From NCBI GenBank assembly GCA_032595685.2, contig CP159373.1, positions 3,189,907-3,253,906 of the forward strand: DNA of 64,000 nt, written 5' to 3'. Below, piece after piece: positions 1-64,000 of this stretch. The translations under genes and the position numbers were made by a program. Every line of letters begins with the position of its first letter. The first letter of the stretch is position 1. Origin of the DNA: Candidatus Electrothrix aestuarii. GTDB taxonomy: Bacteria; Desulfobacterota; Desulfobulbia; Desulfobulbales; Desulfobulbaceae. The notes beneath the pieces are model-generated. The model did no database searches. It was not told the origin of the DNA and was given only the letters and a program-made list of their open reading frames with translations.

Positions 1-166
1 AAAGTTTTATATTTTTCACCTGCTGAACTCCAACATAGTCTTTTTTTATCTGAGGAAAATCGCCAGATTTGAGGTGGAATTTACCACTTTGATATTAAAA
101 AGTAAATAAGGGGCATGGGAGGGCATTGAAGCCTATGATTTTGTTTTTTTTAATCAGGTTGTTCAA
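1..166. other. Left-edge intergenic sequence
   Basis: AT-rich sequence downstream of the leftmost minus-strand gene. I see no gene, tRNA or convincing terminator in it. Confidence 0.5.
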
Positions 167-898
167 TCAAGAGTCGAAGTCACAGACTAAAGGAGCATGG
201 TCGGATAGAAGCACGTCAGGGATAAAGAAGTTGGTTACCGTGAGTTCTGGGCTATGGAGGATAAAATCCAGTTGGCGGGTGGGGATGTGGCTGGGGTGTG
301 AGGGAGACCCCTGAGCGTTGGCGCTGCGTAGATGGGTGGCTGCGAGAAAAAGAGTAAGCTCCTGGGCACCCCAAAATATGTTAAAGTCTCCAGCAACAAT
401 GACCGGGCCTTGGGCTGCTTTGACCAGTTCGTAGAGTTGCTGAAGTTGGCTTTGCCTGTTGTAATAGGTCAGCGAAAGATGGACCAGAAAGACTGTCAGA
501 TTTTGGGTCTTGGCCTCAATAACAAGGCGTTTAACCCCTTTCCTGAAAAAATGAAATTGATGTTGGATAAATGGTTCTTTGCTGAGGAGGGCATTTCCCT
601 GTTTGGCCAAAACAGGGACTTTGCGGGAAAGCGAACCTGTACGGTATTTTGATTCAATGACATGGTGATAGCCCAAGCGACGGGCCAAGGATTTGGCTTG
701 GCAATTATATCCCGTCCGGAAGGAGCCTGCATCCACCTCAACGAGACCAAGCATGTCCGGGGCTAACCGGCTGATAAATTCTGTGATTTGGCGGTAATTT
801 TCTGTTGAGCGCTTCAGGTATCCTGCGTAAGGAATCGGAAAGTGAAATCGGGTGCCGAAGCCGGTTCCATAGCGAATATTATAAAGTAAGAAGCGCAA
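167..898 (-). CDS. Endonuclease/exonuclease/phosphatase family protein
   Basis: 243-aa protein with the hallmarks of the DNase I-like (EEP) fold: an N-terminal strand ending in YNIR (Asn metal ligand), a catalytic-type Glu in GLVEVD near residue 55, the central GDFN motif near residue 170 and a C-terminal SDHAPL motif near residue 230. These metal-dependent enzymes cleave phosphodiester bonds in nucleic acids or in small phosphoesters; the substrate cannot be told from sequence. No signal peptide is seen, so it is probably cytoplasmic. It lies 13 nt downstream of pcnB on the same strand, so the two are probably co-transcribed, which would suit a nucleic-acid role, but that is inference. Confidence 0.8.
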   Translation of the reverse strand: MRFLLYNIRYGTGFGTRFHFPIPYAGYLKRSTENYRQITEFISRLAPDMLGLVEVDAGSFRTGYNCQAKSLARRLGYHHVIESKYRTGSLSRKVPVLAKQGNALLSKEPFIQHQFHFFRKGVKRLVIEAKTQNLTVFLVHLSLTYYNRQSQLQQLYELVKAAQGPVIVAGDFNIFWGAQELTLFLAATHLRSANAQGSPSHPSHIPTRQLDFILHSPELTVTNFFIPDVLLSDHAPLVCDFDS

Positions 899-911
899 AC
901 TTACTCCTTAA

Positions 912-2327
912 TTACCCCTTCAGGAGCCCGAATACACCGTGTTTTTCCGTACTAAAGGCTGGATTATTTCCTCTTCTGCCTCCCCCGCTTCGTTTATCTT
1001 CTGTTTGAGCGCTGATCACAGAAGCAAGGAGCGGAGGTGCTTCCTGAGCCTCTTGAGCAGGTTTGGGCGATTCTTCAATAAACTGCTTGAGATCAGTGAC
1101 AGTTTCACCGGCGATCGCCTCCTGATACAAGGTGTAGAAACGAGAACAATCTTGGAAATAGCTCTTTTTTCGTAACCAGGCAGGCCAGGTATCGTTCTTC
1201 CTGTGTTTTTGCAAGGAAGACATATTCACAAACAGGGTCGTAATTTTATCCTTGATTGCCCGCTTGAGATTTAAGCGACGGGCAAAAACGGTGTCAAGTT
1301 CAGTTCGTATCGCCTTGGACAGGCGATGGTAGCCAGCACCTTTGAGGTCCTGATTGAGCAGGTCAAACTGTCGCAGGGCCCAAGGGAAAAGCAGGATGGC
1401 AAAGAGAAAAGCATCTTCAAGAAGCACTCGCCCTTTCTCTTTGCCCTGGAGATAGATAGCGTCTAAGGCCCTGAGCATAGCCAGTAATTCCTCTTGGACC
1501 GTTCCCCCTACATCCTTATCCTGGAACAACGCATCGTAGAAGGGAAAGAGGGTAGAAAACACACCGGTTTGAAGAGCCAGCTCAGCCCAAGCCTTGCTGG
1601 CACCGCTACGTAAATCTTTGAGCAGCTCATCTCTGATCCGAGAAGTGGGGCAAAGATCCAGTTTCTCCACATGGTTACTGATGGCCTCAAAGGTCTTTTC
1701 TTCGATGCTGAAGCCGTTGCGGGCAGCATGGCGAATCGCCCGGAGCATACGAACCGGATCGCGAATGATCCGTTGCTCGGGTTCGCCAACAATGCGGATA
1801 ATACCATCTGTCAGATCCTTGACACCACCGACATAATCGATAACTGTCTTATTCTCAATTTCATAAAAGAGGGAATTGATAGTGAGGTCACGGCGAAAGG
1901 CGTCTTCTTCCAGAGTACCAAAGGTGTTATTTGCAGGCAGTACCTTGTCCGGCTCATCGCTGTCAAACTCACTTTGGGAACGGAGGGTGGAGACCTCAAT
2001 GATTTTATTTCCCTTAAAAAAGACCTGAACCAAGCGAAAACGCCTCCCTATGGTTCTTGAGTTCCGGAAAAGCTTACGCAATTGTCCTGGTCTGGCATTG
2101 GTGGATATATCGAAATCTTTTGGCTTGTTGCCAAGATAGAGATCTCGTACTCCGCCCCCGACCAGATACCCGGAATAGCCAGCATCTCGTAAACGGTAGA
2201 GCACCTTAAGTGCCTCGGTTTCAATATCCTTTTCAAGAATGGGGTGTTCTTCCTGAGAAAGAACGATCCGCTCATTTTCTTCTGCTTCTTCAATCAACTG
2301 CGAATCATTTTCAGTGATGCCATTCAT
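912..2327 (-). CDS. pcnB: Poly(A) polymerase / tRNA nucleotidyltransferase family protein PcnB
   Basis: 471-aa class II nucleotidyltransferase. The head domain is clear: LVGGGVRDL, then KDFDIST with the two metal-binding Asp, then RNSRTIGRRFRLVQVFF, and the RRDLTIN motif. The RNA-binding domain (IRDPVRMLRAIRHAARNGF) follows. The GRRFRLVQV segment and the charged, low-complexity C-terminal tail (ending in Gly/Arg-rich RSGGGRRGNN) are typical of PcnB, which adds poly(A) tails that promote RNA decay, rather than of CCA-adding enzymes, but the two are hard to separate by eye. The ATG at 2327 has only a weak ribosome-binding site. It heads a two-gene unit with the EEP-type nuclease. Confidence 0.85.
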   Translation of the reverse strand: MNGITENDSQLIEEAEENERIVLSQEEHPILEKDIETEALKVLYRLRDAGYSGYLVGGGVRDLYLGNKPKDFDISTNARPGQLRKLFRNSRTIGRRFRLVQVFFKGNKIIEVSTLRSQSEFDSDEPDKVLPANNTFGTLEEDAFRRDLTINSLFYEIENKTVIDYVGGVKDLTDGIIRIVGEPEQRIIRDPVRMLRAIRHAARNGFSIEEKTFEAISNHVEKLDLCPTSRIRDELLKDLRSGASKAWAELALQTGVFSTLFPFYDALFQDKDVGGTVQEELLAMLRALDAIYLQGKEKGRVLLEDAFLFAILLFPWALRQFDLLNQDLKGAGYHRLSKAIRTELDTVFARRLNLKRAIKDKITTLFVNMSSLQKHRKNDTWPAWLRKKSYFQDCSRFYTLYQEAIAGETVTDLKQFIEESPKPAQEAQEAPPLLASVISAQTEDKRSGGGRRGNNPAFSTEKHGVFGLLKG

Positions 2328-2476
2328 AGTTGCATACTAGGCTCAAATAACGTGAGCACAGAGTTTACGCTCTCATTAAAATTTTTGATTTTAATCCGAT
2401 ACCCTGCATGCAGTACTCCATAAAGGTTCCATCAAAGGGCTGCTCGCAGTGGTCAGAAGTTGAGATACGGTACTGA

Positions 2477-3493
2477 TCAGGCAGTTTCTGTGCTTCCTTT
2501 TTTCTGTGGTGTGGTCTTTTCCTTATAGACAGATTCCGCATCACGGACAAATCTTCTGAAGATTTCTTTGACTGGCAAGATTTCTGTCATCTTGTAGGCA
2601 TTTGCCCCACAGAAAACCAGGCCGTTATCAACATCTCCTGTGCAGGAGTTCATCAAACGATCATTAATGCAGTATTTATAGCTGCATTTTTTCAGGCATT
2701 TGAATTTGCATTTTTCCGGCGAGACATCCTCGCCTTCTTGCATACGTCTGATAAAATCGGTCTTAATGGCTCGTCCTGTCATGCCCACCGGTGACTGCAC
2801 ATTGATAATATCTTTTTGCTGGGCCTTCAGGTAGGTCTCTTTAAACTCTTGAGAAACAGAACATTCTTCGCTCAGAACAAAGCGGGAAGCAATCTGTATA
2901 CCGTCAGCACCGTATTTATCCATCATCTCTGCCATCTCAAAGCCATCAGAGATACCTCCAGCTGCAATGAGGGGAACCTTAGAAACTACTTTGCGGATTG
3001 CGGGAAAAATTTCCCGCAGGGGTTTGTCCGTGCCCAGATGTCCACCAGCTTCCGCTGATTCAACAACAATGGCAGCAGCACCTAATTTTTCAGCAAGTCG
3101 GGCAAAGGAGGGGGAAGAGACTATGGAGACAATAGGTGTGTTGTATTGTTTTCCTATTTTAAAAATATCCCGGGAAAAACCAGCTCCAGTGATAATCATG
3201 TCCACTCCAGCCTCAATAGATCCCATGACCAGATTATGAAAATTCTTCATGGCATACATGATGTTGACAGCAATAATGCCGTCAGTAGCGGACTTGGCTT
3301 TTCGGATATCTTCCTGCAGCTCTGCCACCGGGATTGCAGAACCACCTATAGTGCCGATCCCGCCGCAGTCCGCCACAGGAACCGCCAAAGCAGATGTGGA
3401 TACACGTATAGACATGCCACCTTGGATTAGCGGTATTTTGGCAGTCAGAGATCCTATTTTAAGTTCAGGTAATTTCATTCTATTCTCTTTCAT
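2477..3493 (-). CDS. NAD(P)H-dependent flavin oxidoreductase (nitronate monooxygenase / FabK-like)
   Basis: 338-aa TIM-barrel FMN protein of the 2-nitropropane dioxygenase superfamily. Seen: the N-terminal PLIQGGMSIRVS, VVESAEAGGHLG (FMN/substrate loop, residues about 140-155), IAAGGISDG and GADGIQIASRF phosphate-binding motifs. The family oxidises nitronates or, as FabK, reduces enoyl-ACP; sequence alone does not decide which. The C-terminal third has a cysteine group (CKFKCLKKC, YC, SC, FC) of unknown purpose, possibly metal or redox related. An ATG at 3478 is an alternative start, but the one at 3493 has a better-placed GGAGAG about 10 nt upstream. The gene is divergent from hisS. Confidence 0.8.
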   Translation of the reverse strand: MKENRMKLPELKIGSLTAKIPLIQGGMSIRVSTSALAVPVADCGGIGTIGGSAIPVAELQEDIRKAKSATDGIIAVNIMYAMKNFHNLVMGSIEAGVDMIITGAGFSRDIFKIGKQYNTPIVSIVSSPSFARLAEKLGAAAIVVESAEAGGHLGTDKPLREIFPAIRKVVSKVPLIAAGGISDGFEMAEMMDKYGADGIQIASRFVLSEECSVSQEFKETYLKAQQKDIINVQSPVGMTGRAIKTDFIRRMQEGEDVSPEKCKFKCLKKCSYKYCINDRLMNSCTGDVDNGLVFCGANAYKMTEILPVKEIFRRFVRDAESVYKEKTTPQKKGSTETA

Positions 3494-3758
3494 TCATTAT
3501 ATTCTCTCCGTATACCTCGTAGATAGGGAGCGCCGGAAGAGTTCGCATTGTATCCATAATGCTACGCCATGCTCGCTTTGTCAAGTATACCCCATCAAGC
3601 CGTATTCAAAATATTTTGTCAGAGTACCATATTCCTACGAGATCGGCTTGACTTTTCCAGGTTAAATGAATTAAGTTTAAAATTTTTCTTCCCTTTCTTT
3701 CTGTTGAAGGAAAAAGGCAAGAGAGATCGCCATCTAAGATGGATAACCTGAGGAGTAC

Positions 3759-5024
3759 ATGTTGAAAATTAAGGCCATTAACGGAGTCAAAGATATTCTG
3801 CCGGAAGAGATTATTATCTGGCAAAAGATAGAAAAAAAAGCACGCGATATTTTTCGTTGTTTCGGTATTCATGAAATTCGTTTGCCGATTTTAGAAAAGA
3901 CCGAGCTCTTTACTCGCTCCATTGGTGAGGCCACCGATATTGTCGAAAAGGAGATGTATACCTTTGTTGACAAAAGAATTACCATGCGCCCGGAGATTAC
4001 GGCCTCTTTGTTACGTGCCTATGTTGAGCATGGTCTCCATGTGCAACAGCCTGTGCAGCGACTGTTCAGTATTGGGCCGGTGTTTCGTCACGAGCGTCCG
4101 CAGATGGGGCGACAGCGTCAGTTTCATCAGATTGATGTGGAGATTATCGGGGCTCAGGAGCCTGAGATTGATGCCGAGCTCATGGCAATGGGCGAGATGT
4201 TCCTGCACCAGCTGAACCTGGACGTGAGCCTTGAGATAAACTCCCTTGGTTGCCCGGAATGCCGTCCTGATTTCCGCAAAAAATTGATTGCCTATCTGCA
4301 TGAGCGCAGCGAGACGCTCTGCGATGATTGCAAGCGACGGACTGAAAAGAATCCGCTCCGGGCATTAGATTGTAAGCAGCCGGGGTGCAAAGCAGCTGTA
4401 GAGGATGCGCCATCTCTTCTGGATAATCTCTGTTCTGCCTGTGAAGAGCATTTTGCCGGGGTGCAGGCGCAACTGGACCGGCTCGGTGTTACCTATAAAC
4501 TGAACCGTTTTATGGTACGAGGACTGGATTATTATAATCGTACCGCCTTTGAATTTTTGACCACCGATCTCGGGGCCCAGGCTGCTGTGGCCGCAGGTGG
4601 GCGCTATGACGGTCTGGTTGAGGAACTCGGTGGTCCGAAAAAGACTCCTGGTATCGGGTTTGCGATGGGAATGGAACGACTGTTTTTGCTGATCCAGCAG
4701 CAGGAAGATCAGCAAGCAGAGGAAGAAGGTGCCGACATCTTTGTTGCTGCACTCGGTGAGAAGGCCATTCATTGTGCAACCCCCCTTGTGCATGAGTTGC
4801 GTAAGCTCGGGTTGCACGCCGCAATGGATTATAGTAACCGTAGTCTCAAGGCCCAGATGAAGCAGGCTGGTCGTCTTAAGGCTGGGTTTACCCTGATTAT
4901 CGGCGAACAGGAGCTGGAAGAGGGGAAGGGGATCTTGCGGAATATGAATACCCAGGAGCAGAGCGATTTTTCCTTGCAAGAAGGGGCATCGGAGTTGGCA
5001 GAGGTCATTACCGGGATAAGGTAG
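3759..5024 (+). CDS. hisS: Histidine--tRNA ligase
   Basis: 421-aa class II aminoacyl-tRNA synthetase that charges tRNA-His. Motif 1 region (TMRPEITASLLRAYVEHGL), motif 2 (RHERPQMGRQRQFHQIDVE), the histidine-binding loop GLDYYNRTAFEF, and motif 3 (GIGFAMGMERL) are all visible in order, followed by the C-terminal anticodon-binding domain. Length is normal for bacterial HisS. The ATG has GAGGAG 3-4 nt upstream. It is followed by a hairpin-rich gap and then aspS, a common bacterial hisS-aspS pairing. Confidence 0.97.
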   Translation: MLKIKAINGVKDILPEEIIIWQKIEKKARDIFRCFGIHEIRLPILEKTELFTRSIGEATDIVEKEMYTFVDKRITMRPEITASLLRAYVEHGLHVQQPVQRLFSIGPVFRHERPQMGRQRQFHQIDVEIIGAQEPEIDAELMAMGEMFLHQLNLDVSLEINSLGCPECRPDFRKKLIAYLHERSETLCDDCKRRTEKNPLRALDCKQPGCKAAVEDAPSLLDNLCSACEEHFAGVQAQLDRLGVTYKLNRFMVRGLDYYNRTAFEFLTTDLGAQAAVAAGGRYDGLVEELGGPKKTPGIGFAMGMERLFLLIQQQEDQQAEEEGADIFVAALGEKAIHCATPLVHELRKLGLHAAMDYSNRSLKAQMKQAGRLKAGFTLIIGEQELEEGKGILRNMNTQEQSDFSLQEGASELAEVITGIR

Positions 5025-5073
5025 GGGGAGCCCCCTGCGTGTCTGCCCTGGATTAAATAATTATATACAATCG

Positions 5074-5109
5074 GCCCGGAAAATTCCGGGCAATCACAGG
5101 GGATTGCCC
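5074..5109. repeat. Overlapping alternative hairpins between hisS and aspS
   Basis: Two strong inverted repeats share bases: GCCCGGAA (5074-5081) with TTCCGGGC (5084-5091), and GGGCAATC (5088-5095) with GATTGCCC (5102-5109). They cannot form together. The sequence resembles dispersed intergenic hairpins of the REP-like kind ending in GCCCCTAC; a similar ending occurs at 40617-40644. It could also affect expression of aspS. Confidence 0.5.
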
Positions 5110-5138
5110 CTACAATTTTCTGCATCAAGAGAAACATA

Positions 5139-6932
5139 ATGGAATCAATGGGAGCGCTGCGGCGCACACATGACTGTAATACACTTGGCCTGGACAACCT
5201 GGATCAGGAAGTCGTCCTGATGGGCTGGGTTCTTCGTCGCCGTGACCACGGCGGGGTTATTTTTATTGACCTGCGCGACCGCTACGGCATTACCCAGGTT
5301 GTTTTTAATCCTGAAATCAACCCGGATGTCCATGCCAAGGCGCACCAGCTCCGCTCTGAGTGGGTTTTGGCTGTAAAAGGTAAGGTTGAACGACGCCCTG
5401 GTGATATGGCCAACCCCAAGCTGCAAACAGGTGAGATTGAGGTGCTGGTCAGTGAGCTACGTATCCTTAATACCAGTAACACCCCTCCCTTCCCCCTTGA
5501 TGAGGAGAGCGAGGTCTCTGATAACATCCGCTTGCAATACCGCTATCTCGACCTGAGGCGGCCGGAGATTTCCAATAATCTGATCATGCGGCATAAGGCC
5601 GCCCAGTCTGTGCGCAATTACCTGAGCGATAACGGTTTTCTGGAAGTTGAAACGCCCATGCTGACCAAATCCACCCCGGAAGGAGCGCGGGATTATCTGG
5701 TGCCCAGTAGGGTGAATGCAGGGAAATTTTATGCCCTGCCGCAGTCACCGCAGCTTTTCAAACAGCTCCTGATGATGGGCGGTATGGAACGCTATTTCCA
5801 GATCGTCAAATGTTTCCGCGATGAAGATTTGCGCGCTGATCGTCAGCCCGAATTTACTCAGATCGACCTTGAGCTGAGTTTTGTCGGAGAGGAAGATATC
5901 ATGGTCATTGCTGAAGGCATGGTGAAAGAGGTCTTTGCGGCAACGCGGGGTATAGAGCTGAACCCGCCTTTTGCCCGTATGACCTATCAGGAGGCCATAT
6001 CCCGTTTCGGCAATGACAAACCCGACACTCGCTTCGGCCTGGAGTTGGTTGATCTGACCGAAAAACTGCGCGGATGTGGCTTCAAGGTGTTCAACACCGT
6101 GATCGATAAGGGTGGAGTGGTTAAGGCAATTAATGCCAAGGGCTGCGGCACATTCTCTCGTAAGGACCTGGATGATCTCACCAATTATGCAGGAAATTTC
6201 GGCGCTAAGGGTATGGCCTGGATTAAGGTGAAAGAGGACGAGTGGCAGTCGCCCATCACCAAATTTTTTAATGAAGACGAAATCGCGGCCATGCGCGATG
6301 CCCTGGACGCAGAACCGGGCGACCTGATTCTCTTTGGTGCTGATAGTTTTGCAGTGGTGCATCAGGTGCTTTCTGAGCTGCGCCTTGAGCTTGGTCGCCG
6401 ACTTGGTCTGATGGACAGTAATGTCTTTAATTTCCTCTGGGTGACAGATTTCCCTCTGGTCGAGTACGACAGCGAGCGTAAACGTCACGTTGCCTTGCAC
6501 CATCCCTTCACCGCGCCTTTTGAGGAAGACCTTGACCTGCTGGAAAGCGAGCCGCTCAAGGTACGCAGTCGGGCCTATGACCTCGTCTTAAATGGCAGTG
6601 AGGTTGGTGGCGGTTCTATTCGTATCCACAGCTCGGAGATGCAGGCACGTATGCTCAAGGTGCTTGGTATTGGTGAGGAAGAAGCGAAAGAAAAATTTGG
6701 CTTCCTGCTTGATGCGCTGGAGTATGGCGCGCCCCCGCACGGCGGTATCGCCTTTGGTTTGGATCGCCTGATGATGATCCTGACCGGGTCCAGCTCCATT
6801 CGTGACGTGATTGCCTTCCCCAAGACCCAGAAGGCTACCTGTCCGCTCACCGATGCGCCTTCTGCGGTTGAGCGTAAGCAACTGACCGAGCTCCATCTCC
6901 GTCCTGATTGGAAAGAAGAGAAGAAAGAGTAG
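5139..6932 (+). CDS. aspS: Aspartate--tRNA ligase
   Basis: 597-aa bacterial-type AspRS: N-terminal OB fold that binds the anticodon, class II catalytic core with RYLDLRRPE, motif 2 ([16 protein letters not shown]), an inserted GAD domain in the middle (about residues 280-420), and motif 3 ([15 protein letters not shown]) near the C-terminus. The anticodon-domain loop reads [10 protein letters not shown], with His where discriminating enzymes such as that of E. coli have Leu. In Pseudomonas that His goes with a non-discriminating enzyme, which also makes Asp-tRNA-Asn for GatCAB. That specificity is inferred. The ATG is preceded only by a weak purine stretch. Confidence 0.97.
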
Positions 6933-6961
6933 GGTGACTCTCGCGAGTTTGTCTACTAATT

Positions 6962-6999
6962 ATCCCGGTTTCCAGCATTGTTTGGGCCGGGATTTTTTT
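6962..6999 (+). terminator. Rho-independent terminator of aspS
   Basis: Perfect 7-bp stem ATCCCGG (6962-6968) / CCGGGAT (6987-6993) followed directly by a run of seven T, 30 nt after the aspS stop. Confidence 0.85.
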
Positions 7000-7213
7000 G
7001 TTTTCTAAATATTTCCAATGTATTTTTCTGTGCCTATGGGTTTGGCATTCCAGTAAGTTTATATCAGAGTCGTTTTGCTCAGCGTAAAAAGTTAAGAAGT
7101 GTCTGGGCTTGTAATATAGGAGGAACGTCGTGTATGTGGTCTGTACCACGGTTCTGTGAGAGGGAAGAGATGAGAGTAACCTCACCTCTCCTTTATGGGG
7201 TATCGATACTATA

Positions 7214-7405
7214 TTAAGCGCATTTTTCGCATACTTTTTTGCATGTTTTTTGCGTATGAAACTGTTCCTTACCTGCATTACATACCGGGCAGTCCCAGCT
7301 CTCAGGAAGATCATTCCATTCTGTTCCGCATTGAACACCGTTTTCTTCATCACCAACTTCTGGGTTGTAGGTGTATCCACACATTGAGCATTTCAGTATA
7401 TCCAT
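7214..7405 (-). CDS. Rubredoxin
   Basis: 63-aa iron protein with both CxxCG-type knuckles: CSMCGYTYNP near the N-terminus and CPVCNAGKEQF near residue 40, including the DLPESWDCP signature. It is a one-electron carrier in the cytoplasm, often serving superoxide reductase, rubrerythrin or flavodiiron protein in anaerobes. About 15 extra residues follow the usual rubredoxin end and add three more cysteines (TCKKVCEKC). The spacing is unlike a third rubredoxin knuckle and its role is unknown. GGAG lies just upstream of the ATG. It is monocistronic here; no oxygen-defence partner is adjacent. Confidence 0.93.
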   Translation of the reverse strand: MDILKCSMCGYTYNPEVGDEENGVQCGTEWNDLPESWDCPVCNAGKEQFHTQKTCKKVCEKCA

Positions 7406-7908
7406 AATTTTCTCCTTTTTTTGATCAATATTATCATTTGATAGATTTTATATGTATGAGCTGGGGGCAGTCAAACCTTTTTTGTGGGCCTCTTAGAATA
7501 TCCCTTTTTGCTTATTTTTTTGAGCATGATGATGTCTTGTTGTGAAAAGTCTTTTTATTTTAATTGACTATGCAGGATCAGGCTTCTTGGCTGTTTATGG
7601 GCTATGCTCTGTAAAGTTTCAGGAGGCGAGAATAGGTATTTTGGGGAAGCTATATATCTGTCTCTATTTCTTGAAGAAAAATATGCATTTTTTTGGGAAA
7701 AGGTTTTAAAATTTGAATAGGTTTTATTTTTATAATATCATGATATTATAAAAATTATAGACATGGTTGTTAAAAATATTTGACAGGAAGTTTTAAGATT
7801 TAAAAGATAATAATTTGATATGATATACTTTTTTTCTTGACCTTGAAGGTCTGTTTAGATATTTTGATTTTAGGAGATAATTATTATTACTAAAAAGGAG
7901 GGCTACAC
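7406..7908. other. AT-rich intergenic region between rubredoxin and a secreted protein gene
   Basis: About 500 bp of AT-rich DNA between divergent genes. It holds a perfect palindrome (7726-7755) and an AT-rich leader with TTGACA at 7780-7785 but no well-spaced -10 box. No ORF with a ribosome-binding site was found. Confidence 0.5.
7726..7755. promoter_or_regulatory. Perfect 30-bp palindrome, operator-like
   Basis: The 30 bases are exactly self-complementary about the centre between 7740 and 7741 (core ATATCATGATAT). It lies about 150 bp upstream of the secreted-protein start codon. A perfect palindrome of this length with no loop is more like a binding site for a dimeric regulator than a terminator; the regulator is unknown. 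Confidence 0.5.
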
Positions 7909-8268
7909 ATGAAAAAAAATAATTTGATTTTGGCTTTGGCTGTTTTTGCTGCATCAAGCGTAGTTTGGGTATCAACTTCTTTTGCAACTTGGCAGAATGA
8001 ATCATTAATTAATGTGGAAGGCTTGACTTTGGAGGAGGCAGCGCAAAAATATGGTGTTGAGTCTGGCAGCAGCCATCCGGTCATTTTCGAAGTGAATACT
8101 CAGTCAGGACAGAAAGATTGTAGGCTCGTCGTTGCCACTGGCTCCAGTGAAGCCTGCCCAACAGCAAAGATTTTTTACCAGTCAAGTAAACTTACTTCAA
8201 ACTTTGACGGCACCAGCACCATGAGAGTTGATGTTTATTATGATGTCAACGAGTTAACTTATGAGTAG
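7909..8268 (+). CDS. Small secreted protein of unknown function
   Basis: 119-aa protein with a clear Sec signal peptide (positively charged MKKNN, hydrophobic core, probable cleavage after TSFA near residue 26). The mature part of about 93 residues has two cysteines (DCRL and ACPT) that could form a disulfide, and ends in an acidic/aromatic stretch. AAGGAG sits 8 nt before the ATG. I do not recognise the family. It is a single-gene unit: an AT-rich leader with a palindrome lies in front and a good terminator behind, so it is probably made in quantity and exported to the periplasm or outside. Confidence 0.75.
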   Translation: MKKNNLILALAVFAASSVVWVSTSFATWQNESLINVEGLTLEEAAQKYGVESGSSHPVIFEVNTQSGQKDCRLVVATGSSEACPTAKIFYQSSKLTSNFDGTSTMRVDVYYDVNELTYE

Positions 8269-8325
8269 CCACGCCGTGTGGTAGCGTTGCTTAGGCTGAA
8301 GCGGAGCGGCTTAAGCAATGAAAAG

Positions 8326-8353
8326 AGGGCGGAGCAGATGTTCCGCCCTTTTT
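8326..8353 (+). terminator. Rho-independent terminator after the small secreted protein
   Basis: Stem AGGGCGGA (8326-8333) / TCCGCCCT (8342-8349) followed by T residues. A second inverted repeat (TTGCTTA...TAAGCAA, about 8287-8320) precedes it. Confidence 0.85.
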
Positions 8354-8471
8354 GCATGAGAATGCAGGAAGCAATGGCAGCTTTTTTTTAAGGCTGTCAT
8401 TGTTGTTTCCAGGAGAGTCGATGGTTTACCTTGTTCAAGGGGAACATCTCAGTCTCATTTTCGGATTGTTT

Positions 8472-9701
8472 TTACTGAGTAATTTCTCGCATAACCTCAC
8501 GGATTACCCTATCCCGGCGCTCTCCTAAAGGGATGCGGTTACGAATGAGATTGATATACACACCAGCTTTGTTAACGTTACCCAGAAAGAGCAGGCCAAC
8601 TAACCGGTCCTTATCAAACAGGAGCTTACGGTAGTTTTCACCCTTGCTCTCGGCAAAAAGTGTGAATTGATCACCAGGATTATCAAGTCGGCCCGCTGAA
8701 ACTAGGGCTACGCCTGATATCTCGGTGCTGTTCATCACAGAAAGCAGCGGTGGCATTTCAGACCGTCCTCCGCTCATGCTGGAGCCTGCCACCCTTCCGG
8801 TATGGACGGCATTGCTCCAGAGCCCGCTTGCGGCCTCTTCACCGGTGGCCTGATCAATAAAACGGACCAGATCACCTGCGGCATAGATATTCGGCATTGA
8901 GGTGCGCATTTTGCTATCCACCTGCACCCCATAATCCATTGTGATACCTGATTCGGCAAGAAAGTCAGTGTTCGGACGGACACCAATTCCTACGATCACC
9001 ATATCAGCCGGAATGGTTTCACCCGATTTCAGTCTGACAGCGCTTGCCTTGCCCTCAGCGTTTATAATTTCCGCAACGGTTTCGTTGGTGCGGAGACAGA
9101 CACCTTTTTGCTGCAACCGGGCCGCAATGGCTTTCGCCGCCACCTGATCTGCCCTGAGCGGGAGGATTTGTTCTTGTTGCTCAATAACGGTGATGCTGGG
9201 AAAGTCTGCTCGGTTCAGGGCCTCGGTGGCCTTGATGCCGACCAGCCCTCCGCCGATAATGATGGCGTTGCGGCAATTGGGCAGATACTCCCTGATCCTG
9301 AGCGCATTATCCATGCTGCGTAGGGTAAAGACCCCTTTGCTGCTTATCCCAGGCAGGTCATGCAGTGGCATGATAGGGACGCCGCCAGCGGCCAGGAGTA
9401 GTTTTTCATAGGTCAATTCCTTGCCAGACTGGAGTTCGATGACCTGCTTTTGTGCATCAATCCGCAGGCAGCGATCATGAACCAGTTCTGTCTCCTTGCC
9501 AGCCATAGGCTGTTCTGTAAACAGGATTTCATCCGCTGTTCGGCTGCCATCCAGGAGGTAGGGGATAAGCGGTCGGTAGTAGAAGGGGATGGCCTCATCC
9601 GTCACTACTCTGATTTTTGCCTGGGGCCTGTTGCGGCGGATGGCAGCCAGCCCGGAAGCAGCAGCTACTGAGCCGCCTACAATGACATATTCCATTGTCA
9701 T
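8472..9701 (-). CDS. NAD(P)/FAD-dependent oxidoreductase of the CO dehydrogenase operon
   Basis: 409-aa flavoprotein of the pyridine nucleotide-disulfide oxidoreductase family. It has an FAD Rossmann motif at the N-terminus (VGGSVAAASG), a second NAD(P)-binding Rossmann motif in the middle (IIIGGGLVGIKA, about residue 150), and the FAD-contact motif YAAGDLV near residue 270. Its start overlaps the cooF stop (ATGA), so translation is probably coupled. The order cooS-cooF-FNOR matches CO dehydrogenase clusters known from other anaerobes, where the flavoprotein is thought to pass electrons from CooF to NAD(P)+. That role is inferred from context. The alternative ATG at 9695 is possible. Confidence 0.87.
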   Translation of the reverse strand: MTMEYVIVGGSVAAASGLAAIRRNRPQAKIRVVTDEAIPFYYRPLIPYLLDGSRTADEILFTEQPMAGKETELVHDRCLRIDAQKQVIELQSGKELTYEKLLLAAGGVPIMPLHDLPGISSKGVFTLRSMDNALRIREYLPNCRNAIIIGGGLVGIKATEALNRADFPSITVIEQQEQILPLRADQVAAKAIAARLQQKGVCLRTNETVAEIINAEGKASAVRLKSGETIPADMVIVGIGVRPNTDFLAESGITMDYGVQVDSKMRTSMPNIYAAGDLVRFIDQATGEEAASGLWSNAVHTGRVAGSSMSGGRSEMPPLLSVMNSTEISGVALVSAGRLDNPGDQFTLFAESKGENYRKLLFDKDRLVGLLFLGNVNKAGVYINLIRNRIPLGERRDRVIREVMREITQ

Positions 9702-10180
9702 TCGCCCTCCCGGAGCATGTATTCCCGCCGCCGTTCCTTGGGTAAATCCTCAGCATCGACCAGCCGCAGGGCCTTGGTTGGGCAGGAGGCCACGCAGGCC
9801 GGTATCTCCCGATCCGGGCAGCGATCGCATTTTACCGCAAGATGCAGGTTCGCATCCCTTGCCACCACTCCGAAGGGGCAGGCCATGATGCAGGACCAGC
9901 AACCGATACAGCGTTCATTCTTGCGCCGGACAACACCTCGTTCATCGCGATACAGGCTGCCGGTAATGCAGGCAGCCATGCAGGGCGATTCATCACAGTG
10001 ATGGCAGAGCACTGGTTCTTTCCGGTCCCCCTGTTGCTCAACAAAAAGACGTTTTTTCGGGGGATGAATCTGGCTGATTGCAGAAGTCAGATTTTTATCC
10101 TCGGAATGCTCAACCCGACAGGCGATCTCACAGGTTCGGCAGCCGAGACAACGCTCAGCTTCTGCGTAAAGAAATTGCAT
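9698..10180 (-). CDS. cooF: CooF-like 4x[4Fe-4S] ferredoxin
   Basis: 160-aa iron-sulfur protein with four cysteine groups: CLGCRTCEIAC at the N-terminus, CHHCDESPCMAAC, CIGCWSCIMACPFG and CDRCPDREIPACVASCP. This is the DMSOR-beta/CooF arrangement that binds four [4Fe-4S] clusters. It lies 10 nt downstream of cooS and overlaps the flavoprotein gene, so it is the likely electron carrier between CO dehydrogenase and the NAD(P)H-forming partner in the cytoplasm. Length fits CooF. Confidence 0.9.
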   Translation of the reverse strand: MQFLYAEAERCLGCRTCEIACRVEHSEDKNLTSAISQIHPPKKRLFVEQQGDRKEPVLCHHCDESPCMAACITGSLYRDERGVVRRKNERCIGCWSCIMACPFGVVARDANLHLAVKCDRCPDREIPACVASCPTKALRLVDAEDLPKERRREYMLREGE

Positions 10181-10190
10181 AATTCACCTC

Positions 10191-12095
10191 CTACAGGCCC
10201 AGACCGGCTCGGCGCTCGTCAATCACCGCGAGCAGTTTTTCCGCAGCCTTGACTGGGTCCGGTTCCACAATGAAATATCCGCCCAGCAGATCTTTGATCG
10301 TTGCGGTCAGGGTCTCCGTGACCAGTTTGCTGCCCAGTACAGGCGGGGCCATGCCGAGATGGGTGGGGAAACCGCCAACCACAGCCCAGGTTCCAATGGC
10401 GATAGCCTTTTCGGTGACCGCTTCCGGGGCTGAAGCAACAACAGGCAATTGGGCCATATCCACCCCGAGCTTATTGGCCACGGCCGCAGCGACATCCACG
10501 GCCCGTGGGTTGTCCACGCAGGAGCCCATATGGAGAACCGGTGGCAGAGGGGCTTCCAGGCCAGCAGCCTCGCCGATGGCGGTCAGGACCGCAGCCAGCC
10601 CTTCACCAGCATATTTGTTGGTGGCCTCCGAAGTCATGAAACCGTGGCGGGCATAGGTGGAAGAGGCACAGCCGGTGGCCAGGATCAGGACGTTCTCTGC
10701 CAGAAGCTTTTTGACCATTTCCACATAGTTTTTGTCTTGGGGGATTTTGACCGTGTTGCAGCCAGCAAAGAGGCAAATACCACGAATGTTACCGGCCACA
10801 ATATTATCGATCAGCGGCTTGAGCGGATCCTCGGCATTGACCTTGGCTAAGGCGCCGATGATGGCCTCTGCTGAAAAACCGGCAATAGCTGTGGAAGACT
10901 CCTGCGGGATACAGACCTTGTCTGGATTACGGAATTTGAAGCGCTCTATTCCCTGGCGAATAATTGCCCGGGCACATTCCACGGCATTTTCATCGGAAAA
11001 GGCCATATGCTCTGCGCCGGGCATCTTGGCTATGGACATGGTGGTGATGACCTTGGTGTGGAAGCATTCCGCGATGGTGGCAACACTCGGCATGATGCAT
11101 TGGTAATCCACTACCATTGCATCTAATACCCCGGTCATGATGGCCACTTCCTGGGAAACCGAGCTGGTTGCCAGGGGAATGCCGTGCCGCATCAGGATTT
11201 CATTGCCTGTGCAGCAGATACCTACCACATTCAGTCCTTCCGAAGCACCGGCCTTTTTTGCCTCGGCAATAAGTTCCTCCTCAGAGGCAACTTGAGCGAT
11301 AATGTCGCTGAGAAGGGGATTATGGCCGTGCAGGGCAATATTGACTGCATCTTCCCTGAGGACGCCCAGATTCGCCTTGCTGACCACGGGTTGCGGGGTG
11401 CCAAAGAGGATATCAGAAAGATCAGTAGCCAGATGACAGGCTGTGTAATCAGCCACAGCGCATTTCAGCGCGCCCAGGAGGATATTGATGGGGTCTGCAT
11501 CCACGCCGTAGGTGGTCCGGTGCATAACCTCAGCCACCGTACTGTCAATACTGGTGGGCACGATGCCAAGCTCACTACATTTCTCAATTCGACCGGGGGT
11601 AACCGTACATGCTGCCCAGGCCAGCGGCTCCTCCTTGCCTCCGAACTCAGACAGAGCCAGCTTTGCCAGATCTTGTGCAATCTCTTTGCTTGAGCGCCCT
11701 TCGATCTCTATGCCGCTGCGGGCTGCTACGGCCTTGAGCTTTGTCTCATCCTGAATGGCGTAGGCCGGGGCCTCGCCAGCTACGGTTTTCTGGAATACAT
11801 GGACCACATGCAGAGCATGACCACTATGAGAAGCTGTTCCACCGGCTATTGCTCGGGCCAGACCCCGGGCAACGATGGTATCCGCAGTTGCCCCGCAGAC
11901 GCCCCGAGTAGGTCCTTCGCCAAAGGGATCAATTCGGCAGGGGCCTTGCATGCAGTGGCGGCAGCAAACGCCGAGCTCTCCAAAGCCGCATTGTGGTTGC
12001 TGGGCCTCGTATCTATCCCAGGCGGTCTGCACCTGGTTGCCACCTTTGTGCTGGTTGAGCACATGGATTACTGCCTTGTCGATTGATCGTTCCAT
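10191..12095 (-). CDS. cooS: Anaerobic nickel-iron carbon monoxide dehydrogenase, catalytic subunit
   Basis: 634-aa CooS, which interconverts CO and CO2 at a Ni-Fe-S C-cluster. The N-terminal CGFGELGVCCRHCMQGPCRI block supplies ligands for the D and B clusters. C-cluster ligands are in place: a His in the LHGHNP segment, and Cys in GICCTGNE, DYQCIMP, FAGCN, ATGCAS and MGSCVDN. AAGGAG lies before the ATG. The gene heads a cooS-cooF-FNOR operon. No acetyl-CoA synthase, CooC nickel chaperone, CooA regulator or energy-converting hydrogenase lies in the window, so the unit probably does CO oxidation or redox defence rather than being a full CO-growth cluster. Confidence 0.95.
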   Translation of the reverse strand: MERSIDKAVIHVLNQHKGGNQVQTAWDRYEAQQPQCGFGELGVCCRHCMQGPCRIDPFGEGPTRGVCGATADTIVARGLARAIAGGTASHSGHALHVVHVFQKTVAGEAPAYAIQDETKLKAVAARSGIEIEGRSSKEIAQDLAKLALSEFGGKEEPLAWAACTVTPGRIEKCSELGIVPTSIDSTVAEVMHRTTYGVDADPINILLGALKCAVADYTACHLATDLSDILFGTPQPVVSKANLGVLREDAVNIALHGHNPLLSDIIAQVASEEELIAEAKKAGASEGLNVVGICCTGNEILMRHGIPLATSSVSQEVAIMTGVLDAMVVDYQCIMPSVATIAECFHTKVITTMSIAKMPGAEHMAFSDENAVECARAIIRQGIERFKFRNPDKVCIPQESSTAIAGFSAEAIIGALAKVNAEDPLKPLIDNIVAGNIRGICLFAGCNTVKIPQDKNYVEMVKKLLAENVLILATGCASSTYARHGFMTSEATNKYAGEGLAAVLTAIGEAAGLEAPLPPVLHMGSCVDNPRAVDVAAAVANKLGVDMAQLPVVASAPEAVTEKAIAIGTWAVVGGFPTHLGMAPPVLGSKLVTETLTATIKDLLGGYFIVEPDPVKAAEKLLAVIDERRAGLGL

Positions 12096-12787
12096 TGGGT
12101 ACTCCTTTTTTCTTCTTTGTGGGTTCTCTTGTGACGTGGTGGTAGCTCAAACGTCCCAGCTATAGCTTGTTACAAGGCATATTGCGGTGTGTTGCCACGT
12201 TGACATTTTGCGTAGCCATGATACACTCTCTCACAGATTGTATGTCTTCCTGGTGAGAAAGGTTTTTGTGTGTAGACCGGTCGAGTTTAAAAGGGTCTGT
12301 GAATTAGCTGATTACGTTTGATATCTTTCTTGTAAATAAAGTGAGTGTTACAAAAAAGAAAAATTTGTTTTAGCAGAAACTCTTTGGAAGATCAATAAAT
12401 AATATTGAGTTGCTATTAATATCTGTGTCGTTGAGTGACCAGATTCTGTTGAAGATATATTTTTTTCTGCTAGAGTTCTATGATGTACTTAAGATAAATG
12501 AAGAAAACAGTGAATTTCTACTGCTGATTTGCATAAAAATCAGAGCAAAATATTCACAAGTAGTGTTGGATGTACGCAGATGAGGGAGTTGTCAGAGTGG
12601 TATGGACAGGAAACTTCGTCGGACAGCTGGAGGAGATAAAGATCATTCTTGACGTGTTTGAGGATGTGGCCTATGAAATGGAGAATAATCTTATCCCGGA
12701 ACATACGTTTGAAAACGTGCATAAATATTCTCAGGGCATAGGATAGAAACGCTGTTGTTGCCGATTTATTTCAGATTATAATTCTTT
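12096..12787. other. Intergenic region between cooS and livH
   Basis: About 690 bp between divergent genes. TTGACA (12200-12205) and TACACT (12222-12227) are 16 bp apart on the plus strand, a weak sigma-70-like pair. I found no CooA-type TGTC...GACA site and no ORF with a convincing ribosome-binding site. Confidence 0.4.
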
Positions 12788-13702
12788 ATGGATATAGATT
12801 TCGAATACCTGGTTGAACTTTTTTTTAGCGGCCTGACCCGTGGCTCTATCTACGCCCTGATCGCTTTGGGCTATACTATGGTCTATGGCATTATCGGCCT
12901 GATTAATTTTGCGCATGGCGAGATTTACATGATCGGAGCCTTTACCGCCTTTATCGTTGCTACGGTGTTGTCCATTTATGGCTTTCCGCTTTTTGCCGTG
13001 CTGATTTTGGCTGCTGTTGCGGCAATGGTGTGGGCTGCGGCCTATGGCTTTACCGTGGAAAAGTTGGCCTACAGACCGCTCCGTAATGCACCCCGTTTGT
13101 CGCCGCTTATTTCAGCCATCGGTATGTCGATTTTTTTGCAGAACTACGTTCTGTTGGCCCAAACGTCCGATTTCCTCTCTTTCCCGGAGCTGATACCTGA
13201 GTTTGCCTTTCTGGAACCCTATGCCTATGTAATTGGCTCAACAGACTTTGTTATCTTGGTCACCACCGCTGTTGTCATGGTGCTCTTGACTTGGCTGATT
13301 AAGTTTACCCGATTGGGCAAAGCCATGCGCGCCACGGCCCAGGATAAGGTTATGGCCGCGCTGGTGGGAATCAACGTAAATAATGTGATTTCCGCTACAT
13401 TTGTTATCGGTTCAGCCCTGGCTGCCCTTGGTGGTTTGCTCATTGCCTCCCATGTTGGGCAGATTAACTTTTTTGTTGGCTTTATTGCTGGGATCAAGGC
13501 CTTTACTGCTGCGGTGCTGGGGGGTATCGGCTCCATTCCCGGTGCCGTGCTCGGCAGCTTCATCCTCGGCCTGACCGAGGCTTTTGCCACTGGCTATGTC
13601 TCCAGTGATTACGAAGACGTGTTTGCCTTTTCCCTTCTGGTGTTGATCTTGATTTTCCGGCCCGCAGGTATCCTGGGGAAGGCAAGTGTGGAGAAGGTGT
13701 GA
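12788..13702 (+). CDS. livH: Branched-chain amino acid ABC transporter permease, LivH type
   Basis: 304-aa inner-membrane permease with eight or so hydrophobic segments. The LivH signature is clear: GSIYALIALGYTMVYGIIGLINFAHGE at the N-terminus (split by the first membrane segment) and AALGGLLIA plus GIKAFTAAVLGGIGSIPGAVLG toward the C-terminus, the EAA-like loop that contacts the ATPase. It would form a heterodimer with LivM, driven by LivG/LivF and fed by a periplasmic binding protein. None of those genes is adjacent: the next gene is fabZ. The upstream sequence shows no strong ribosome-binding site. Substrate could also be urea or amides, since UrtB is a close relative. Confidence 0.88.
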   Translation: MDIDFEYLVELFFSGLTRGSIYALIALGYTMVYGIIGLINFAHGEIYMIGAFTAFIVATVLSIYGFPLFAVLILAAVAAMVWAAAYGFTVEKLAYRPLRNAPRLSPLISAIGMSIFLQNYVLLAQTSDFLSFPELIPEFAFLEPYAYVIGSTDFVILVTTAVVMVLLTWLIKFTRLGKAMRATAQDKVMAALVGINVNNVISATFVIGSALAALGGLLIASHVGQINFFVGFIAGIKAFTAAVLGGIGSIPGAVLGSFILGLTEAFATGYVSSDYEDVFAFSLLVLILIFRPAGILGKASVEKV

Positions 13703-14044
13703 AACAGGACCTTTTTTGCATTTCATACAGAAGCAGAAGCAGGAAGAGGGAATCATCCCGGATAACGATCCAGGATGTTCAACAGGGTTCTCAGGAAATT
13801 CTTCCCCGGCGATTTCCTGAAAGTGCCTCGGTTCCCCCTTTCAGGGCTTGACGCTGTCTGGTCTCTATAATAGAGTCTCGGCCTGTTTTTCTTTACCCTG
13901 TAAGAGAAATGGGCTATGTTCAACCGTGTTTGCTGGAAGCCGGGCTGATAGGGCTACTCCAACCTCTTAGGTGGGGGAGAGGCCTTGGCTGTTCCAAAAG
14001 ACTTGAACAGAATGCCACGATAAAGAGAAGAGGAGAAAGATTGA
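13703..14044. other. Intergenic region before fabZ with an inverted repeat
   Basis: 342 bp. A perfect 9-bp inverted repeat, TCAGGAAAT (13791-13799) / ATTTCCTGA (13812-13820), has a 12-nt loop and no T-run, so it is not a clear terminator. Nothing else recognised. Confidence 0.4.
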
Positions 14045-14497
14045 ATGAGTGAGGACAAAAAGGTGCAGCTCCCTCTGGGAATTAGAGAAATTCTTGAATT
14101 ATTGCCGCACCGATATCCTTTTATTATGTTGGACAGGGTCTTGGAATTTGAAGCTGATAAGAGAATCGTCGGTTTGAAAAATGTGACTATGGGAGAGCCC
14201 TTTTTTCAGGGACATTTTCCTGGCGAACCTGTCATGCCTGGAGTCCTTATTCTTGAGGGCATGGCCCAGGCTGGGGCTGTGCTGGCCTATCTTTCCACTG
14301 AAGATATGAATGGGAAATTGGTTTATTTTGCTGGAATGGATAAGGTCCGTTTCCGTAAGGTTGTCCGTCCGGGTGATCAGCTGATCTATACAGTGGAACT
14401 CGTGCGGAAAAAAGGAAAGATTATTAAGGTCCAATGTCAGGCTCATGTTGATGGTGTGTTAGTAACCGAAGCAGAGCAAATGGCGAGTTTTTCTTGA
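14045..14497 (+). CDS. fabZ: 3-hydroxyacyl-ACP dehydratase FabZ
   Basis: 150-aa hot-dog-fold enzyme that dehydrates 3-hydroxyacyl-ACP in fatty acid synthesis. Catalytic His is in LPHRYPFIMLDRV (about residue 23) and catalytic Glu in GVLILEGMAQ on the central helix, after the GHFPGEPVMPG turn. GAGGAG lies upstream of the ATG. It starts the fabZ-lpxA-lpxI run, which links acyl-ACP supply to lipid A synthesis as in most Gram-negatives, but lpxD is not upstream. Confidence 0.95.
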   Translation: MSEDKKVQLPLGIREILELLPHRYPFIMLDRVLEFEADKRIVGLKNVTMGEPFFQGHFPGEPVMPGVLILEGMAQAGAVLAYLSTEDMNGKLVYFAGMDKVRFRKVVRPGDQLIYTVELVRKKGKIIKVQCQAHVDGVLVTEAEQMASFS

Positions 14498-14581
14498 GAG
14501 CTCTTTTGCTGATTAAAGGGCAAGAATACAGCACATGCTGTTCATTAGACCGTCGGTGAAGGCCGACAAAGGGATATATAA

Positions 14582-15382
14582 ATGACTATACATGCTACTG
14601 CCGTGGTTGATCCACAGGCGGAAGTTCATGAAACTGCTTCCGTTGGTGCCTACAGCGTTATCGGCCCTCATGTTACCATTGGTCCGAATACCGTCATTGA
14701 TGCACATGCCGTGATTTCCGGGCATACTCGTATTGGGGCAGAGAATCATATCGGTTCTTTTTCTTCTCTGGGAACGGCGCCACAGGATATGCATTATCAG
14801 GATGAACCTACTGAGTTGATTGTCGGTGATGGTAACAAGATACGGGAGTATGTTTCTATTCACCGGGGAACCCCCTCTGGAGGTGGCAAAACAATCATTG
14901 GAAATCATAATATGCTCATGGCCTATTGTCATGTGGCCCATGATTGTATCCTTCATGATCATGTCATTATGTCCAACGTGGCTACACTGGGTGGACATGT
15001 TGAGGTGGGCAGTTACGCCAATCTTGGTGGCTTGGTGGCCGTTCATCAATTCTGTCGTATAGGTCCTTATACGTATATCGGAGGAATGTCTGGTATCTCC
15101 CTTGATGTGCCTCCTTATGTTATTTTAACCGGGACCAGAAACCGGATGCGTATTGCCGGGGTTAATAAGATCGGTATGCGGCGTAATGGCCTGACTCGGG
15201 AGACCATAGGGGATATTGACCGTGCCTTCCGCATCATCTTCCGCTCATCACCACAGCTTTTGGTGAAAGAGGCTCTGGCACAGGTCACCCATGAGTTTCC
15301 AGAGTCTGACGCTGTTCGTGTGCTGGTAGATTTTTTCCGGGAAAGCAAGCGCGGTGTGGTGAAACGCACTGAAGATAGCTGA
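14582..15382 (+). CDS. lpxA: UDP-N-acetylglucosamine O-acyltransferase LpxA
   Basis: 266-aa left-handed beta-helix enzyme that performs the first step of lipid A synthesis. Hexapeptide repeats begin at once (ATAVVDPQAEVHETASVGAY). The catalytic His is in VAVHQFCRIG near residue 158 of the helix region, and GGMSG and the HRGT motif for the acyl-ACP site are visible. A helical C-terminal domain follows. Cytoplasmic trimer. It lies 84 nt after fabZ and 22 nt before lpxI. Confidence 0.96.
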   Translation: MTIHATAVVDPQAEVHETASVGAYSVIGPHVTIGPNTVIDAHAVISGHTRIGAENHIGSFSSLGTAPQDMHYQDEPTELIVGDGNKIREYVSIHRGTPSGGGKTIIGNHNMLMAYCHVAHDCILHDHVIMSNVATLGGHVEVGSYANLGGLVAVHQFCRIGPYTYIGGMSGISLDVPPYVILTGTRNRMRIAGVNKIGMRRNGLTRETIGDIDRAFRIIFRSSPQLLVKEALAQVTHEFPESDAVRVLVDFFRESKRGVVKRTEDS

Positions 15383-15404
15383 AACGTTAAACCACGCATC
15401 GCAC

Positions 15405-16238
15405 ATGTCTACACCCATTGGACTTATTGCCGGAGGAGGTCAGTTTCCCCTGCTTTTTACCGAGGCAGCCAAAGCGCGTGACCGTCGGATAGTCGCGGTT
15501 TGTCACCAGAATGAGACCCAGGAGGAGCTCGCACAACGCGCTGATGTTTCTTGCTGGGTCAAGCTTGGCCAGCTTGGAAAAATTATTCGTTTTTTTCATG
15601 AGCAAGGGGTCCGGGAGACGGTCTTTTGCGGTACCATCACCAAGACCCGCATGTTCAAGGATATTCTTCCTGATCTCAAAGGATTGAGTCTGTGGAATAA
15701 AATTGACAGACGTTTAGATGATGCTATCCTTCGGGCGGTTGCCGGAGCACTTGAAGAGGAAGGCATTAAGGTGCTTGCCTCGACCTGCTACCTTGAGCAT
15801 CTTTTTTTTCCAAAGGGTATTTTAGGAAAGAAAAAGCCTTCTCAGGAGCAGTTAGCAGACATTCGTTTTGGTTGGCGTATTGCCCGTGAGATAGGTCGCT
15901 TGGATATAGGGCAATGCGTTGTTGTCCGTGAAGGGGCAGTCTTGGCTGTTGAGGCTATTGAGGGGACAGATGCGGCAATTCGTCGGGGCGGTGAACTCTC
16001 AGGTTCAGGCGCTGTAGTGGTGAAGATGAAAAAACCGGGCCAGGATTTTCGTTTTGATCTGCCTGCCACAGGGACAAAAACCATCGAGACCTTAGCCTCT
16101 ATCAAGGGCGCTGTGCTGGCTGTCGAGGCTGGTCAATCCCTTCTTTTTGATCGCGAGGCCATGATTGCTGCGGCAAACCGGGCAGGTATTGTGGTCGTGG
16201 GGCTCCAGGAAGATGCGTCCGGCGAGCTGCTCTTCTAA
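15405..16238 (+). CDS. lpxI: UDP-2,3-diacylglucosamine pyrophosphatase LpxI
   Basis: 277-aa protein of the LpxI (DUF1009) family, which replaces LpxH in many Gram-negatives and cleaves UDP-2,3-diacylglucosamine to lipid X. The N-terminal GLIAGGGQFPLLFTEAAK motif is characteristic, and the C-terminal half carries VVVREGAVLAVEAIEGTDAAIRRGG and the VKMKKPGQDFRFDLP segment, including the Asp-rich catalytic region. Peripheral to the inner membrane. It lies directly after lpxA; the next gene starts 19 nt after its stop. Confidence 0.95.
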   Translation: MSTPIGLIAGGGQFPLLFTEAAKARDRRIVAVCHQNETQEELAQRADVSCWVKLGQLGKIIRFFHEQGVRETVFCGTITKTRMFKDILPDLKGLSLWNKIDRRLDDAILRAVAGALEEEGIKVLASTCYLEHLFFPKGILGKKKPSQEQLADIRFGWRIAREIGRLDIGQCVVVREGAVLAVEAIEGTDAAIRRGGELSGSGAVVVKMKKPGQDFRFDLPATGTKTIETLASIKGAVLAVEAGQSLLFDREAMIAAANRAGIVVVGLQEDASGELLF

Positions 16239-16257
16239 AAAACAAGAAGATCCCCTG

Positions 16258-17490
16258 ATGAAGAGCGAGCAGAACCCACTGAAAGTGCTCCTCCTGACAA
16301 CGTCCTTCCCTTTAAGCAGAAAGTCACGAAGTGGCGTCTTTATTCAGAAGATGATCCGCTGCCTTCCTGCTCATGTGCAGGTGACGGTGCTGACCCCTGA
16401 TGGCACGGAAGGAGGTTTGCCCATCTCTGCTAACTATACTGTATTTCCCTTTCGTTATGCCCCAAAGAGCTGGCAGCAGCTTGCCCACGGGGCTGGCGGT
16501 ATCATGGCTGCTCTTGCCCGCAATAAGCTGTTTTTTCTCCTGCTTCCTTTTTTTCTCTGTTCTCATCTGCTGACCTGTTGTTGGCTTACCCGCAAGGTGG
16601 ATGTCTTGCATGCCAACTGGTCGATCAATGGTGTTATTGCCGGGATAGCTGGCCTTCTCTTTGGGAAGCCGGTTGTCACCACCCTGCGAGGCAGTGATGT
16701 CAACCTGATGGAAAAATCAGGTGTAATGCATAGCCTGGTCCATTTTTGTCTCCGTTTCAGTGCTGCTGTTGTGACTGTCAGCCCTTCCTTAGAGCAAAAA
16801 CTCACCGAGTATTTTCCCCAGTACAGTGCAAAGATCGGAGTCATTTGTAATGGCATTGATCAGGATTTCTTTACTGCTGCTGAGGAACTTCAGAAAGCAA
16901 CAGAAGGAAATGATGGTCATTCCGCATCAGGGCAGGGCAATAAAGCTGTCCGTTTTGTATATGTAGGGAACCTGGTCCCTGGCAAAGGGGTGGATGTGAT
17001 TCTCCAGGCAGCCGCTTCTTTGTCCGCAGAGAACTGGCTGCTTGATATTATTGGTGACGGCCCGGAACGAAAGGCCTTAGAGGCGTTTTGTCAGGAACAG
17101 GAGCTGGTAACTCAGGTGTCCTTTCATGGAGCAGCTCCCCCAGAGGATATTCCTGGCCTGATGGCTCGCTCTGATGTCTTTGTTTTTGCCAGCTTTGCCG
17201 AGGGAAGGCCTAATGTGGTCCTGGAGGCAATGGCCGTTGGCCTACCGGTGATTGCCGGAGCAATTCCAGCAGTCTCAGAACTCATCGAAAATGGGCAGCA
17301 AGGGCTTCTTTTTCCTCCTGGAGATGTCAGTGCCCTTGCAGAACATATGGCCTTGCTCATCAAGGAGCCGCTTACCAGACAGCGACTGGGAGAGAAGGCC
17401 AGGGAATATCTCTATTTGCTCGGGCTGAGTTGGTCAGAGTCAGCACGAGACTACGCCAGACTTTATACAGAGGTGGCAACGAAAAACTGA
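16258..17490 (+). CDS. Glycosyltransferase family 4 protein
   Basis: 410-aa GT-B fold glycosyltransferase. The N-terminal domain has LLLTTSFPLSRKSRSGVFI and a hydrophobic patch near residues 85-105 for membrane contact; TLRGSDVNL is at the domain middle. The C-terminal donor-binding domain has YVGNLVPGKGVDVILQA, IIGDGPER and the E-x7-E motif SFAEGRPNVVLEAMAVG. It presumably moves a sugar from a nucleotide donor to a lipid-linked acceptor, such as LPS core or exopolysaccharide; the substrate is unknown. A longer reading frame exists, but it overlaps lpxI; the ATG at 16258, just after the lpxI stop, is more likely. Confidence 0.88.
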   Translation: MKSEQNPLKVLLLTTSFPLSRKSRSGVFIQKMIRCLPAHVQVTVLTPDGTEGGLPISANYTVFPFRYAPKSWQQLAHGAGGIMAALARNKLFFLLLPFFLCSHLLTCCWLTRKVDVLHANWSINGVIAGIAGLLFGKPVVTTLRGSDVNLMEKSGVMHSLVHFCLRFSAAVVTVSPSLEQKLTEYFPQYSAKIGVICNGIDQDFFTAAEELQKATEGNDGHSASGQGNKAVRFVYVGNLVPGKGVDVILQAAASLSAENWLLDIIGDGPERKALEAFCQEQELVTQVSFHGAAPPEDIPGLMARSDVFVFASFAEGRPNVVLEAMAVGLPVIAGAIPAVSELIENGQQGLLFPPGDVSALAEHMALLIKEPLTRQRLGEKAREYLYLLGLSWSESARDYARLYTEVATKN

Positions 17491-17766
17491 TTAATAGAAC
17501 CAGCTTGTAAGAGTTTCTTTTAGCTCCTATGTAATGACTTCTCCTTTCTTCTCTCCTTCTAGCTTGCCCTTCTTTTTAACTTTTTTCATTGTATTATAGT
17601 CTTTACACACCTTCTCAGCCCGTGTGGTAAGTAGAAAATGATAGCAATCTCGCCTTCGTTTATTCCTTCGGAAAAACAATGTCTTGAAAAAACTTGACAA
17701 GTAATGTCTGAGGTTAGATGATATATCAATAGATAATAGTTACTAATGTTAAGGAGGGGCAAGGGT

Positions 17767-19995
17767 ATGAGGAGAAGAAACGTAGTGATCATAACGGGAA
17801 TGAGTTTTTTTATTATTAGCATATTGCCTCTTGTTCCCGGTTTAACTATTAAAATGGCAGAAGCTGCAAACAAAACTTTGCTTGCACAAATGCAAGCTCT
17901 TTCTCCTTCATCTGAAGGGATCCAAATGGTCCAGGCTGCTACTCCTGAAAGCAGCTTATGGAAAGGTCATACGCAGACTGGTCTGCGTAGCCGGGCCATA
18001 GCACTGAATCCTCAGCTTCATGCAGAGAAACCATTCAGCAAAGGAACCAAACTTGTTACCCAGCTTTTTGATGATTTCAAGATCGAAGCAAATGTGCTGC
18101 GTTCTACCCGTAACAGCAAAGGGGTAACTGTAACGACAGCAAAAATTGTTGGATCCCAATGGGGCAGGGTTTTTATTGCCTCATCCAACGGAAAGGTCAG
18201 GACGAAAATACTGGATCCTGAACAAAATAAGATTTTTTCCATTGAATATAATCAAGAGAATGGTCTTCATTATGCTGTGGAACTTGACCCAAATTTATTC
18301 CAAGACGGTGACGACCAGGTTGACGTCGTTCAACCTCCTGCCGAGACACTCATTAATAATGAACAGAGCATCTCGCAGATGCTGGGCGTTCTTCCAGTAG
18401 AAGACGACGAAAGTACAGATACAAGCACCGTGGTGGATGTGATGGTTGTCTACTCCAATGACGCGCTCACCTATGCAGGCAGTGTTGATGAGATAAATAA
18501 TATTATAGCCTTGGGTATAGCTATAGCCAATGATGCCCATGAGACCACGAATACAGGGATATTTCTCCACTTGGTGCATTCTGCCCAAGTGAATTATACC
18601 GATTCTGGAAGTCGCTCTATCGATTTAGATCGCTTGTATGAAACCAGTGATGGCTATATGGATGATGTCCATACCCTGAGAGACGCCTATGGTGCTGATT
18701 TTGTTTCTCTCATGGTTGGTGATTATGGTTCTGGAGGCACTGGCTATGTTCTGACTTCTTCTTCCGGTAGTGCTTCTATCGCCTTGAATGTTATTAATTC
18801 TTCGGTTTTTGACAGCTACACCCCAGCCCACGAAATTGGTCATAATATGGGCTTGAGTCATGCAAAGGATCAAAGCTCCCAACCAGGCCCAACCGATTGG
18901 GACATAGACGCCTATAGCTTTGCTGAGAGTTCCGCAGGTTGGCATTGGCACCCTGATGCAGGCCAGAGTGGCTACAGCAGCATTATGGCGTATACCAGTG
19001 GAAGCTATTATAGCGATGGATTAAGTCATACACGAGTGGGGTTGTTTTCTGATCCAAATATTACTTATGAGGGGCTGCCCTGTGGTCATGCAGATGATGG
19101 CTATAATGCTTTGGTTTTACGATCACTAAAAAATGTTTATGCTGCTTATCGAGATCGTCCCATAAGTGCCAACTCCGTTGTCGTGGATTCACCCAATGGC
19201 GGTGAAAGCTTTGCAGCAGGGAGTACCCAATACATTCAATGGAACTCAGATGGAGTATCAGGAAACGTAAAGATTGAACTTCTTGATAATGGGAGTGTGG
19301 ATCAGGTCATTGCTGCGAGTACCTTGAATGATCGGGTTTATTCCTGGACACTGCCAAGCAATATAAGCGGTAAAAATTATACCATACGGATTAGCAGCCT
19401 TGATGGCTCCATTTCTGATACCAGTGATGCTGTTTTTTCCATCAAGTCTGTTGTATATGAGCATACTATGGATACTGACCCTGGCTACACCACAGAAAGC
19501 GAGTGGGAGTTTGGGGCACCCAGTGGGAATAATCCAACCTATGGTGGGGCTGATGCTGCCTATACAGGAACAAATATCTATGATACTGACCTTGACAGCG
19601 TTATGTTTTCAACAGGTTATATGACGTCAACAGCCTTTGATTGCAGTGACTATGAAGATATAGAACTCTCTTTTATGGGATGGTTTTCAGTAGCAAGCGG
19701 ATATAATGCAACCGTTGAGGTTTCAAATGATAATGTCAACTGGACAACCCTTTATTCTATCTCAGACGTATGGACAACCGATTGGCAAGAATATACTTTT
19801 GATATTTCCAGCTATGCTGATGAACAGGCAACGGTCTATGTCCGCTGGGGACATGTTGCCACCAGTGGTGGTTCCAATTATAGTGGAATGTCGGTGGATG
19901 ATGTGAAAATCATCGGGGTGAACAAAGCAACAGCTGTATCTTCTTCCACAGGCAGTGTCGTTCCTGCCCTCATGTTGTTATTAATGTCAAATTAG
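17767..19995 (+). CDS. Secreted zinc metalloprotease (reprolysin-like M12/M72 type) with C-terminal beta domains
   Basis: 742-aa exported protease. A signal peptide covers about residues 1-33. A propeptide-like region follows to about 210. The catalytic domain has the zinc site HEIGHNMGLSHA at residue 355 and a Met-turn-like SIMAYTS about 45 residues later. Then come an Ig-like domain starting near PNGGESFAAGST (residue 475) and a jelly-roll/MAM-like domain with many aromatics (about 560-720). The tail SSSTGSVVPALMLLLMSN is a short hydrophobic end that resembles a cut-down sorting or anchor signal. AAGGAGG lies 9 nt before the ATG at 17767; an ATG at 17746 has no such site. TTGACA lies at 17694. 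Confidence 0.87.
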   Translation: MRRRNVVIITGMSFFIISILPLVPGLTIKMAEAANKTLLAQMQALSPSSEGIQMVQAATPESSLWKGHTQTGLRSRAIALNPQLHAEKPFSKGTKLVTQLFDDFKIEANVLRSTRNSKGVTVTTAKIVGSQWGRVFIASSNGKVRTKILDPEQNKIFSIEYNQENGLHYAVELDPNLFQDGDDQVDVVQPPAETLINNEQSISQMLGVLPVEDDESTDTSTVVDVMVVYSNDALTYAGSVDEINNIIALGIAIANDAHETTNTGIFLHLVHSAQVNYTDSGSRSIDLDRLYETSDGYMDDVHTLRDAYGADFVSLMVGDYGSGGTGYVLTSSSGSASIALNVINSSVFDSYTPAHEIGHNMGLSHAKDQSSQPGPTDWDIDAYSFAESSAGWHWHPDAGQSGYSSIMAYTSGSYYSDGLSHTRVGLFSDPNITYEGLPCGHADDGYNALVLRSLKNVYAAYRDRPISANSVVVDSPNGGESFAAGSTQYIQWNSDGVSGNVKIELLDNGSVDQVIAASTLNDRVYSWTLPSNISGKNYTIRISSLDGSISDTSDAVFSIKSVVYEHTMDTDPGYTTESEWEFGAPSGNNPTYGGADAAYTGTNIYDTDLDSVMFSTGYMTSTAFDCSDYEDIELSFMGWFSVASGYNATVEVSNDNVNWTTLYSISDVWTTDWQEYTFDISSYADEQATVYVRWGHVATSGGSNYSGMSVDDVKIIGVNKATAVSSSTGSVVPALMLLLMSN

Positions 19996-20029
19996 AATGT
20001 TGGTATAGAATAGAAGGGTGCCGCTGAGC

Positions 20030-20137
20030 GGTAAGTACCCGACTAAATATAATCGACACTCCAGATTGGCTGCCGAACCGATTTATCGGCATGTTAGAGC
20101 ATAAGAAGTGTCGATTATTTAAGGGTGACTACTTACC
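20030..20137. repeat. Long imperfect inverted repeat
   Basis: Arms 20030-20062 and 20104-20137 pair over most of their length, including AATCGACACT (20051-20060) with AGTGTCGATT (20107-20116) and GGTAAGTA with TACTTACC at the outer ends. A small inner hairpin (GCCGA...TCGGC, about 20072-20090) sits in the loop. It lies between the protease and the convergent two-CW gene. No T-run follows, and it resembles a small non-autonomous element or large cruciform. Confidence 0.5.
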
Positions 20138-20160
20138 CTGTGCTTCAAGGCGTACTGAAT

Positions 20161-20511
20161 TCAGGCTGTGTCATCTGAATGAGCTGTAACAGTAGCAATA
20201 ACTTCCCGCAATTTTTGCACGATTTCCACGGTTCCCTTAAAATCATTCTGTTCTTCAGCGAGCACCTGTTCAAAGAACTCACAGTCATAACAGCTGGTAC
20301 TTACGGTGCGGGCAAAACTCCCCTGAACTTTTTCGGCAGGACCGGACATGGTGCCGGTCAGTGCCCAGCAGGCACGCCCTCCATTGATCCCGTTATTTAT
20401 CCCATTGATGGCTATGATGGTGGATGCCGGACAAATGCCCTGTGAACTGACCTGATCGCCACCAGGCTGACGACCGCACTTTTTTACTTCCCAGCAATTT
20501 TTTTTTCGCAC
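20161..20511 (-). CDS. Two-CW domain protein (Cys-rich)
   Basis: 116-aa protein with two CW pairs and five more cysteines: NCWEVKKCGRQPGG at the N-terminus, GICPA, GGRACWALTG in the middle, and SCYDCEFFEQVLAEE before a helical tail. This pattern belongs to small two-CW proteins found near signalling genes in delta-proteobacteria-like groups; a metal or cluster site is likely but not proved. No signal peptide. It is the last gene of the eight-gene minus-strand block and follows a Roadblock gene by about 24 nt. Confidence 0.7.
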   Translation of the reverse strand: MRKKNCWEVKKCGRQPGGDQVSSQGICPASTIIAINGINNGINGGRACWALTGTMSGPAEKVQGSFARTVSTSCYDCEFFEQVLAEEQNDFKGTVEIVQKLREVIATVTAHSDDTA

Positions 20512-20535
20512 TCGGGTCTCCTTACTTGCAGGGAA

Positions 20536-21018
20536 TTACCTTTCATTTTGAGAAAGCAATGTGTCTAAGGTACTGGTTATGTTCTCGTTATCCAGGGACG
20601 TGTTGAGCTCCTGAAGGCTATTGGGAGATAAACGAAAGTCTTCTGCCAACAGTTCGACAACATTACCTATTTCAATTCTTGCTATGCCGAAACTGTTGGG
20701 GTTATCAATCAGGAGGATAAGATGTATATGGCATTTTCCGGGTTCTGCCCCGAGAGGATTATGCCCCTCATTGAGGCAACGGGCTAAGACTAAAGCCTTT
20801 TCTGTATGCATAAAGGTCAAATGACTGCGACCCAACCCCATATCTCGTGAGGCCTTTTCCGCTGTCCGCAGTACATTATTGGCAAGGAAGGCGATCAGTT
20901 CAATATCTATATCCGAAGGATCGCATTTTTGCAGGATACGACCATTGGGGGTTAAGACTGCGGCCCCGACAAAACCATCAATCTCTGCAAGCTGGCAGAG
21001 TTTTTCCTGAATTTTCAT
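20536..21018 (-). CDS. Roadblock/LC7-like domain protein
   Basis: About 160 aa from the ATG at 21018. The fold signature is a helix (KIQEKLCQLAEI), a strand pair (FVGAAVLTPNGRILQ), a long helix (ELIAFLANNVLRTAEKASRDM) and two strands (HLTFMHTEKALVLARCL, HIHLILLI), as in Roadblock/LC7 proteins such as MglB that regulate small Ras-like GTPases. Start is uncertain: a GTG at 21054 would add 12 residues, but its GAGGA touches the codon, and the ATG lacks a ribosome-binding site. No MglA-type GTPase is in the window. It lies 79 nt after a second Roadblock gene. Confidence 0.7.
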   Translation of the reverse strand: MKIQEKLCQLAEIDGFVGAAVLTPNGRILQKCDPSDIDIELIAFLANNVLRTAEKASRDMGLGRSHLTFMHTEKALVLARCLNEGHNPLGAEPGKCHIHLILLIDNPNSFGIARIEIGNVVELLAEDFRLSPNSLQELNTSLDNENITSTLDTLLSQNER

Positions 21019-21097
21019 AACAGCATTGATGAGGAGAGGGCCTCTTGAGGCCACTCCTCAGAAAAAGATTATTAGAAGAAGAAGGAACCCGTGCAGA

Positions 21098-21499
21098 TTA
21101 GGCCAAGGCCTCTGCTGGATAATATTGCGTCATAATTTCCAGAAGCTCTGCCTCAAAGGATTGCATAATCATCTTGGTCCTTCCCAACCACTCGTTACGG
21201 TCAGTCATAACAAAGAGGAAAAAAGAGAGGTTGTTCAGGTCTCTGATAATGAAATGGTATTGTGCTGTGCTAATGATAATGTCATCCGTTTTCTCTTTAT
21301 GAGCAAGGAGCTTGATTGCCTTACGATTTGATTTTACGATGGAAGAAAGATAGGCTGCGGCGGCACCTGCTTCAATTTCCGGTTGTACACTAAGCTCAGC
21401 CAAGGAAAGGCCATCATCGCAGTTCACCACAGCAGCGGCCAAAAAACCAGGAAGATCCTTTCTCAGTCGTTCGAGTAAGGGAGGGAGTTGCTTTATCAT
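21098..21499 (-). CDS. Roadblock/LC7-like domain protein
   Basis: 133-aa protein with the same fold order as its neighbour: helix (LPPLLERLRKDL), strands (FLAAAVVNCDDGLSLAE), helix (GAAAAYLSSIVKSNRKAIKLL), strands (DDIIISTAQYHFIIRDL, SFFLFVMT) and a C-terminal helix. It is a divergent paralogue of the next gene and of the C-terminal domain of the regulator at 24479-25609. Three Roadblock modules in one block suggest homo- or heterodimers that sense or gate a GTPase or polarity system encoded elsewhere. That is inference. Confidence 0.75.
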   Translation of the reverse strand: MIKQLPPLLERLRKDLPGFLAAAVVNCDDGLSLAELSVQPEIEAGAAAAYLSSIVKSNRKAIKLLAHKEKTDDIIISTAQYHFIIRDLNNLSFFLFVMTDRNEWLGRTKMIMQSFEAELLEIMTQYYPAEALA

Positions 21500-21583
21500 C
21501 GGATTGATTCGGTCAAAGGATTAAAGTCGTATAAGACGGTATGTTGTTTATCTTTTTACTGCGTTCTGCTGGTGCGAGGCGAT

Positions 21584-22366
21584 CTATCCTTTTTCCTTGC
21601 TGAATAAGGGAAATTGGCGGACCGGATGCTCACGGTATGTATTCAGCGTTCTGGCATCAAACATGAAGCCAGTCCTTCCTGGGAGGCCATCGGTGATAGC
21701 CGATCTTCCAAAGGTTTTTCGCAGGAAAAGATAACGTGATGAGAAAAAGAGGGCGCCCAGCTCGCTGCACCAATGCACTGAAACAGGATTTTTGTACTTT
21801 AACAGAAAAACAGAGTAGGGCAAAGCGGGATTGACATAAAGAATAACATAGGAACCAATGACCTCTTGGGAGATCTTATAGAGCCTGTCGCTGTAGCTGG
21901 GTTGATTCATAGCACCTGAAATACTGTCAAGCAGCGCGATCACTGCCTCGCTGTCCACGGAGCCGATTCGGTCGCCATCTATGATCTGTTGAGCGAAGAT
22001 ATTGTCATCATTCGTGATTGTTCCGTTATGAACACCGATGATGTCGCCTCGAATAATGGGGTGGTTATTGACGTTTTTTTGCGGAGAGCCCTTCGTTGGC
22101 TCTCTGGTATGGCCGAGCATAACCGTTGTTTTTTCAGAAAGAGAACGCAATACCCGAAGATATCCTGGTGAGTGGACGAATTGGCTCGCTGTTACCGGAG
22201 CCTTATTTACCCGTATACTGGAGTCCTTATTCAGGAGGGCGATGCCGCTTGCCTCCCGGCCGCGTTGTTCATTGGCGAGTAGGTTTTCGGTGAACAACTC
22301 TTGTATTCTGTGGAGTTGGGCAGAAGTTCTGCCAGGACTGATGAGTATGCCATTAATTCCGCACAT
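21584..22366 (-). CDS. Class II glutamine amidotransferase-like protein
   Basis: 260-aa Ntn-hydrolase of the GATase-II type. The protein begins MCGING, so after Met removal Cys1 is the nucleophile. Other family marks are RGREASGIAL, LGHTREPTKGS and the NNHPI...GVHNGTITND segment. The enzyme frees ammonia from glutamine. It has no synthetase or isomerase domain fused, so it must pass ammonia to a partner, and the GCS-like ligase gene 36 nt upstream is the obvious candidate. Class II amidotransferases linked to GS/GCS-fold amidoligases are known in other bacteria, where the products are mostly uncharacterised. Confidence 0.85.
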   Translation of the reverse strand: MCGINGILISPGRTSAQLHRIQELFTENLLANEQRGREASGIALLNKDSSIRVNKAPVTASQFVHSPGYLRVLRSLSEKTTVMLGHTREPTKGSPQKNVNNHPIIRGDIIGVHNGTITNDDNIFAQQIIDGDRIGSVDSEAVIALLDSISGAMNQPSYSDRLYKISQEVIGSYVILYVNPALPYSVFLLKYKNPVSVHWCSELGALFFSSRYLFLRKTFGRSAITDGLPGRTGFMFDARTLNTYREHPVRQFPLFSKEKG

Positions 22367-22402
22367 TATATTTTTTATAGATATTTTTAACTGGCTATAT
22401 AG

Positions 22403-23692
22403 TCAGCGGAGAAAAACCATACTCCCCAGTTCTTCCTGCCAAACCGGAGAACGATTTTTGTAATTCTGCAGACGTTTGTTGATTTCAGCTGTTGGCAAGT
22501 GGAGAAATTGTGCGGCTGATTCAATCCAGCAGTTTTGGTCGCTAATACCTATCAGTAAACCTAACTCAATGACCTTAATAAGCTCATAATCAGTATTGTC
22601 CAGAGTTGGTTGCGGGTTGATATGGCTGAGGAGCTCATCTTCAATTTCCTTCCAGCGTTGCCCTTTGGCTCTTCGAAGAGAAATAGGCTCAAGGGCTAAT
22701 TGCTGTAGCACGACTTCACTGGGATTGTCAAGAAGGAGAAAAATAGACTTGAGGAATAAAAGGAGTTGCTTGGCATTGCTCTGATATTTTTCCAGGATGA
22801 TGTCGTCAATAGCACTGGTGTCACTGGTTGCCAGCTTCCCCTCGTTATTGCTGATCATATCCATCAAGTTCTTATTGTCGTCCATCAGCGAACCGATGTC
22901 AGCCTGAAGGAGGCCGAATTTAGATATCTCAACGGCCTTGAGCAGCATGGTCATGAAGAGGAAAACTTTTGCAGTGATAGATACCGGGCAGAGATCACCG
23001 TCTGGAAAACGAAATTCCAGGTGAAAGTTGGAAATATTGCCAGCTTCTCCGAAACGAACATGCTCAATGTTAAAAAAGTTCTGATGCTCGGGTACTTCCA
23101 GGCTTTTTTTCAGGGTAGCCTGAATCTTTTGCATGGAATGTTTTACCGGGGACAGCCGCATAAATTCCTGATGTGCGTTATGCTGTCTTCGTCGACAGAG
23201 TTCCTGGCGATTTTTCCCCCCGGAAGTGAGAAATTTGAGGCCAGGAGAAAAAATTCGGGCCATATTCCAGAGATTTGCCAGAACGATTTCAGGAACCTCT
23301 TCTGCCAGGCCTGTTCCGAGGATATGAAAATGGAGGCCGCAGGTGGGCCGCATCCTGATTTTTTCTGCCAGCAGAGGGAGGATGATGTGCTGGTACTGAT
23401 TGAGCAAGGCCTCCCAGTGAGGATGCCGTCCGATAACCAGAATCTCTACGCCGCAATGCTCCTTAATAACATCATATACTCCTAGCTCCCCGAGCTGATT
23501 CATATTGCCTGAGGGGTGCAGAGCCTGTTCTATGCGAGGTTGGAAATCTTCGCGGAGCACACCTTTTGGAAGGGCAAATTCCAGCTCTGTACCGATCTTG
23601 ACGGTTCTATACAAGAGGTCCTGGAAATAACGGGCATCCGGTAAGGTCAGGCTGTCGGGACGGCTGAGAAAAGCAGGAAGGAAATTTTGCAT
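22403..23692 (-). CDS. GCS/glutamine synthetase-fold carboxylate-amine ligase (putative amidoligase)
   Basis: 429-aa protein. Motifs of the glutamate-cysteine ligase / amidoligase superfamily are visible: KIGTELEFALP near residue 32 (metal-binding Glu pair), TCGLHFHI near residue 120 (ATP/metal His), and NFHLEFRFPDGDLCP near residue 220 (Glu-x-Arg). Such enzymes use ATP to join a carboxylate to an amine or ammonia. The C-terminal part (about 300-429) is helical and unfamiliar. It sits 36 nt before the class II glutamine amidotransferase, which could supply ammonia. The substrate may be a small molecule or a protein side chain; nothing in the sequence decides. Confidence 0.65.
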   Translation of the reverse strand: MQNFLPAFLSRPDSLTLPDARYFQDLLYRTVKIGTELEFALPKGVLREDFQPRIEQALHPSGNMNQLGELGVYDVIKEHCGVEILVIGRHPHWEALLNQYQHIILPLLAEKIRMRPTCGLHFHILGTGLAEEVPEIVLANLWNMARIFSPGLKFLTSGGKNRQELCRRRQHNAHQEFMRLSPVKHSMQKIQATLKKSLEVPEHQNFFNIEHVRFGEAGNISNFHLEFRFPDGDLCPVSITAKVFLFMTMLLKAVEISKFGLLQADIGSLMDDNKNLMDMISNNEGKLATSDTSAIDDIILEKYQSNAKQLLLFLKSIFLLLDNPSEVVLQQLALEPISLRRAKGQRWKEIEDELLSHINPQPTLDNTDYELIKVIELGLLIGISDQNCWIESAAQFLHLPTAEINKRLQNYKNRSPVWQEELGSMVFLR

Positions 23693-23817
23693 AAAAGCTG
23701 CGCGCAGGGCAGTACATACAAAGGTATAATCAAAGAATGCCGAAGAAGTGATGGGTAGAAAGAATATCTGGGCTGAGCCGTCACTTCCTCGGTGTTCTGG
23801 TTCGTTCTAGTGTACTA

Positions 23818-24294
23818 TCAATGCTCTATCAGCGTAAAGGTAATGGTCGAGCCGTGTGTCTCCGGGATAGGTGCAATAGCCTTTTGCGCTGGTTTACCCA
23901 TCCGGATAAGAGCAGCCTGGCAGACGTTCATGATGGGACAAGTAAAAGGGATTTCTACGCCGGTCTTCAAAATGGACTGGGTGAGATTCCAGCCCTGGCA
24001 GTGGTTAACAGTCAGAGCAATTTTATTACCATCCTGTTCTGTGGTAAAAGATTCGATAAAACCCATTTCGTCGGCAAAGATACGGCCAATTTCGGTGATA
24101 ACATTTTTGGGATCTTCGCCTTCAACCTCAAGGCCCATTTCTTGCTCCATGATCTCCAGTGTTGATTTACCAACCTCGCTCATGGTGGCAAAAGCTGTTT
24201 CGCCGAATAAATCGTATAAGGCCTTGGCCATGCCTGATATCATCAAGGTCATCAGGCGCATCATATTTTTTTTCTTTTGTTCTTCAGTAGCCAT
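23818..24294 (-). CDS. Conserved hypothetical protein
   Basis: 158-aa soluble protein. It begins with a charged helix (ATEEQKKKNMMRLMTLMISGMAKAL), then an alternating helix/strand region with EIGRIFADEMGF and ALTVNHCQGW, and a C-terminal part with TCPIMNVCQAALIRMGK and a beta-rich end. The two Cys near residue 120 could bind a metal. The layout is reminiscent of V4R/hydrocarbon-binding domains, but I am not confident. GGGGAG lies 7-8 nt before the ATG. It sits between the REC-DUF4388-Roadblock regulator and the ligase in the same co-directional block. Confidence 0.55.
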   Translation of the reverse strand: MATEEQKKKNMMRLMTLMISGMAKALYDLFGETAFATMSEVGKSTLEIMEQEMGLEVEGEDPKNVITEIGRIFADEMGFIESFTTEQDGNKIALTVNHCQGWNLTQSILKTGVEIPFTCPIMNVCQAALIRMGKPAQKAIAPIPETHGSTITFTLIEH

Positions 24295-24478
24295 AAGGAT
24301 CTCCCCACTTCTTCATTCCTGGATGTAAAGACACCGGTTAGGTCGGCGGCCTTGCTTATACTTTGATCGTGTCGGTGTGCCGGGAACTGCGCGTGGCGCT
24401 GTTCTGAGATCGGTCTATACTATATACCTTACTACCTTACTACCTTACACACCGTGCTAACGATATTGTTCTGCTGTA

Positions 24479-25609
24479 TTATAATGATTTGCGAAGTTGG
24501 TCAAGATACCGTTGAGCAACCAGCCGGACATTCCCCAGGGTGCCATCTCTGCTCACAGCGATGCCAACATAGTATTGAGGAGTGATAAATCTGGTAAGTA
24601 TCCAGGCGTTTTGTGATTGCACCAGATTTTCTTCAAAATCACCCATTCCCTGCAGAGAGTCAACAGATTTTTCAACGAGTTTCATGACCATAGCAAATTT
24701 GGCTGAAAATGCCTCAACATCTGTTCCGGTCGGATTATGCAGGGCAATTGTGATACCGTCCATACCTGTTACTTGAATTGCAAGGACGCCGTCCATTTCG
24801 CCAGCCATTTCTTTAAGTAGCTCTTTGATTCCGGCCATTTTTTTTTCTCCTGTAGGTTGTTGTTGCTTCTTTTTCTGTTGTTGTATACGAATAAATTCCT
24901 GTTTGACCAAATCCAGTGGCTTTTCTTCTTTGACTGTATCCTTACGGTGTGCGGCCTCAAGAAGAAGCGACATCAGCTCGGACTGGATTTTGGGCTCCGG
25001 CAGAGGGGGAGAGAGTTTTTTCATGCTGAGACAAACATTCTCCCAGGTCAGCATCTCAAAAGCCGCTTCTTCAGCAATAAGATGATCATACTGCGCATCA
25101 ATGAGCTTGCCGTCTGCAAAAAAAAGAAAACCTACCTTGCCGTTGGGATGGGCCACCTTTAATGCCGCTGTTTTTTGTTCCATAGCGACAATTTGCAGGA
25201 AATTAGACAGGGTAATACCTGCAAGCCCGTCATTCCGATGCTCATGAAGATCTAGGGCTCTATTGATGGCCTGTTCCAAGGCATCAATATCCAGAGGTTT
25301 TTCAAGGACCTCCATAGTTCCGGCTTTTTTCAGCTGTTGTTCCATGACGGGTGTCCCAAAGGCGGTCATGACGATATTGGGAACCTTGGGAAAGGTTTCT
25401 GTCATGGCTGCCAGCAGTTCGACGCCATCCATAACAGGCATCCTCAGGTCGGTAACTACAAGATCCATTGGATTTCTTGACAGGATATCCAGGGCCTCTC
25501 TGCCATTATGGGCCGTGGTTATCTGGAAACGGTCGTTTTTTTCAAAGCCGTAACTGATGCTTAAGAGCAGTTCCGGCTCATCGTCAACAATGAGTACTTG
25601 TTGTTTCAT
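24479..25609 (-). CDS. Response regulator with DUF4388 (PATAN-like) and C-terminal Roadblock domain
   Basis: 376-aa three-domain protein. REC domain, residues 1-120: VLIVDDEPELL, phospho-acceptor Asp in VVTDLRMP near residue 55, Thr in IVMTAFGT, Lys in LEKPLD. A DUF4388-type domain follows (about 130-230: ITLSNFLQIVAMEQKTAALKV, FFADGKLIDAQY). After a Gln/Lys-rich linker comes a Roadblock/LC7 domain (about 260-376). The family is typical of Desulfobacterota and Myxococcota signalling. It is a paralogue of the upstream gene plus the extra Roadblock domain. It probably takes phosphate from the divergent histidine kinase at 26748, by proximity only. Confidence 0.85.
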   Translation of the reverse strand: MKQQVLIVDDEPELLLSISYGFEKNDRFQITTAHNGREALDILSRNPMDLVVTDLRMPVMDGVELLAAMTETFPKVPNIVMTAFGTPVMEQQLKKAGTMEVLEKPLDIDALEQAINRALDLHEHRNDGLAGITLSNFLQIVAMEQKTAALKVAHPNGKVGFLFFADGKLIDAQYDHLIAEEAAFEMLTWENVCLSMKKLSPPLPEPKIQSELMSLLLEAAHRKDTVKEEKPLDLVKQEFIRIQQQKKKQQQPTGEKKMAGIKELLKEMAGEMDGVLAIQVTGMDGITIALHNPTGTDVEAFSAKFAMVMKLVEKSVDSLQGMGDFEENLVQSQNAWILTRFITPQYYVGIAVSRDGTLGNVRLVAQRYLDQLRKSL

Positions 25610-25662
25610 GGAGTAGGGTGTGACTGTATCGGTTCCAGATCTTGTCCCAGACCTGAGCTTGC

Positions 25663-26391
25663 CTATTTCTTTTTCTGGAGGCGGGTAAATTCCTGCCGGA
25701 CTTGGTCCAAGGGATGAACCTCACCATATTGTTCTTTATGATAGGGCATGCCAAAGAGGAGAGGCGTAAGTTGGGATTGCTCATCGTTTTCTCTGGTGAC
25801 TGGGCAGAATTCTTTCATGCTGAGTTTGATTCTGTTCCATTCCAGCATTTCCAGTACAGCCTCGTCTCCAGTTTGCTCGCCTTGCTCCGCATCAATGAGG
25901 TAACCTTTACGGAAAAAGAAACTCCCGTGTTCCTCCTTCTTATTAAATACCTTGAGATGAACGGTTTTTTTCTCCATTGCGACCAGCTGAAGAAAGATAT
26001 CCAGGTTGGGACCTCCTTCCTGCGTTTGATAGAAATCTAAAGCTGTGGTAATTGCCTGCTCAAGTGTTTCGATATCTAAAGGTTTTTCCAGAAGATTGAG
26101 GGTGCCCGCCTTTTTTAACTGCTGTTCCATTTTTGATGTCCCAAAGGCAGTCATGACAATGCTGGGAATTTCAGGAAAGGATTGGCTCATGGCTGCCAGG
26201 AGCTCTATCCCGTCCATCTGCGGCATCCTGAGGTCTGTTACCACTAAGTCAACAATATTATTTTCGAGCAGATCAAGAGCCTCTCTGCCGTTTCCAGCAG
26301 TCATCAGCTGGAAATGCGGATTATTTTCAAATCCTGCCTGGACAGTGAGGAGAAGGTCTGGTTCATCATCGACTATTAAAACGTTTTTCAT
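25663..26391 (-). CDS. Response regulator with DUF4388 (PATAN-like) domain
   Basis: 242-aa protein from the ATG at 26391: REC domain (VLIVDDEPDLLL, VVTDLRMP, IVMTAFGT, LEKPLD) and a DUF4388-type domain (NLDIFLQLVAMEKKTVHLKV, FRKGYLIDAE), ending in EFTRLQKKK, the point where its neighbour continues into a Roadblock domain. The two share long identical stretches (such as DLVVTDLRMP and MTAFGT), so a tandem duplication is likely. A longer frame from 26424 is open, but neither start has a strong ribosome-binding site. The gene is divergent from the hybrid kinase. Confidence 0.83.
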   Translation of the reverse strand: MKNVLIVDDEPDLLLTVQAGFENNPHFQLMTAGNGREALDLLENNIVDLVVTDLRMPQMDGIELLAAMSQSFPEIPSIVMTAFGTSKMEQQLKKAGTLNLLEKPLDIETLEQAITTALDFYQTQEGGPNLDIFLQLVAMEKKTVHLKVFNKKEEHGSFFFRKGYLIDAEQGEQTGDEAVLEMLEWNRIKLSMKEFCPVTRENDEQSQLTPLLFGMPYHKEQYGEVHPLDQVRQEFTRLQKKK

Positions 26392-26747
26392 GAATTTTTT
26401 TCTGGATGTTTCATTGGCCTGCATGCACGAACATAAAAATATACATGCAGAAAGGTATTTTTATCAAGAGTACCGCAGAACCCGTAGGGAGGGGGCTTTC
26501 TGTCTTGACTTGGGAGACGAATAAATCTTGTTTCTCTAAACATTCCATGTTAGCAATAACAGAGTCTGAAATAAACAAAAAAATGTATTGTCAGTCCGGT
26601 GAGATGCCATCTTAAATGCTGTGCTCTGCCTGGGCTTGTACTACGGATTGGTTGTTAGGTGTGTTTTAAGTAAATGTTTTCTTTGTAAATAAATATTACC
26701 GGAACCCGAATTCCTCTCCTTTCTGCTCTCTCCTTTTTTTGCATACT
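26392..26747. promoter_or_regulatory. Divergent promoter region of the Roadblock block and the hybrid kinase
   Basis: About 350 bp between divergent signalling genes. It must hold promoters in both directions. I did not find a clear -35/-10 pair or an operator. Confidence 0.4.
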
Positions 26748-28805
26748 ATGAAAATTGAAAAGGCCTGTATACTTCTGATTGACGATGATCCACTGATCCT
26801 TGCAATTTTACGATATATTTTAGAGCATGAGCAGTATAAGGTGTTGGATGCACAAAACGGTCAAAGAGGCTTGCAGCTTGCCGAAGAGGAGCAACCAAAC
26901 CTTATTCTGCTTGATATTAATTTGCCTGATATCACTGGGTTTAACGTCTGTAAGCAGCTGAAGATGAATGGAAAGACCAGTGGCATCCCGATTATTTTTC
27001 TTACAGCTACCGGGGTTGAGGGAAATGAGTATCGAGGCTTTGAAGAAGGAGCTGTGGATTTCCTGCGCAAGCCGGTCAATAAGGCCCAGCTTTGTGCCCG
27101 GGTCAATAATGCCTTAGACATGCAGGCTGCCCGGCTGAAACTGGAGCAACAGGCCTTTGACCTGGAGCGGGCAAATGTCTTGCTCAAAGATACTCTGGCG
27201 GTTCAGCAGCGTACCAGTCGTAATTTATTGCAGCGCGATCATATTCTCAGTGCTGTGAATTATGTGGCAAAGTCTTTTTTGAAAACAGATAATTGGGAAG
27301 AGATTATCAAGAAGGTGCTCAAATATTTGGGCGAAAATGTCGACAGCGAGCACGTCTACCTGAAGACCTTCGAACCACAGGTAGCCCAACGGCGCCATTA
27401 TACCTGGTATAAAACCAATAACACCATCACCTGCTCCAGTATCGACCTGCTGGCTATGTGGAAGACACCAGGGGATTTGTTGTCTGAGGAGCCCATAACC
27501 GGGCCAGACTCCCATGTTCCTTCCTTTCTGTGGGGAGAATTTGAGAATAATAATATTCGTACCTATCTTATTCTGCCTATCTATGTCTATAAACAGCTCT
27601 GGGGCTGTATCGGCTTTGATTGCAGCCTTGCCGGGCGTTCCTGGGATGCCCCCCTTGTTGAGGCCATGAAAACCTCTTCTGATATAATTGGCACTGCTAT
27701 CCAGAGAACTTTTGAGTCCCGGGAAAGGAGCCGATTGGCTGCTGCGATTAATGAATTTGCTGATTGTGTGCTGATGGCGGATAAGGGAGGGACTATATTT
27801 TATGCCAATCCCGCCAGTACACAGGTTACCGGATATCGACCTGAAGAGTTGACCGGGTTAAAACTAGCCCAGATCCAATGTGATGAGCACAGACGTTTTA
27901 ACTGTCATGATGTACTGAATATGGTGGTGGAAGGGGCGGAATGGCACGGTGAGATAAAAAATCGACATAAGGACGGGACATTTTACGATGAATCTATTGC
28001 TGTTATCCCTGTGAAGGGAAAGGCTGATAGGGTGAATAGCTTTTGCGTGATCAAGCGTGATCAGACAGAAAAAAAACGGCTGGAATCCATTGCTGAGGCT
28101 GCGAACCTCATGGATAATGTCGGTTTTGTTTTTTCCGGGATCAGGCATGAGCTGGGTAATCCACTGAACTCCTTAAAAATGGCAATCAGCGTTTTGCAGA
28201 GGCAATTGGATGGTCTTTCTCTGGAGAGAATCAGAGAGTTTCTGGATCGTTCCATGGGGGAGATTAAAAGAATGGAGTATCTGCTCTATTCGTTGAAGAA
28301 TTTTAACGTCCTGGAAGAACAAGAGCTTGACCTGGTCGATCTTGCTGCTTTTCTGGAAAATTTTAAGCGGGTTCATGAAAAGGATCTGCTGACAAACGAC
28401 GTAAAAATAGAGCTCTTTATAGAGGCAAAGGCCTGTAGCTTGTTGGATGAACGAGCCTTGCATCAGGTCTTTCTCAATTTATTGACCAACTCCGTCAATG
28501 CCCTGAAGAATACTTTGTCTCCTTGTATCTCTGTCTATCTTCTCCGAAAAGACGCGCAATTTGTTCAGATTGTCTTTCAGGATAACGGTTGCGGGATTTC
28601 TGAACAAACCAGGAAACAGCTTTTTAAGCCTTTTTTTACCACCCGGGCCAAGGGGACTGGACTGGGGCTTACCATTGTTAAAAAAATGCTGACATCGATG
28701 AACTGCACAGTGAGCGTAGAAGGGAGAGTGGGAAAAGGTACCAAAATTCTCATTACCCTGCCCACAGAGCATTGCCTGCCTCTACATGATGAAGAAAAAA
28801 AATAA
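26748..28805 (+). CDS. Hybrid sensor histidine kinase (REC-GAF-PAS-HisKA-HATPase)
   Basis: 685-aa soluble kinase. N-terminal REC domain (ILLIDDDPLIL, phospho-Asp in LILLDINLPD, Thr in IIFLTATG, Lys in FLRKPV), a coiled linker (about 125-165), a GAF-like domain (about 175-325), a PAS domain (about 330-440: ILADKGG-like start, STQVTGYRPEELTG), a phospho-acceptor His in GIRHELGNPLNSL near residue 467, and an ATPase domain with N box NLLTNSVNALK, DNGCGIS and GTGLGLTIV. No membrane segment, so it senses a cytoplasmic signal. The reading frame extends 9 nt upstream to a TTG, but the ATG is preferred. Divergent from two REC proteins, its likely partners. Confidence 0.88.
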   Translation: MKIEKACILLIDDDPLILAILRYILEHEQYKVLDAQNGQRGLQLAEEEQPNLILLDINLPDITGFNVCKQLKMNGKTSGIPIIFLTATGVEGNEYRGFEEGAVDFLRKPVNKAQLCARVNNALDMQAARLKLEQQAFDLERANVLLKDTLAVQQRTSRNLLQRDHILSAVNYVAKSFLKTDNWEEIIKKVLKYLGENVDSEHVYLKTFEPQVAQRRHYTWYKTNNTITCSSIDLLAMWKTPGDLLSEEPITGPDSHVPSFLWGEFENNNIRTYLILPIYVYKQLWGCIGFDCSLAGRSWDAPLVEAMKTSSDIIGTAIQRTFESRERSRLAAAINEFADCVLMADKGGTIFYANPASTQVTGYRPEELTGLKLAQIQCDEHRRFNCHDVLNMVVEGAEWHGEIKNRHKDGTFYDESIAVIPVKGKADRVNSFCVIKRDQTEKKRLESIAEAANLMDNVGFVFSGIRHELGNPLNSLKMAISVLQRQLDGLSLERIREFLDRSMGEIKRMEYLLYSLKNFNVLEEQELDLVDLAAFLENFKRVHEKDLLTNDVKIELFIEAKACSLLDERALHQVFLNLLTNSVNALKNTLSPCISVYLLRKDAQFVQIVFQDNGCGISEQTRKQLFKPFFTTRAKGTGLGLTIVKKMLTSMNCTVSVEGRVGKGTKILITLPTEHCLPLHDEEKK

Positions 28806-28942
28806 GCCTGTCTGTCTTTTTTGTTGGGAAAAGGAGAGGGTTTCTTTTATTGTTTTGGGCACTGTGAAACAGTACCGTCCTTTTGGGACTGAATCCACAG
28901 GAAGATTCATGCGAAGAAATAAAATTTAACCTGATCCAAGCC

Positions 28943-29641
28943 ATGTCCTTTGAAGTCAGCTTACCCGGTTATGAGCGCCTTAATACCATTGTGGTTTCAC
29001 TTGGAATGGAAATTTCCGATTCCATTCTTCTGGCATTGCGCAATGAAGTCGCTGCCTGTCGTGCGGAGCAAAAGGAGCAGCTTGGAATAGTTGGCCCGGT
29101 TCTTCAGGGGATTGAAGCTGTGGCTCGCCATATTGATGAGATTCGTTTGCTCACCGATGCTCGCGCCTTACATCTTCTCCAGGAACTTGTGCAGACCTAT
29201 AAGGTGCTTACTGAGGAAAAGCCGGAAGAGTCCGTTGCTTGGTCCATTTCCTCTGAGGCCTTGAATAAGGTCCTTTCCTGGCAGCATGGCTGTGTTCGGG
29301 AAAGCCTGAATAAGGCCCAAAGCCCGGATTATGACGGAATCCCGACAACGCCTCAATCGTCTTCCTTTGATATGCGCGGCATGCTCGATGCAGTGAGACA
29401 GGAAATCGCGGAAACCGGCATGCTGGCTATTCGGGAATCTGCTACAATATTGGAACTTGTTCACGGGCAAAAAGAGGTCCAAGAAGCTCAAGAGGGCGAA
29501 GCCTCTGCTGACTCGGAAAAGAGCGGAGCAGGAAAAGACAAAGACTTCAGCGCAGTGGTCCGGGAAAATATTTCTTCTTTGCAACAGGCGCTCCATCAGG
29601 AAATGGGGCGTTTGCGCCATGATTTTATTGGAGATAGATGA
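28943..29641 (+). CDS. Helical protein of unknown function
   Basis: 232 aa from the ATG at 28943. Mostly helical: one segment (RLNTIVVSLGMEISDSILLALRNEV) then heptad-like helices to about residue 110, a Ser/Pro linker, a second helical part (DMRGMLDAVRQEIAETG), an acidic low-complexity stretch rich in Glu, Ala and Ser, and a final helix. No known domain recognised, no signal peptide. It follows the hybrid kinase by about 140 nt on the same strand and may belong to its signalling unit. A longer frame from a TTG at 28883 is possible; no strong ribosome-binding site marks either. Confidence 0.5.
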   Translation: MSFEVSLPGYERLNTIVVSLGMEISDSILLALRNEVAACRAEQKEQLGIVGPVLQGIEAVARHIDEIRLLTDARALHLLQELVQTYKVLTEEKPEESVAWSISSEALNKVLSWQHGCVRESLNKAQSPDYDGIPTTPQSSSFDMRGMLDAVRQEIAETGMLAIRESATILELVHGQKEVQEAQEGEASADSEKSGAGKDKDFSAVVRENISSLQQALHQEMGRLRHDFIGDR

Positions 29642-29647
29642 GATGGG

Positions 29648-30445
29648 TCATTCCTCCCGGCTGAACAGGGGAATGGAATAATTACTCCCGAATCTCCGAA
29701 AGATGTTGTTGATGCCGTCATAATCCGAGGCGTACATATTCTCCCGACTGCGAGCATATTCCAGCACCTCCTGCGTAAAGCCACCGGTGGAAATGAGCCA
29801 GAGCCGGATTTCCGGTACAGACTGCTGTTCCTCTTCCATCTGCTGTTGAAAGACCTGGGCTGCTGCCTCCAGCTTTTCCACCTGCCCTATACTCATAGGC
29901 TTCCGGGTGTACTTACATTCACAGAGCCAGATCCGGTAATCTCTCCCCGCTTCATTGCCCAGCAAATCAATCTGATACTCCGGGCTTGCAGATGCCTTGA
30001 CCCTCTGCGACCTGACGTATTGAAATAAAGGTACTTCCAGATCACCCCGCCTGCCGAACCAGGAACCGGGCAGTTGCTCACGGTTGAACTTGAGCATGGA
30101 GACCTCCACCGCCATTTCCAGGAATTTCCCTTTCAGCGTGTTGATCAGCCCTTGCTGACTCAGGTCAATCTCATCCACGCCTTCCAGATCCTGCTCATAC
30201 AGGAACTTGATGAAACGCATCAGGCAGATATCGTTAAACGTATAATATTTTGCAGCACTCCTGTAGACCAGATCTGCTGTGTAGAGCTTTTCGATCTTTT
30301 TTGCCACAGCTTTTTTGGGAACCCTGAGTTTTTCGGCAATGGCCCCGGTGTCCACAGGCTGATTATTATAGCGGGTGAAGTAATAAATGATTTTCTTGCC
30401 CAATTCTGTATCATCGTCCTGATTAAGGGTGTTGAAAAGATCATC
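29648..30445 (-). pseudogene. Truncated ATPase-type protein: winged helix and DUF234-like nuclease part only
   Basis: The frame encodes a winged-helix segment (VDTGAIAEKLRVPKKAVAKKIEKLYTADLV cut over two helices), then a DUF234-like region with a PD-(D/E)xK-type core: EYQIDLLG followed by WLCECKYTRK. In known proteins this is the C-terminal half of an archaeal-type AAA ATPase, about 450 aa long. Here the ATPase half (Walker A and B) is missing: the frame has no ATG, only a TTG at 30403, and opens just after a stop near 30446, at the left end of the insertion sequence. It looks like a 5'-truncated gene cut by IS-A. Confidence 0.65.
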
Positions 30446-30537
30446 TCAATATTGCACAAAAACAGTTGCTTAAGCTAAAAAAAGCCTGTATAATAAAAAA
30501 TTCAATAATATTAAATCGCTTGCTCATTTCAAGTGTT

Positions 30538-31575
30538 ATGCATAATAAAAATATCAAACGTATCGTACAAAAAGAGCTCAAGAAAAACTATCCCAATTGG
30601 AACCGTCTGAATCGAAAAACCAAAAAAGAAATCTCTCGAAAAGTTCTTGCGCAGGTCGCAGGCGAGTATGATTTTAAACAGGAGATTTCAGCCTCGTCGG
30701 ATGAGCTGCTCGGCGTGGAGCAACAGGTTCAGACAAAAGGCATTATCAGCCTTGACCAGATGGCTGATATTGTCAATGAATCAAAAAATAACAATATCAT
30801 GAAGCTTTGCGGAAAAAGTCGTTTCGCCAAATATATCAAAGATGAAGAACTCCGGTTTATCGACCAGCTGCTTGACAACGAAATTATCAATCGCCTGTTA
30901 GCTTATGAGGGCTATAGTCCTGCTATGCGGGACTTATTTCCTCACAACATGTTTCGTGCCGAACTGCTCAAGACGATCAAGTATCCAGAAATAAGCTACC
31001 GAAAATTCTGTGATAAAGAATACCTCGGCCTTGACCGCAAACAGAACCGCGCCTTTATCGGATTGTCATTGCGTGAAAAAGCAATTATTGACCATACTCA
31101 GCTCAGCAAATTCCGTCATTCCCTTACATTTGTCCAACAAATTAATATTACGGTGTATATTTTGCACCATTTTTTGCAGTCCGGGATGCTTGGTGACCAT
31201 ATTCTGCACGGAGTGGACTCTACCGAACTGGCCAATGAATGTAAAATCCCCTTGGCTTCACTAAATATCAATGGCCAAAACATACGTATTTACAGTGATC
31301 TCGATAGCGACTGTGGAAAACGACGCAACAAGCGTGACAAATCTGTATACGTAGTCGGCTATCGTCTGCATACGTTAACCGCGATTGATACTGAAACCGG
31401 TCATAGTTTTCCGATTATCTCCCTGCTTGCACCGGCAAATCACCATGACAGCCATTTTCTTTCGCTTTTGGTTGATGTGGCGCAGGCTATGGGCGTTGAG
31501 GTGAAACTGGTCACCGCCGATACTGCCTATCATGACAATGACGGATCATTGCACGACAAAAAGGTATATACGTGA
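30538..31575 (+). pseudogene. Transposase of IS-A, N-terminal part
   Basis: About 345 codons from the ATG at 30538: a helical N-terminal domain and the first part of a DDE domain, with DHILHGVDSTEL, IYSDLDSDCG and VKLVTADTAYHDNDGS carrying two likely catalytic Asp. The frame stops at 31575, shortly before the IS-B insertion. The same protein continues in another frame (VTTPPCSTVS, then past the insertion PDNVDTANG), so a frameshift is present besides the insertion. The enzyme cannot be made intact from this locus. Confidence 0.7.
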
Positions 31576-31707
31576 CAACCCCACCCTGTTCCACAGTATC
31601 TAGATTGTCCTTAAAAACTCTCAGCACGCTGATTTTAAATGAAAAAGTTATAAAAATATTGTAAAATATGCATACTTTTGACGTTCACCCCCTCATAAGG
31701 CATGCAC

Positions 31708-32451
31708 ATGATCAGGTACACCAGTGACAGACAGCTTACACTTGAAGGATTCAGCCTTCCCTTTGGAGGCAAACTGAACCCTGACAACAGATGGATCAAA
31801 TGGCATAAAGTTATTCCGTGGGATGAGTTCGCCATCAGATATTACCGAACATTGGACCCGCGTCAGGGGCGACCTGCCAAAAATGCCAGATTGGTGATCG
31901 GCGCGTTAATCATTAAACATAAGCTGACGCTCAGTGACGAAGAAACCGTACTCCAGATTCAGGAGAACCCCTATCTTCAGTATTTTGTTGGGTTTTCTTC
32001 TTTTCAAGACAAGCAACCTCTAGCTCCGAGCCTGTTTGTTGAGATTCGAAAACGGATGGGAAAGGATGTCTTTTCTGCGTTTGAAGAAGTGATTTTGGAA
32101 AAACTTGCTCTCTCAAAGAAAAGTACGACAAATGAAGATGAAAAAGAGGATAAGGGTGAGGAAGAGCCCGTTGAAAATAAGGGGAAAATGCTTGTCGATG
32201 CAACGGTTGCTGAGCAAGCGATTCGTTACCCGACTGATCTGAGTTTACTCAACGAAGCTCGTGAGATTTCCGAGCAGCTGATTGATGATCTGTACAAACA
32301 GAGTGGCTACCCCAAAAAGCCCAGGACATATCGGAGAGTTGCTCGCAAAAACTACCTGAATCTGGCTAAAAAAAGAAACCAGGCAAAAAAATCTGCGGCG
32401 CGGACTTCGGCAGCAATTACAGTACGTCCGAAGAAATTTACGATATATTGA
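31708..32451 (+). pseudogene. IS-B copy 1 orfA (transposase N-terminal part)
   Basis: 247 codons: an N-terminal DUF772-like domain (QGRPAKNARLVIGALIIKHK, SLFVEIRKRMG), an acidic linker, and the first catalytic Asp in MLVDATVAEQAI. The catalytic domain continues in orfB, one frame away. The switch lies at a run of seven A (32385-32391) after which the orfB frame is in +1. AAGG lies 7 nt before the ATG at 31708. Confidence 0.65.
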
Positions 32452-33249
32452 TGAGTTGCTTGATAATGTTGGATCGGCACCTTTTCCACTTCCCCATCAG
32501 CAACAACGACAGTATTGGATCATTCAGCATGTGTATCGCCAGCAGGATGAGATGTACAAAAACGAAAACGACGCTGCGATGACCGAATTGTTTCCATTGC
32601 CCAACCTCATGTACGACCAATAGTTCGTGGGAAAGCAGGTAAAAATGTGGAGTTCGGTGCCAAACTCAGCGTGAGCATGGTCGATGGTTTGGCTTTTGTC
32701 GATCATATTGGTTGGGATGCCTTCAACGAAGGCACGGATTTGCAGGCGCAGGTGGAAAACTACAAACGCCGAAATGGCTACTATCCTGCTGCAGTGCTTG
32801 CTGATCAAATTTACGGAACAAGAGAAAATCGTAAATATCTCAAAGAGAAAGGCATTCGATTTGGTGGTAAACGAATGGGCAGGTCCCCGAAAGAGACAGA
32901 AGAAAACAAAGAACGTCTTCGGGAACTGAAAGCACAACGGATTCGGGATAGTCGAGAACGGATCCCCATTGAGGGGAAATTTGGCCAAGGAAAAAACGGC
33001 TACCGACTCAACTACATCCGGGCAAAACTTCAGAGAACCTCTGAAGCATGGATTAACTGTATTTTCCTGGTCATGAATCTGATGGTTCTGCTCAGGAAGT
33101 TGCAGGAACAGCTTGAAAATTTATATCTTTCACGGTTTTTACTTTTACGCAGCCAGCTGAATCATATTAGCGCTCGATTTTTTGCGTTCTTTGAGCAAAT
33201 GCCAAGGCAAGTCCTGCAGTATTGCCTGTATGAGAGGTTGGCTTTTTGA
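32452..33249 (+). pseudogene. IS-B copy 1 orfB (transposase C-terminal part), frameshifted
   Basis: Matches the intact orfB at 38406-39200 but lacks one A in the run near 32558, which breaks it into two frames; the downstream piece (from 32647) keeps LADQIYGTREN and RIPIEGKFGQGK, the rest of the DDE site. Not functional as it stands. Confidence 0.65.
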
Positions 33250-33263
33250 GGATGCTCTATCTA

Positions 33264-33697
33264 CACCGGACAATGTTGATACCGCCAATGGCACGGTTTT
33301 CTGCCATAACGAATGTTCTGTTCCTATGGAGTATGCGGGCGTTGACGAAGATCATCACGAGTATAAATGCGCAGCAAATACAGGTGAATGCCTTCTTAAA
33401 GGAAGCTGCCCTCAATGTCGAAGCATATCATTAGACAGAGGCTTTTTCCAGCGAATACCTTACCATGTCGAGCAGATACGGGAGGCGCATGATATTCGCA
33501 AGAACTGTGAACGGCCTTTCAATCTGTTAAAGCATCAAACCGGTCTTGAAACCGTTCGGGTTCGCGGTCAGTCCGCAATCACAGTTCGATGTACATTCAG
33601 CAGCATCTCTTTGTTATTGTTAAAAATGGCAGGAACCCGCAAAAAAGAACCTGCTAAAAAGTCACCGCAACTGCCGCTCTTCAAAATGGCAGCATAA
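33264..33697 (+). pseudogene. IS-A transposase, C-terminal part (first copy)
   Basis: About 144 codons in one frame after the IS-B insertion: a Cys-rich stretch (CHNECSVP, KCAANTGECLLKGSCPQC) and RIPYHVEQIREAHDIRKNCERPFNLLKH, which holds the likely last catalytic Glu. Basic tail ends at 33697. It is the 3' end of the transposase that starts at 30538. Confidence 0.65.
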
Positions 33698-33947
33698 CAG
33701 AAAGATCAAAGAAACAATGTAAATTATTGCAGCACCCAACAATACCCGTTTGCTCATTTTTGCTGTTCCTGACAGTCGGCTTGTCCAAAAACAGAGTCTT
33801 TGCCCATAGTGGTTTGAAAAAGGCTAAAATCCGCCTGGAAAGTGTTCGACATCAAGCTGCAGCAACACTGATAAACGAAAAAAAATGCTTATTGGGCATC
33901 TCGGACAACTGAAATTGCTCTATGCTGGGGTACTTTTCAACACCCTT

Positions 33948-35404
33948 ATAAAGTTATTCCGTGGGATGAGTTCGCCATCAGATATTACCGAACATTGGAC
34001 CCGCGTCAGGGGCGACCTGCCAAAAATGCCAGATTGGTGATCGGCGCGTTAATCATTAAACATAAGTTGACGCTCAGTGACGAAGAAACCGTACTCCAGA
34101 TTCAGGAGAACCCCTATCTTCAGTATTTTGTTGGGTTTTCTTCTTTTCAAGACAAGCAACCTCTAGCTCCCAGCCTGTTTGTTGAGATTCGAAAACGGAT
34201 GGGAAAGGATGTCTTTTCTGCGTTTGAAGAAGTGATTTTGGAAAAACTTGCTCTCTCAAAGAAAAGTACGGCAAATGAAGATGAAAAAGAGGATAAGAGC
34301 GAGGAAGAGCGCGTTGAAAATAAGGGGAAAATGCTTGTCGATGCAACGGTTGCTGAGCAAGCGATTCGTTACCCGACTGATCTGAGTTTACTCAACGAAG
34401 CCCGTGAGATTTCCGAGCAGCTGATTGATGATCTGTACAAACAGAGTGACTACCCCAAAAAGCCCAGGACATATCGGAGAGTTGCTCGCAAAAACTACCT
34501 GAACCTGGCTAAAAAAAGAAACCAGGCAAAAAAAATCTGCGGCGCGGACTTCGGCAGCAATTACAGTACGTCCGAAGAAATATACGATATATTGAAGAGT
34601 TGCTTGGCAATGTTGGATCGGCACCTTTTCCACTTCCCCATCAGCAACAACGACAGTATTGGATCATTCAGCATGTGTATCGCCAGCAGGATGAGATGTA
34701 CAAAAAACGAAAACGACGTTGCGATGACCGAATTGTTTCCATTGCCCAACCTCATGTACGACCAATAGTTCGTGGGAAAGCAGGTAAAAATGTGGAGTTC
34801 GGTGCCAAACTCAGCGTGAGCATGGTCGATGGTTTGGCTTTTGTCGATCATATTGGTTGGGATGCCTTCAACGAAGGCACGGATTTGCAGGCGCAGGTGG
34901 AAAACTACAAACGCCGAAATGGCTACTATCCTGCTGCAGTGCTTGCTGATCAAATTTACGGAACAAGAGAAAATCGTAAATATCTCAAAGAGAAAGGCAT
35001 TCGATTTGGTGGTAAACGAATGGGCAGGTCCCCGAAAGAGACAGAAGAAAACAAAGAACGTCTTCGGGAACTGAAAGCACAACGGATTCGGGATAGTCGA
35101 GAACGGATCCCCATTGAGGGAAATTTGGCCAAGGAAAAAACGGCTACCGACTCAACTACATCCGGGCAAAACTTCAGAGAACCTCTGAAGCATGGATTAA
35201 CTGTATTTTCCTGGTCATGAATCTGATGGTTCTGCTCAGGAAGTTGCAGGAACAGCTTGAAAATTTATATCTTTCACGGTTTTTACTTTTACGCAGCCAG
35301 CTGAATCATATTAGCGCTCGATTTTTTGCGTTCTTTGAGCAAATGCCAAGGCAAGTCCTGCAGTATTGCCTGTATGAGAGGTTGGCTTTTTGAGGATGCT
35401 CTAT
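33948..35404 (+). mobile_element. IS-B copy 2: 5'-truncated, recombinant
   Basis: Lacks the first 201 bp, including the orfA start, because it abuts the IS-A right end. The homopolymer before the frame switch has eight A (34528-34535), so orfB is in the -1 frame, the usual arrangement for programmed frameshifting. OrfB is broken near 35119 by a missing base (GAGGGAAATTTGG) and ends early at 35220. Inactive. Confidence 0.7.
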
Positions 35405-35407
35405 CTA

Positions 35408-35841
35408 CACCGGACAATGTTGATACCGCCAATGGCACGGTTTTCTGCCATAACGAATGTTCTGTTCCTATGGAGTATGCGGGCGTTGACGAAGATCATC
35501 ACGAGTATAAATGCGCAGCAAATACAGGTGAATGCCTTCTTAAAGGAAGCTGCCCTCAATGTCGAAGCATATCATTAGACAGAGGCTTTTTCCAGCGAAT
35601 ACCTTACCATGTCGAGCAGATACGGGAGGCGCATGATATTCGCAAGAACTGTGAACGGCCTTTCAATCTGTTAAAGCATCAAACCGGTCTTGAAACCGTT
35701 CGGGTTCGCGGTCAGTCCGCAATCACAGTTCGATGTACATTCAGCAGCATCTCTTTGTTATTGTTAAAAATGGCAGGAACCCGCAAAAAAGAACCTGCTA
35801 AAAAGTCACCGCAACTGCCGCTCTTCAAAATGGCAGCATAA
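35408..35841 (+). pseudogene. IS-A transposase, C-terminal part (second copy)
   Basis: Duplicate of 33264-33697, offset by 2144 bp, with no visible coding change. Followed by the IS-A right-end repeat at 36078-36092. It has no N-terminal part in front: IS-B copy 2 precedes it directly. Confidence 0.65.
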
Positions 35842-36092
35842 CAGAAAGATCAAAGAAACAATGTAAATTATTGCAGCACCCAACAATACCCGTTTGCTCA
35901 TTTTTGCTGTTCCTGACAGTCGGCTTGTCCAAAAAACAGAGTCTTTGCCCATAGTGGTTTGAAAAAGGCTAAAATCCGCCTGGAAAGTGTTCGACATCAA
36001 GCTGCAGCAACACTGATAAACGAAAAAAAATGCTTATTGGGCATCTCGGACAACTGAAATTGCTCTATGCTGGGGTACTTTTCAACACCCTT

Positions 36093-37550
36093 ATAAAGTT
36101 ATTCCGTGGGATGAGTTCGCCATCAGATATTACCGAACATTGGACCCGCGTCAGGGGCGACCTGCCAAAAATGCCAGATTGGTGATCGGCGCGTTAATCA
36201 TTAAACATAAGTTGACGCTCAGTGACGAAGAAACCGTACTCCAGATTCAGGAGAACCCCTATCTTCAGTATTTTGTTGGGTTTTCTTCTTTTCAAGACAA
36301 GCAACCTCTAGCTCCCAGCCTGTTTGTTGAGATTCGAAAACGGATGGGAAAGGATGTCTTTTCTGCGTTTGAAGAAGTGATTTTGGAAAAACTTGCTCTC
36401 TCAAAGAAAAGTACGGCAAATGAAGATGAAAAAGAGGATAAGAGCGAGGAAGAGCGCGTTGAAAATAAGGGGAAAATGCTTGTCGATGCAACGGTTGCTG
36501 AGCAAGCGATTCGTTACCCGACTGATCTGAGTTTACTCAACGAAGCCCGTGAGATTTCCGAGCAGCTGATTGATGATCTGTACAAACAGAGTGACTACCC
36601 CAAAAAGCCCAGGACATATCGGAGAGTTGCTCGCAAAAACTACCTGAACCTGGCTAAAAAAAGAAACCAGGCAAAAAAAATCTGCGGCGCGGACTTCGGC
36701 AGCAATTACAGTACGTCCGAAGAAATATACGATATATTGAAGAGTTGCTTGGCAATGTTGGATCGGCACCTTTTCCACTTCCCCATCAGCAACAACGACA
36801 GTATTGGATCATTCAGCATGTGTATCGCCAGCAGGATGAGATGTACAAAAAACGAAAACGACGTTGCGATGACCGAATTGTTTCCATTGCCCAACCTCAT
36901 GTACGACCAATAGTTCGTGGGAAAGCAGGTAAAAATGTGGAGTTCGGTGCCAAACTCAGCGTGAGCATGGTCGATGGTTTGGCTTTTGTCGATCATATTG
37001 GTTGGGATGCCTTCAACGAAGGCACGGATTTGCAGGCGCAGGTGGAAAACTACAAACGCCGAAATGGCTACTATCCTGCAGCAGTGCTTGCTGATCAAAT
37101 TTACGGAACAAGAGAAAATCGTAAATATCTCAAAGAGAAAGGTATTCGATTTGGTGGTAAACGAATGGGCAGGTCCCCGAAAGAGACAGAAGAAAACAAA
37201 GAACGTCTTCGGGAACTGAAAGCACAACGAATTCGGGATAGTCGAGAACGGATCCCCATTGAGGGAAAATTTGGCCAAGGAAAAAACGGCTACCGACTCA
37301 ACTACATCCGGGCAAAACTTCAGAGGACCTCTGAAGCATGGATTAACTGTATCTTCCTGGTCATGAATCTGATGGTTCTGCTCAGGAAGTTGCAGGAACA
37401 GCTTGAAAATTTATATCTTTCACGGTTTTTACTTTTACGCAGCCAGCTGAATCATATTAGCGCTCGATTTTTTGCGTTCTTTGAGCAAAAGCCAAGGCAA
37501 GTCCTGCAGTATTGCCTGTATGAGAGGTTGGCTTTTTGAGGATGCTCTAT
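36093..37550 (+). mobile_element. IS-B copy 3: 5'-truncated
   Basis: Same 201-bp loss as copy 2, with eight A at 36673-36680. OrfB (36745-37539, 264 aa) is intact and in the -1 frame to orfA, but orfA has no start. Its right end is followed by TTA (37551-37553), which became the target of copy 4. Variants private to this copy include A at 37080 and an AAA-for-ATG change near 37489. Confidence 0.7.
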
Positions 37551-37657
37551 TTAGATTGTCCTTAAAAACTCTCAGCGCGCTGATTTTAAATGAAAAAGTT
37601 ATAAAAATATTGTAAAATATGCATACTTTTGACGTTCACCCCTCATAAGGCATGCAC

Positions 37658-38401
37658 ATGATCAGGTACACCAGTGACAGACAGCTTACACTTGAAGGAT
37701 TCAGCCTTCCCTTTGGAGGCAAACTGAACCCTGACAACAGATGGATCAAATGGCATAAAGTTATTCCGTGGGATGAGTTCGCCATCAGATATTACCGAAC
37801 ATTGGACCCGCGTCAGGGGCGACCTGCCAAAAATGCCAGATTGGTGATCGGCGCGTTAATCATTAAACATAAGCTGACGCTCAGTGACGAAGAAACCGTA
37901 CTCCAGATTCAGGAGAACCCCTATCTTCAGTATTTTGTTGGGTTTTCTTCTTTTCAAGACAAGCAACCTCTAGCTCCGAGCCTGTTTGTTGAGATTCGAA
38001 AACGGATGGGAAAGGATGTCTTTTCTGCGTTTGAAGAAGTGATTTTGGAAAAACTTGCTCTCTCAAAGAAAAGTACGACAAATGAAGATGAAAAAGAGGA
38101 TAAGGGTGAGGAAGAGCCCGTTGAAAATAAGGGGAAAATGCTTGTCGATGCAACGGTTGCTGAGCAAGCGATTCGTTACCCGACTGATCTGAGTTTACTC
38201 AACGAAGCTCGTGAGATTTCCGAGCAGCTGATTGATGATCTGTACAAACAGAGTGGCTACCCCAAAAAGCCCAGGACATATCGGAGAGTTGCTCGCAAAA
38301 ACTACCTGAATCTGGCTAAAAAAAGAAACCAGGCAAAAAAATCTGCGGCGCGGACTTCGGCAGCAATTACAGTACGTCCGAAGAAATTTACGATATATTG
38401 A
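37658..38401 (+). CDS. IS-B copy 4 orfA, transposase N-terminal part
   Basis: 247 aa from the second ATG of the frame. DUF772-like N-terminal domain and acidic linker, then the first catalytic Asp (LVDATVAEQ). The remaining catalytic residues are in orfB, which in this copy is in the +1 frame after seven A. A joined protein would need +1 or -2 slippage, or transcript slippage on the A-run. Confidence 0.7.
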   Translation: MIRYTSDRQLTLEGFSLPFGGKLNPDNRWIKWHKVIPWDEFAIRYYRTLDPRQGRPAKNARLVIGALIIKHKLTLSDEETVLQIQENPYLQYFVGFSSFQDKQPLAPSLFVEIRKRMGKDVFSAFEEVILEKLALSKKSTTNEDEKEDKGEEEPVENKGKMLVDATVAEQAIRYPTDLSLLNEAREISEQLIDDLYKQSGYPKKPRTYRRVARKNYLNLAKKRNQAKKSAARTSAAITVRPKKFTIY

Positions 38402-38405
38402 TGAG

Positions 38406-39200
38406 TTGCTTGATAATGTTGGATCGGCACCTTTTCCACTTCCCCATCAGCAACAACGACAGTATTGGATCATTCAGCATGTGTATCGCCAGCAGGATGA
38501 GATGTACAAAAAACGAAAACGACGCTGCGATGACCGAATTGTTTCCATTGCCCAACCTCATGTACGACCAATAGTTCGTGGGAAAGCAGGTAAAAATGTG
38601 GAGTTCGGTGCCAAACTCAGCGTGAGCATGGTCGATGGTTTGGCTTTTGTCGATCATATTGGTTGGGATGCCTTCAACGAAGGCACGGATTTGCAGGCGC
38701 AGGTGGAAAACTACAAACGCCGAAATGGCTACTATCCTGCTGCAGTGCTTGCTGATCAAATTTACGGAACAAGAGAAAATCGTAAATATCTCAAAGAGAA
38801 AGGCATTCGATTTGGTGGTAAACGAATGGGCAGGTCCCCGAAAGAGACAGAAGAAAACAAAGAACGTCTTCGGGAACTGAAAGCACAACGGATTCGGGAT
38901 AGTCGAGAACGGATCCCCATTGAGGGGAAATTTGGCCAAGGAAAAAACGGCTACCGACTCAACTACATCCGGGCAAAACTTCAGAGAACCTCTGAAGCAT
39001 GGATTAACTGTATTTTCCTGGTCATGAATCTGATGGTTCTGCTCAGGAAGTTGCAGGAACAGCTTGAAAATTTATATCTTTCACGGTTTTTACTTTTACG
39101 CAGCCAGCTGAATCATATTAGCGCTCGATTTTTTGCGTTCTTTGAGCAAATGCCAAGGCAAGTCCTGCAGTATTGCCTGTATGAGAGGTTGGCTTTTTGA
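38406..39200 (+). CDS. IS-B copy 4 orfB, transposase C-terminal part
   Basis: 264 aa as read from an internal ATG, though the frame is open upstream to the A-run and there encodes LRRGLRQQLQYVRRNLRYID, a natural continuation of orfA. It has the second catalytic Asp (AVLADQIYGTRENRKYLKEKG split over strand and helix) and Glu in RIPIEGKFGQGKNG. Catalytic residues are thus divided between orfA and orfB, so a fused product is needed for transposition. Confidence 0.7.
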   Translation: MLDNVGSAPFPLPHQQQRQYWIIQHVYRQQDEMYKKRKRRCDDRIVSIAQPHVRPIVRGKAGKNVEFGAKLSVSMVDGLAFVDHIGWDAFNEGTDLQAQVENYKRRNGYYPAAVLADQIYGTRENRKYLKEKGIRFGGKRMGRSPKETEENKERLRELKAQRIRDSRERIPIEGKFGQGKNGYRLNYIRAKLQRTSEAWINCIFLVMNLMVLLRKLQEQLENLYLSRFLLLRSQLNHISARFFAFFEQMPRQVLQYCLYERLAF

Positions 39201-39214
39201 GGATGCTCTATTTA

Positions 39215-39699
39215 GTCGAGTACTTAGATTAACCCCAGAAAACAGGTCGGAATAGTTTCTTCGGAGATTTTAACGCGAAAAAAAGCCATCATTACGGCTA
39301 CGGATAACCTTACTAATCCAGAAACGTGCTGCTTTTCAACACCCTTTCAAAGTCGCGCCAACAGCGACAATGCGAGAAATTCGTGCCAAGATTCTCAAGG
39401 GCGAATTTAAGAAAAAATTCCCTCAAACTGAACACCCCGTTAATCAGCGGGCAGCTTGAAAATTCATAGTCTTAAGCAAAATTGATTGATACGGCTGTTT
39501 CATCATGTGGAGCAGTACAAACTTACGACTGTCGAGCTCCTTAAACTGAATGAGAAAAAGATACTCTTTATAATATCCTGAACCGGTTTGTAAATCAAGG
39601 AGTGAGCAGAGTGAGGAAAGGAAGGTGTTACTGTGGAGGGCCGAAGCTAGAAAACCACCGACTTCAAGGAATGAAGCCGGTGGTTCAAAGAAAAGAAAC
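39215..39699. other. IS remnants between IS-B copy 4 and purC
   Basis: Contains a third CTTTTCAACACCCTT (39332-39346), the IS-A end repeat, in front of a sequence unlike the other IS-A ends, so a related but diverged element end. A short frame (39370-39459, starting MREIRAKILKGEF) has no recognised family. A hairpin near 39650-39690 is listed separately. Confidence 0.5.
39650..39690 (-). terminator. purC terminator or IS200/IS605-type right-end hairpin
   Basis: On the minus strand the stem CCACCGGCTTCA / TGAAGTCGGTGG (one mismatch, 5-nt loop) is followed by TTTT, so it would terminate purC. On the plus strand the same bases read GGAATGAAGCCGGTGGTTC, a form common at right ends of IS200/IS605 elements, where it belongs to the guide-RNA scaffold of TnpB. 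No tnpB or tnpA is left here. Confidence 0.55.
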
Positions 39700-40590
39700 T
39701 TAGGCGGTCAGACGCTCCTGCGCTTCTTTATAGCGGGCAGCGGTTTTCTCCACGATCTCTGCTGGCAGAGGCGGGGGAGGCGGTTGCTTATCCCAATCTA
39801 AAGAGGAAAGGTAATCCCGCAGGAATTGCTTGTCAAAGCTTGGCTGACCCTGGCCTGGCTTGTACTCATCCATTGGCCAGAACCGGGAAGAATCCGGGGT
39901 TAGGACCTCATCAATCAGGATCAGCTCCCCATCGGCCATGCCAAGTTCGAACTTGGTATCAGCAATGATAATACCCTTGCTCCGGGCATATTCAGCAGCC
40001 TTCTCATAGAGACGGACGCTGATGTCCGCCATCTTGTCCGCGATCTCCTTACCCACGATCTCCTCCATCTTCGCAACAGAGATGTTCTCATCGTGCAGGC
40101 CCTGTTCCGCCTTGGTAGACGGGGTGAAGAGCGGCTGAGGAAATTTATCGGATTCTAGCATGCCTTCAGGCAGGGCAAAACCACAAACCGTGGTGTCTTT
40201 CTTGTATGCTGACCAGAAAGAACCGGAAATGTAGCCGCGAACGATGCACTCAATGGGCATAACCTTGGTGCGGCGCACCAGCATAGAACGGCCTTCCAAT
40301 TGATCCCGATATTGGTGACAAACCTCTGGGTACTGATCAACATCAGCAGAAATCAGATGGTTGGGCACGATATCAGCCAGCAGGTTGAACCAAAACAGGG
40401 AAATCTGGGTCAGGACCTTGCCCTTATCGATAATGGGATCATCCATGACCACGTCATAGGCAGATATTCTGTCTGTGGCGATCATGAGCAGTTTGTCTTC
40501 ATGACCGGGAATTTCATACATATCACGAACCTTACCGCGATGCAGTAGGTTCAGTTCCGGCAGGTCAGTCCGGATAACAGCAGTACTCAT
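39700..40590 (-). CDS. purC: Phosphoribosylaminoimidazole-succinocarboxamide synthase
   Basis: 296 aa from the ATG at 40590 ([20 protein letters not shown]). It joins aspartate to CAIR with ATP in purine synthesis. Family motifs: GKVRDMYEI (ATP-binding loop), [25 protein letters not shown], and the C-terminal [14 protein letters not shown]. The size and the SW...Y tail match the longer SAICAR synthetase type. A longer frame to 40656 crosses a REP-like hairpin and is unlikely to be translated. It lies downstream of adk, about 90 nt apart, on the same strand. Confidence 0.95.
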
Positions 40591-40616
40591 GGTATTTACT
40601 CGGTGGTGGTTACCCG

Positions 40617-40644
40617 GTAGGGGTACGGCGTGCCGTGCCCCTAC
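40617..40644. repeat. REP-like palindromic hairpin between adk and purC
   Basis: 28 bp with near-perfect dyad symmetry: GTAGGGG at one end, CCCCTAC at the other, ACGGC/GCCGT inside and one T-G mismatch. It shares the CCCCTAC end with the hairpins at 5074-5109. A dispersed intergenic repeat is the likely meaning. Confidence 0.5.
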
Positions 40645-40677
40645 GGTATCCTGCAACGGCGGGTTGCAGCGAATATC

Positions 40678-41325
40678 TTACAGGCTCAGCTCTTTTTTTA
40701 CAGCCTCGATAACCGCGTCGCTGGAGGTTGCCTCAACAGAGAGCAGTAGACCTTCTTTTTCGTAAAAACCGATCAGCGGTGCAGTCTTCTCGTTATAGGT
40801 TGCCAGACGATGGCTGATAGCCTCTTCGGTCTCGTCTTCGCGCTGAACAACCTTGGAACCACATTTGTCGCAGATGCCTTCCTGCTTGGGCGGGTTGGAC
40901 TTTACGTTGTAGATGGCCTGGCAGTCGCCGTTTTCACAGGTACGACGGGTGCAGAGACGATCCAGGATGATGTCCTTGGGTACGTCAATGTTGACAGCCT
41001 TGTCCAAGCTGATGTCCAGTTTTGCCATCAGCTCTTTCAGGGCTTCTGCCTGAGGAATGGTGCGGGGAAAACCGTCCAGCAGAAAACCGTTAGCACAGTC
41101 ATCTTCCTGAAGGCGTTTTTCCATAATGCCCATGATTAGGGAATCAGGAACCAAATCACCTCGTTTCATGTAGCCTTCAGCTTCTTTGCCCAGGTCGCTT
41201 CCGGCCTGAACAGCACCGCGCAGGATGTCGCCGGTGGAAATCTGCACTGAACCATCAATAGCGGTCAGCAGTTTAGCAACAGTTCCTTTGCCCGCGCCAG
41301 GCGCACCGAGAAGGATAAGCTTCAT
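40678..41325 (-). CDS. adk: Adenylate kinase
   Basis: 215-aa nucleotide kinase (AMP + ATP to 2 ADP). P-loop GAPGAGKGT at residue 7, AMP-binding STGDILRGA and GFPRTIPQAEAL, and the NVDV Walker B segment. The LID domain is of the long kind and carries paired Cys (RTCENGDC ... GICDKCGS), so a structural zinc is likely, as in many anaerobes and Gram-positives. GGAG is seen before the ATG. Confidence 0.96.
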   Translation of the reverse strand: MKLILLGAPGAGKGTVAKLLTAIDGSVQISTGDILRGAVQAGSDLGKEAEGYMKRGDLVPDSLIMGIMEKRLQEDDCANGFLLDGFPRTIPQAEALKELMAKLDISLDKAVNIDVPKDIILDRLCTRRTCENGDCQAIYNVKSNPPKQEGICDKCGSKVVQREDETEEAISHRLATYNEKTAPLIGFYEKEGLLLSVEATSSDAVIEAVKKELSL

Positions 41326-41761
41326 GGTATTCTCCTTGTAAGTATTCTTTCGATTTATTTATGATGTACTGATAAAGCAGGTCCTAACCTGAGGGGAGCC
41401 TTCTGTAAGGCATCTTGTTTGAGTTAGGCTACTTTTCTGTTGAAGATTAAGGGGTGAACTCACCTTAAGGGAAAATTGAACACCTTACACCATCTTTGCT
41501 TTTGATGGTAGGAAAAATAGAGCGGGAAGGAACTTTTTGATTTTTTGGGCTAAATTACAAATAAAATTATAAGGTAAAGGAGCTGGGGGTAGACAGGGAG
41601 AGTCTGTGTATAGATTACACTGCACCTGCAGTAATAATGCACATAAACAGACTCTCTCTTGTTTTACGAAAAGTAAAAGAATGGTACAGCTTCAGGAAAG
41701 AACCCTGAAAAGAAAGAATTTGTTGATATAAAACAAATATCTTTAACTATTGGAGCTGTTA
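41326..41761. other. Intergenic region upstream of adk with an inverted repeat
   Basis: 436 bp. A 10-bp inverted repeat, GAGAGTCTGT (41598-41607) / ACAGACTCTC (41647-41656), encloses 39 nt. It lies between the 3' end of the lipoprotein gene and the adk promoter. No T-run. No gene seen. Confidence 0.4.
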
Positions 41762-42319
41762 TTATTCACTTTCTCCGTATACATCGCAGCTATTATCAAC
41801 TATACCTCCGCAACTTGCATAGCAGTCGCGGTAATCTGCCTCGCATTTGGGAAATAATTTTTTTGTGTTAGGACAGGATTGAGTATCGTTGTAGCAATCA
41901 ACTGAACCTGAAGCTATGCACCGACCGAATTCTATCTCTGCCATTTTATTAAAATGTTCGCAGCTTTCATAGCGTTGTTGGGCCTCGTCTTTACATCTTT
42001 TTTCCCGTCGCTGGCAGAGCTTAATGCATCCATCGCCTGCGTAGTCTCCTGGAGGCATAAAAGTGTATGTGGGGGTGCAGTCTTCTTTGTTGTTAGTTTT
42101 TTCGGAGTCTGAATTTTTATTTTCGGAATCCGAATCTGAGGCTACGTATTTGTCTTCCTCAATGGGTGGTGGACATGTATTATAATATTGAGGATATACT
42201 TTGTTATGCCTCGCGCCATAGCCGAATGGGTTATAACCGTAACCAGGACCAAATGGTTGGCAGCCGCTTAGAATGAACAGTGCCAAGATTGTTATGGTAA
42301 CAAGTTTAAGTATTTTCAT
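41762..42319 (-). CDS. Cysteine-rich lipoprotein of unknown function
   Basis: 185 aa. Lipoprotein signal peptide with lipobox LSGC (Cys about residue 20), then a Gly/Tyr/Pro-rich stretch (FGPGYGYNPFGYGARHN), an acidic Ser/Asp/Glu/Asn linker and a C-terminal domain with about 12 Cys in a regular helical pattern (CIKLCQRREKRCKDEAQQRYESC, split by spacing of 3-9). The Cys spacing suggests disulfide-linked helices outside the cytoplasm. AAGGGGG precedes the ATG. It follows the four secreted paralogues on the same strand and may function with them at the cell surface. Family not recognised. Confidence 0.65.
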   Translation of the reverse strand: MKILKLVTITILALFILSGCQPFGPGYGYNPFGYGARHNKVYPQYYNTCPPPIEEDKYVASDSDSENKNSDSEKTNNKEDCTPTYTFMPPGDYAGDGCIKLCQRREKRCKDEAQQRYESCEHFNKMAEIEFGRCIASGSVDCYNDTQSCPNTKKLFPKCEADYRDCYASCGGIVDNSCDVYGESE

Positions 42320-42469
42320 GTTGTTATTTCCCCCTTACTCTTTGTGGTATTTTTTCCCGCGTGGGAAGGCAATAGAAAGTTTTCGCCGCTCTTGAACGAC
42401 TTTTAATAAATTTATTTTCAAAACTTATTTAAGCTATAATCTATTTTGCATTGTAAAACAAAAAAAATG

Positions 42470-43105
42470 TCAGGGACGTAATAAAAGCCACAGGATAGGG
42501 GGGATTGCTGAGGGGTTGCAGGCCTGCCATTTCAGCGTAAAAACTAATGCCTTATCTATGGTGTCCACGCTAATATAGCTGTCACTGCCCTCTGTCTGCA
42601 CCCTACTGTTTATTCGTAGGATAACATCTCGTGCCTGCGTCTGGCAGGCAGTATAATAACTGGGGTCCAGTGAGTCCAATTCTGTATAATTTATTCCGTT
42701 TGTCTCGTAAAATGTTGTTGTTTTAGTAATCTGGCTCTCTGTTTGACCGGCAAGAAAATATTCGCGATATAGTGCTGTCGCACCTTCGGCATATCCCCTC
42801 CAATCAGCAGTCAAAGTGGACACCTGAAAACCTGCCGGTACATGAACCGGCACAGCAAAGTTGCAGGAACTTTGCTTCAGACCGCTGACTGCGTTTATGG
42901 ATGGGTCTGCCGCGTCATACTGCTGAAACAAGATAGTTAGAGTGTTACTTCTCTCGCCTGCAACGGTAAACGATTTTTGCGGGCAGCCTGTACCTATTAC
43001 ATACATAGGTGCTTTGAAATACGGTTGCTCTTCAGCCGCGCAAGTGTGGTTGAAAACGAGTGCAGTAGCGGTAGCCAGAACTACAGAGAAAATGGGTTTT
43101 ATCAT
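42470..43105 (-). CDS. Secreted protein, DUF4360-like family, paralogue 4
   Basis: 211 aa with a Sec signal peptide. Core motifs shared by all four paralogues: YFKAP, GTGCP near residue 40, TLTILFQQYDAA, CNFAVPVHVPAGFQVSTLTADWRGYAEG and REYFLAGQ. Two conserved Cys (GTGCP and the SCNF position) probably pair. This copy is the most divergent: it lacks the RADDSPKGD segment, has an extra YYTACQ, and ends differently. No strong ribosome-binding site; the gap to the preceding copy is 37 nt, so it may be co-transcribed. The DUF4360 match is from memory of the GTGCP pattern, not a search. Confidence 0.65.
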   Translation of the reverse strand: MIKPIFSVVLATATALVFNHTCAAEEQPYFKAPMYVIGTGCPQKSFTVAGERSNTLTILFQQYDAADPSINAVSGLKQSSCNFAVPVHVPAGFQVSTLTADWRGYAEGATALYREYFLAGQTESQITKTTTFYETNGINYTELDSLDPSYYTACQTQARDVILRINSRVQTEGSDSYISVDTIDKALVFTLKWQACNPSAIPPILWLLLRP

Positions 43106-43142
43106 TTTTATTGGCAGAGTCTTTGCTTATGCGGCTGTTTTT

Positions 43143-43715
43143 TTAATTGTCAGCGCATTTTCGCCATGTTAGTTTTAAACTCATCATGTTTTTAATCGCA
43201 ATGTAACTGGGATTGCTCTCCGCCCGTATTGCAACGTTAACTCGCATAGGAACGTCTGTTCCACACTTCCCCCATACAGCAGTGCCATGCATAAGGTTGT
43301 CCCGCACGGTAAAGTCGCCTTTCGGGGAATCGTCAGCCCTTGGTCCTCTTTGACCGGCAAAAAAATACTCTCGACGCAGCTTGGTTCTCCCTTCGGCGTA
43401 TCCTTTCCAGGTCGCAGTCATAGTAGAAACCTGAAGACCCTGCGGTACATGGACAGGTATGACAAAGCTGCAGGAGGTACGCATCGTCCCGCTGGTAGCA
43501 TTATCTTTCGGCCTAGCTGCATCAAATTGATCAAATAAGATGGTTACAGTATCCTTGTTGTCCTCTGGAACAGTAATAGAATTGAATCCTGGACAACCTG
43601 TGCCTCTAAATTTTATCGGGGACTTGAAGTATACGGGAGAAGAAGAGAATGCGTAGGTGGTGGTAAACAGGATGCTGGCGAGGGCAGATAGAATAACCGT
43701 GTAGCATTTTCTCAT
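43143..43715 (-). CDS. Secreted protein, DUF4360-like family, paralogue 3
   Basis: 190 aa, signal peptide, then YFKSPIKFRGTGCPG, FDQFDAARPKDNATSG, CSFVIPVHVPQGLQVSTMTATWKGYAEG and FAGQRGPRADDSPKGD. It ends in a short basic LTWRKCADN with a third Cys. Closest to paralogue 1. Function unknown; a beta-rich extracellular fold is likely from the alternating pattern. Confidence 0.68.
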   Translation of the reverse strand: MRKCYTVILSALASILFTTTYAFSSSPVYFKSPIKFRGTGCPGFNSITVPEDNKDTVTILFDQFDAARPKDNATSGTMRTSCSFVIPVHVPQGLQVSTMTATWKGYAEGRTKLRREYFFAGQRGPRADDSPKGDFTVRDNLMHGTAVWGKCGTDVPMRVNVAIRAESNPSYIAIKNMMSLKLTWRKCADN

Positions 43716-43919
43716 AGTTTCATTCCTGTTAAGAACCAGAGAACCTCAGCAGAGAGAAGCAGGGCTTTTACAATCAATCGCTAAGATCTTAACGACATGG
43801 TCTTTAAACGAAAGACTACCTTGTTTTTCAAATTTTGGCTCTCTGATAAAAATAAGAAGCCCTGGCATCCAAAAGATGGCAGGACTTTAAAATATAAATA
43901 ACGACCTGCTGTGTCTCTG

Positions 43920-44501
43920 TCAATTACATTTCCTTGACTTCAAATGAAAAATTATCTTATTTTTCAAGTCAAGCGTGTCCACGGCGATATAGCTAGGGCT
44001 ACTTGCCGCCCGTACTGAGCTATTGATTCGTATAATCACATTTCCTGCTCCGCATTTGCTCCAAGTCGTATGCATCAAATTGTCCCGCAAGGAAAAGTCA
44101 CCTTTCGGGGAATCGTCAGCTCTTGGTCCTCTTTGGCCAGCAAAAAAATATTCGCGATGCAGCTTGGTCTTCCCCTCAGCGTATCCCCTCCAGTCCGCAG
44201 TCATAGTGGAAACCTGCCAACCCGCTGGCACATGAACCGGTATGGCAAAACTGCATGCGGTGCGCATCATACCGCTGGCAGCATTATTCTTCGGTCTTGC
44301 GGCATCAAATTGATCAAACAAAACTGTCAGGGTATCAGTGTTTTCACCTGAAACAGACATTGAATTATTCCCCGGACAACCTGTACCTCTTGCTTTCACA
44401 GGAGATTTGAAATACACAGAAGAACCTGCCAATGCTTGGCTGGCGACTAGTGCAATACTGGCAACCAATACTGCAAGAGTGAAGGCCTGTATTTTCTTCA
44501 T
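43920..44501 (-). CDS. Secreted protein, DUF4360-like family, paralogue 2
   Basis: 193 aa. Signal peptide (cleavage after SQALA near residue 25), the same motif order as its neighbours, and a C-terminal IIFHLKSRKCN. GAGGAG lies before the ATG, and a gap of about 200 bp follows, so this copy may have its own promoter or terminator. Confidence 0.7.
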   Translation of the reverse strand: MKKIQAFTLAVLVASIALVASQALAGSSVYFKSPVKARGTGCPGNNSMSVSGENTDTLTVLFDQFDAARPKNNAASGMMRTACSFAIPVHVPAGWQVSTMTADWRGYAEGKTKLHREYFFAGQRGPRADDSPKGDFSLRDNLMHTTWSKCGAGNVIIRINSSVRAASSPSYIAVDTLDLKNKIIFHLKSRKCN

Positions 44502-44620
44502 AATTTTTCTCCTCTCTATTGTTGATTCTTGACAAGAATGGATAAGCCCCGATCATCAATATGATGACGATAGAGGCTTGAAATGCTGCTTAGAAACAAT
44601 TTAACAACTTGCTTTCTCTA

Positions 44621-45199
44621 TCAACGGCCGCATTTTTTCCACTTCAAATGGAAAACTATCTTGTTTTTCAGATCAACCGTGTCAACTGCGATATAGCTGG
44701 GGTTACTTGTGGCGCGTACACTCGCATTAATTCGCATAGGGACGTCTGCTCCACATTTGCCCCATACAACAGTGCCATGTGCCAGATTATCATGCAAGGT
44801 ATAATCGCCTCTCGGGGAATCGTCAAGCCTTGGTCCTCTTTGACCGGCAAAAAAATACTCACGATGCAGCTTGGTTCTCCCTTCGGCGTATCCCCTCCAG
44901 TCCGCAGTCATGGTGGATACCTGAAGACCTTGTGGCACATGAACTGGTACAACAAAACTGCAGGAGGCACGCATCATACCGCTTGCAGCATTATTCTTCG
45001 GTCTTGCGGCATCAAATTGATCAAACAAAACAGTCATAGTGTCGGTACCTTCGCCAGAAACACTCACTGAATTGGGTCCAGGACACCCTGTGCCTCTAAA
45101 TTTCACAGGTGCTTTGAAATACACGGGCGGGCCAGCAAATGCTTGGCCTGCAAAAACTGTTAACACGACAAGAGCAAAAAAAACTTTCAACAGCTTCAT
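44621..45199 (-). CDS. Secreted protein, DUF4360-like family, paralogue 1
   Basis: 192 aa and the first gene of the array. AAGGAGG precedes the ATG, the best ribosome-binding site of the four. Signal peptide cut after GQAFA. Mature part: YFKAPVKFRGTGCPG, TMTVLFDQFDAARPKNNAASG, CSFVVPVHVPQGLQVSTMTADWRGYAEG, FAGQRGPRLDDSPRGD and the C-terminal FHLKWKKCGR. Long stretches are identical to paralogue 2, showing recent duplication. Confidence 0.72.
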   Translation of the reverse strand: MKLLKVFFALVVLTVFAGQAFAGPPVYFKAPVKFRGTGCPGPNSVSVSGEGTDTMTVLFDQFDAARPKNNAASGMMRASCSFVVPVHVPQGLQVSTMTADWRGYAEGRTKLHREYFFAGQRGPRLDDSPRGDYTLHDNLAHGTVVWGKCGADVPMRINASVRATSNPSYIAVDTVDLKNKIVFHLKWKKCGR

Positions 45200-45564
45200 G
45201 CTTCCTCCTTTCTTAGGAATTGATTGGTGTGCTACGATATAATATTTCAGGTCTATCGTAACATTGTGGAACGATAAAGGCGGATTAAAATATTTTGATG
45301 AGTATGAAATATTTATTTTTACGTTAATGTAAAATGTTACACTAACATGCTGGTTTGATTTTTCAAGCTAAAAAGATGGTTACGTAGAGGAAAATGATAG
45401 GGTGGTCTGTCTGAAGCAGAAAATGGGGGAGGAGGTGGCCCGGCCTAAACCGGGCACAGGGCGCTGAACTCTTGGTTCGTAAAGGGAGGACTCTTCTCCG
45501 GTCCAAGGAGGAGCCGGAGAAGTCTTTGCGAACCGTTTTTTTGTTGGAGCAAGTGAGGGATGAC
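45200..45564. other. Intergenic region between the secreted-paralogue array and amtB, with large hairpin
   Basis: A long hairpin, GGTTCG (45474-45479) with CGAACC (45529-45534) and inner arms rich in CTTCTCCGG / CCGGAGAAG, is followed on the plus strand by seven T. The neighbouring genes are on the minus strand, so it lies downstream of amtB but its T-run faces the other way. Upstream of the array nothing else was recognised. Confidence 0.45.
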
Positions 45565-46866
45565 TTATTTGGTCATGAAGTCGGCGTAGGCATGAGATCC
45601 GTGCTCGCCATAATCCAGCCCCTCAATCTCTTCCTCTTCGGTAACCCGGAGGCCAACGGTCATTTTGATGACTGTAAAGAGAATGAACGCGCAACCGAAG
45701 CTCCAGGCAAAGGCCGCGCCAATACCGATCAGCTGTGTGGTGATGATCTTGGCGGTTACACCTTCCATGTTGAAGATACCAGCAGCCAAGGTTCCCCAAG
45801 CACCGCAGACGCCGTGGACAGAAACTGCCCCCACCGGGTCATCGATGTGCATGCGATCGATGATGACAACCGAGAAGACAACCAGAACACCAGCGATTGC
45901 CCCGATGATTGCAGAGCTGGTCGGGCTGACATTGGCACAACCGGCGGTGATACCTACCAGACCAGCCAGTGCGCCGTTGAGACTCATGCTGATGTCCGGC
46001 TTCTTGAACATAACCCAAGAGGTGAGCATGCCGGTAACGGCACCGGCACAAGCTGCCAAGTTGGTGTTAACAAAGATCATGGCGATATCAGTGATGCCTG
46101 CGGTGGTGGAACCGGGGTTGAATCCGAACCAACCGAGCCAGAGGATGAAGACACCAACAGCTGCCAGCGGGATGTTGTGACCAGGAATTGCCTTTACTTC
46201 ACCGTTCTTGCCGTATTTTCCTACACGTGGTCCAATGACGATAGCGCCTGCCAGAGCTGCCCAGCCACCGATAGAGTGAACAACGGTTGAGCCTGCGAAA
46301 TCAATGAAACCCATTCCTTCAAGCCAGCCACTACCGTGGAACAGGCTGCCCCATGCCCAGCTACCGAAAACCGGGTAAATAAAGGCGCAAAGTGCAGCGC
46401 TGTAGATCAGGTAGCTGGTGAATTTGGTACGCTCAGCCATTGCACCGGAAACGATGGTTGCAGCGGTTGCAGCAAAAACACACTGGAACATCCAGAAGGC
46501 AAGAACCCAAGGATCTCCGCCCACTTTGAAATCGCTGAGGAAAAAACCGTCAGTTCCGAACCAACCTGTACCACTGGTTCCAAACATCAGGCCAAAACCG
46601 ATGGCCCAGAAGAACAGAGAACCCATACTGAAGTCCATCAGGTTCTTCATCATAATATTAATGGCGTTCTTGGCCCGGGTAAAACCAGCCTCAACCATAG
46701 CAAAACCAGCCTGCATAAAGAAAACCAGAGCAGCAGCGACCAAAGTCCACACATAGTCAAGATTGGTCTGTACACCCTGTGCGGTGGGTTCGTCACCGGC
46801 ACCGGCTAAAGTTGGTAACAGAGAGAGCGTAAGCAGAGCTCCGGTTAGCAGCATTTTTTTCTTCAT
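45565..46866 (-). CDS. amtB: Ammonium transporter AmtB, with signal peptide
   Basis: 433 aa from the ATG at 46866 (AAGGTGAG upstream). A cleavable signal peptide is followed by eleven membrane segments. Amt marks: FFMQAGFAMVEAGFTRAKN, FWAIGFGLMFG, GSWAWGSLFHGSGW, the twin pore His in VVHSIGGWAALAG and SVHGVCGAWGTLAAG, and the cytosolic tail EIEGLDYGEHGSHAY to which GlnK binds. It moves ammonium inward as a trimer. The gene ends the glnK - small ORF - amtB operon. The frame extends to a GTG at 46875, but the ATG is better placed. Confidence 0.95.
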   Translation of the reverse strand: MKKKMLLTGALLTLSLLPTLAGAGDEPTAQGVQTNLDYVWTLVAAALVFFMQAGFAMVEAGFTRAKNAINIMMKNLMDFSMGSLFFWAIGFGLMFGTSGTGWFGTDGFFLSDFKVGGDPWVLAFWMFQCVFAATAATIVSGAMAERTKFTSYLIYSAALCAFIYPVFGSWAWGSLFHGSGWLEGMGFIDFAGSTVVHSIGGWAALAGAIVIGPRVGKYGKNGEVKAIPGHNIPLAAVGVFILWLGWFGFNPGSTTAGITDIAMIFVNTNLAACAGAVTGMLTSWVMFKKPDISMSLNGALAGLVGITAGCANVSPTSSAIIGAIAGVLVVFSVVIIDRMHIDDPVGAVSVHGVCGAWGTLAAGIFNMEGVTAKIITTQLIGIGAAFAWSFGCAFILFTVIKMTVGLRVTEEEEIEGLDYGEHGSHAYADFMTK

Positions 46867-46902
46867 TATTCTCACCTTATTTCTGTATAACTTAAGAAAA
46901 AA

Positions 46903-47070
46903 TTATATGTTTTTTCGACTTTTCATGAAAAAGATCAGCGCACCGACAAACAGATTCCAGATAGAGTTAAGATGGCTCTGTACAGTCATGGCTTCATCGG
47001 CTGCGCCGACAAAGGTCGGTGTTAATGCCAAGATAATCAGGATTCCTGTTGTCAGAGTTTTATTCTTCAT
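46903..47070 (-). CDS. 55-aa small protein resembling the AmtB N-terminus
   Basis: Not a standard gene call because of its length. GGAGAAG lies 4 nt before the ATG. It encodes a signal-peptide-like segment (MKNKTLTTGILIILALTPTF), then AADEAMTVQSHLNSIWNLFV and a second hydrophobic stretch ending FFMKSRKNI. Position by position it follows the start of AmtB (signal peptide, short polar part, first membrane helix, ending FFMQAGF) and then stops with a basic tail. It lies between glnK and amtB on the same strand. It is either a degenerate partial copy of amtB or a real micropeptide with a single membrane helix that could bind the transporter. I lean to a real gene because of the Shine-Dalgarno site and the clean stop. 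Confidence 0.6.
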   Translation of the reverse strand: MKNKTLTTGILIILALTPTFVGAADEAMTVQSHLNSIWNLFVGALIFFMKSRKNI

Positions 47071-47123
47071 CTTTCTTCTCCTTCACCGATTCGACAGTGC
47101 ATGTATTCTTTTTTTCGGCGACC

Positions 47124-48012
<889 letters not shown>

Positions 48013-48062
48013 CCGTCCTGAATATAGTTGACACATTAATGACCATTCAGGAGGGGAATAAT

Positions 48063-48461
48063 ATGAAAAAAGAACCTGTCAAACGTTACAGCCAGGCACT
48101 TAAACAACAGGTTGTCAGAGAGTACGAAGAGGGCGTCAGCATCTACAGCTTGCGTCAGAAATATGGCATTGGCGCTCACGGCACCGTAGAGCGATGGATT
48201 AAGAAGTTTGGCCGTTCCGGTTACCGCGCCGAGGTTGTGCATATCCAAACGGTTGAAGATCAGCTTGAATTTAAAGCAATGAAAAGCCGGATCAAGGAGC
48301 TGGAATCGGCATTGGCACAAAGCGTCCTTGAAAACCGGATGCTGGAAACCACGATAGAAGTAGCCGATCAATCATTGGGCACTGATATTAAAAAAATTTC
48401 GGGAGGAAATTATAACCAGGGCAGCAGCTGTAAGGCAGATCAGCAGGCAGGCGGCCTGTAA
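48063..48461 (+). CDS. IS3-type transposase OrfA
   Basis: 132 aa; AGGAGGGG precedes the ATG. N-terminal helix-turn-helix (YSQALKQQVVREYEEGVSIYSLRQKYG split by the turn) binds the IS ends, and a leucine-zipper-like coil (MKSRIKELESALAQSVLENRMLE, spaced heptads) follows. The end of OrfA overlaps the OrfB frame at a run of seven A (48390-48396). Confidence 0.85.
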   Translation: MKKEPVKRYSQALKQQVVREYEEGVSIYSLRQKYGIGAHGTVERWIKKFGRSGYRAEVVHIQTVEDQLEFKAMKSRIKELESALAQSVLENRMLETTIEVADQSLGTDIKKISGGNYNQGSSCKADQQAGGL

Positions 48462-48498
48462 CTGGTACGGTATCAGTCGGCAGGCATATTACCAGGCA

Positions 48499-49269
48499 TT
48501 GCAGCGACAGATGCTCCAGGCAGCCGAAAACCAACTCATCGTGGAACTGGTCAGGGCCATCCGCCAGCGTCACCCACGTATGGGCGGACGAAAACTGCAT
48601 TACGAACTACAGGATTCGATGACCGCCTTGGGAATTTTCAGGGGCAGAGACGCATTTTTCAAGCTGTTGTCAGCACATAACCTGCTGGTTCCAACCAGAC
48701 TCAGCCGTCGCAGAACCACACATGCAGGCCTGTGGCGATGTCCCAACCTGTTGATTGATTTAACCATTACCCACGTCCATCAGGCCTGGGTTGGTGACAT
48801 CACCTATATCACGACCGAGGCAGGATTTGTTTATCTGGCTTTACTGACCGATGTTTTTTCTCGCTTTATTGTCGGCTTCGATCTCTCGTCGTCGCTTGCG
48901 GTCGAAGGGTGTGACCGGGCGCTGAAACAGGCGATAGCACAGGCTGACGGTGCTGATTTGCGTGGCCTGATCCATCATTCGGATCATGGGGTGCAATACA
49001 CCGCCTGGTTGTACCGGGAGCGATTGCAAAAGATGGAGATACGTTCCAGCATGGGAGAAGTGGGCAACTGTTACGAAAACGCCTTAGCTGAACGAGTGAA
49101 TGGAATCTTAAAAGGCGAATATGGCCTTGACGACCTTTTCATTGATAAGGAACATGCTCAGAAAGCTGTCCGGGAAGCTGTATGGCTATACAATTATGAA
49201 CGGCCTCATCTGGCACTCAACTATGGCAAGCCTGCAGAGATTTATTTTGAGAAAATTGATGTGAAGTAG
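48499..49269 (+). CDS. IS3-type transposase OrfB (DDE integrase)
   Basis: 256 aa as read from an internal ATG; the frame is open back to the A-run, encoding AACNWYGISRQAYYQA. DDE marks: WVGDITYI, LLTDVFSRFIVGF, HHSDHGVQY and NALAERVNGILKGEYGL. In IS3 elements OrfB is made by -1 frameshifting from OrfA. Here OrfB is in +1 relative to OrfA, so one A appears to be missing (or miscalled) at 48390-48396. Confidence 0.85.
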   Translation: MQRQMLQAAENQLIVELVRAIRQRHPRMGGRKLHYELQDSMTALGIFRGRDAFFKLLSAHNLLVPTRLSRRRTTHAGLWRCPNLLIDLTITHVHQAWVGDITYITTEAGFVYLALLTDVFSRFIVGFDLSSSLAVEGCDRALKQAIAQADGADLRGLIHHSDHGVQYTAWLYRERLQKMEIRSSMGEVGNCYENALAERVNGILKGEYGLDDLFIDKEHAQKAVREAVWLYNYERPHLALNYGKPAEIYFEKIDVK

Positions 49270-49302
49270 TTACTATTTTGGTGTCAACATATTTCAGGAC
49301 TT

Positions 49303-50089
49303 GACAGATATCTGGATCTGCAACCTGACGAGGTAAGCTCAAGAAAAAATCAAGCGCATTGGCTTCAATGTCATCACTTGTCTGAACCATATTGCATAGA
49401 TATGCTATGCTATGATCTCTATCCTGATGATTTTTTTGCTTCTTTATGAAGTCAGTGACTATAATCCAGTTTTTTCCATTTGGAGGGCCAATTTTAGTGA
49501 TTGTTTTGATCATATCACGTTGATACTCGTGAAATTCAGGAGAGTTAAAGGTGTTGTATAGTGTAGGGAGTGCTGATCTCGACTTGGCTCCTAATCTTCC
49601 TAAGGATACTAATGCTCTCCAGCATGGTCCCTGGTTGTTTGGATCTTGAATAGCTTCGATTAAGTAGGGGACTGCATCTTGAGAGTTGATTAAGCCTAGT
49701 GCGATTGCGGCGTTGTAATGCTCGTAGTTACGGCCTATGGAGCTGTGATCCTTTATCAGCATATACGATGCGATTTCTGGGATGGCGGCTTTTGCTTCGT
49801 ATCCTATCTTGCCTAATGTATCTAAAATGTCTTCTGTAAAGATATGGTACTGATTTGTTTTTAAGTATTTTTGTAATGTGTTTACGCTGCTGCTAGCATA
49901 TTTGCCCCAGATGCCTAATGTCTGGATGGCGTTACGCGCAATGATTCCTTCAGGATCTGGATTAATTTTTCCTTCCCAGACGTTGAGATTGGTTAGTTGA
50001 ACCAACTCGTCGAAGTTTACTTCTAAAAATTCAGTTAGTTCGCTGATGATATTTTGAGTGAATTTTTCAGGAGTTTTTTTGTTTTTCAT
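49303..50089 (-). pseudogene. HEAT-repeat-like protein, 3' end displaced by the IS3-type element
   Basis: About 262 native residues, then the frame runs into the IS and stops at 49217 after about 28 foreign residues. Helix pairs recur about every 35 residues (NAIQTLGIWGKYASSSVN, TLGKIGYEAKAAIPEI, ALGLINSQDAVPYLIEAI, SLGRLGAKSRSALPTL), the pattern of HEAT/armadillo repeats used for protein binding. Removing the IS and one GAC rejoins the frame to SKSMSELLLNTSKQGKGV and a stop at about 47941, so only some 18 residues were displaced. The truncated protein may still fold. Confidence 0.65.
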
Positions 50090-50128
50090 AGGTAAAAATG
50101 AGTAGGAATGATATTGTGTGTGACGGCC

Positions 50129-50383
50129 TCACTCCGGCATGCTGACGCATTCATATTTCCTTTTGATCCCCTTGCTCTTCTTGCCGCCGGTGACCTTAAT
50201 GACCTGGCCGATATCACAGCTCCCGTCATTCTCTACGTAAACAATATCATTATACGAAAGCGTGCCTTTTGCGGGCATTTTTTTCAACACCTTGTTGCGA
50301 GCGGCCTGGTGGCATCCTGGTAGAAGTGCCAGAAGGAGCGTGGCAAGAAGAATGGCAGTCACATTTAATGAAAAGAATTTCAT
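50129..50383 (-). CDS. Small lipoprotein
   Basis: 84 aa. Signal peptide with lipobox LLPGC (Cys about residue 24), then a short mature domain with GTLSYNDIVYVENDGSCDIGQVIKVTGG and a final Cys (YECVS), so one disulfide is likely. The pattern of a Gly/Ser turn plus SCxxGQVxxVTGG resembles small uncharacterised lipoproteins of the DUF6719 kind, though I am not sure. It is the last gene of the four-gene minus-strand operon, 12 nt after the radical SAM gene. Confidence 0.65.
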   Translation of the reverse strand: MKFFSLNVTAILLATLLLALLPGCHQAARNKVLKKMPAKGTLSYNDIVYVENDGSCDIGQVIKVTGGKKSKGIKRKYECVSMPE

Positions 50384-50395
50384 AGTATTTCCAAC

Positions 50396-52252
50396 TCAGT
50401 TGTCTTCTTGCCAATAGAACTCAATATTCTGAAAAGGCAGGTTAATTGCCTGGATGTGATAAAAGGCGTTCTTACGATGTTTACTATAATGATATTCGCG
50501 CAGGGCCTTGGTGGTGATAAAGAAAATATTTCGCACACCATCCATATAGAACGGGGCATGACTGATCAGTAGCTGGGAGATATCCAGCACCGCATAGCCC
50601 CCTTCCTGTTGGGCAGCAGCAAAAAAGGCGTTTCTGTAGAGCGAATAGTCAAAGATATGTTCCTGTTTGGTGCGCTGCTCGTCACCATAGACCACAGCAG
50701 TATCCCGCAACAGCATCAGGTGGACGTAGTTATTGATTTCGTCCTCACAGGCAAGGCTGAATACATCTTTTCGTACCCCGAGTAAGATCGTACTGCTCGG
50801 GTCCAGTACCTCAATGTCCATCTCATTTTTTAGGATTGCCGAGTGCAGACGGTATTCCACCCCGTTTATCCGTAGAAAGAACAACTCGTCGCTGTACAGG
50901 GCCTGGAGTTTTGCATCATGGCGGATGATTTCGCTCAGAGTATTGGTGTCAGTAAAAAGCTCTGGGCTGATGACTCGCTCCTTTTTCACGTAGCCCTGTT
51001 GCAGTTTCTTGATATTATTATTCAGAAAAAGACGTTGGGCATACGCAGTGATTTCCTCTGGAGGAAGAGGCGGCCAGCGGTCCGGCGCATCTTGGTAGAG
51101 CTGCTTCTGGAGCAGGCAGGTGTAGCTCTTTTTCAGCCCGGTCTCTTGACGGACAAAAGTGCAGCCCAGGTTGCAATGCGGTAGCCACGGACAGCAGGCG
51201 CAGTCATCATCAATGTCGAGGAGATTTTCGTTGCGCTCCATCATATTCCAGCCGTTGCCAATCACCGCCTCCACGCCGTCGGTGAAGATATTGCCGTAGC
51301 GATATGCGGGTGATGACTGACCGCGTGGGCAGGAAAAGACCTCGCCGTCAAACTGGAGCAGGAAGAACTTGCCCCCGCAATTAACTGAAGAGCAACAATA
51401 TTCCGGGGTAAATTCCTTGAACCACTCGGTGCGTAAGGCATTTTCCAAGGGAGTACCGACAAAGGCCTTTTTTACTGCCTGATAGAAACGGACCTGTTCA
51501 GCATCGCTGAGCATGGTTGCGCCAAGGTCCTGCTGGCTGAATCTACCTCTGTTCTTGTTCGAGTCAAAGCCGAACATGACATTGAAGCGGCTCATGTCCA
51601 GGCCGATCTCATAGTGGAGGAAGTTGATCTCGGCGATAAATTCATCAATCGCATCCAGGTGGGCGCGGGTGACCACGCAGGAGATCTTTTTGTTATGGGG
51701 ATAGGTGGCCAGGAGTTTGAGATTTTCCTTGATTTGGGCGAGGGTGCTGCGTCCCTGTTTATCTCGGCGAAATTGTCCGTGCAGACGAAGGGGGAGGTCC
51801 ACGCTGCCGCTGATTGAGACCCGGTGCTTAATAAAGACATCCCAATGTCGCTGAAAATCAAAGAGGTTGGTTTTGATGTGCGGCGGACTGACCCGGAAGC
51901 CCTGGGCTTTGATCTCTTCGCCATATTCTGCATAATGGCGGGCGGCTATGCTGAAGAGGCCGTCAAGGAGCTCTGAAGGAAGGGTAGTGACCTCGCCACC
52001 GTGAAAGGAAAGGTTAAAGGGCAGGTAGCCATGCGCTAACAGCTTCTCCAGGGCCGTGTTCAAGGTGCCGAGCACTTTGTCCGGCTCCGGCTTGGTAGCG
52101 GTCAGGTCACCCAGATAGCAGTAGCGGCAGCTCATGTTGCAGAACTTAGTCGGCACATAGAGCAGATGGATGGCCTTGCGGAACGGGCTTGTATCCTGGT
52201 TTACTTGCTGGTCTGCTTTCTCCTTAGTGTCAGCTTGTGCATTTGGCATCAT
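50396..52252 (-). CDS. Radical SAM/SPASM-type protein with long C-terminal extension
   Basis: 618 aa. The radical SAM cluster motif CNMSCRYC is at residues 38-45, followed by LSFHGGEV and ISGSVDLPLRLHG as in peptide-modifying enzymes of the anSME/SPASM group. The auxiliary-cluster Cys follow: EYCCSSVNCGG (about 300), FSCPRG, DDDCACCPWLPHCNLGC and YTCLL. About 200 extra residues come after the SPASM part: a mixed fold with INGVEYRLHSAIL and YHIQAINLPFQNIEFYW, unlike anything I know. Such enzymes usually modify a small peptide or protein. Candidate substrates are the neighbours, above all the Asn-tailed protein at 53122. The start follows the upstream stop by 12 nt. Confidence 0.85.
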   Translation of the reverse strand: MMPNAQADTKEKADQQVNQDTSPFRKAIHLLYVPTKFCNMSCRYCYLGDLTATKPEPDKVLGTLNTALEKLLAHGYLPFNLSFHGGEVTTLPSELLDGLFSIAARHYAEYGEEIKAQGFRVSPPHIKTNLFDFQRHWDVFIKHRVSISGSVDLPLRLHGQFRRDKQGRSTLAQIKENLKLLATYPHNKKISCVVTRAHLDAIDEFIAEINFLHYEIGLDMSRFNVMFGFDSNKNRGRFSQQDLGATMLSDAEQVRFYQAVKKAFVGTPLENALRTEWFKEFTPEYCCSSVNCGGKFFLLQFDGEVFSCPRGQSSPAYRYGNIFTDGVEAVIGNGWNMMERNENLLDIDDDCACCPWLPHCNLGCTFVRQETGLKKSYTCLLQKQLYQDAPDRWPPLPPEEITAYAQRLFLNNNIKKLQQGYVKKERVISPELFTDTNTLSEIIRHDAKLQALYSDELFFLRINGVEYRLHSAILKNEMDIEVLDPSSTILLGVRKDVFSLACEDEINNYVHLMLLRDTAVVYGDEQRTKQEHIFDYSLYRNAFFAAAQQEGGYAVLDISQLLISHAPFYMDGVRNIFFITTKALREYHYSKHRKNAFYHIQAINLPFQNIEFYWQEDN

Positions 52253-52264
52253 CTGTTCATTGTC

Positions 52265-53101
52265 TCACGCTGCGAACCACCAGAAATAGATCAGTATCCC
52301 GGCGTTGAATAGGAGAAAGAAGACCGCGATCTGTTTTTTCCAGACTTCTTTACGCGCCTCGTTGGCAATGTATTTTACAAATTGACTGGTTTTTGTCTGG
52401 ACAGAGAGGAGGCTAGGAAATTCCAGGAGGAGGGTCGGTCTGATGAAAAGGCGACCATCCCGGTTGCGAGCAAGGCGCCCTTGCACAGTTATACGTTCGT
52501 TATGGAGAATGAAGTGCTCTGCGAGATGATATTTTTTATACTTGCCGTGATCCTGAGCTGTCACCTGTGATGGACATCGAGCCTGTGTCTTTTCCTTGCT
52601 ATGGAGTTCGAGCCAACTCTTGGTGAATTCCTCCATTGTAATATATACCCGGTGTTCCTTGTCTGCGAGCTCTATCTCCTCAGAAGACTGTTCACGCAGC
52701 AGAGGCTTACGCGCTGTTTCCATACCTCTGGCTGGCTTCTTGGCTTTGACCTGCCATTCAGCGGTTACCAGTGCGCTATAGTACGCACACTCTTTGTTAC
52801 TCAAGGGTAGGCGGTGTGCCTTCTCTTCTGTGATTCTCCCCTTAAAACGGACATAGCAGTCAATCATATCCGGGCTGAACGGTGCCGGATTTTCAGCCAT
52901 CCAGGCCCTTCTGTTAAATGCCCCAATTTTGCGCCATTGACAGTAGGCTATGATCAGGAGCAGCGCAGGTAGGATATATGCGAAGATAGGGTGCTCTTTG
53001 CCCCGCTCAGCGCCTGGTACATCATGAAACTGTAAGCTGGTATATTGCAGACCTGCTGTGAGCAGAAGAAAGAAAATACTTCTTATGATATTTGCAAACA
53101 T
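52265..53101 (-). CDS. GIDE-like membrane protein
   Basis: 278 aa. Two hydrophobic segments at the N-terminus (residues 5-22 and 40-58), a soluble domain (about 75-255) and a C-terminal membrane helix (about 258-276). The soluble part shows the pattern of GIDE-type domains: an early VRFKGRIT strand, LPLSNKECAYYSALVTAEW, an acidic insertion, then HFILHNERITVQGRLARNRDG. In eukaryotes the fold is in E3 ligases such as MULAN; in bacteria its role is unknown. It lies between the Asn-tailed protein (20 nt upstream) and the radical SAM gene (12 nt downstream). Confidence 0.65.
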   Translation of the reverse strand: MFANIIRSIFFLLLTAGLQYTSLQFHDVPGAERGKEHPIFAYILPALLLIIAYCQWRKIGAFNRRAWMAENPAPFSPDMIDCYVRFKGRITEEKAHRLPLSNKECAYYSALVTAEWQVKAKKPARGMETARKPLLREQSSEEIELADKEHRVYITMEEFTKSWLELHSKEKTQARCPSQVTAQDHGKYKKYHLAEHFILHNERITVQGRLARNRDGRLFIRPTLLLEFPSLLSVQTKTSQFVKYIANEARKEVWKKQIAVFFLLFNAGILIYFWWFAA

Positions 53102-53121
53102 TGCACCCTGTTCCGTTCGGT

Positions 53122-53553
53122 TTAGCCGTTATTGTTTCCGTTGTTGTTATTATTATTGTTGTTGTTATTGTTATTATTATTGTTGTTGCTGCTGAAGCCA
53201 GAGTCCAGATAGGTCGCTGTTGCTCTGGTCGTTTTTTCGCCTTCAGGGCCAAGGTAGTAGAGCGGATCAATTCGGGTTATTCGCTTGCCGTCAAAGCGGA
53301 GATAGTCTGTGCCCTTTGCGCCGGGCATCTTTTCTGCCCCACTCATGCCATCAATGGTAAAGAGATAAAGGGTGTCGTTGCGGAAGAGCACGTAAGGGTA
53401 TCGCAGGTCATTGGAGATGAGGTGGGAGGTAATAATCTGTTGGGCTGCTGGAGTGTCTTTGATGCCGGTCTGTCGCAGATAGCTGCCCAGCTTTTTTTTC
53501 ATCGCCTCTTCATCTTTGATCGCTGAGGACGATTCCATTTCCAAATCTATCAT
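53122..53553 (-). CDS. Small protein with C-terminal polyasparagine tail (candidate modified peptide)
   Basis: 143 aa from the ATG at 53553, chosen for AGGAGG 8 nt upstream (a longer open frame from 53811 overlaps the acetyltransferase gene). It has no signal peptide. The N-terminal 115 residues look folded: a helix (AMKKKLGSYLRQTGIKDTPAAQQI), then strands (YVLFRNDTLYLFTIDG, DYLRFDGKRITRIDPLYYLG). The C-terminus is GFSS, sixteen Asn, G, three Asn, G. Asn codons are mixed AAC and AAT, so it is not a pure trinucleotide repeat. A leader-like body with a low-complexity tail next to a radical SAM enzyme recalls ribosomally made, modified peptides. Precursor status is inferred. Confidence 0.6.
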   Translation of the reverse strand: MIDLEMESSSAIKDEEAMKKKLGSYLRQTGIKDTPAAQQIITSHLISNDLRYPYVLFRNDTLYLFTIDGMSGAEKMPGAKGTDYLRFDGKRITRIDPLYYLGPEGEKTTRATATYLDSGFSSNNNNNNNNNNNNNNNNGNNNG

Positions 53554-53629
53554 GACGCGCTCCTCCTGCGCTGGGAATGTTATGAGGGGTGGAAACTTTG
53601 TTGGATACGATAGCGTAGGAAGATGGAAG

Positions 53630-54157
53630 CTATTTGTCAAGAATAATATCTTGTTGTAGTTTGGTAGGAAGGGGCGGGGGGAGGGAGTAATACGCACCTC
53701 CTTCCCCGCTCTTGGTAGTTTTTTTCTTGCGTACAAAACCAAGTTTAGAGATAAGCGCCTTGCTCGGCAGGTTGTTGTCTGTGATGAACACCGAGAAACG
53801 CTCGTTGCCAATTATGGAGGACTTCTTTTTCAGAATAGCTTGGCATGCTTCCTGGGCATAGCCGTTGCCCCAGTATTCTTGGCGGAAGTAGTAGCCAAAA
53901 TCCCACTCCTCATTGATCCATTGGAAACCGCATATGCCGATGAGAAGATCGTTTTTTTGCAATGCCACGCCTCGTCGAGCTGTGCCTTGGCCTTGAAGGG
54001 CCATCTGGTGTTGGAGCCAATCGGCTGATTCAGCCTTGCTCATTGGGCGACGCGGGCCGATGAAGCGCATGACATCGGGGGAGGAGAACATTGTGGTGAG
54101 GGAATCGAGGTCAGAGTGGGTAAGGTCTCTGAGGAGTAGGCGCTTGGTTGTGATCAT
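53630..54157 (-). CDS. GNAT acetyltransferase, RimJ/RimL-like
   Basis: 175 aa. Starts MITTKRLLLRDLTHSDLDSL, the usual opening of RimJ/RimL proteins. It has VALQKNDLLIGICGF, then the acetyl-CoA-binding stretch YFRQEYWGNGYAQEACQAI and FVRKKKTT near the end. The extra Pro-rich C-terminal tail is unusual. It transfers acetyl from acetyl-CoA to an amine, perhaps a protein N-terminus. It is about 75 nt upstream of the Asn-tailed protein gene, and could belong to the operon. Confidence 0.8.
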   Translation of the reverse strand: MITTKRLLLRDLTHSDLDSLTTMFSSPDVMRFIGPRRPMSKAESADWLQHQMALQGQGTARRGVALQKNDLLIGICGFQWINEEWDFGYYFRQEYWGNGYAQEACQAILKKKSSIIGNERFSVFITDNNLPSKALISKLGFVRKKKTTKSGEGGAYYSLPPPLPTKLQQDIILDK

Positions 54158-54195
54158 TGGCAGGCGTTACACTATCTGAGCGTATTGCATGCGTG

Positions 54196-54621
54196 TTAAC
54201 GCAATGTTATTTTGTAGAATTGTTCGAGTGTATCCTTCAATTCAAGCATGTTGTAGACGGAATGAGTACTTTTTTTGATGTTTTTTAGGGGATAACAGGT
54301 TGTGTCTTCCAACCAATACAAGATGACAATTCTATTTTTTTGAACAAGTCTTACGCCAGACATTGAACTGTATTCCTCAAGAGGCCACGTAACTTCATGT
54401 AGTTTCCATGTTGAACTCGTCCAATATTTATCAATTAGTGCAATAATAACATCAGATTCATTTAGTCTGTTCTCAATGAACTGGTATGAAGAAAACTTGT
54501 TGCTGCAGAAGTATGGCAGCTCATTCCTTTTACACAAATTCACAAGATCAGCGATGGCGTTGTCGTAGAGTTTGTGTTGGGGTACAAGCTCATTTATTTC
54601 AAATACGGAAAGGAAAATCAT
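54196..54621 (-). CDS. TIR-like domain protein
   Basis: 141 aa, a single domain. The pattern fits TIR: a start strand (MIFLSVFEINELVPQHKL), NRLNESDVIIALIDKYWTSSTWKLHEVTWPLEEY, with Trp and Glu in the SxWxxxE-type position, then IVILYWLEDT. Many bacterial TIR proteins cleave NAD+ or signal in defence, but there is no clear defence partner beside it. The next gene on the left is an acetyltransferase and on the right is a frameshifted membrane gene. No Shine-Dalgarno site is obvious. Confidence 0.55.
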   Translation of the reverse strand: MIFLSVFEINELVPQHKLYDNAIADLVNLCKRNELPYFCSNKFSSYQFIENRLNESDVIIALIDKYWTSSTWKLHEVTWPLEEYSSMSGVRLVQKNRIVILYWLEDTTCYPLKNIKKSTHSVYNMLELKDTLEQFYKITLR

Positions 54622-54698
54622 CTTTTTGAAAATGCTACTCTTCGGTTATCAAAGAATTTTCTTTTGGTAGCTGATGCGCAACTCAGGGCATACTTTCA

Positions 54699-55960
54699 CT
54701 ACGTGAAATAAAAAGCCAACGGAAAGCCCACCGAGACAATGCAAGACCATGTTGTGTAGGCCGGAAGGTAAGCCACGATCCATCGTTCAAGGTCATCAAT
54801 GGTGTTTTTCCCTCTGGTAAAGCCTATATAGTACCATAAAATACCCTTGAGATGGCCGAATGCCAACAGGTTTGCGCCAAGCACGGCAATGCGGTTGGGT
54901 GTGAATCCGTATGATGTCAAACGAAAGAGGATCGCTGCCAGGGCAACGATATTGATGAGCAGTGTGGTTGATGCCAGCATGATATTCATGGCATCAGACA
55001 TGCCTATTGTTTCTTTGGAGCCACGTTCTGAAATAGAGAAAACACATAATCCCAGGACAACCAGAAGGAGCGCGTTAAAAGCAATCAGGAAGTCTCTATC
55101 TGTGAAGGGGCTCTTTTGCTCCAGAATCATTGTAAGCAGATAGATAATAACAGTGGTAAGAAACAGTGGAGTGAACACCTTGGCCAGAAGCGGAGCTATT
55201 TTAAATCGCTTGCCGACAATCCGATCAATAAGCAGGGTTGCAACAATCGGGGAGGCCACTGCTCCATATACCACCACATTCTTCATGTACCATTCTTCTA
55301 TGTTGAGACTAATCAGGTGAAAAAGAGCGACTGTGAGTCCGGTGAGTACCATGCCACCGATAAGGATGATGGTGCTATAGATGAGCAGTTCTCCGTTGTA
55401 GCGAATATAGTCCATCCTTCCAGAGAGATCTTTCCAGGCGCCGCCGAGAAAGGTGACACCAAGAAGAGACCAAAATACAAAGGGCATGTGGAGACAGGAA
55501 AGGACAATGGTTTGCGATTTTGGATTATCTGGCAGGAGGTTCAGGTAGACTATCCCGCCGATCAGCAGGGCGATAATAATGCCTGTGCTCCTTTTCCAGA
55601 AAGGCTTTCGCAGGCAGAAGTAGGCAATCAGGGCGCTGATGATAATTGTTCCGAGATTACGACTGTAAAACCTGTCATCATCCAGAGCTGGAAAAAAGAG
55701 GGGAAGCTTGACCACGGTGCCAGCAATGAAAGACAAAATAACCGTCCTCCATACGTCACCTGAGCGCCATCGGGAGGATGACAGCGGCGCATCTTTTCCT
55801 TCCTGGAAGAACAGGCGTTCATGCCAACCTGGAGGGTGATTGCATCGCTTTGTTCTGCAAGGACATCAGGGAGGGCCTGGGTAAACTCTTTGGGCTGCGC
55901 TCGATAGAGTGCCTCCAATTCGTGGGGGGAGTCGGCAGCTGCAATAATTTGTTCTTTCAT
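54699..55960 (-). pseudogene. DUF4153-like membrane protein, frameshifted near 55825
   Basis: The N-terminal 45 or so residues (MKEQIIAAADSPHELEALYRAQ and on) are in one frame from the ATG at 55960. About position 55822-55832 the frame shifts, and a continuous protein follows (WHERLFFQEGKDAPL, then about ten membrane segments to 54699). The short soluble start, a WHERL motif and a string of membrane helices match DUF4153-type proteins. One missing base would explain it; real decay and sequencing error are both possible. Confidence 0.6.
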
Positions 55961-55965
55961 ATTGT

Positions 55966-56300
55966 TTACAGGTGGATGCCTTGAGTCAGTATCGGCAGGA
56001 GCTCGTCCATAGGCGGCAGAGGGTCGTTCGGTGTATCCATTCGGACGTGCAGGGTTGGGCGATAGGTGAAGGCATCTTCATAGGTGACCTGGATGCCGTT
56101 GGTCAGTATGCCCTGTGAACTTCTGCATTACCAGCCATGAGCACGGCTTTGACCATGTCTTCGGGCCAGTTGGGGTTCTTCAGGGCAACTGCTGCAGCAA
56201 CTTCGTCGTAGCCGTTGATGTCTTGAGGGATGAAGCGGAGCTTGTAGGAGCCAGGGGTGGTTAGGGGGTTAGGTTCGGGGCGATAGTGAATTGGTGCCAT
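55966..56300 (-). pseudogene. HU-like/DUF4469-type N-terminal domain protein, frameshifted near 56112
   Basis: Starts at the ATG at 56300 (AGGAGG 5 nt upstream) with MAPIHYRPEPNPLTTPGSYK, the opening of a small family of HU-related DNA-binding-like proteins. The frame stops at 56103 (HRAY). In another frame the protein goes on (ILTNGIQVTYEDAFTYRPTL) to a stop at 55966, just before the next gene. The joined product would be about 111 aa. Confidence 0.55.
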
Positions 56301-56691
56301 ACTGTCCTCCTGCTGGGTTAAGGTTTTGATGCGATGAGGAAATATGTATAACGAGTCAATGTAGGAGGCAGGTGAGTGTTTGTCAAGAAAATAGCGGCAA
56401 TTATTGCAGCTTATTGCTGGATGGTACGGATTTGGACGGGCGGGAGAGCGGAACAGGGGGTGAGCAGCCGGTAGCATAGAGGTTGGAGCGAGGGTATCAT
56501 ATAGGTATGTCTTCGGGACTTACCTGTATGGTACTGAGAGACTTACCTAGGTATGTGTCCGGGACTTACCCGTATGGTACCGGGGGAGATAAGGGGATGG
56601 GAGATGAAGTTACACGAGCATGTGAGATTGGGTCGAACGTGTTGTTGAGGGAAAGGCTGGCGGGTGGTGGTGAAGAGGAGAGTAATATTTA
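56301..56691. other. Intergenic region with a pair of 33-bp direct repeats
   Basis: Repeat copies at 56502-56534 and 56548-56580, 46 bp apart, differ at a few positions. Each contains ACTTACC and GTATGGTAC. The region is GC-rich around them and no gene was recognised. Confidence 0.5.
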
Positions 56692-57369
56692 TTACTTAGC
56701 ATGCGCATTTTTTGTATCGACTTGATTAACCTTTAGATTCTCTGGATAAACAACACTCGTGATAGCTGTTTTGCCTTTTAGTATAGATTGCCAAATACTA
56801 AGCACTTCTTCTGGACTGTCGGCTTTCTCTGACATGGCTTGTGCAAGGTTTAGGGATAGGCTTGTAAACTCGGGACCTGAAAAGTCGTTGCCGATATCCT
56901 TTAAGTGTTGCCTGGTGGCATCATCAAGGAATACCGCAAGATTTCTTTTGCGGATGTCAGCTTGATATCCATTAGCACTACTCATGATGATTTCAATTGC
57001 CTTAAGAAGGCGTTCCTGCGCGGCCTGTTTATTTTGATTTCGGAATGCAAAAATACCTGCAATGAGCGCAGCGATCACGACACCAAGTGCTGTAAATGAT
57101 GTTGTTTTGCTGTTCGCTTGTCTTTTGCTAATAATAGCTTCCAACGCTTTCTTTTGATGAACAAGTTCTTGTTTCTGTATTTCAATAATTGTTTTTAATG
57201 AATCTATCTCTTGCTTAATCTGGTTGATTGTTGGCTCACGAACTGAGGTGTTAGAGTATTTTGCTGTGGATACGTTACTCTTATTGCTTTGTTTGATTTC
57301 GCTCGAAGCTCGCATAGGAGCGAGTGATGCTAGTAATACAAGTAATAACGCCAAGTATTTCATATTCAT
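56692..57369 (-). CDS. Membrane protein with signal peptide and coiled coil
   Basis: 225 aa. Signal peptide (about 1-22), a Ser/Asn-rich linker, a coiled coil (NQIKQEIDSLKTIIEIQKQELVHQKKALEAII cut by heptads, about 48-82), a single membrane helix (about 93-112) and a C-terminal soluble domain with helices (ERLLKAIEIIMSSANGYQADIRKR). The topology would put the coil in the periplasm and the C-terminal domain in the cytoplasm. No family recognised. GGAGACCGG lies before the ATG. Confidence 0.6.
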   Translation of the reverse strand: MNMKYLALLLVLLASLAPMRASSEIKQSNKSNVSTAKYSNTSVREPTINQIKQEIDSLKTIIEIQKQELVHQKKALEAIISKRQANSKTTSFTALGVVIAALIAGIFAFRNQNKQAAQERLLKAIEIIMSSANGYQADIRKRNLAVFLDDATRQHLKDIGNDFSGPEFTSLSLNLAQAMSEKADSPEEVLSIWQSILKGKTAITSVVYPENLKVNQVDTKNAHAK

Positions 57370-57535
57370 CCGGTCTCCGATTTTGTTCGTTGACTATATA
57401 TTGACGTGCAATCCGCATGATACTTCCTCCTCATTCTGCTACGATAAATCTTATCAATCCGTACAATAGCAGCCATGAAACCTGCTTGTCAACAGGTAGT
57501 TGCATGAAACCAGAAGAGATGCGCTTCAGGAAGGC

Positions 57536-57572
57536 AAAAGAATACCCCACCGCAATACTGCGGCAGGGATAC
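57536..57572 (-). terminator. Rho-independent terminator after the 192-aa lipoprotein gene
   Basis: Minus-strand hairpin with stem GCCGCA/TGCGGT and an outer TACCC/GGGGTA pair, followed by TTCTTTT. A closely related hairpin ends the Nif11 operon at 58885-58923. Confidence 0.75.
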
Positions 57573-57590
57573 ATCATCCAACCTGAATAA

Positions 57591-58169
57591 TCAAGGGTAC
57601 ACCCGCTGACTCAGCACAAGCCTGAAGCGCATCTGAAAAGGATATTCCGGTCGGTTAGGATTTTCAGCATCGTGCCTGTTGACTTCCGAATGCCAGGCAA
57701 AGGTGCCTTCCCTCCGCGAGCCAGCCTCTACCCAAGGGCTCCAGTGATCGAGTTGGGCAACGTCAGGCGGAGGAAAAGGAAACATTTCCAAGGTATCTTT
57801 CACGGTCACCGCACCTTCTTTTTCCCAACGCACGGTTACGCCCAAAGACATTTTTCCTTTGACCGCATATTTGGGCAGATGGGTCGATTCGCGCCAGATA
57901 AGAAATTCACCACTTCGTTCACTCTTTGTCGGATCAAACCAGGCTGAACTAACGCTTATCGGAGTAAAATGACTGGCGTCCAATCTGGAAACAGCACCAT
58001 CGGGAGGGGTTGTCAAACGGGCGGCATTGACCCGTAACTCCACTTCACGGTGGACATACAACCCGCTTTCTCTATGCATAAGCGCATTATTCTGTGCTTC
58101 CATATAAAACGGGCTGCACCCGAACAACGAGCTACCAAGTAGCAGGAGGGAATAAATTTTCTTTTTCAT
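57591..58169 (-). CDS. Lipoprotein of unknown function
   Basis: 192 aa. Signal peptide with lipobox LFGC (Cys about residue 18). The mature part is beta-rich with many Arg/Glu pairs: LRVNAARLTTPPDG, FLIWRESTHLPKYAVKGKMSLGVTVRW (with turns) and a Pro-rich FPFPPPD. Probably anchored to a membrane and facing the periplasm. It is 64 nt downstream of the PilP-like gene and followed by a terminator, so the two may form a unit. Family not recognised. Confidence 0.62.
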   Translation of the reverse strand: MKKKIYSLLLLGSSLFGCSPFYMEAQNNALMHRESGLYVHREVELRVNAARLTTPPDGAVSRLDASHFTPISVSSAWFDPTKSERSGEFLIWRESTHLPKYAVKGKMSLGVTVRWEKEGAVTVKDTLEMFPFPPPDVAQLDHWSPWVEAGSRREGTFAWHSEVNRHDAENPNRPEYPFQMRFRLVLSQRVYP

Positions 58170-58233
58170 ATTTGCCTATCGGTCGTATCTCTAATTTGCC
58201 GCCTTTAAAAACGTAGCTGACAGTAAGCAGGTA

Positions 58234-58740
58234 TCACTCTTGTTGCTGCATATGCAGAGGAATTTCCTTCACGACTTTCCTACCTGTTGTGGTTTCATAG
58301 GATTCCGTAACTAAGAGTAGGTTAGGCTCAATGCTGGTGACGATTCCATATCGCCCAATCTCCGTGCCTTGTTCCGCCAGGTGCCCCTCACCTGTGACAT
58401 CTTCCAACATGGCAATATTCTTGTCCTTGAAAGCCAACACCGCAACAAGCTTTAACTGTCCCGCTTCAAATTTCTGGAGTTCGGTTAAGATTTGACCTGG
58501 AATAATCTTTTTCTCTTCTGAAGGCTCTGGTGGTTTTGTGTCGCTGAAAAAGGGGAGAAAAGGGTCTGGGCGATCTTCAAATTTATAATTGAATTCATGG
58601 TATCCCCGGAGATCGGCTACAGAAAGAACCTGTTGCGCTTCGTTTGCTGGCTGTTCATTCGCTTGCACCTGAACGGAGATAAATCCCGCCACAATCAGAA
58701 CGGCTGTGAATAGATATCTGTGTTGTAAAATAGCTCTCAT
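58234..58740 (-). CDS. PilP-like protein
   Basis: 168 aa with a signal peptide (to about residue 27). A Pro/Glu linker follows DPFLPFF, then a small beta domain: KFEAGQLKLVAVLAFKDKNIAMLEDVTGEGHLAEQGTEIGRYGIVTSI with the KLV...G.G...G..IG pattern of PilP-type proteins of type IV pili, which join the inner membrane platform to the PilQ secretin. PilM, PilN, PilO and PilQ are absent, so it may act in another system. The usual lipobox is also missing. Confidence 0.65.
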   Translation of the reverse strand: MRAILQHRYLFTAVLIVAGFISVQVQANEQPANEAQQVLSVADLRGYHEFNYKFEDRPDPFLPFFSDTKPPEPSEEKKIIPGQILTELQKFEAGQLKLVAVLAFKDKNIAMLEDVTGEGHLAEQGTEIGRYGIVTSIEPNLLLVTESYETTTGRKVVKEIPLHMQQQE

Positions 58741-58884
58741 GGTACGATCTCCTTTTGGATGCCTGTTATCAGAAGTAATCCCGATGTGATATTTATATGT
58801 ACAGTAACAGCGATGAAATTAGGTTGTCAATAAAGGAGTTACGTCAGAGAAAGGGGAGATGAGGGGCAGTACAGGGTAATGAGC

Positions 58885-58923
58885 AAAAAAATACCCCCGC
58901 CGCAAGACTGCGACAGGGGTACA
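58885..58923 (-). terminator. Rho-independent terminator of the Nif11-type operon
   Basis: Minus-strand hairpin with TACCCC/GGGGTA and CGCA/TGCG arms followed by seven T. It lies 30 nt downstream of the Nif11-like gene and resembles the terminator at 57536-57572. Confidence 0.85.
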
Positions 58924-58954
58924 TGAGCCTACTCTCAATGAACCTAAATCTAAA

Positions 58955-59176
58955 TCAGGTCCACCAGATGGAGCGCTTGGGAGGGTTGCCGTATTTCTCG
59001 AATACGTCACCAGCTTCTTTGAGCACTTCGTCAAGCTCTTCTACTGTAAAAGTGTAACCATCTTCTGCCGCCAGAGCGACGAATTCTTCCTTGGTACCAG
59101 GAACATCGTATTTTGCACGAACATGCTTGTCCTCGCCACCTGCAATCAACAGCTCTTCAACGTTTTTTTTAGCCAC
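58955..59176 (-). CDS. Nif11-like small protein
   Basis: 73 aa from a GTG at 59176, with AAGGAGG 7 nt upstream; a longer frame to 59293 has no such site and overlaps the next gene. The pattern VEELLIAGGEDKHVRAKYDV, FVALAAEDGYTFTVEELDEVL fits Nif11 domains, known as small proteins of nitrogen-fixation clusters and as leader parts of modified peptides. There is no Gly-Gly or Cys-rich core at the end; it stops after NPPKRSIWW and Thr, so a free-standing Nif11 protein is more likely than a peptide precursor. Last gene of a sigma-54-preceded operon. Confidence 0.78.
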   Translation of the reverse strand: MAKKNVEELLIAGGEDKHVRAKYDVPGTKEEFVALAAEDGYTFTVEELDEVLKEAGDVFEKYGNPPKRSIWWT

Positions 59177-59225
59177 AGGAGTGCCTCCTTCCTTACTTAG
59201 GTTATAGTAATGCCTATCCGTATTG

Positions 59226-59537
59226 CTACGGGATAAATTCAATATTAATTTGTTCGTCCTCTCCTTGGGTGATGGCATACTCGCACCCATCAAGGAAGGC
59301 CATTTCTCTTTCCGCTGCAGCCAGCTTCAACGCCAAAACGGTTTTCTCGGCTGGCTCCTTTTTTGCCTCACGGTTTATATGCACCAAAACCTTGTTGCTC
59401 TCGTCAGTGAATTGGAGGAGTAGGGCGTTATGATCGAGAAAAATAAGATCTTCATAGGCATAGGAAATGCCCATCCCAACTGCTTCCAGGATTTCCTTAA
59501 CAACGCCAAGTGGTTTTATTGCTATCTGCTCAGTCAT
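59226..59537 (-). CDS. Conserved small protein of the NifB-like operon
   Basis: 103 aa. Two halves: a strand-rich beginning (KPLGVVKEILEAVGMGISYAYEDLIFLDHNALLLQF, interrupted by turns) and a helix (EKTVLALKLAAAEREMAFL) with a final acidic strand. No Cys pairs and no signal peptide. The family is not recognised. It lies 22 nt after the HEPN-like gene and before the Nif11-like gene; this suggests a nitrogen-metabolism or metal-cluster role. Confidence 0.6.
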   Translation of the reverse strand: MTEQIAIKPLGVVKEILEAVGMGISYAYEDLIFLDHNALLLQFTDESNKVLVHINREAKKEPAEKTVLALKLAAAEREMAFLDGCEYAITQGEDEQINIEFIP

Positions 59538-59559
59538 TACGCTTTACTCCGTCATGTAT

Positions 59560-59994
59560 TCATCTGCCAAGTTCTTCCGTTACCAGGGTATGCATTTGCT
59601 TACCCAGATCAAGCATTCCCGGGATTTTTTCCGGTCCTGGAGGGGTGATCTTAAATCCATCAAGATCACATATCTCTTGATACTTGTCCATTTCCAGTAA
59701 TCCCTCACCTAATCCTGCCATCTTACCTGGAAAGGTGCTCTCCATAGCCTCGACCAAGTCTGTCATCGTATGGTTGTATGGCATGGTGCCACGTTGCATC
59801 AGGACAGCCATGACAAATTTTTCAATGGCCATAGCTATCACATTGTAGAGGATTTCTGGGGTGAAAATCTTTTTCTGCTTTGTATGGGCCGCAGTTGCGG
59901 TGTTCAGGTATCTTTCCCCGTCACTGAGGAATTCTTCCCAACCTTTAATCGGTTCAAGTCCCGCCAGGGGGATCAGTTCCGGTTCAGTTATCAT
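59560..59994 (-). CDS. HEPN-like helical protein
   Basis: 144 aa, mostly helices. The order LNTATAAHTKQKKIFTPEILYNVIAMAIEKFVMAVLMQRG, YNHTMTDLVEAME fits a HEPN-type four-helix bundle, with a YNHT motif at the usual R-x4-H region but without the Arg, so RNase activity is unlikely. The start codon lies 1 nt after the acetyltransferase stop, so translation is coupled. HEPN-like proteins of this kind appear near nif genes in some anaerobes; a role here is inferred. Confidence 0.6.
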   Translation of the reverse strand: MITEPELIPLAGLEPIKGWEEFLSDGERYLNTATAAHTKQKKIFTPEILYNVIAMAIEKFVMAVLMQRGTMPYNHTMTDLVEAMESTFPGKMAGLGEGLLEMDKYQEICDLDGFKITPPGPEKIPGMLDLGKQMHTLVTEELGR

Positions 59995-59995
59995 T

Positions 59996-60478
59996 TTACC
60001 CTATTCCTTTTGTTTTACGTAGGCAGATCAATTCAGTGGGTCGGTAACCTATGTGGTGATAAAAGCCCAGTGCTCTGGTGTTGTTGCGATCAGCCAGAAG
60101 CTGGATTCTGGTTGCGCCTTGGAGCGCAGACCATTCTCTGAGTGACTCCATGAGTCTCCTGCCGGTGCCTTGTGCCTGCCAGGCGGGCAGGATGACAACA
60201 TCTTCCACCAAGGCGGAAAGCCCGCCTTCAGCGGTGGAAATGAGCAATTGAGCTGTACACATGCCTATAATCCGCCCCTGTCGTTCGGCCACCAGAACCA
60301 CAGCCTCAGGGTTGTGTAAGAGGAGTCTCAAGCCCCGCTTTTGTTTCTCAGCATTGAAGTTGAAATCCTTTTCAATACTGAATAAAACCTCCAGCAGAAA
60401 GACCAAACCAGTGAGGTCCTCTTCCCGTGCTCTGCGGATCACTATTTTTCCGGTGATATCCGGCATTATTCCGCTCAT
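59996..60478 (-). CDS. GNAT acetyltransferase
   Basis: 160 aa. IRRAREEDLTGLVFLLEVLF is the usual opening; the acetyl-CoA pyrophosphate loop is QAQGTGRRLMESL near residue 105, followed by RNNTRALGFYHHIGYRPTEL. The substrate may be a small amine or a protein. The gene is 12 nt after the ferredoxin-like gene and 1 nt before the HEPN-like gene, so it clearly belongs to the operon. Confidence 0.83.
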   Translation of the reverse strand: MSGIMPDITGKIVIRRAREEDLTGLVFLLEVLFSIEKDFNFNAEKQKRGLRLLLHNPEAVVLVAERQGRIIGMCTAQLLISTAEGGLSALVEDVVILPAWQAQGTGRRLMESLREWSALQGATRIQLLADRNNTRALGFYHHIGYRPTELICLRKTKGIG

Positions 60479-60490
60479 GGATTCGCTCTC

Positions 60491-60796
60491 TCAGCTTTCC
60501 AGCTTGTAATCTGCTGCTGGTTCACCGTCTTCCAGGCCATCCAGGATGGCATCAACGGCTTCTTCGCTGTCCACTCCGCCGAACCACCAGTTCTCAGGTT
60601 GGATAACCAGAACCGGTCCCTTCTCGCATTGCTTCAGGCAGGTGGTGCCGCTAACCAAGCAGTCCAGTCCGCGATCCAGTATTTCTTCTTCAAGATATTG
60701 CAGCAGTCCTTCACTTTGTTTGTGACAGATGCCTTTTTTATCTCCTGCCGCACGGAAGCTTTGGCAGACAAGGACCTGCCGTTCTGAAATTGCCAT
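60491..60796 (-). CDS. [2Fe-2S] thioredoxin-like ferredoxin
   Basis: 101 aa with the four Cys of thioredoxin-fold [2Fe-2S] proteins: CQSFR near residue 11, GICHKQ near residue 24, and TTCLKQCEKGPVLVIQPE near residues 53-57. The C-terminal end is acidic. Such ferredoxins occur next to nifB and related genes in many diazotrophs. AAGGAG lies 9 nt before the ATG. About 136 nt separate it from the NifB/NifX-like gene upstream. Confidence 0.83.
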   Translation of the reverse strand: MAISERQVLVCQSFRAAGDKKGICHKQSEGLLQYLEEEILDRGLDCLVSGTTCLKQCEKGPVLVIQPENWWFGGVDSEEAVDAILDGLEDGEPAADYKLES

Positions 60797-60932
60797 TGTG
60801 TTTGTTCTCCTTTTTCTCGTGAGATAGAAATGCTTGGCAAGGTGCCTCGCATTTTCATTTATTGTTGTTTCGACCTGTTATTTTGGGTCGGGATATATAG
60901 TTGCTATCCTTTCCTTTCGGGAGGGTAACGAT

Positions 60933-62087
60933 TTATTTTTTACACTTCTTCTTTTTGCCGCCGCCATAAAGCACATCAATTGTGCCTTCGATATTCTCTT
61001 CGGACAGCAGAACCTTTACGCCGAGATCATCCAATATTTTTTGTGGATTCTTACCTGCATGGGTTGCCAGCAGGGCAAAGCAGTCGTGCAGGCATTCCTT
61101 GGCCAGGGCCTCCCAGCGGGTATCGCCGCTGCCTGCGTCCGGTGTGGGGCGTGTCTCCAGGAGGCAGGCAAGCCCGTCTTCGCGGGGCCCATAAATCAGG
61201 ATCTGGGTGGCTTGGCCGAGATGGAGGTCAATATCCATACCGTTGGTGCTTACTACTGCCACATTGGGGCGTTCTTTGCTCGGTTGCGGCAAGAGAGTGG
61301 TCGCATTCTGGAAGTCTCCTCCAGATGGCGGGGGCAGATGTAAGTCCACATCATCAGTAACTGTCAGGTGAGCAGCAGCTGCTTGTTTTGCGCTTTCCAG
61401 GAGAGCCGTATCACATGCCTCTAATTTTTCTTCCTCAGAGACCGGTTCAAAGGGAATCAATGTTATGGAAGATGCTCCCCATGCAGCGGTTTTCTCAGCT
61501 ATGGCGCTGATGTGTTCATCATTAACGCCTGGGTAAACCGTGGTATATATATTAACCAGGATTCCTGCTTTTTTGAGGGAGGCAAGTGCTTTTTCCTGTT
61601 CCTGGAGCAAAAGACCCACAACCTCAGGGAGAGGGATAGTTCTTTTGCCAGGACGAATCCACGCATATATCTTTTTTAAAATGTCTTCAGACACGGCCTC
61701 AACCTGAAGGTTGACTTGGGCAATGCCTTTGCTGGCTAAATCTCCAGCAAGTGATGCAGCATTCAGTCCGATGCTTGTTAATCTGACAGGGCAATCCGCA
61801 TATTTTTCTTTGAGAAGATCCAAAAGTGGGAGGAGGAGCTCCGGGGCTGCCAAGGCATCACCGGGGCCGCTGATATTTACTCCATGAACTTCCTTTCCTC
61901 CTTTAATAAGATCCCCTATCCATGCAACCGCCTCGCCAGGCTGGAGAGCGAGATCAGGCTTCTCAATGGCTCCAAAACGTTTTTTGTTATTTGCCTGCGG
62001 AGCAGCTGGCAGAACCAACATGTCGATCTGCATGGATTTTTCGCAAGCCTTATTGCTCTCTGTATCTGATAACGGCTGAGTACTCAT
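60933..62087 (-). CDS. NifB/NifX-like protein that lacks the radical SAM cysteines
   Basis: 384 aa from the ATG at 62087 (AGGGG upstream; the longer open frame to 62351 runs through the sigma-54 promoter). Residues 22-40 read IDMLVLPAAPQANNKKRFGA, where NifB has LPxAPxCNxxCxxC: the three cluster Cys are replaced by Ala32, Lys36 and Gly39 with spacing kept. The barrel continues as in NifB (VHGVNISGPGDALA, CPVRLTSIGLNA, VNLQVEAVSEDILKKIYAWIRPG, ITLIPFEPV split by loops). The C-terminal part (about 275-375) is a NifX/FeMo-cofactor-binding-type domain: NVAVVSTNGMDIDLHLGQA, then GSGDTRWEALAKECLHDC and EGTIDVLYGG, ending in a Lys-rich tail. It cannot bind the SAM cluster, so a carrier or scaffold role is more likely than catalysis. 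Confidence 0.85.
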   Translation of the reverse strand: MSTQPLSDTESNKACEKSMQIDMLVLPAAPQANNKKRFGAIEKPDLALQPGEAVAWIGDLIKGGKEVHGVNISGPGDALAAPELLLPLLDLLKEKYADCPVRLTSIGLNAASLAGDLASKGIAQVNLQVEAVSEDILKKIYAWIRPGKRTIPLPEVVGLLLQEQEKALASLKKAGILVNIYTTVYPGVNDEHISAIAEKTAAWGASSITLIPFEPVSEEEKLEACDTALLESAKQAAAAHLTVTDDVDLHLPPPSGGDFQNATTLLPQPSKERPNVAVVSTNGMDIDLHLGQATQILIYGPREDGLACLLETRPTPDAGSGDTRWEALAKECLHDCFALLATHAGKNPQKILDDLGVKVLLSEENIEGTIDVLYGGGKKKKCKK

Positions 62088-62155
62088 AATGTTTCCCCTA
62101 GGGTTTAAGGACTCTAATCGATCTTTTGTAGTCAGTACTGTTTGCCCTCTAATTA

Positions 62156-62170
62156 GCAAGTGGTGTGCCA
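62156..62170 (-). promoter_or_regulatory. Sigma-54 promoter of the NifB-like operon
   Basis: Minus strand reads TGGCAC-N5-TTGC, with N5 being ACCAC, identical in the conserved positions to the glnK promoter. It lies about 70 nt upstream of the ATG at 62087 and supports that start. Confidence 0.85.
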
Positions 62171-62567
62171 TTGCGCTGAAAATAATTTTTTTCTTTTGAA
62201 ACAAGATGTTATGTTTGAGGGTTTTGGGTCGCTGGTGAGGAGGTTTCTTGAGATGTCTACAATTGTGAATATTTTTGCCCTGTAAGGTTTTGTGTCTACA
62301 AAAATGTATGTTCGTTCGGGGTGGAGAGGAAAAGGGAGGCCTCTTGTTCAAAGTGAAAAGTGTGTGCTGGTTTGGTCTGCGCTGTCATGTTTTGTTGGCA
62401 ATATGTGCTAAATTGCAATTTTTAAACATATTTGTATTAAAAAATAATAAAATATTTACATTGATGTGATGTGTTGTTAAATTCTCGACAGGAAATGTGC
62501 GGGTTCTTTTTTGTTAAAGATATGTTTTTTCGTGATTGAAGTTGTAAAGGCTACATAAAAATGACAG

Positions 62568-62583
62568 TGGCATGCGCTGTGCA
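62568..62583 (+). promoter_or_regulatory. Likely sigma-54 promoter of the second amt
   Basis: TGGCAT-N5-GTGCA keeps the GG-N10-GC core but has two departures from consensus. About 210 nt upstream of the ammonium transporter start. Less certain than the two minus-strand sites. Confidence 0.45.
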
Positions 62584-62793
62584 GTCATGACGGATATGAA
62601 AAGAGTGTGAATGTATCTATTTTTAATCAGTAATATTTTTGTTTTTTCCTCCCTTGGGTTTTACGAGGACGGTTATGGAAGTATGGTGCTCTTTTTTGTA
62701 GGGGGACCAGGAATACGTACCGCTGAGGGCGGTATTCTGATTCACAGTACTGGCTTTGCCGGTGGGAATGATTTTTTATAAGGAGTATATAGA

Positions 62794-64000
62794 ATGGAGT
62801 TGAGTGCAGTCAATGCGGGTGATACCGCATTTATGATGATTGCTGCGGCCTTGGTCATGTTTATGACCCCTGGCCTGGCCTTGTTTTATGGTGGGCTCGT
62901 GCGTTCCAAGAACGTGCTTTCAACGGTTGTTCAGAGTTTTTTTTCTCTGGGAATCGTGGGGATGATCTGGGTCGTGTATGGATACTCTCTGGCCTTTGGC
63001 CCTGATGTTGGCGGCCTTATCGGTAACCTGGACTGGGCCTTCTTGAGGGGAGTTGGGATGGAACCCAGCGATACCTATGCCACCACCATTCCCCATCTGG
63101 TTTTCTGCGCCTTTCAGTTGATGTTTGCCAGTATCACCCCTGCCTTGATCACCGGTGCCTTTGCCGAGCGGATCAAATTTACCGGGTTCCTGTTCTTTAC
63201 CGTAGTTTGGACAACCATTGTCTATCTGCCGGTTTGTCACTGGGTCTGGGGATCTGGTGGCTGGTTGTTGGAGCGAGGCGCCTTGGATTTTGCCGGAGGA
63301 ACAGTTATTCACCTGAATTCTGGAATGGCTGCTCTGGTTGCGGCAATTTTTATTGGAAAACGTAAGGGGCACGGACAAACCTCCTTTATGCCCCATAGTT
63401 TAGGAATGACCATTCTCGGCGCTGGTATTCTCTGGTTTGGTTGGTTCGGATTTAATGCGGGCAGCGCAACAGCAGCCAATGGTATTGCTGGTTCAGCTTT
63501 TTTTATTACCCATATTGCCGCTGCCGCAGCAATGGTGTCCTGGGTTGTGGCGGAGTGGATGATGCATGGAAAACCAACTGCTTTAGGTGCCGCCTCAGGG
63601 GCTGTTGCTGGCTTGGTTGCTATTACTCCGGCGGCAGGTTTTGTCGGCCCGGTATCTGCCGTTATTATCGGGCTCATAGGGGGCGTACTTTGTCTGCTTG
63701 CTATTAATCTGAAGAATAAATTTAAATATGATGATGCCCTGGACGTAGTTGCCGTACATGGCTGTGGCGGAACCTGGGGGGCTGTTGCCACAGGTCTGTT
63801 CGCTTCGACAGCGATTAATCCAGGTGGAGCAGATGGTCTTTTCTTTGGTGGATTTGGTCTGGTGTTTACCCAGATTGAGGGTGTTCTGGTTACCTTTATC
63901 TATTCAGGCCTGTTGACCTATGGTATCCTGAAGGTTACTGAGAAATTTATTGGCTTTCGGGTCTCTGAAGAAGATGAGGTCATGGGGTTGGATCTGTCCC
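62794..64000 (+). CDS. amt: Ammonium transporter (3' end beyond the window)
   Basis: At least 402 aa; AAGGAG lies 8 nt before the ATG. Without a signal peptide, unlike the AmtB at 45565. Motifs: FMTPGLALFYGGLVRSKN, AFQLMFASITPALITGAFAER, WGSGGWL, TVIHLNSGMAALVAA and VVAVHGCGGTWGAVATG with the twin pore His, and the tail GFRVSEEDEVMGLD at the window edge, where the frame is still open. It differs clearly from the first transporter, so the two are not recent duplicates. A glnK-type gene may follow beyond the window. Confidence 0.93.
   Translation, partial: MELSAVNAGDTAFMMIAAALVMFMTPGLALFYGGLVRSKNVLSTVVQSFFSLGIVGMIWVVYGYSLAFGPDVGGLIGNLDWAFLRGVGMEPSDTYATTIPHLVFCAFQLMFASITPALITGAFAERIKFTGFLFFTVVWTTIVYLPVCHWVWGSGGWLLERGALDFAGGTVIHLNSGMAALVAAIFIGKRKGHGQTSFMPHSLGMTILGAGILWFGWFGFNAGSATAANGIAGSAFFITHIAAAAAMVSWVVAEWMMHGKPTALGAASGAVAGLVAITPAAGFVGPVSAVIIGLIGGVLCLLAINLKNKFKYDDALDVVAVHGCGGTWGAVATGLFASTAINPGGADGLFFGGFGLVFTQIEGVLVTFIYSGLLTYGILKVTEKFIGFRVSEEDEVMGLDLS

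Follow-up and report, generated by a model that had tools for sequence, protein, structure and literature searches.

A NifB paralogue without radical-SAM cysteines in nif loci of a cable bacterium and its sulfate-reducing relatives

The operon, its promoter and its genes

Our analysis of a 64,000-nucleotide stretch of Candidatus Electrothrix aestuarii DNA (the window) located six minus-strand genes (Table 1), all present and in the order named by the original prediction. The first encodes a paralogue of NifB without the radical-SAM cysteines, hereafter nifB*. The genes had been called tightly packed, which describes the later gaps (12, 1, 22 and 49 bases) but not the first, the 136 bases that follow nifB*.

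Table 1. Features of the nifB* operon in the window
Feature	Positions	Strand	Basis
-24/-12 (sigma-54) promoter site, TGGCACACCACTTGCT	62155..62170	-	TGGCAC-N5-TTGCT
nifB*, 384 aa	60933..62087	-	ATG at 62087
NifB-fold barrel, residues 22-245	61353..62024	-	structure model
Former CX3CX2C site: Ala32, Lys36, Gly39	61971..61994	-	alignment to intact NifB
His289 codon	61221..61223	-	aligned with His of NafY-core HFG motif
NifX-like domain, residues 271-376	60960..61277	-	PF02579
fdx, thioredoxin-like [2Fe-2S] ferredoxin	60491..60796	-	NF041612, 1f37 profile match
GNAT-family acetyltransferase	59996..60478	-	PF00583, 1e-14
HEPN-like protein, 144 aa	59560..59994	-	PF05168 in 19/58 aligned members, not in the window's own
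103-aa protein, no family assigned	59226..59537	-	ORF
Nif11-domain protein, 73 aa, GTG start	58955..59176	-	PF07862, 1.9e-14
Terminator-like hairpin and T run	58891..58922	-	pattern match, 14 pairs

The sigma-54 site predicted ahead of the operon is present, and the strict -24/-12 pattern has a single further match in the window (47549-47534). An equivalent element lies 70-95 bases upstream of nifB* in 12 of 12 cable-bacterium genomes, two of which have TGGTAC, and within 300 bases in 0 of 71 non-cable loci (one of the 71 has just 25 upstream bases), which places the site beyond chance. If the promoter is right, its position also puts the start of nifB* near 62087 rather than at TTG 62351, to which the mechanical open reading frame extends. 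A NifA-type site (TGT-N10-ACA) is present in 3 of the 12 cable genomes, and none lies within 350 bases in the window. An ammonium-transporter gene is divergent from the operon. At the other end, where a terminator was predicted, there is indeed a paired hairpin with a T run; however, the pattern is no rarer in shuffled sequences (mean 4.6, against 3 matches in the region), and on its own it is no proof of a terminator.

The product of fdx shares a nif context and four conserved cysteines, invariant in 28 of 28 aligned sequences, with the C. pasteurianum-type and Azotobacter-type ferredoxins, but it scores under both NCBI cut-offs (NF041612, 4.2e-15, 56.2 of the 150 bits needed; NF041613, 35.6 of 195 bits). 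Its profile matched 1f37 in the PDB (3e-10). The HEPN-like label given to the fourth protein finds a PF05168 match in 19 of 58 aligned family members (best 6.1e-6) but none in the window's own protein, which has no Pfam match. Conservation of the RNase-type motif RX4-6H was not seen (18 of 58 aligned members), and the family profile gave no convincing match to PDB sequences. For the 103-aa protein there was no consistent Pfam match, and its model (pLDDT 85.2) matched no PDB fold at E < 0.001, with listed TM-scores below 0.5.

Residues lost and kept in nifB*

As originally noted, the radical-SAM cysteines are replaced: Ala32, Lys36 and Gly39 align exactly with Cys31, Cys35 and Cys38 of the intact NifB of the same genome. 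The loss extends to homologues, with the CX3CX2C motif in 0 of 69 aligned nifB* sequences, the window's included. Two or more of the three cysteines were found in none of the 67 nifB* rows of our tree, whereas all three are present in 31 of 31 intact NifB. Describing the change as a three-cysteine loss was nevertheless incomplete. The loop that follows the motif site is absent from the window's nifB*, and at the nine NifB cluster-ligand positions checked no ligand is retained; at Cys30, Cys63, Cys129, His43, Cys274 and Cys277 of M. acetivorans NifB the window has N, a gap, R, V, V and H. (The K1/K2 ligand set was taken from passages of PMC6053413 and PMC7145814; Cys264 was not placed.) The NifB model TIGR01290 matches at 4.3e-27 with 94.9 bits, far below its cut-off of 343.65.

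Other copies of nifB* have lost less. Some retain Cys11, His24, Cys261 and Cys111 although the SAM cysteines are gone, and at least two of Cys11, His24 and Cys111 remain in 9 of the 67 tree rows; Pseudodesulfovibrio nifB* is a copy with K-cluster ligands retained. Catalysis could therefore go while cluster ligands stayed. Structure prediction and profile comparison indicate that the NifB barrel is retained, and its GPGD turn is nearly unchanged (G 68, P 69, G 69 and D 67 of 69). The turn and the copies with some ligands left are what one might expect if the barrel of nifB* still bound SAM or an [Fe-S] cluster and the protein donated electrons or clusters to the ferredoxin or NifB. We regard this as improbable, given that the window's protein keeps none of the nine ligand positions and that Cys382 of the C-terminal tail occurs in just 41 of 69 sequences.

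The C-terminal NifX-like domain, which NifB also possesses with the same histidine, has fared differently. PF02579 scores 30.6 bits in the window (Pfam cut-off 26.3) and matches 66 of 69 aligned nifB* sequences at E 0.001. Mean pairwise identity among 34 nifB* is 65% in this domain and 41% in the barrel, the opposite of intact NifB (71% and 77%). Within the domain, His289 and Cys336 are each invariant (69 of 69). His289 aligns with the histidine of 1p90, which we take to be the NafY core, its histidine presumably being His121; support for this alignment is weak (E 0.0023 with the profile and 0.026 with the single domain, when unrelated RNA-polymerase chains reach 0.03). NafY was absent from the VIA match list of the nifB* structure model, but the barrel dominates that list and the absence rules nothing out. 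According to passages of PMC13128457 and PMC11938142, cofactor is bound by His35 of NifX and His121 of NafY, and NifY and NafX do not have that histidine. A NifX-like domain is part of intact NifB as well, so His289 may simply have been inherited.

Searched against 73 genomes at E 0.001, the NifX model TIGR02663 gave 23 matches, none over the cut-off and none of them nifB*; in the window's genome its sole match is the intact NifB. That genome also encodes two further stand-alone PF02579 proteins, which are possible carriers.

Loci, descent and selection

nifB* occurs in the cable bacterium and in many sulfate-reducing relatives, usually adjoining nitrogenase genes; cultured carriers are Pseudodesulfovibrio pelocollis and Desulfopila aestuarii, and further carriers may exist in other phyla. 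Among the best 80 of 127 relatives from the contig search, nifK lies directly upstream of nifB* at 71 loci; seven of the other nine belong to the cable-bacterium group and two start at a contig end. Downstream, fdx follows directly at 78 of these 80 loci, the remaining two being at contig ends. The invariable core of the locus is nifK-nifB*-fdx. Of the two outcomes named earlier as refuting the original prediction, neither applies: the cysteine motif is kept in no homologue examined, and other genomes share the neighbourhood. The exact six-gene order was found at just 16 of the same 80 loci.

A look for a normal nifB and nifHDK elsewhere in the window's genome had been advised. That genome does encode an intact NifB, and its nifHDK genes lie away from the nifB* module. 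The six-gene operon is a displaced section of a nif operon. A novel operon unrelated to nif is rejected, because in relatives the locus belongs to the nif operon. The original prediction had not recognised this displacement.

The gene content of these loci also bears on a regulatory role. A GNAT gene is present at 69 of these best 80 loci, and nifI1 and nifI2 share the nif operon with nifB* in most loci having enough flank. Along with the apparently retained NifB fold, the sigma-54 site and the divergent ammonium-transporter gene, these findings would fit a regulatory pseudoenzyme. Bound to intact NifB or to NifDK, and acting jointly with the GNAT enzyme and the operon's PII proteins NifI1 and NifI2, it would hold back the making of cofactor or the activity of nitrogenase on ammonium return. 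We think this unlikely. A mere inhibitor would not need the invariant cofactor-site histidine, two Desulfovibrionaceae loci (L119 and L135) keep nifB*-fdx although the GNAT and HEPN genes are missing, and in the window's genome the module stands apart from nifHDK. The broader suggestion of a role in nitrogen status draws on the promoter, the transporter gene and the GNAT and HEPN neighbours, all of them indirect.

Across 73 genomes of the host family, nifB* and nifH occur together in 35, nifB* only in 4, nifH only in 4 and neither in 30 (Fisher p 5e-12, genomes counted as independent); counting contig-end nifH changes these figures to 38, 1, 5 and 29. The N. vulgaris L2 plasmid cluster runs nifK-fdx-nifE without nifB*. 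Given this cluster and the four to five nifH-bearing family genomes without it, nifB* is no universal requirement. In four of the genomes with nifB*, no intact NifB was matched: G028, G061 and G067 (69-76% complete) and G068 (96%).

nifB* forms one group (SH-aLRT 100) in a quick LG+G4 tree of 67 nifB* rows and 31 intact NifB, rooted at the midpoint and supported by SH-aLRT without bootstrap or AU test; long branches may have affected how the two groups separate. Copies that keep K-ligands (L084, L091) sit inside the nifB* tree and not just at its base, so these ligands were lost more than once. Judged by substitution rates, nifB* is under purifying selection: dN/dS is 0.13/1.88 and 0.15/1.85 against two congeners, with dS near saturation, and 0.009/0.045 against the near-identical G063. 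The gene is conserved across genera and families, and we take it to be an ancient paralogue sharing common ancestry with NifB. The missing catalytic residues might suggest a decaying gene or a sequencing error, but the low dN/dS, the breadth of conservation, the single tree group and the invariant residues lead us to reject this with near certainty.

A putative cofactor carrier

Taken together, these analyses suggest that nifB* probably carries nitrogenase cofactor rather than building it. The earlier proposal of a non-catalytic carrier or regulator survives in that a non-catalytic cofactor handler is the best reading. Between the two roles we lean towards the carrier, a pseudoenzyme paralogue of NifB that would act as a chaperone of the molybdenum-nitrogenase cofactor. 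His289 would ligate NifB-co or FeMo-co. Being synthesised beside NifK, the inactive barrel would offer a docking surface for NifDK or NifEN, and nifB* would hold or pass on the cofactor while nitrogenase matures. In NafY, a separate N-terminal domain docks on apo-NifDK. nifB* likewise combines two domains, one of them NifX-like with the cofactor histidine, but where NafY has a sterile-alpha-motif domain at its N-terminus, nifB* has a dead NifB barrel. Its position next to nifK resembles that of nifY, the gene that follows nifK in both A. vinelandii and Klebsiella.

A general replacement of NifX was also considered and is weakened, because 9 of the 73 family genomes have both nifB* and a NifX-like protein (beside nifB in seven of them); nifB* is thus no simple substitute. 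In most cable bacteria, the block would have been relocated away from nifHDK under its own sigma-54 promoter. More tentatively, the dead NifB may serve the complex that matures nitrogenase in Desulfobacterota, as a subunit or chaperone specialised for that task. It would have lost radical-SAM chemistry first, then gone through a phase with a K-type cluster still in place, and would now bind finished cofactor solely by its NifX domain, as a two-domain carrier joining roles split elsewhere between NifB and NafY.

The movement of NifB-co and FeMo-co between NifB, NifEN and NifDK is under active study, mostly in A. vinelandii. Here nifB* would represent a natural separation of the scaffold and carrier roles of NifB from its chemistry, its copies a graded series of ligand loss for testing, and the protein an additional component that might be used when nitrogenase is assembled in other hosts. 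The adjoining [2Fe-2S] ferredoxin would act on the same complex. Passages of PMC8561814 report that the C. pasteurianum ferredoxin, of the same family as fdx, binds the MoFe protein and that an A. vinelandii relative gave no cross-link to it. Fitness data for D. vulgaris in passages of PMC10102598 show that the DVUA0007-0016 nif cluster is needed on N2, apart from DVUA0010, which lacked data; the ferredoxin tag could not be told apart, and we base no conclusion on this.

A search of the open-access literature by title or abstract found no description of nifB*. The inactive NifB that sits next to nifK in many diazotrophs of the Desulfobacterota goes unremarked in the passages cited here or is counted there as a second nifB. 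In Pseudodesulfovibrio nif clusters, 'nifB_1' and the other copy are both treated as NifB, with motif loss not mentioned in those sections of PMC11505543; by its description 'nifB_1' may correspond to nifB*. The authors of PMC5715403 set aside 28% of their 'NifB' set as misnamed NifX, most of these entries having a NifX domain and no Cx3Cx2C. nifB* resembles these entries and may have been among them, but as it has the full NifB barrel we reject a plain NifX. Counts of nifB genes by name overestimate catalytic NifB.

The nifB* protein and its missing cysteines

The six genes of the original prediction are present on the minus strand, and so are the -24/-12 site and the hairpin. The first gene, nifB*, encodes a NifB paralogue that matched the NifB model TIGR01290 at 4.3e-27, yet with 94.9 bits against the 343.65 required, and its C-terminal part matched the NifX-like family PF02579 over the cut-off. 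The predicted replacement of cysteines by Ala32, Lys36 and Gly39 was borne out by alignment, in which these residues occupy the columns of the three radical-SAM cysteines of the same genome's intact NifB. The loss is common to homologues, as CX3CX2C was found in none of 69 aligned nifB* sequences. All three cysteines were present in 31/31 intact NifB, and none of the 67 inactive tree rows held at least two of them. Possible K-cluster ligands (Cys11, His24, Cys111 and Cys261 in intact-NifB numbering) are kept among nifB* sequences at three loci where the SAM cysteines are gone (L119 9923-11095, L126 8591-9769 and L135 9926-11080).

In searches of an open-access library, mostly at the level of titles and abstracts, no description of nifB* as an inactive NifB was found. 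Pseudodesulfovibrio nif clusters have been described with nifB_1 and nifB_2 (PMC11505543), and one survey sets Cys-less 'NifB' aside as NifX (PMC5715403).

Gene neighbourhood and distribution

Pattern scanning across GTDB, with each species represented by one genome, identified 127 relatives, the best 80 of which were examined. Their titles were Desulfobulbaceae, Desulfocapsa, Electrothrix, Electronema, Desulfovibrionaceae and similar, or unplaced delta-/Proteobacteria MAGs. Among these best 80 loci, nifK lay immediately 5' of nifB* in 71; of the nine exceptions, seven belonged to the cable-bacterium group and two abutted the end of a contig. The ferredoxin gene fdx was immediately 3' in 78 (the other two were at contig ends), and both genes flanked nifB* in 70. 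The remaining partners varied in order (GNAT in 69, HEPN in 68, the 103-aa protein in 48 and Nif11 in 33). The neighbourhood recurs in other genomes; the exact six-gene order occurred in 16 of these 80. At one locus, L040, the order was nifH, nifI1, nifI2, nifD, nifK, nifB*, fdx, GNAT, HEPN, 103-aa, nifE, nifN and nifB; nifH, nifD, nifK, nifE and nifB were called over NCBI cut-offs, nifN was assigned from position and a below-cut-off score, and nifI1 and nifI2 from sequence appearance.

Within the window's family, nifB* was present in 39 of 73 genomes, 35 of which had nifH over the cut-off. In a phylum sample of 395 genomes, strong matches (E < 1e-97) occurred in 16, and a seventeenth (G363) was recognised by inspection. 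Every locus inspected in this sample had nifB* between nifK and fdx, among them loci from f18, f43 and f80, three families that belong to other orders. The gene is accessory, since it is absent from four to five family genomes that carry nifH and from the plasmid nif cluster of Nitratidesulfovibrio vulgaris L2, where fdx lies between nifK and nifE. No intact NifB match was found in four nifB* genomes; completeness was 96% for one of these (G068) and 69-76% for the other three. A NifX-like protein occurs in addition to nifB* in nine family genomes, and in seven of them it adjoins nifB. In N. vulgaris RCH1 (L168 4007-5551), a 514-aa frame is open, and the NifB annotation covers its C-terminal part only.

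The window lies within a single 5.1-Mb contig. Of the normal nif genes sought elsewhere in this genome, nifB was located at a distance of 137 kb (C1:3388569), intact and with the Cys motif, and nifH at about 676 kb (C1:2574030). The nifH match exceeds the family cut-off and ends in TAA, taken as the stop codon. The genome is very probably that of a cable bacterium, and a potential for nitrogen fixation has been described in cable bacteria (PMC10030654). Two stand-alone PF02579 proteins are also encoded in the genome (L189, G000:C1:3488594-3488860; L190, G000:C1:364098-364364).

The motif TGG(C/T)AC-N5-TTGC was found 70-95 bases before nifB* in 12/12 cable-bacterium genomes and within 300 bases in none of 71 other loci (one with only 25 bases upstream), against a background rate of about 0.019 per 620 bases. 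Two cable genomes, G059 and G060, still have nifHDK 5' of nifB*. The promoter therefore accompanies the cable bacteria; in most of these, the nifB* block lies apart from nifHDK.

Descent and possible function

In a quick tree, all 67 inactive rows formed one group (SH-aLRT 100), and the loss of the cysteines therefore looks single and old. Values of dN/dS were 0.13/1.88 and 0.15/1.85 against two congeners, with dS near saturation, and 0.009/0.045 (ratio 0.2) against the very close G063. In G107 and G361, fdx follows intact nifB itself, and G107 adds a weak HEPN match and GNAT. This arrangement points to duplication of an ancestral nifB-fdx block and loss of catalysis in one copy, with the order of the two steps inferred. 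At L182 (7127-9730), fdx comes directly after intact nifB, together with a weak HEPN match and GNAT, all of them genes that at other loci are partners of nifB*.

At the sequence level, our analysis shows nifB* to be a conserved, selected NifB paralogue that lacks the radical-SAM motif, belongs to a nif operon and keeps the cofactor His. We predict that it binds NifB-co or FeMo-co and serves nitrogenase maturation alongside NifDK, where the dead barrel would provide a docking or holding domain. Within the ferredoxin family of fdx, PMC8561814 reports that the C. pasteurianum member binds MoFe and that the A. vinelandii member gave no cross-link to it. A conserved acidic stretch at positions 36-38 of fdx is a possible counterpart of the acidic residues described in that paper.

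Other features of the window

The ferredoxin-like and FAD-oxidoreductase-like genes were assigned by eye, and the long C-terminal part of the 618-aa radical-SAM protein had no Pfam match.

Additional features of the window
Feature	Position	Observation
Ammonium-transporter gene (PF00909)	62794-64000, start about 62794	Divergent from nifB*; runs off window
Ammonium-transporter gene (PF00909)	45565-46875	Preceded by a strict -24/-12 site at 47549-47534, the only one in the window besides that of nifB*
CO-dehydrogenase-like protein (Prismane/CODH family)	8472-12095	Adjoins ferredoxin-like and FAD-oxidoreductase-like genes
Radical-SAM protein (PF04055)	50396-52252	618 aa; CX3CX2C motif kept
Stretch present in four near-identical copies	31689-39224	About 2.1, 2.1 and 1.7 kb apart; transposase frames that look interrupted, the tested one matching PF13586
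Tandem of four paralogous exported-looking proteins	42470-45199	190-211 aa; DUF4360 in the one tested
Frame with terminal asparagine-codon run	53122-53811	Long run; simple repeat
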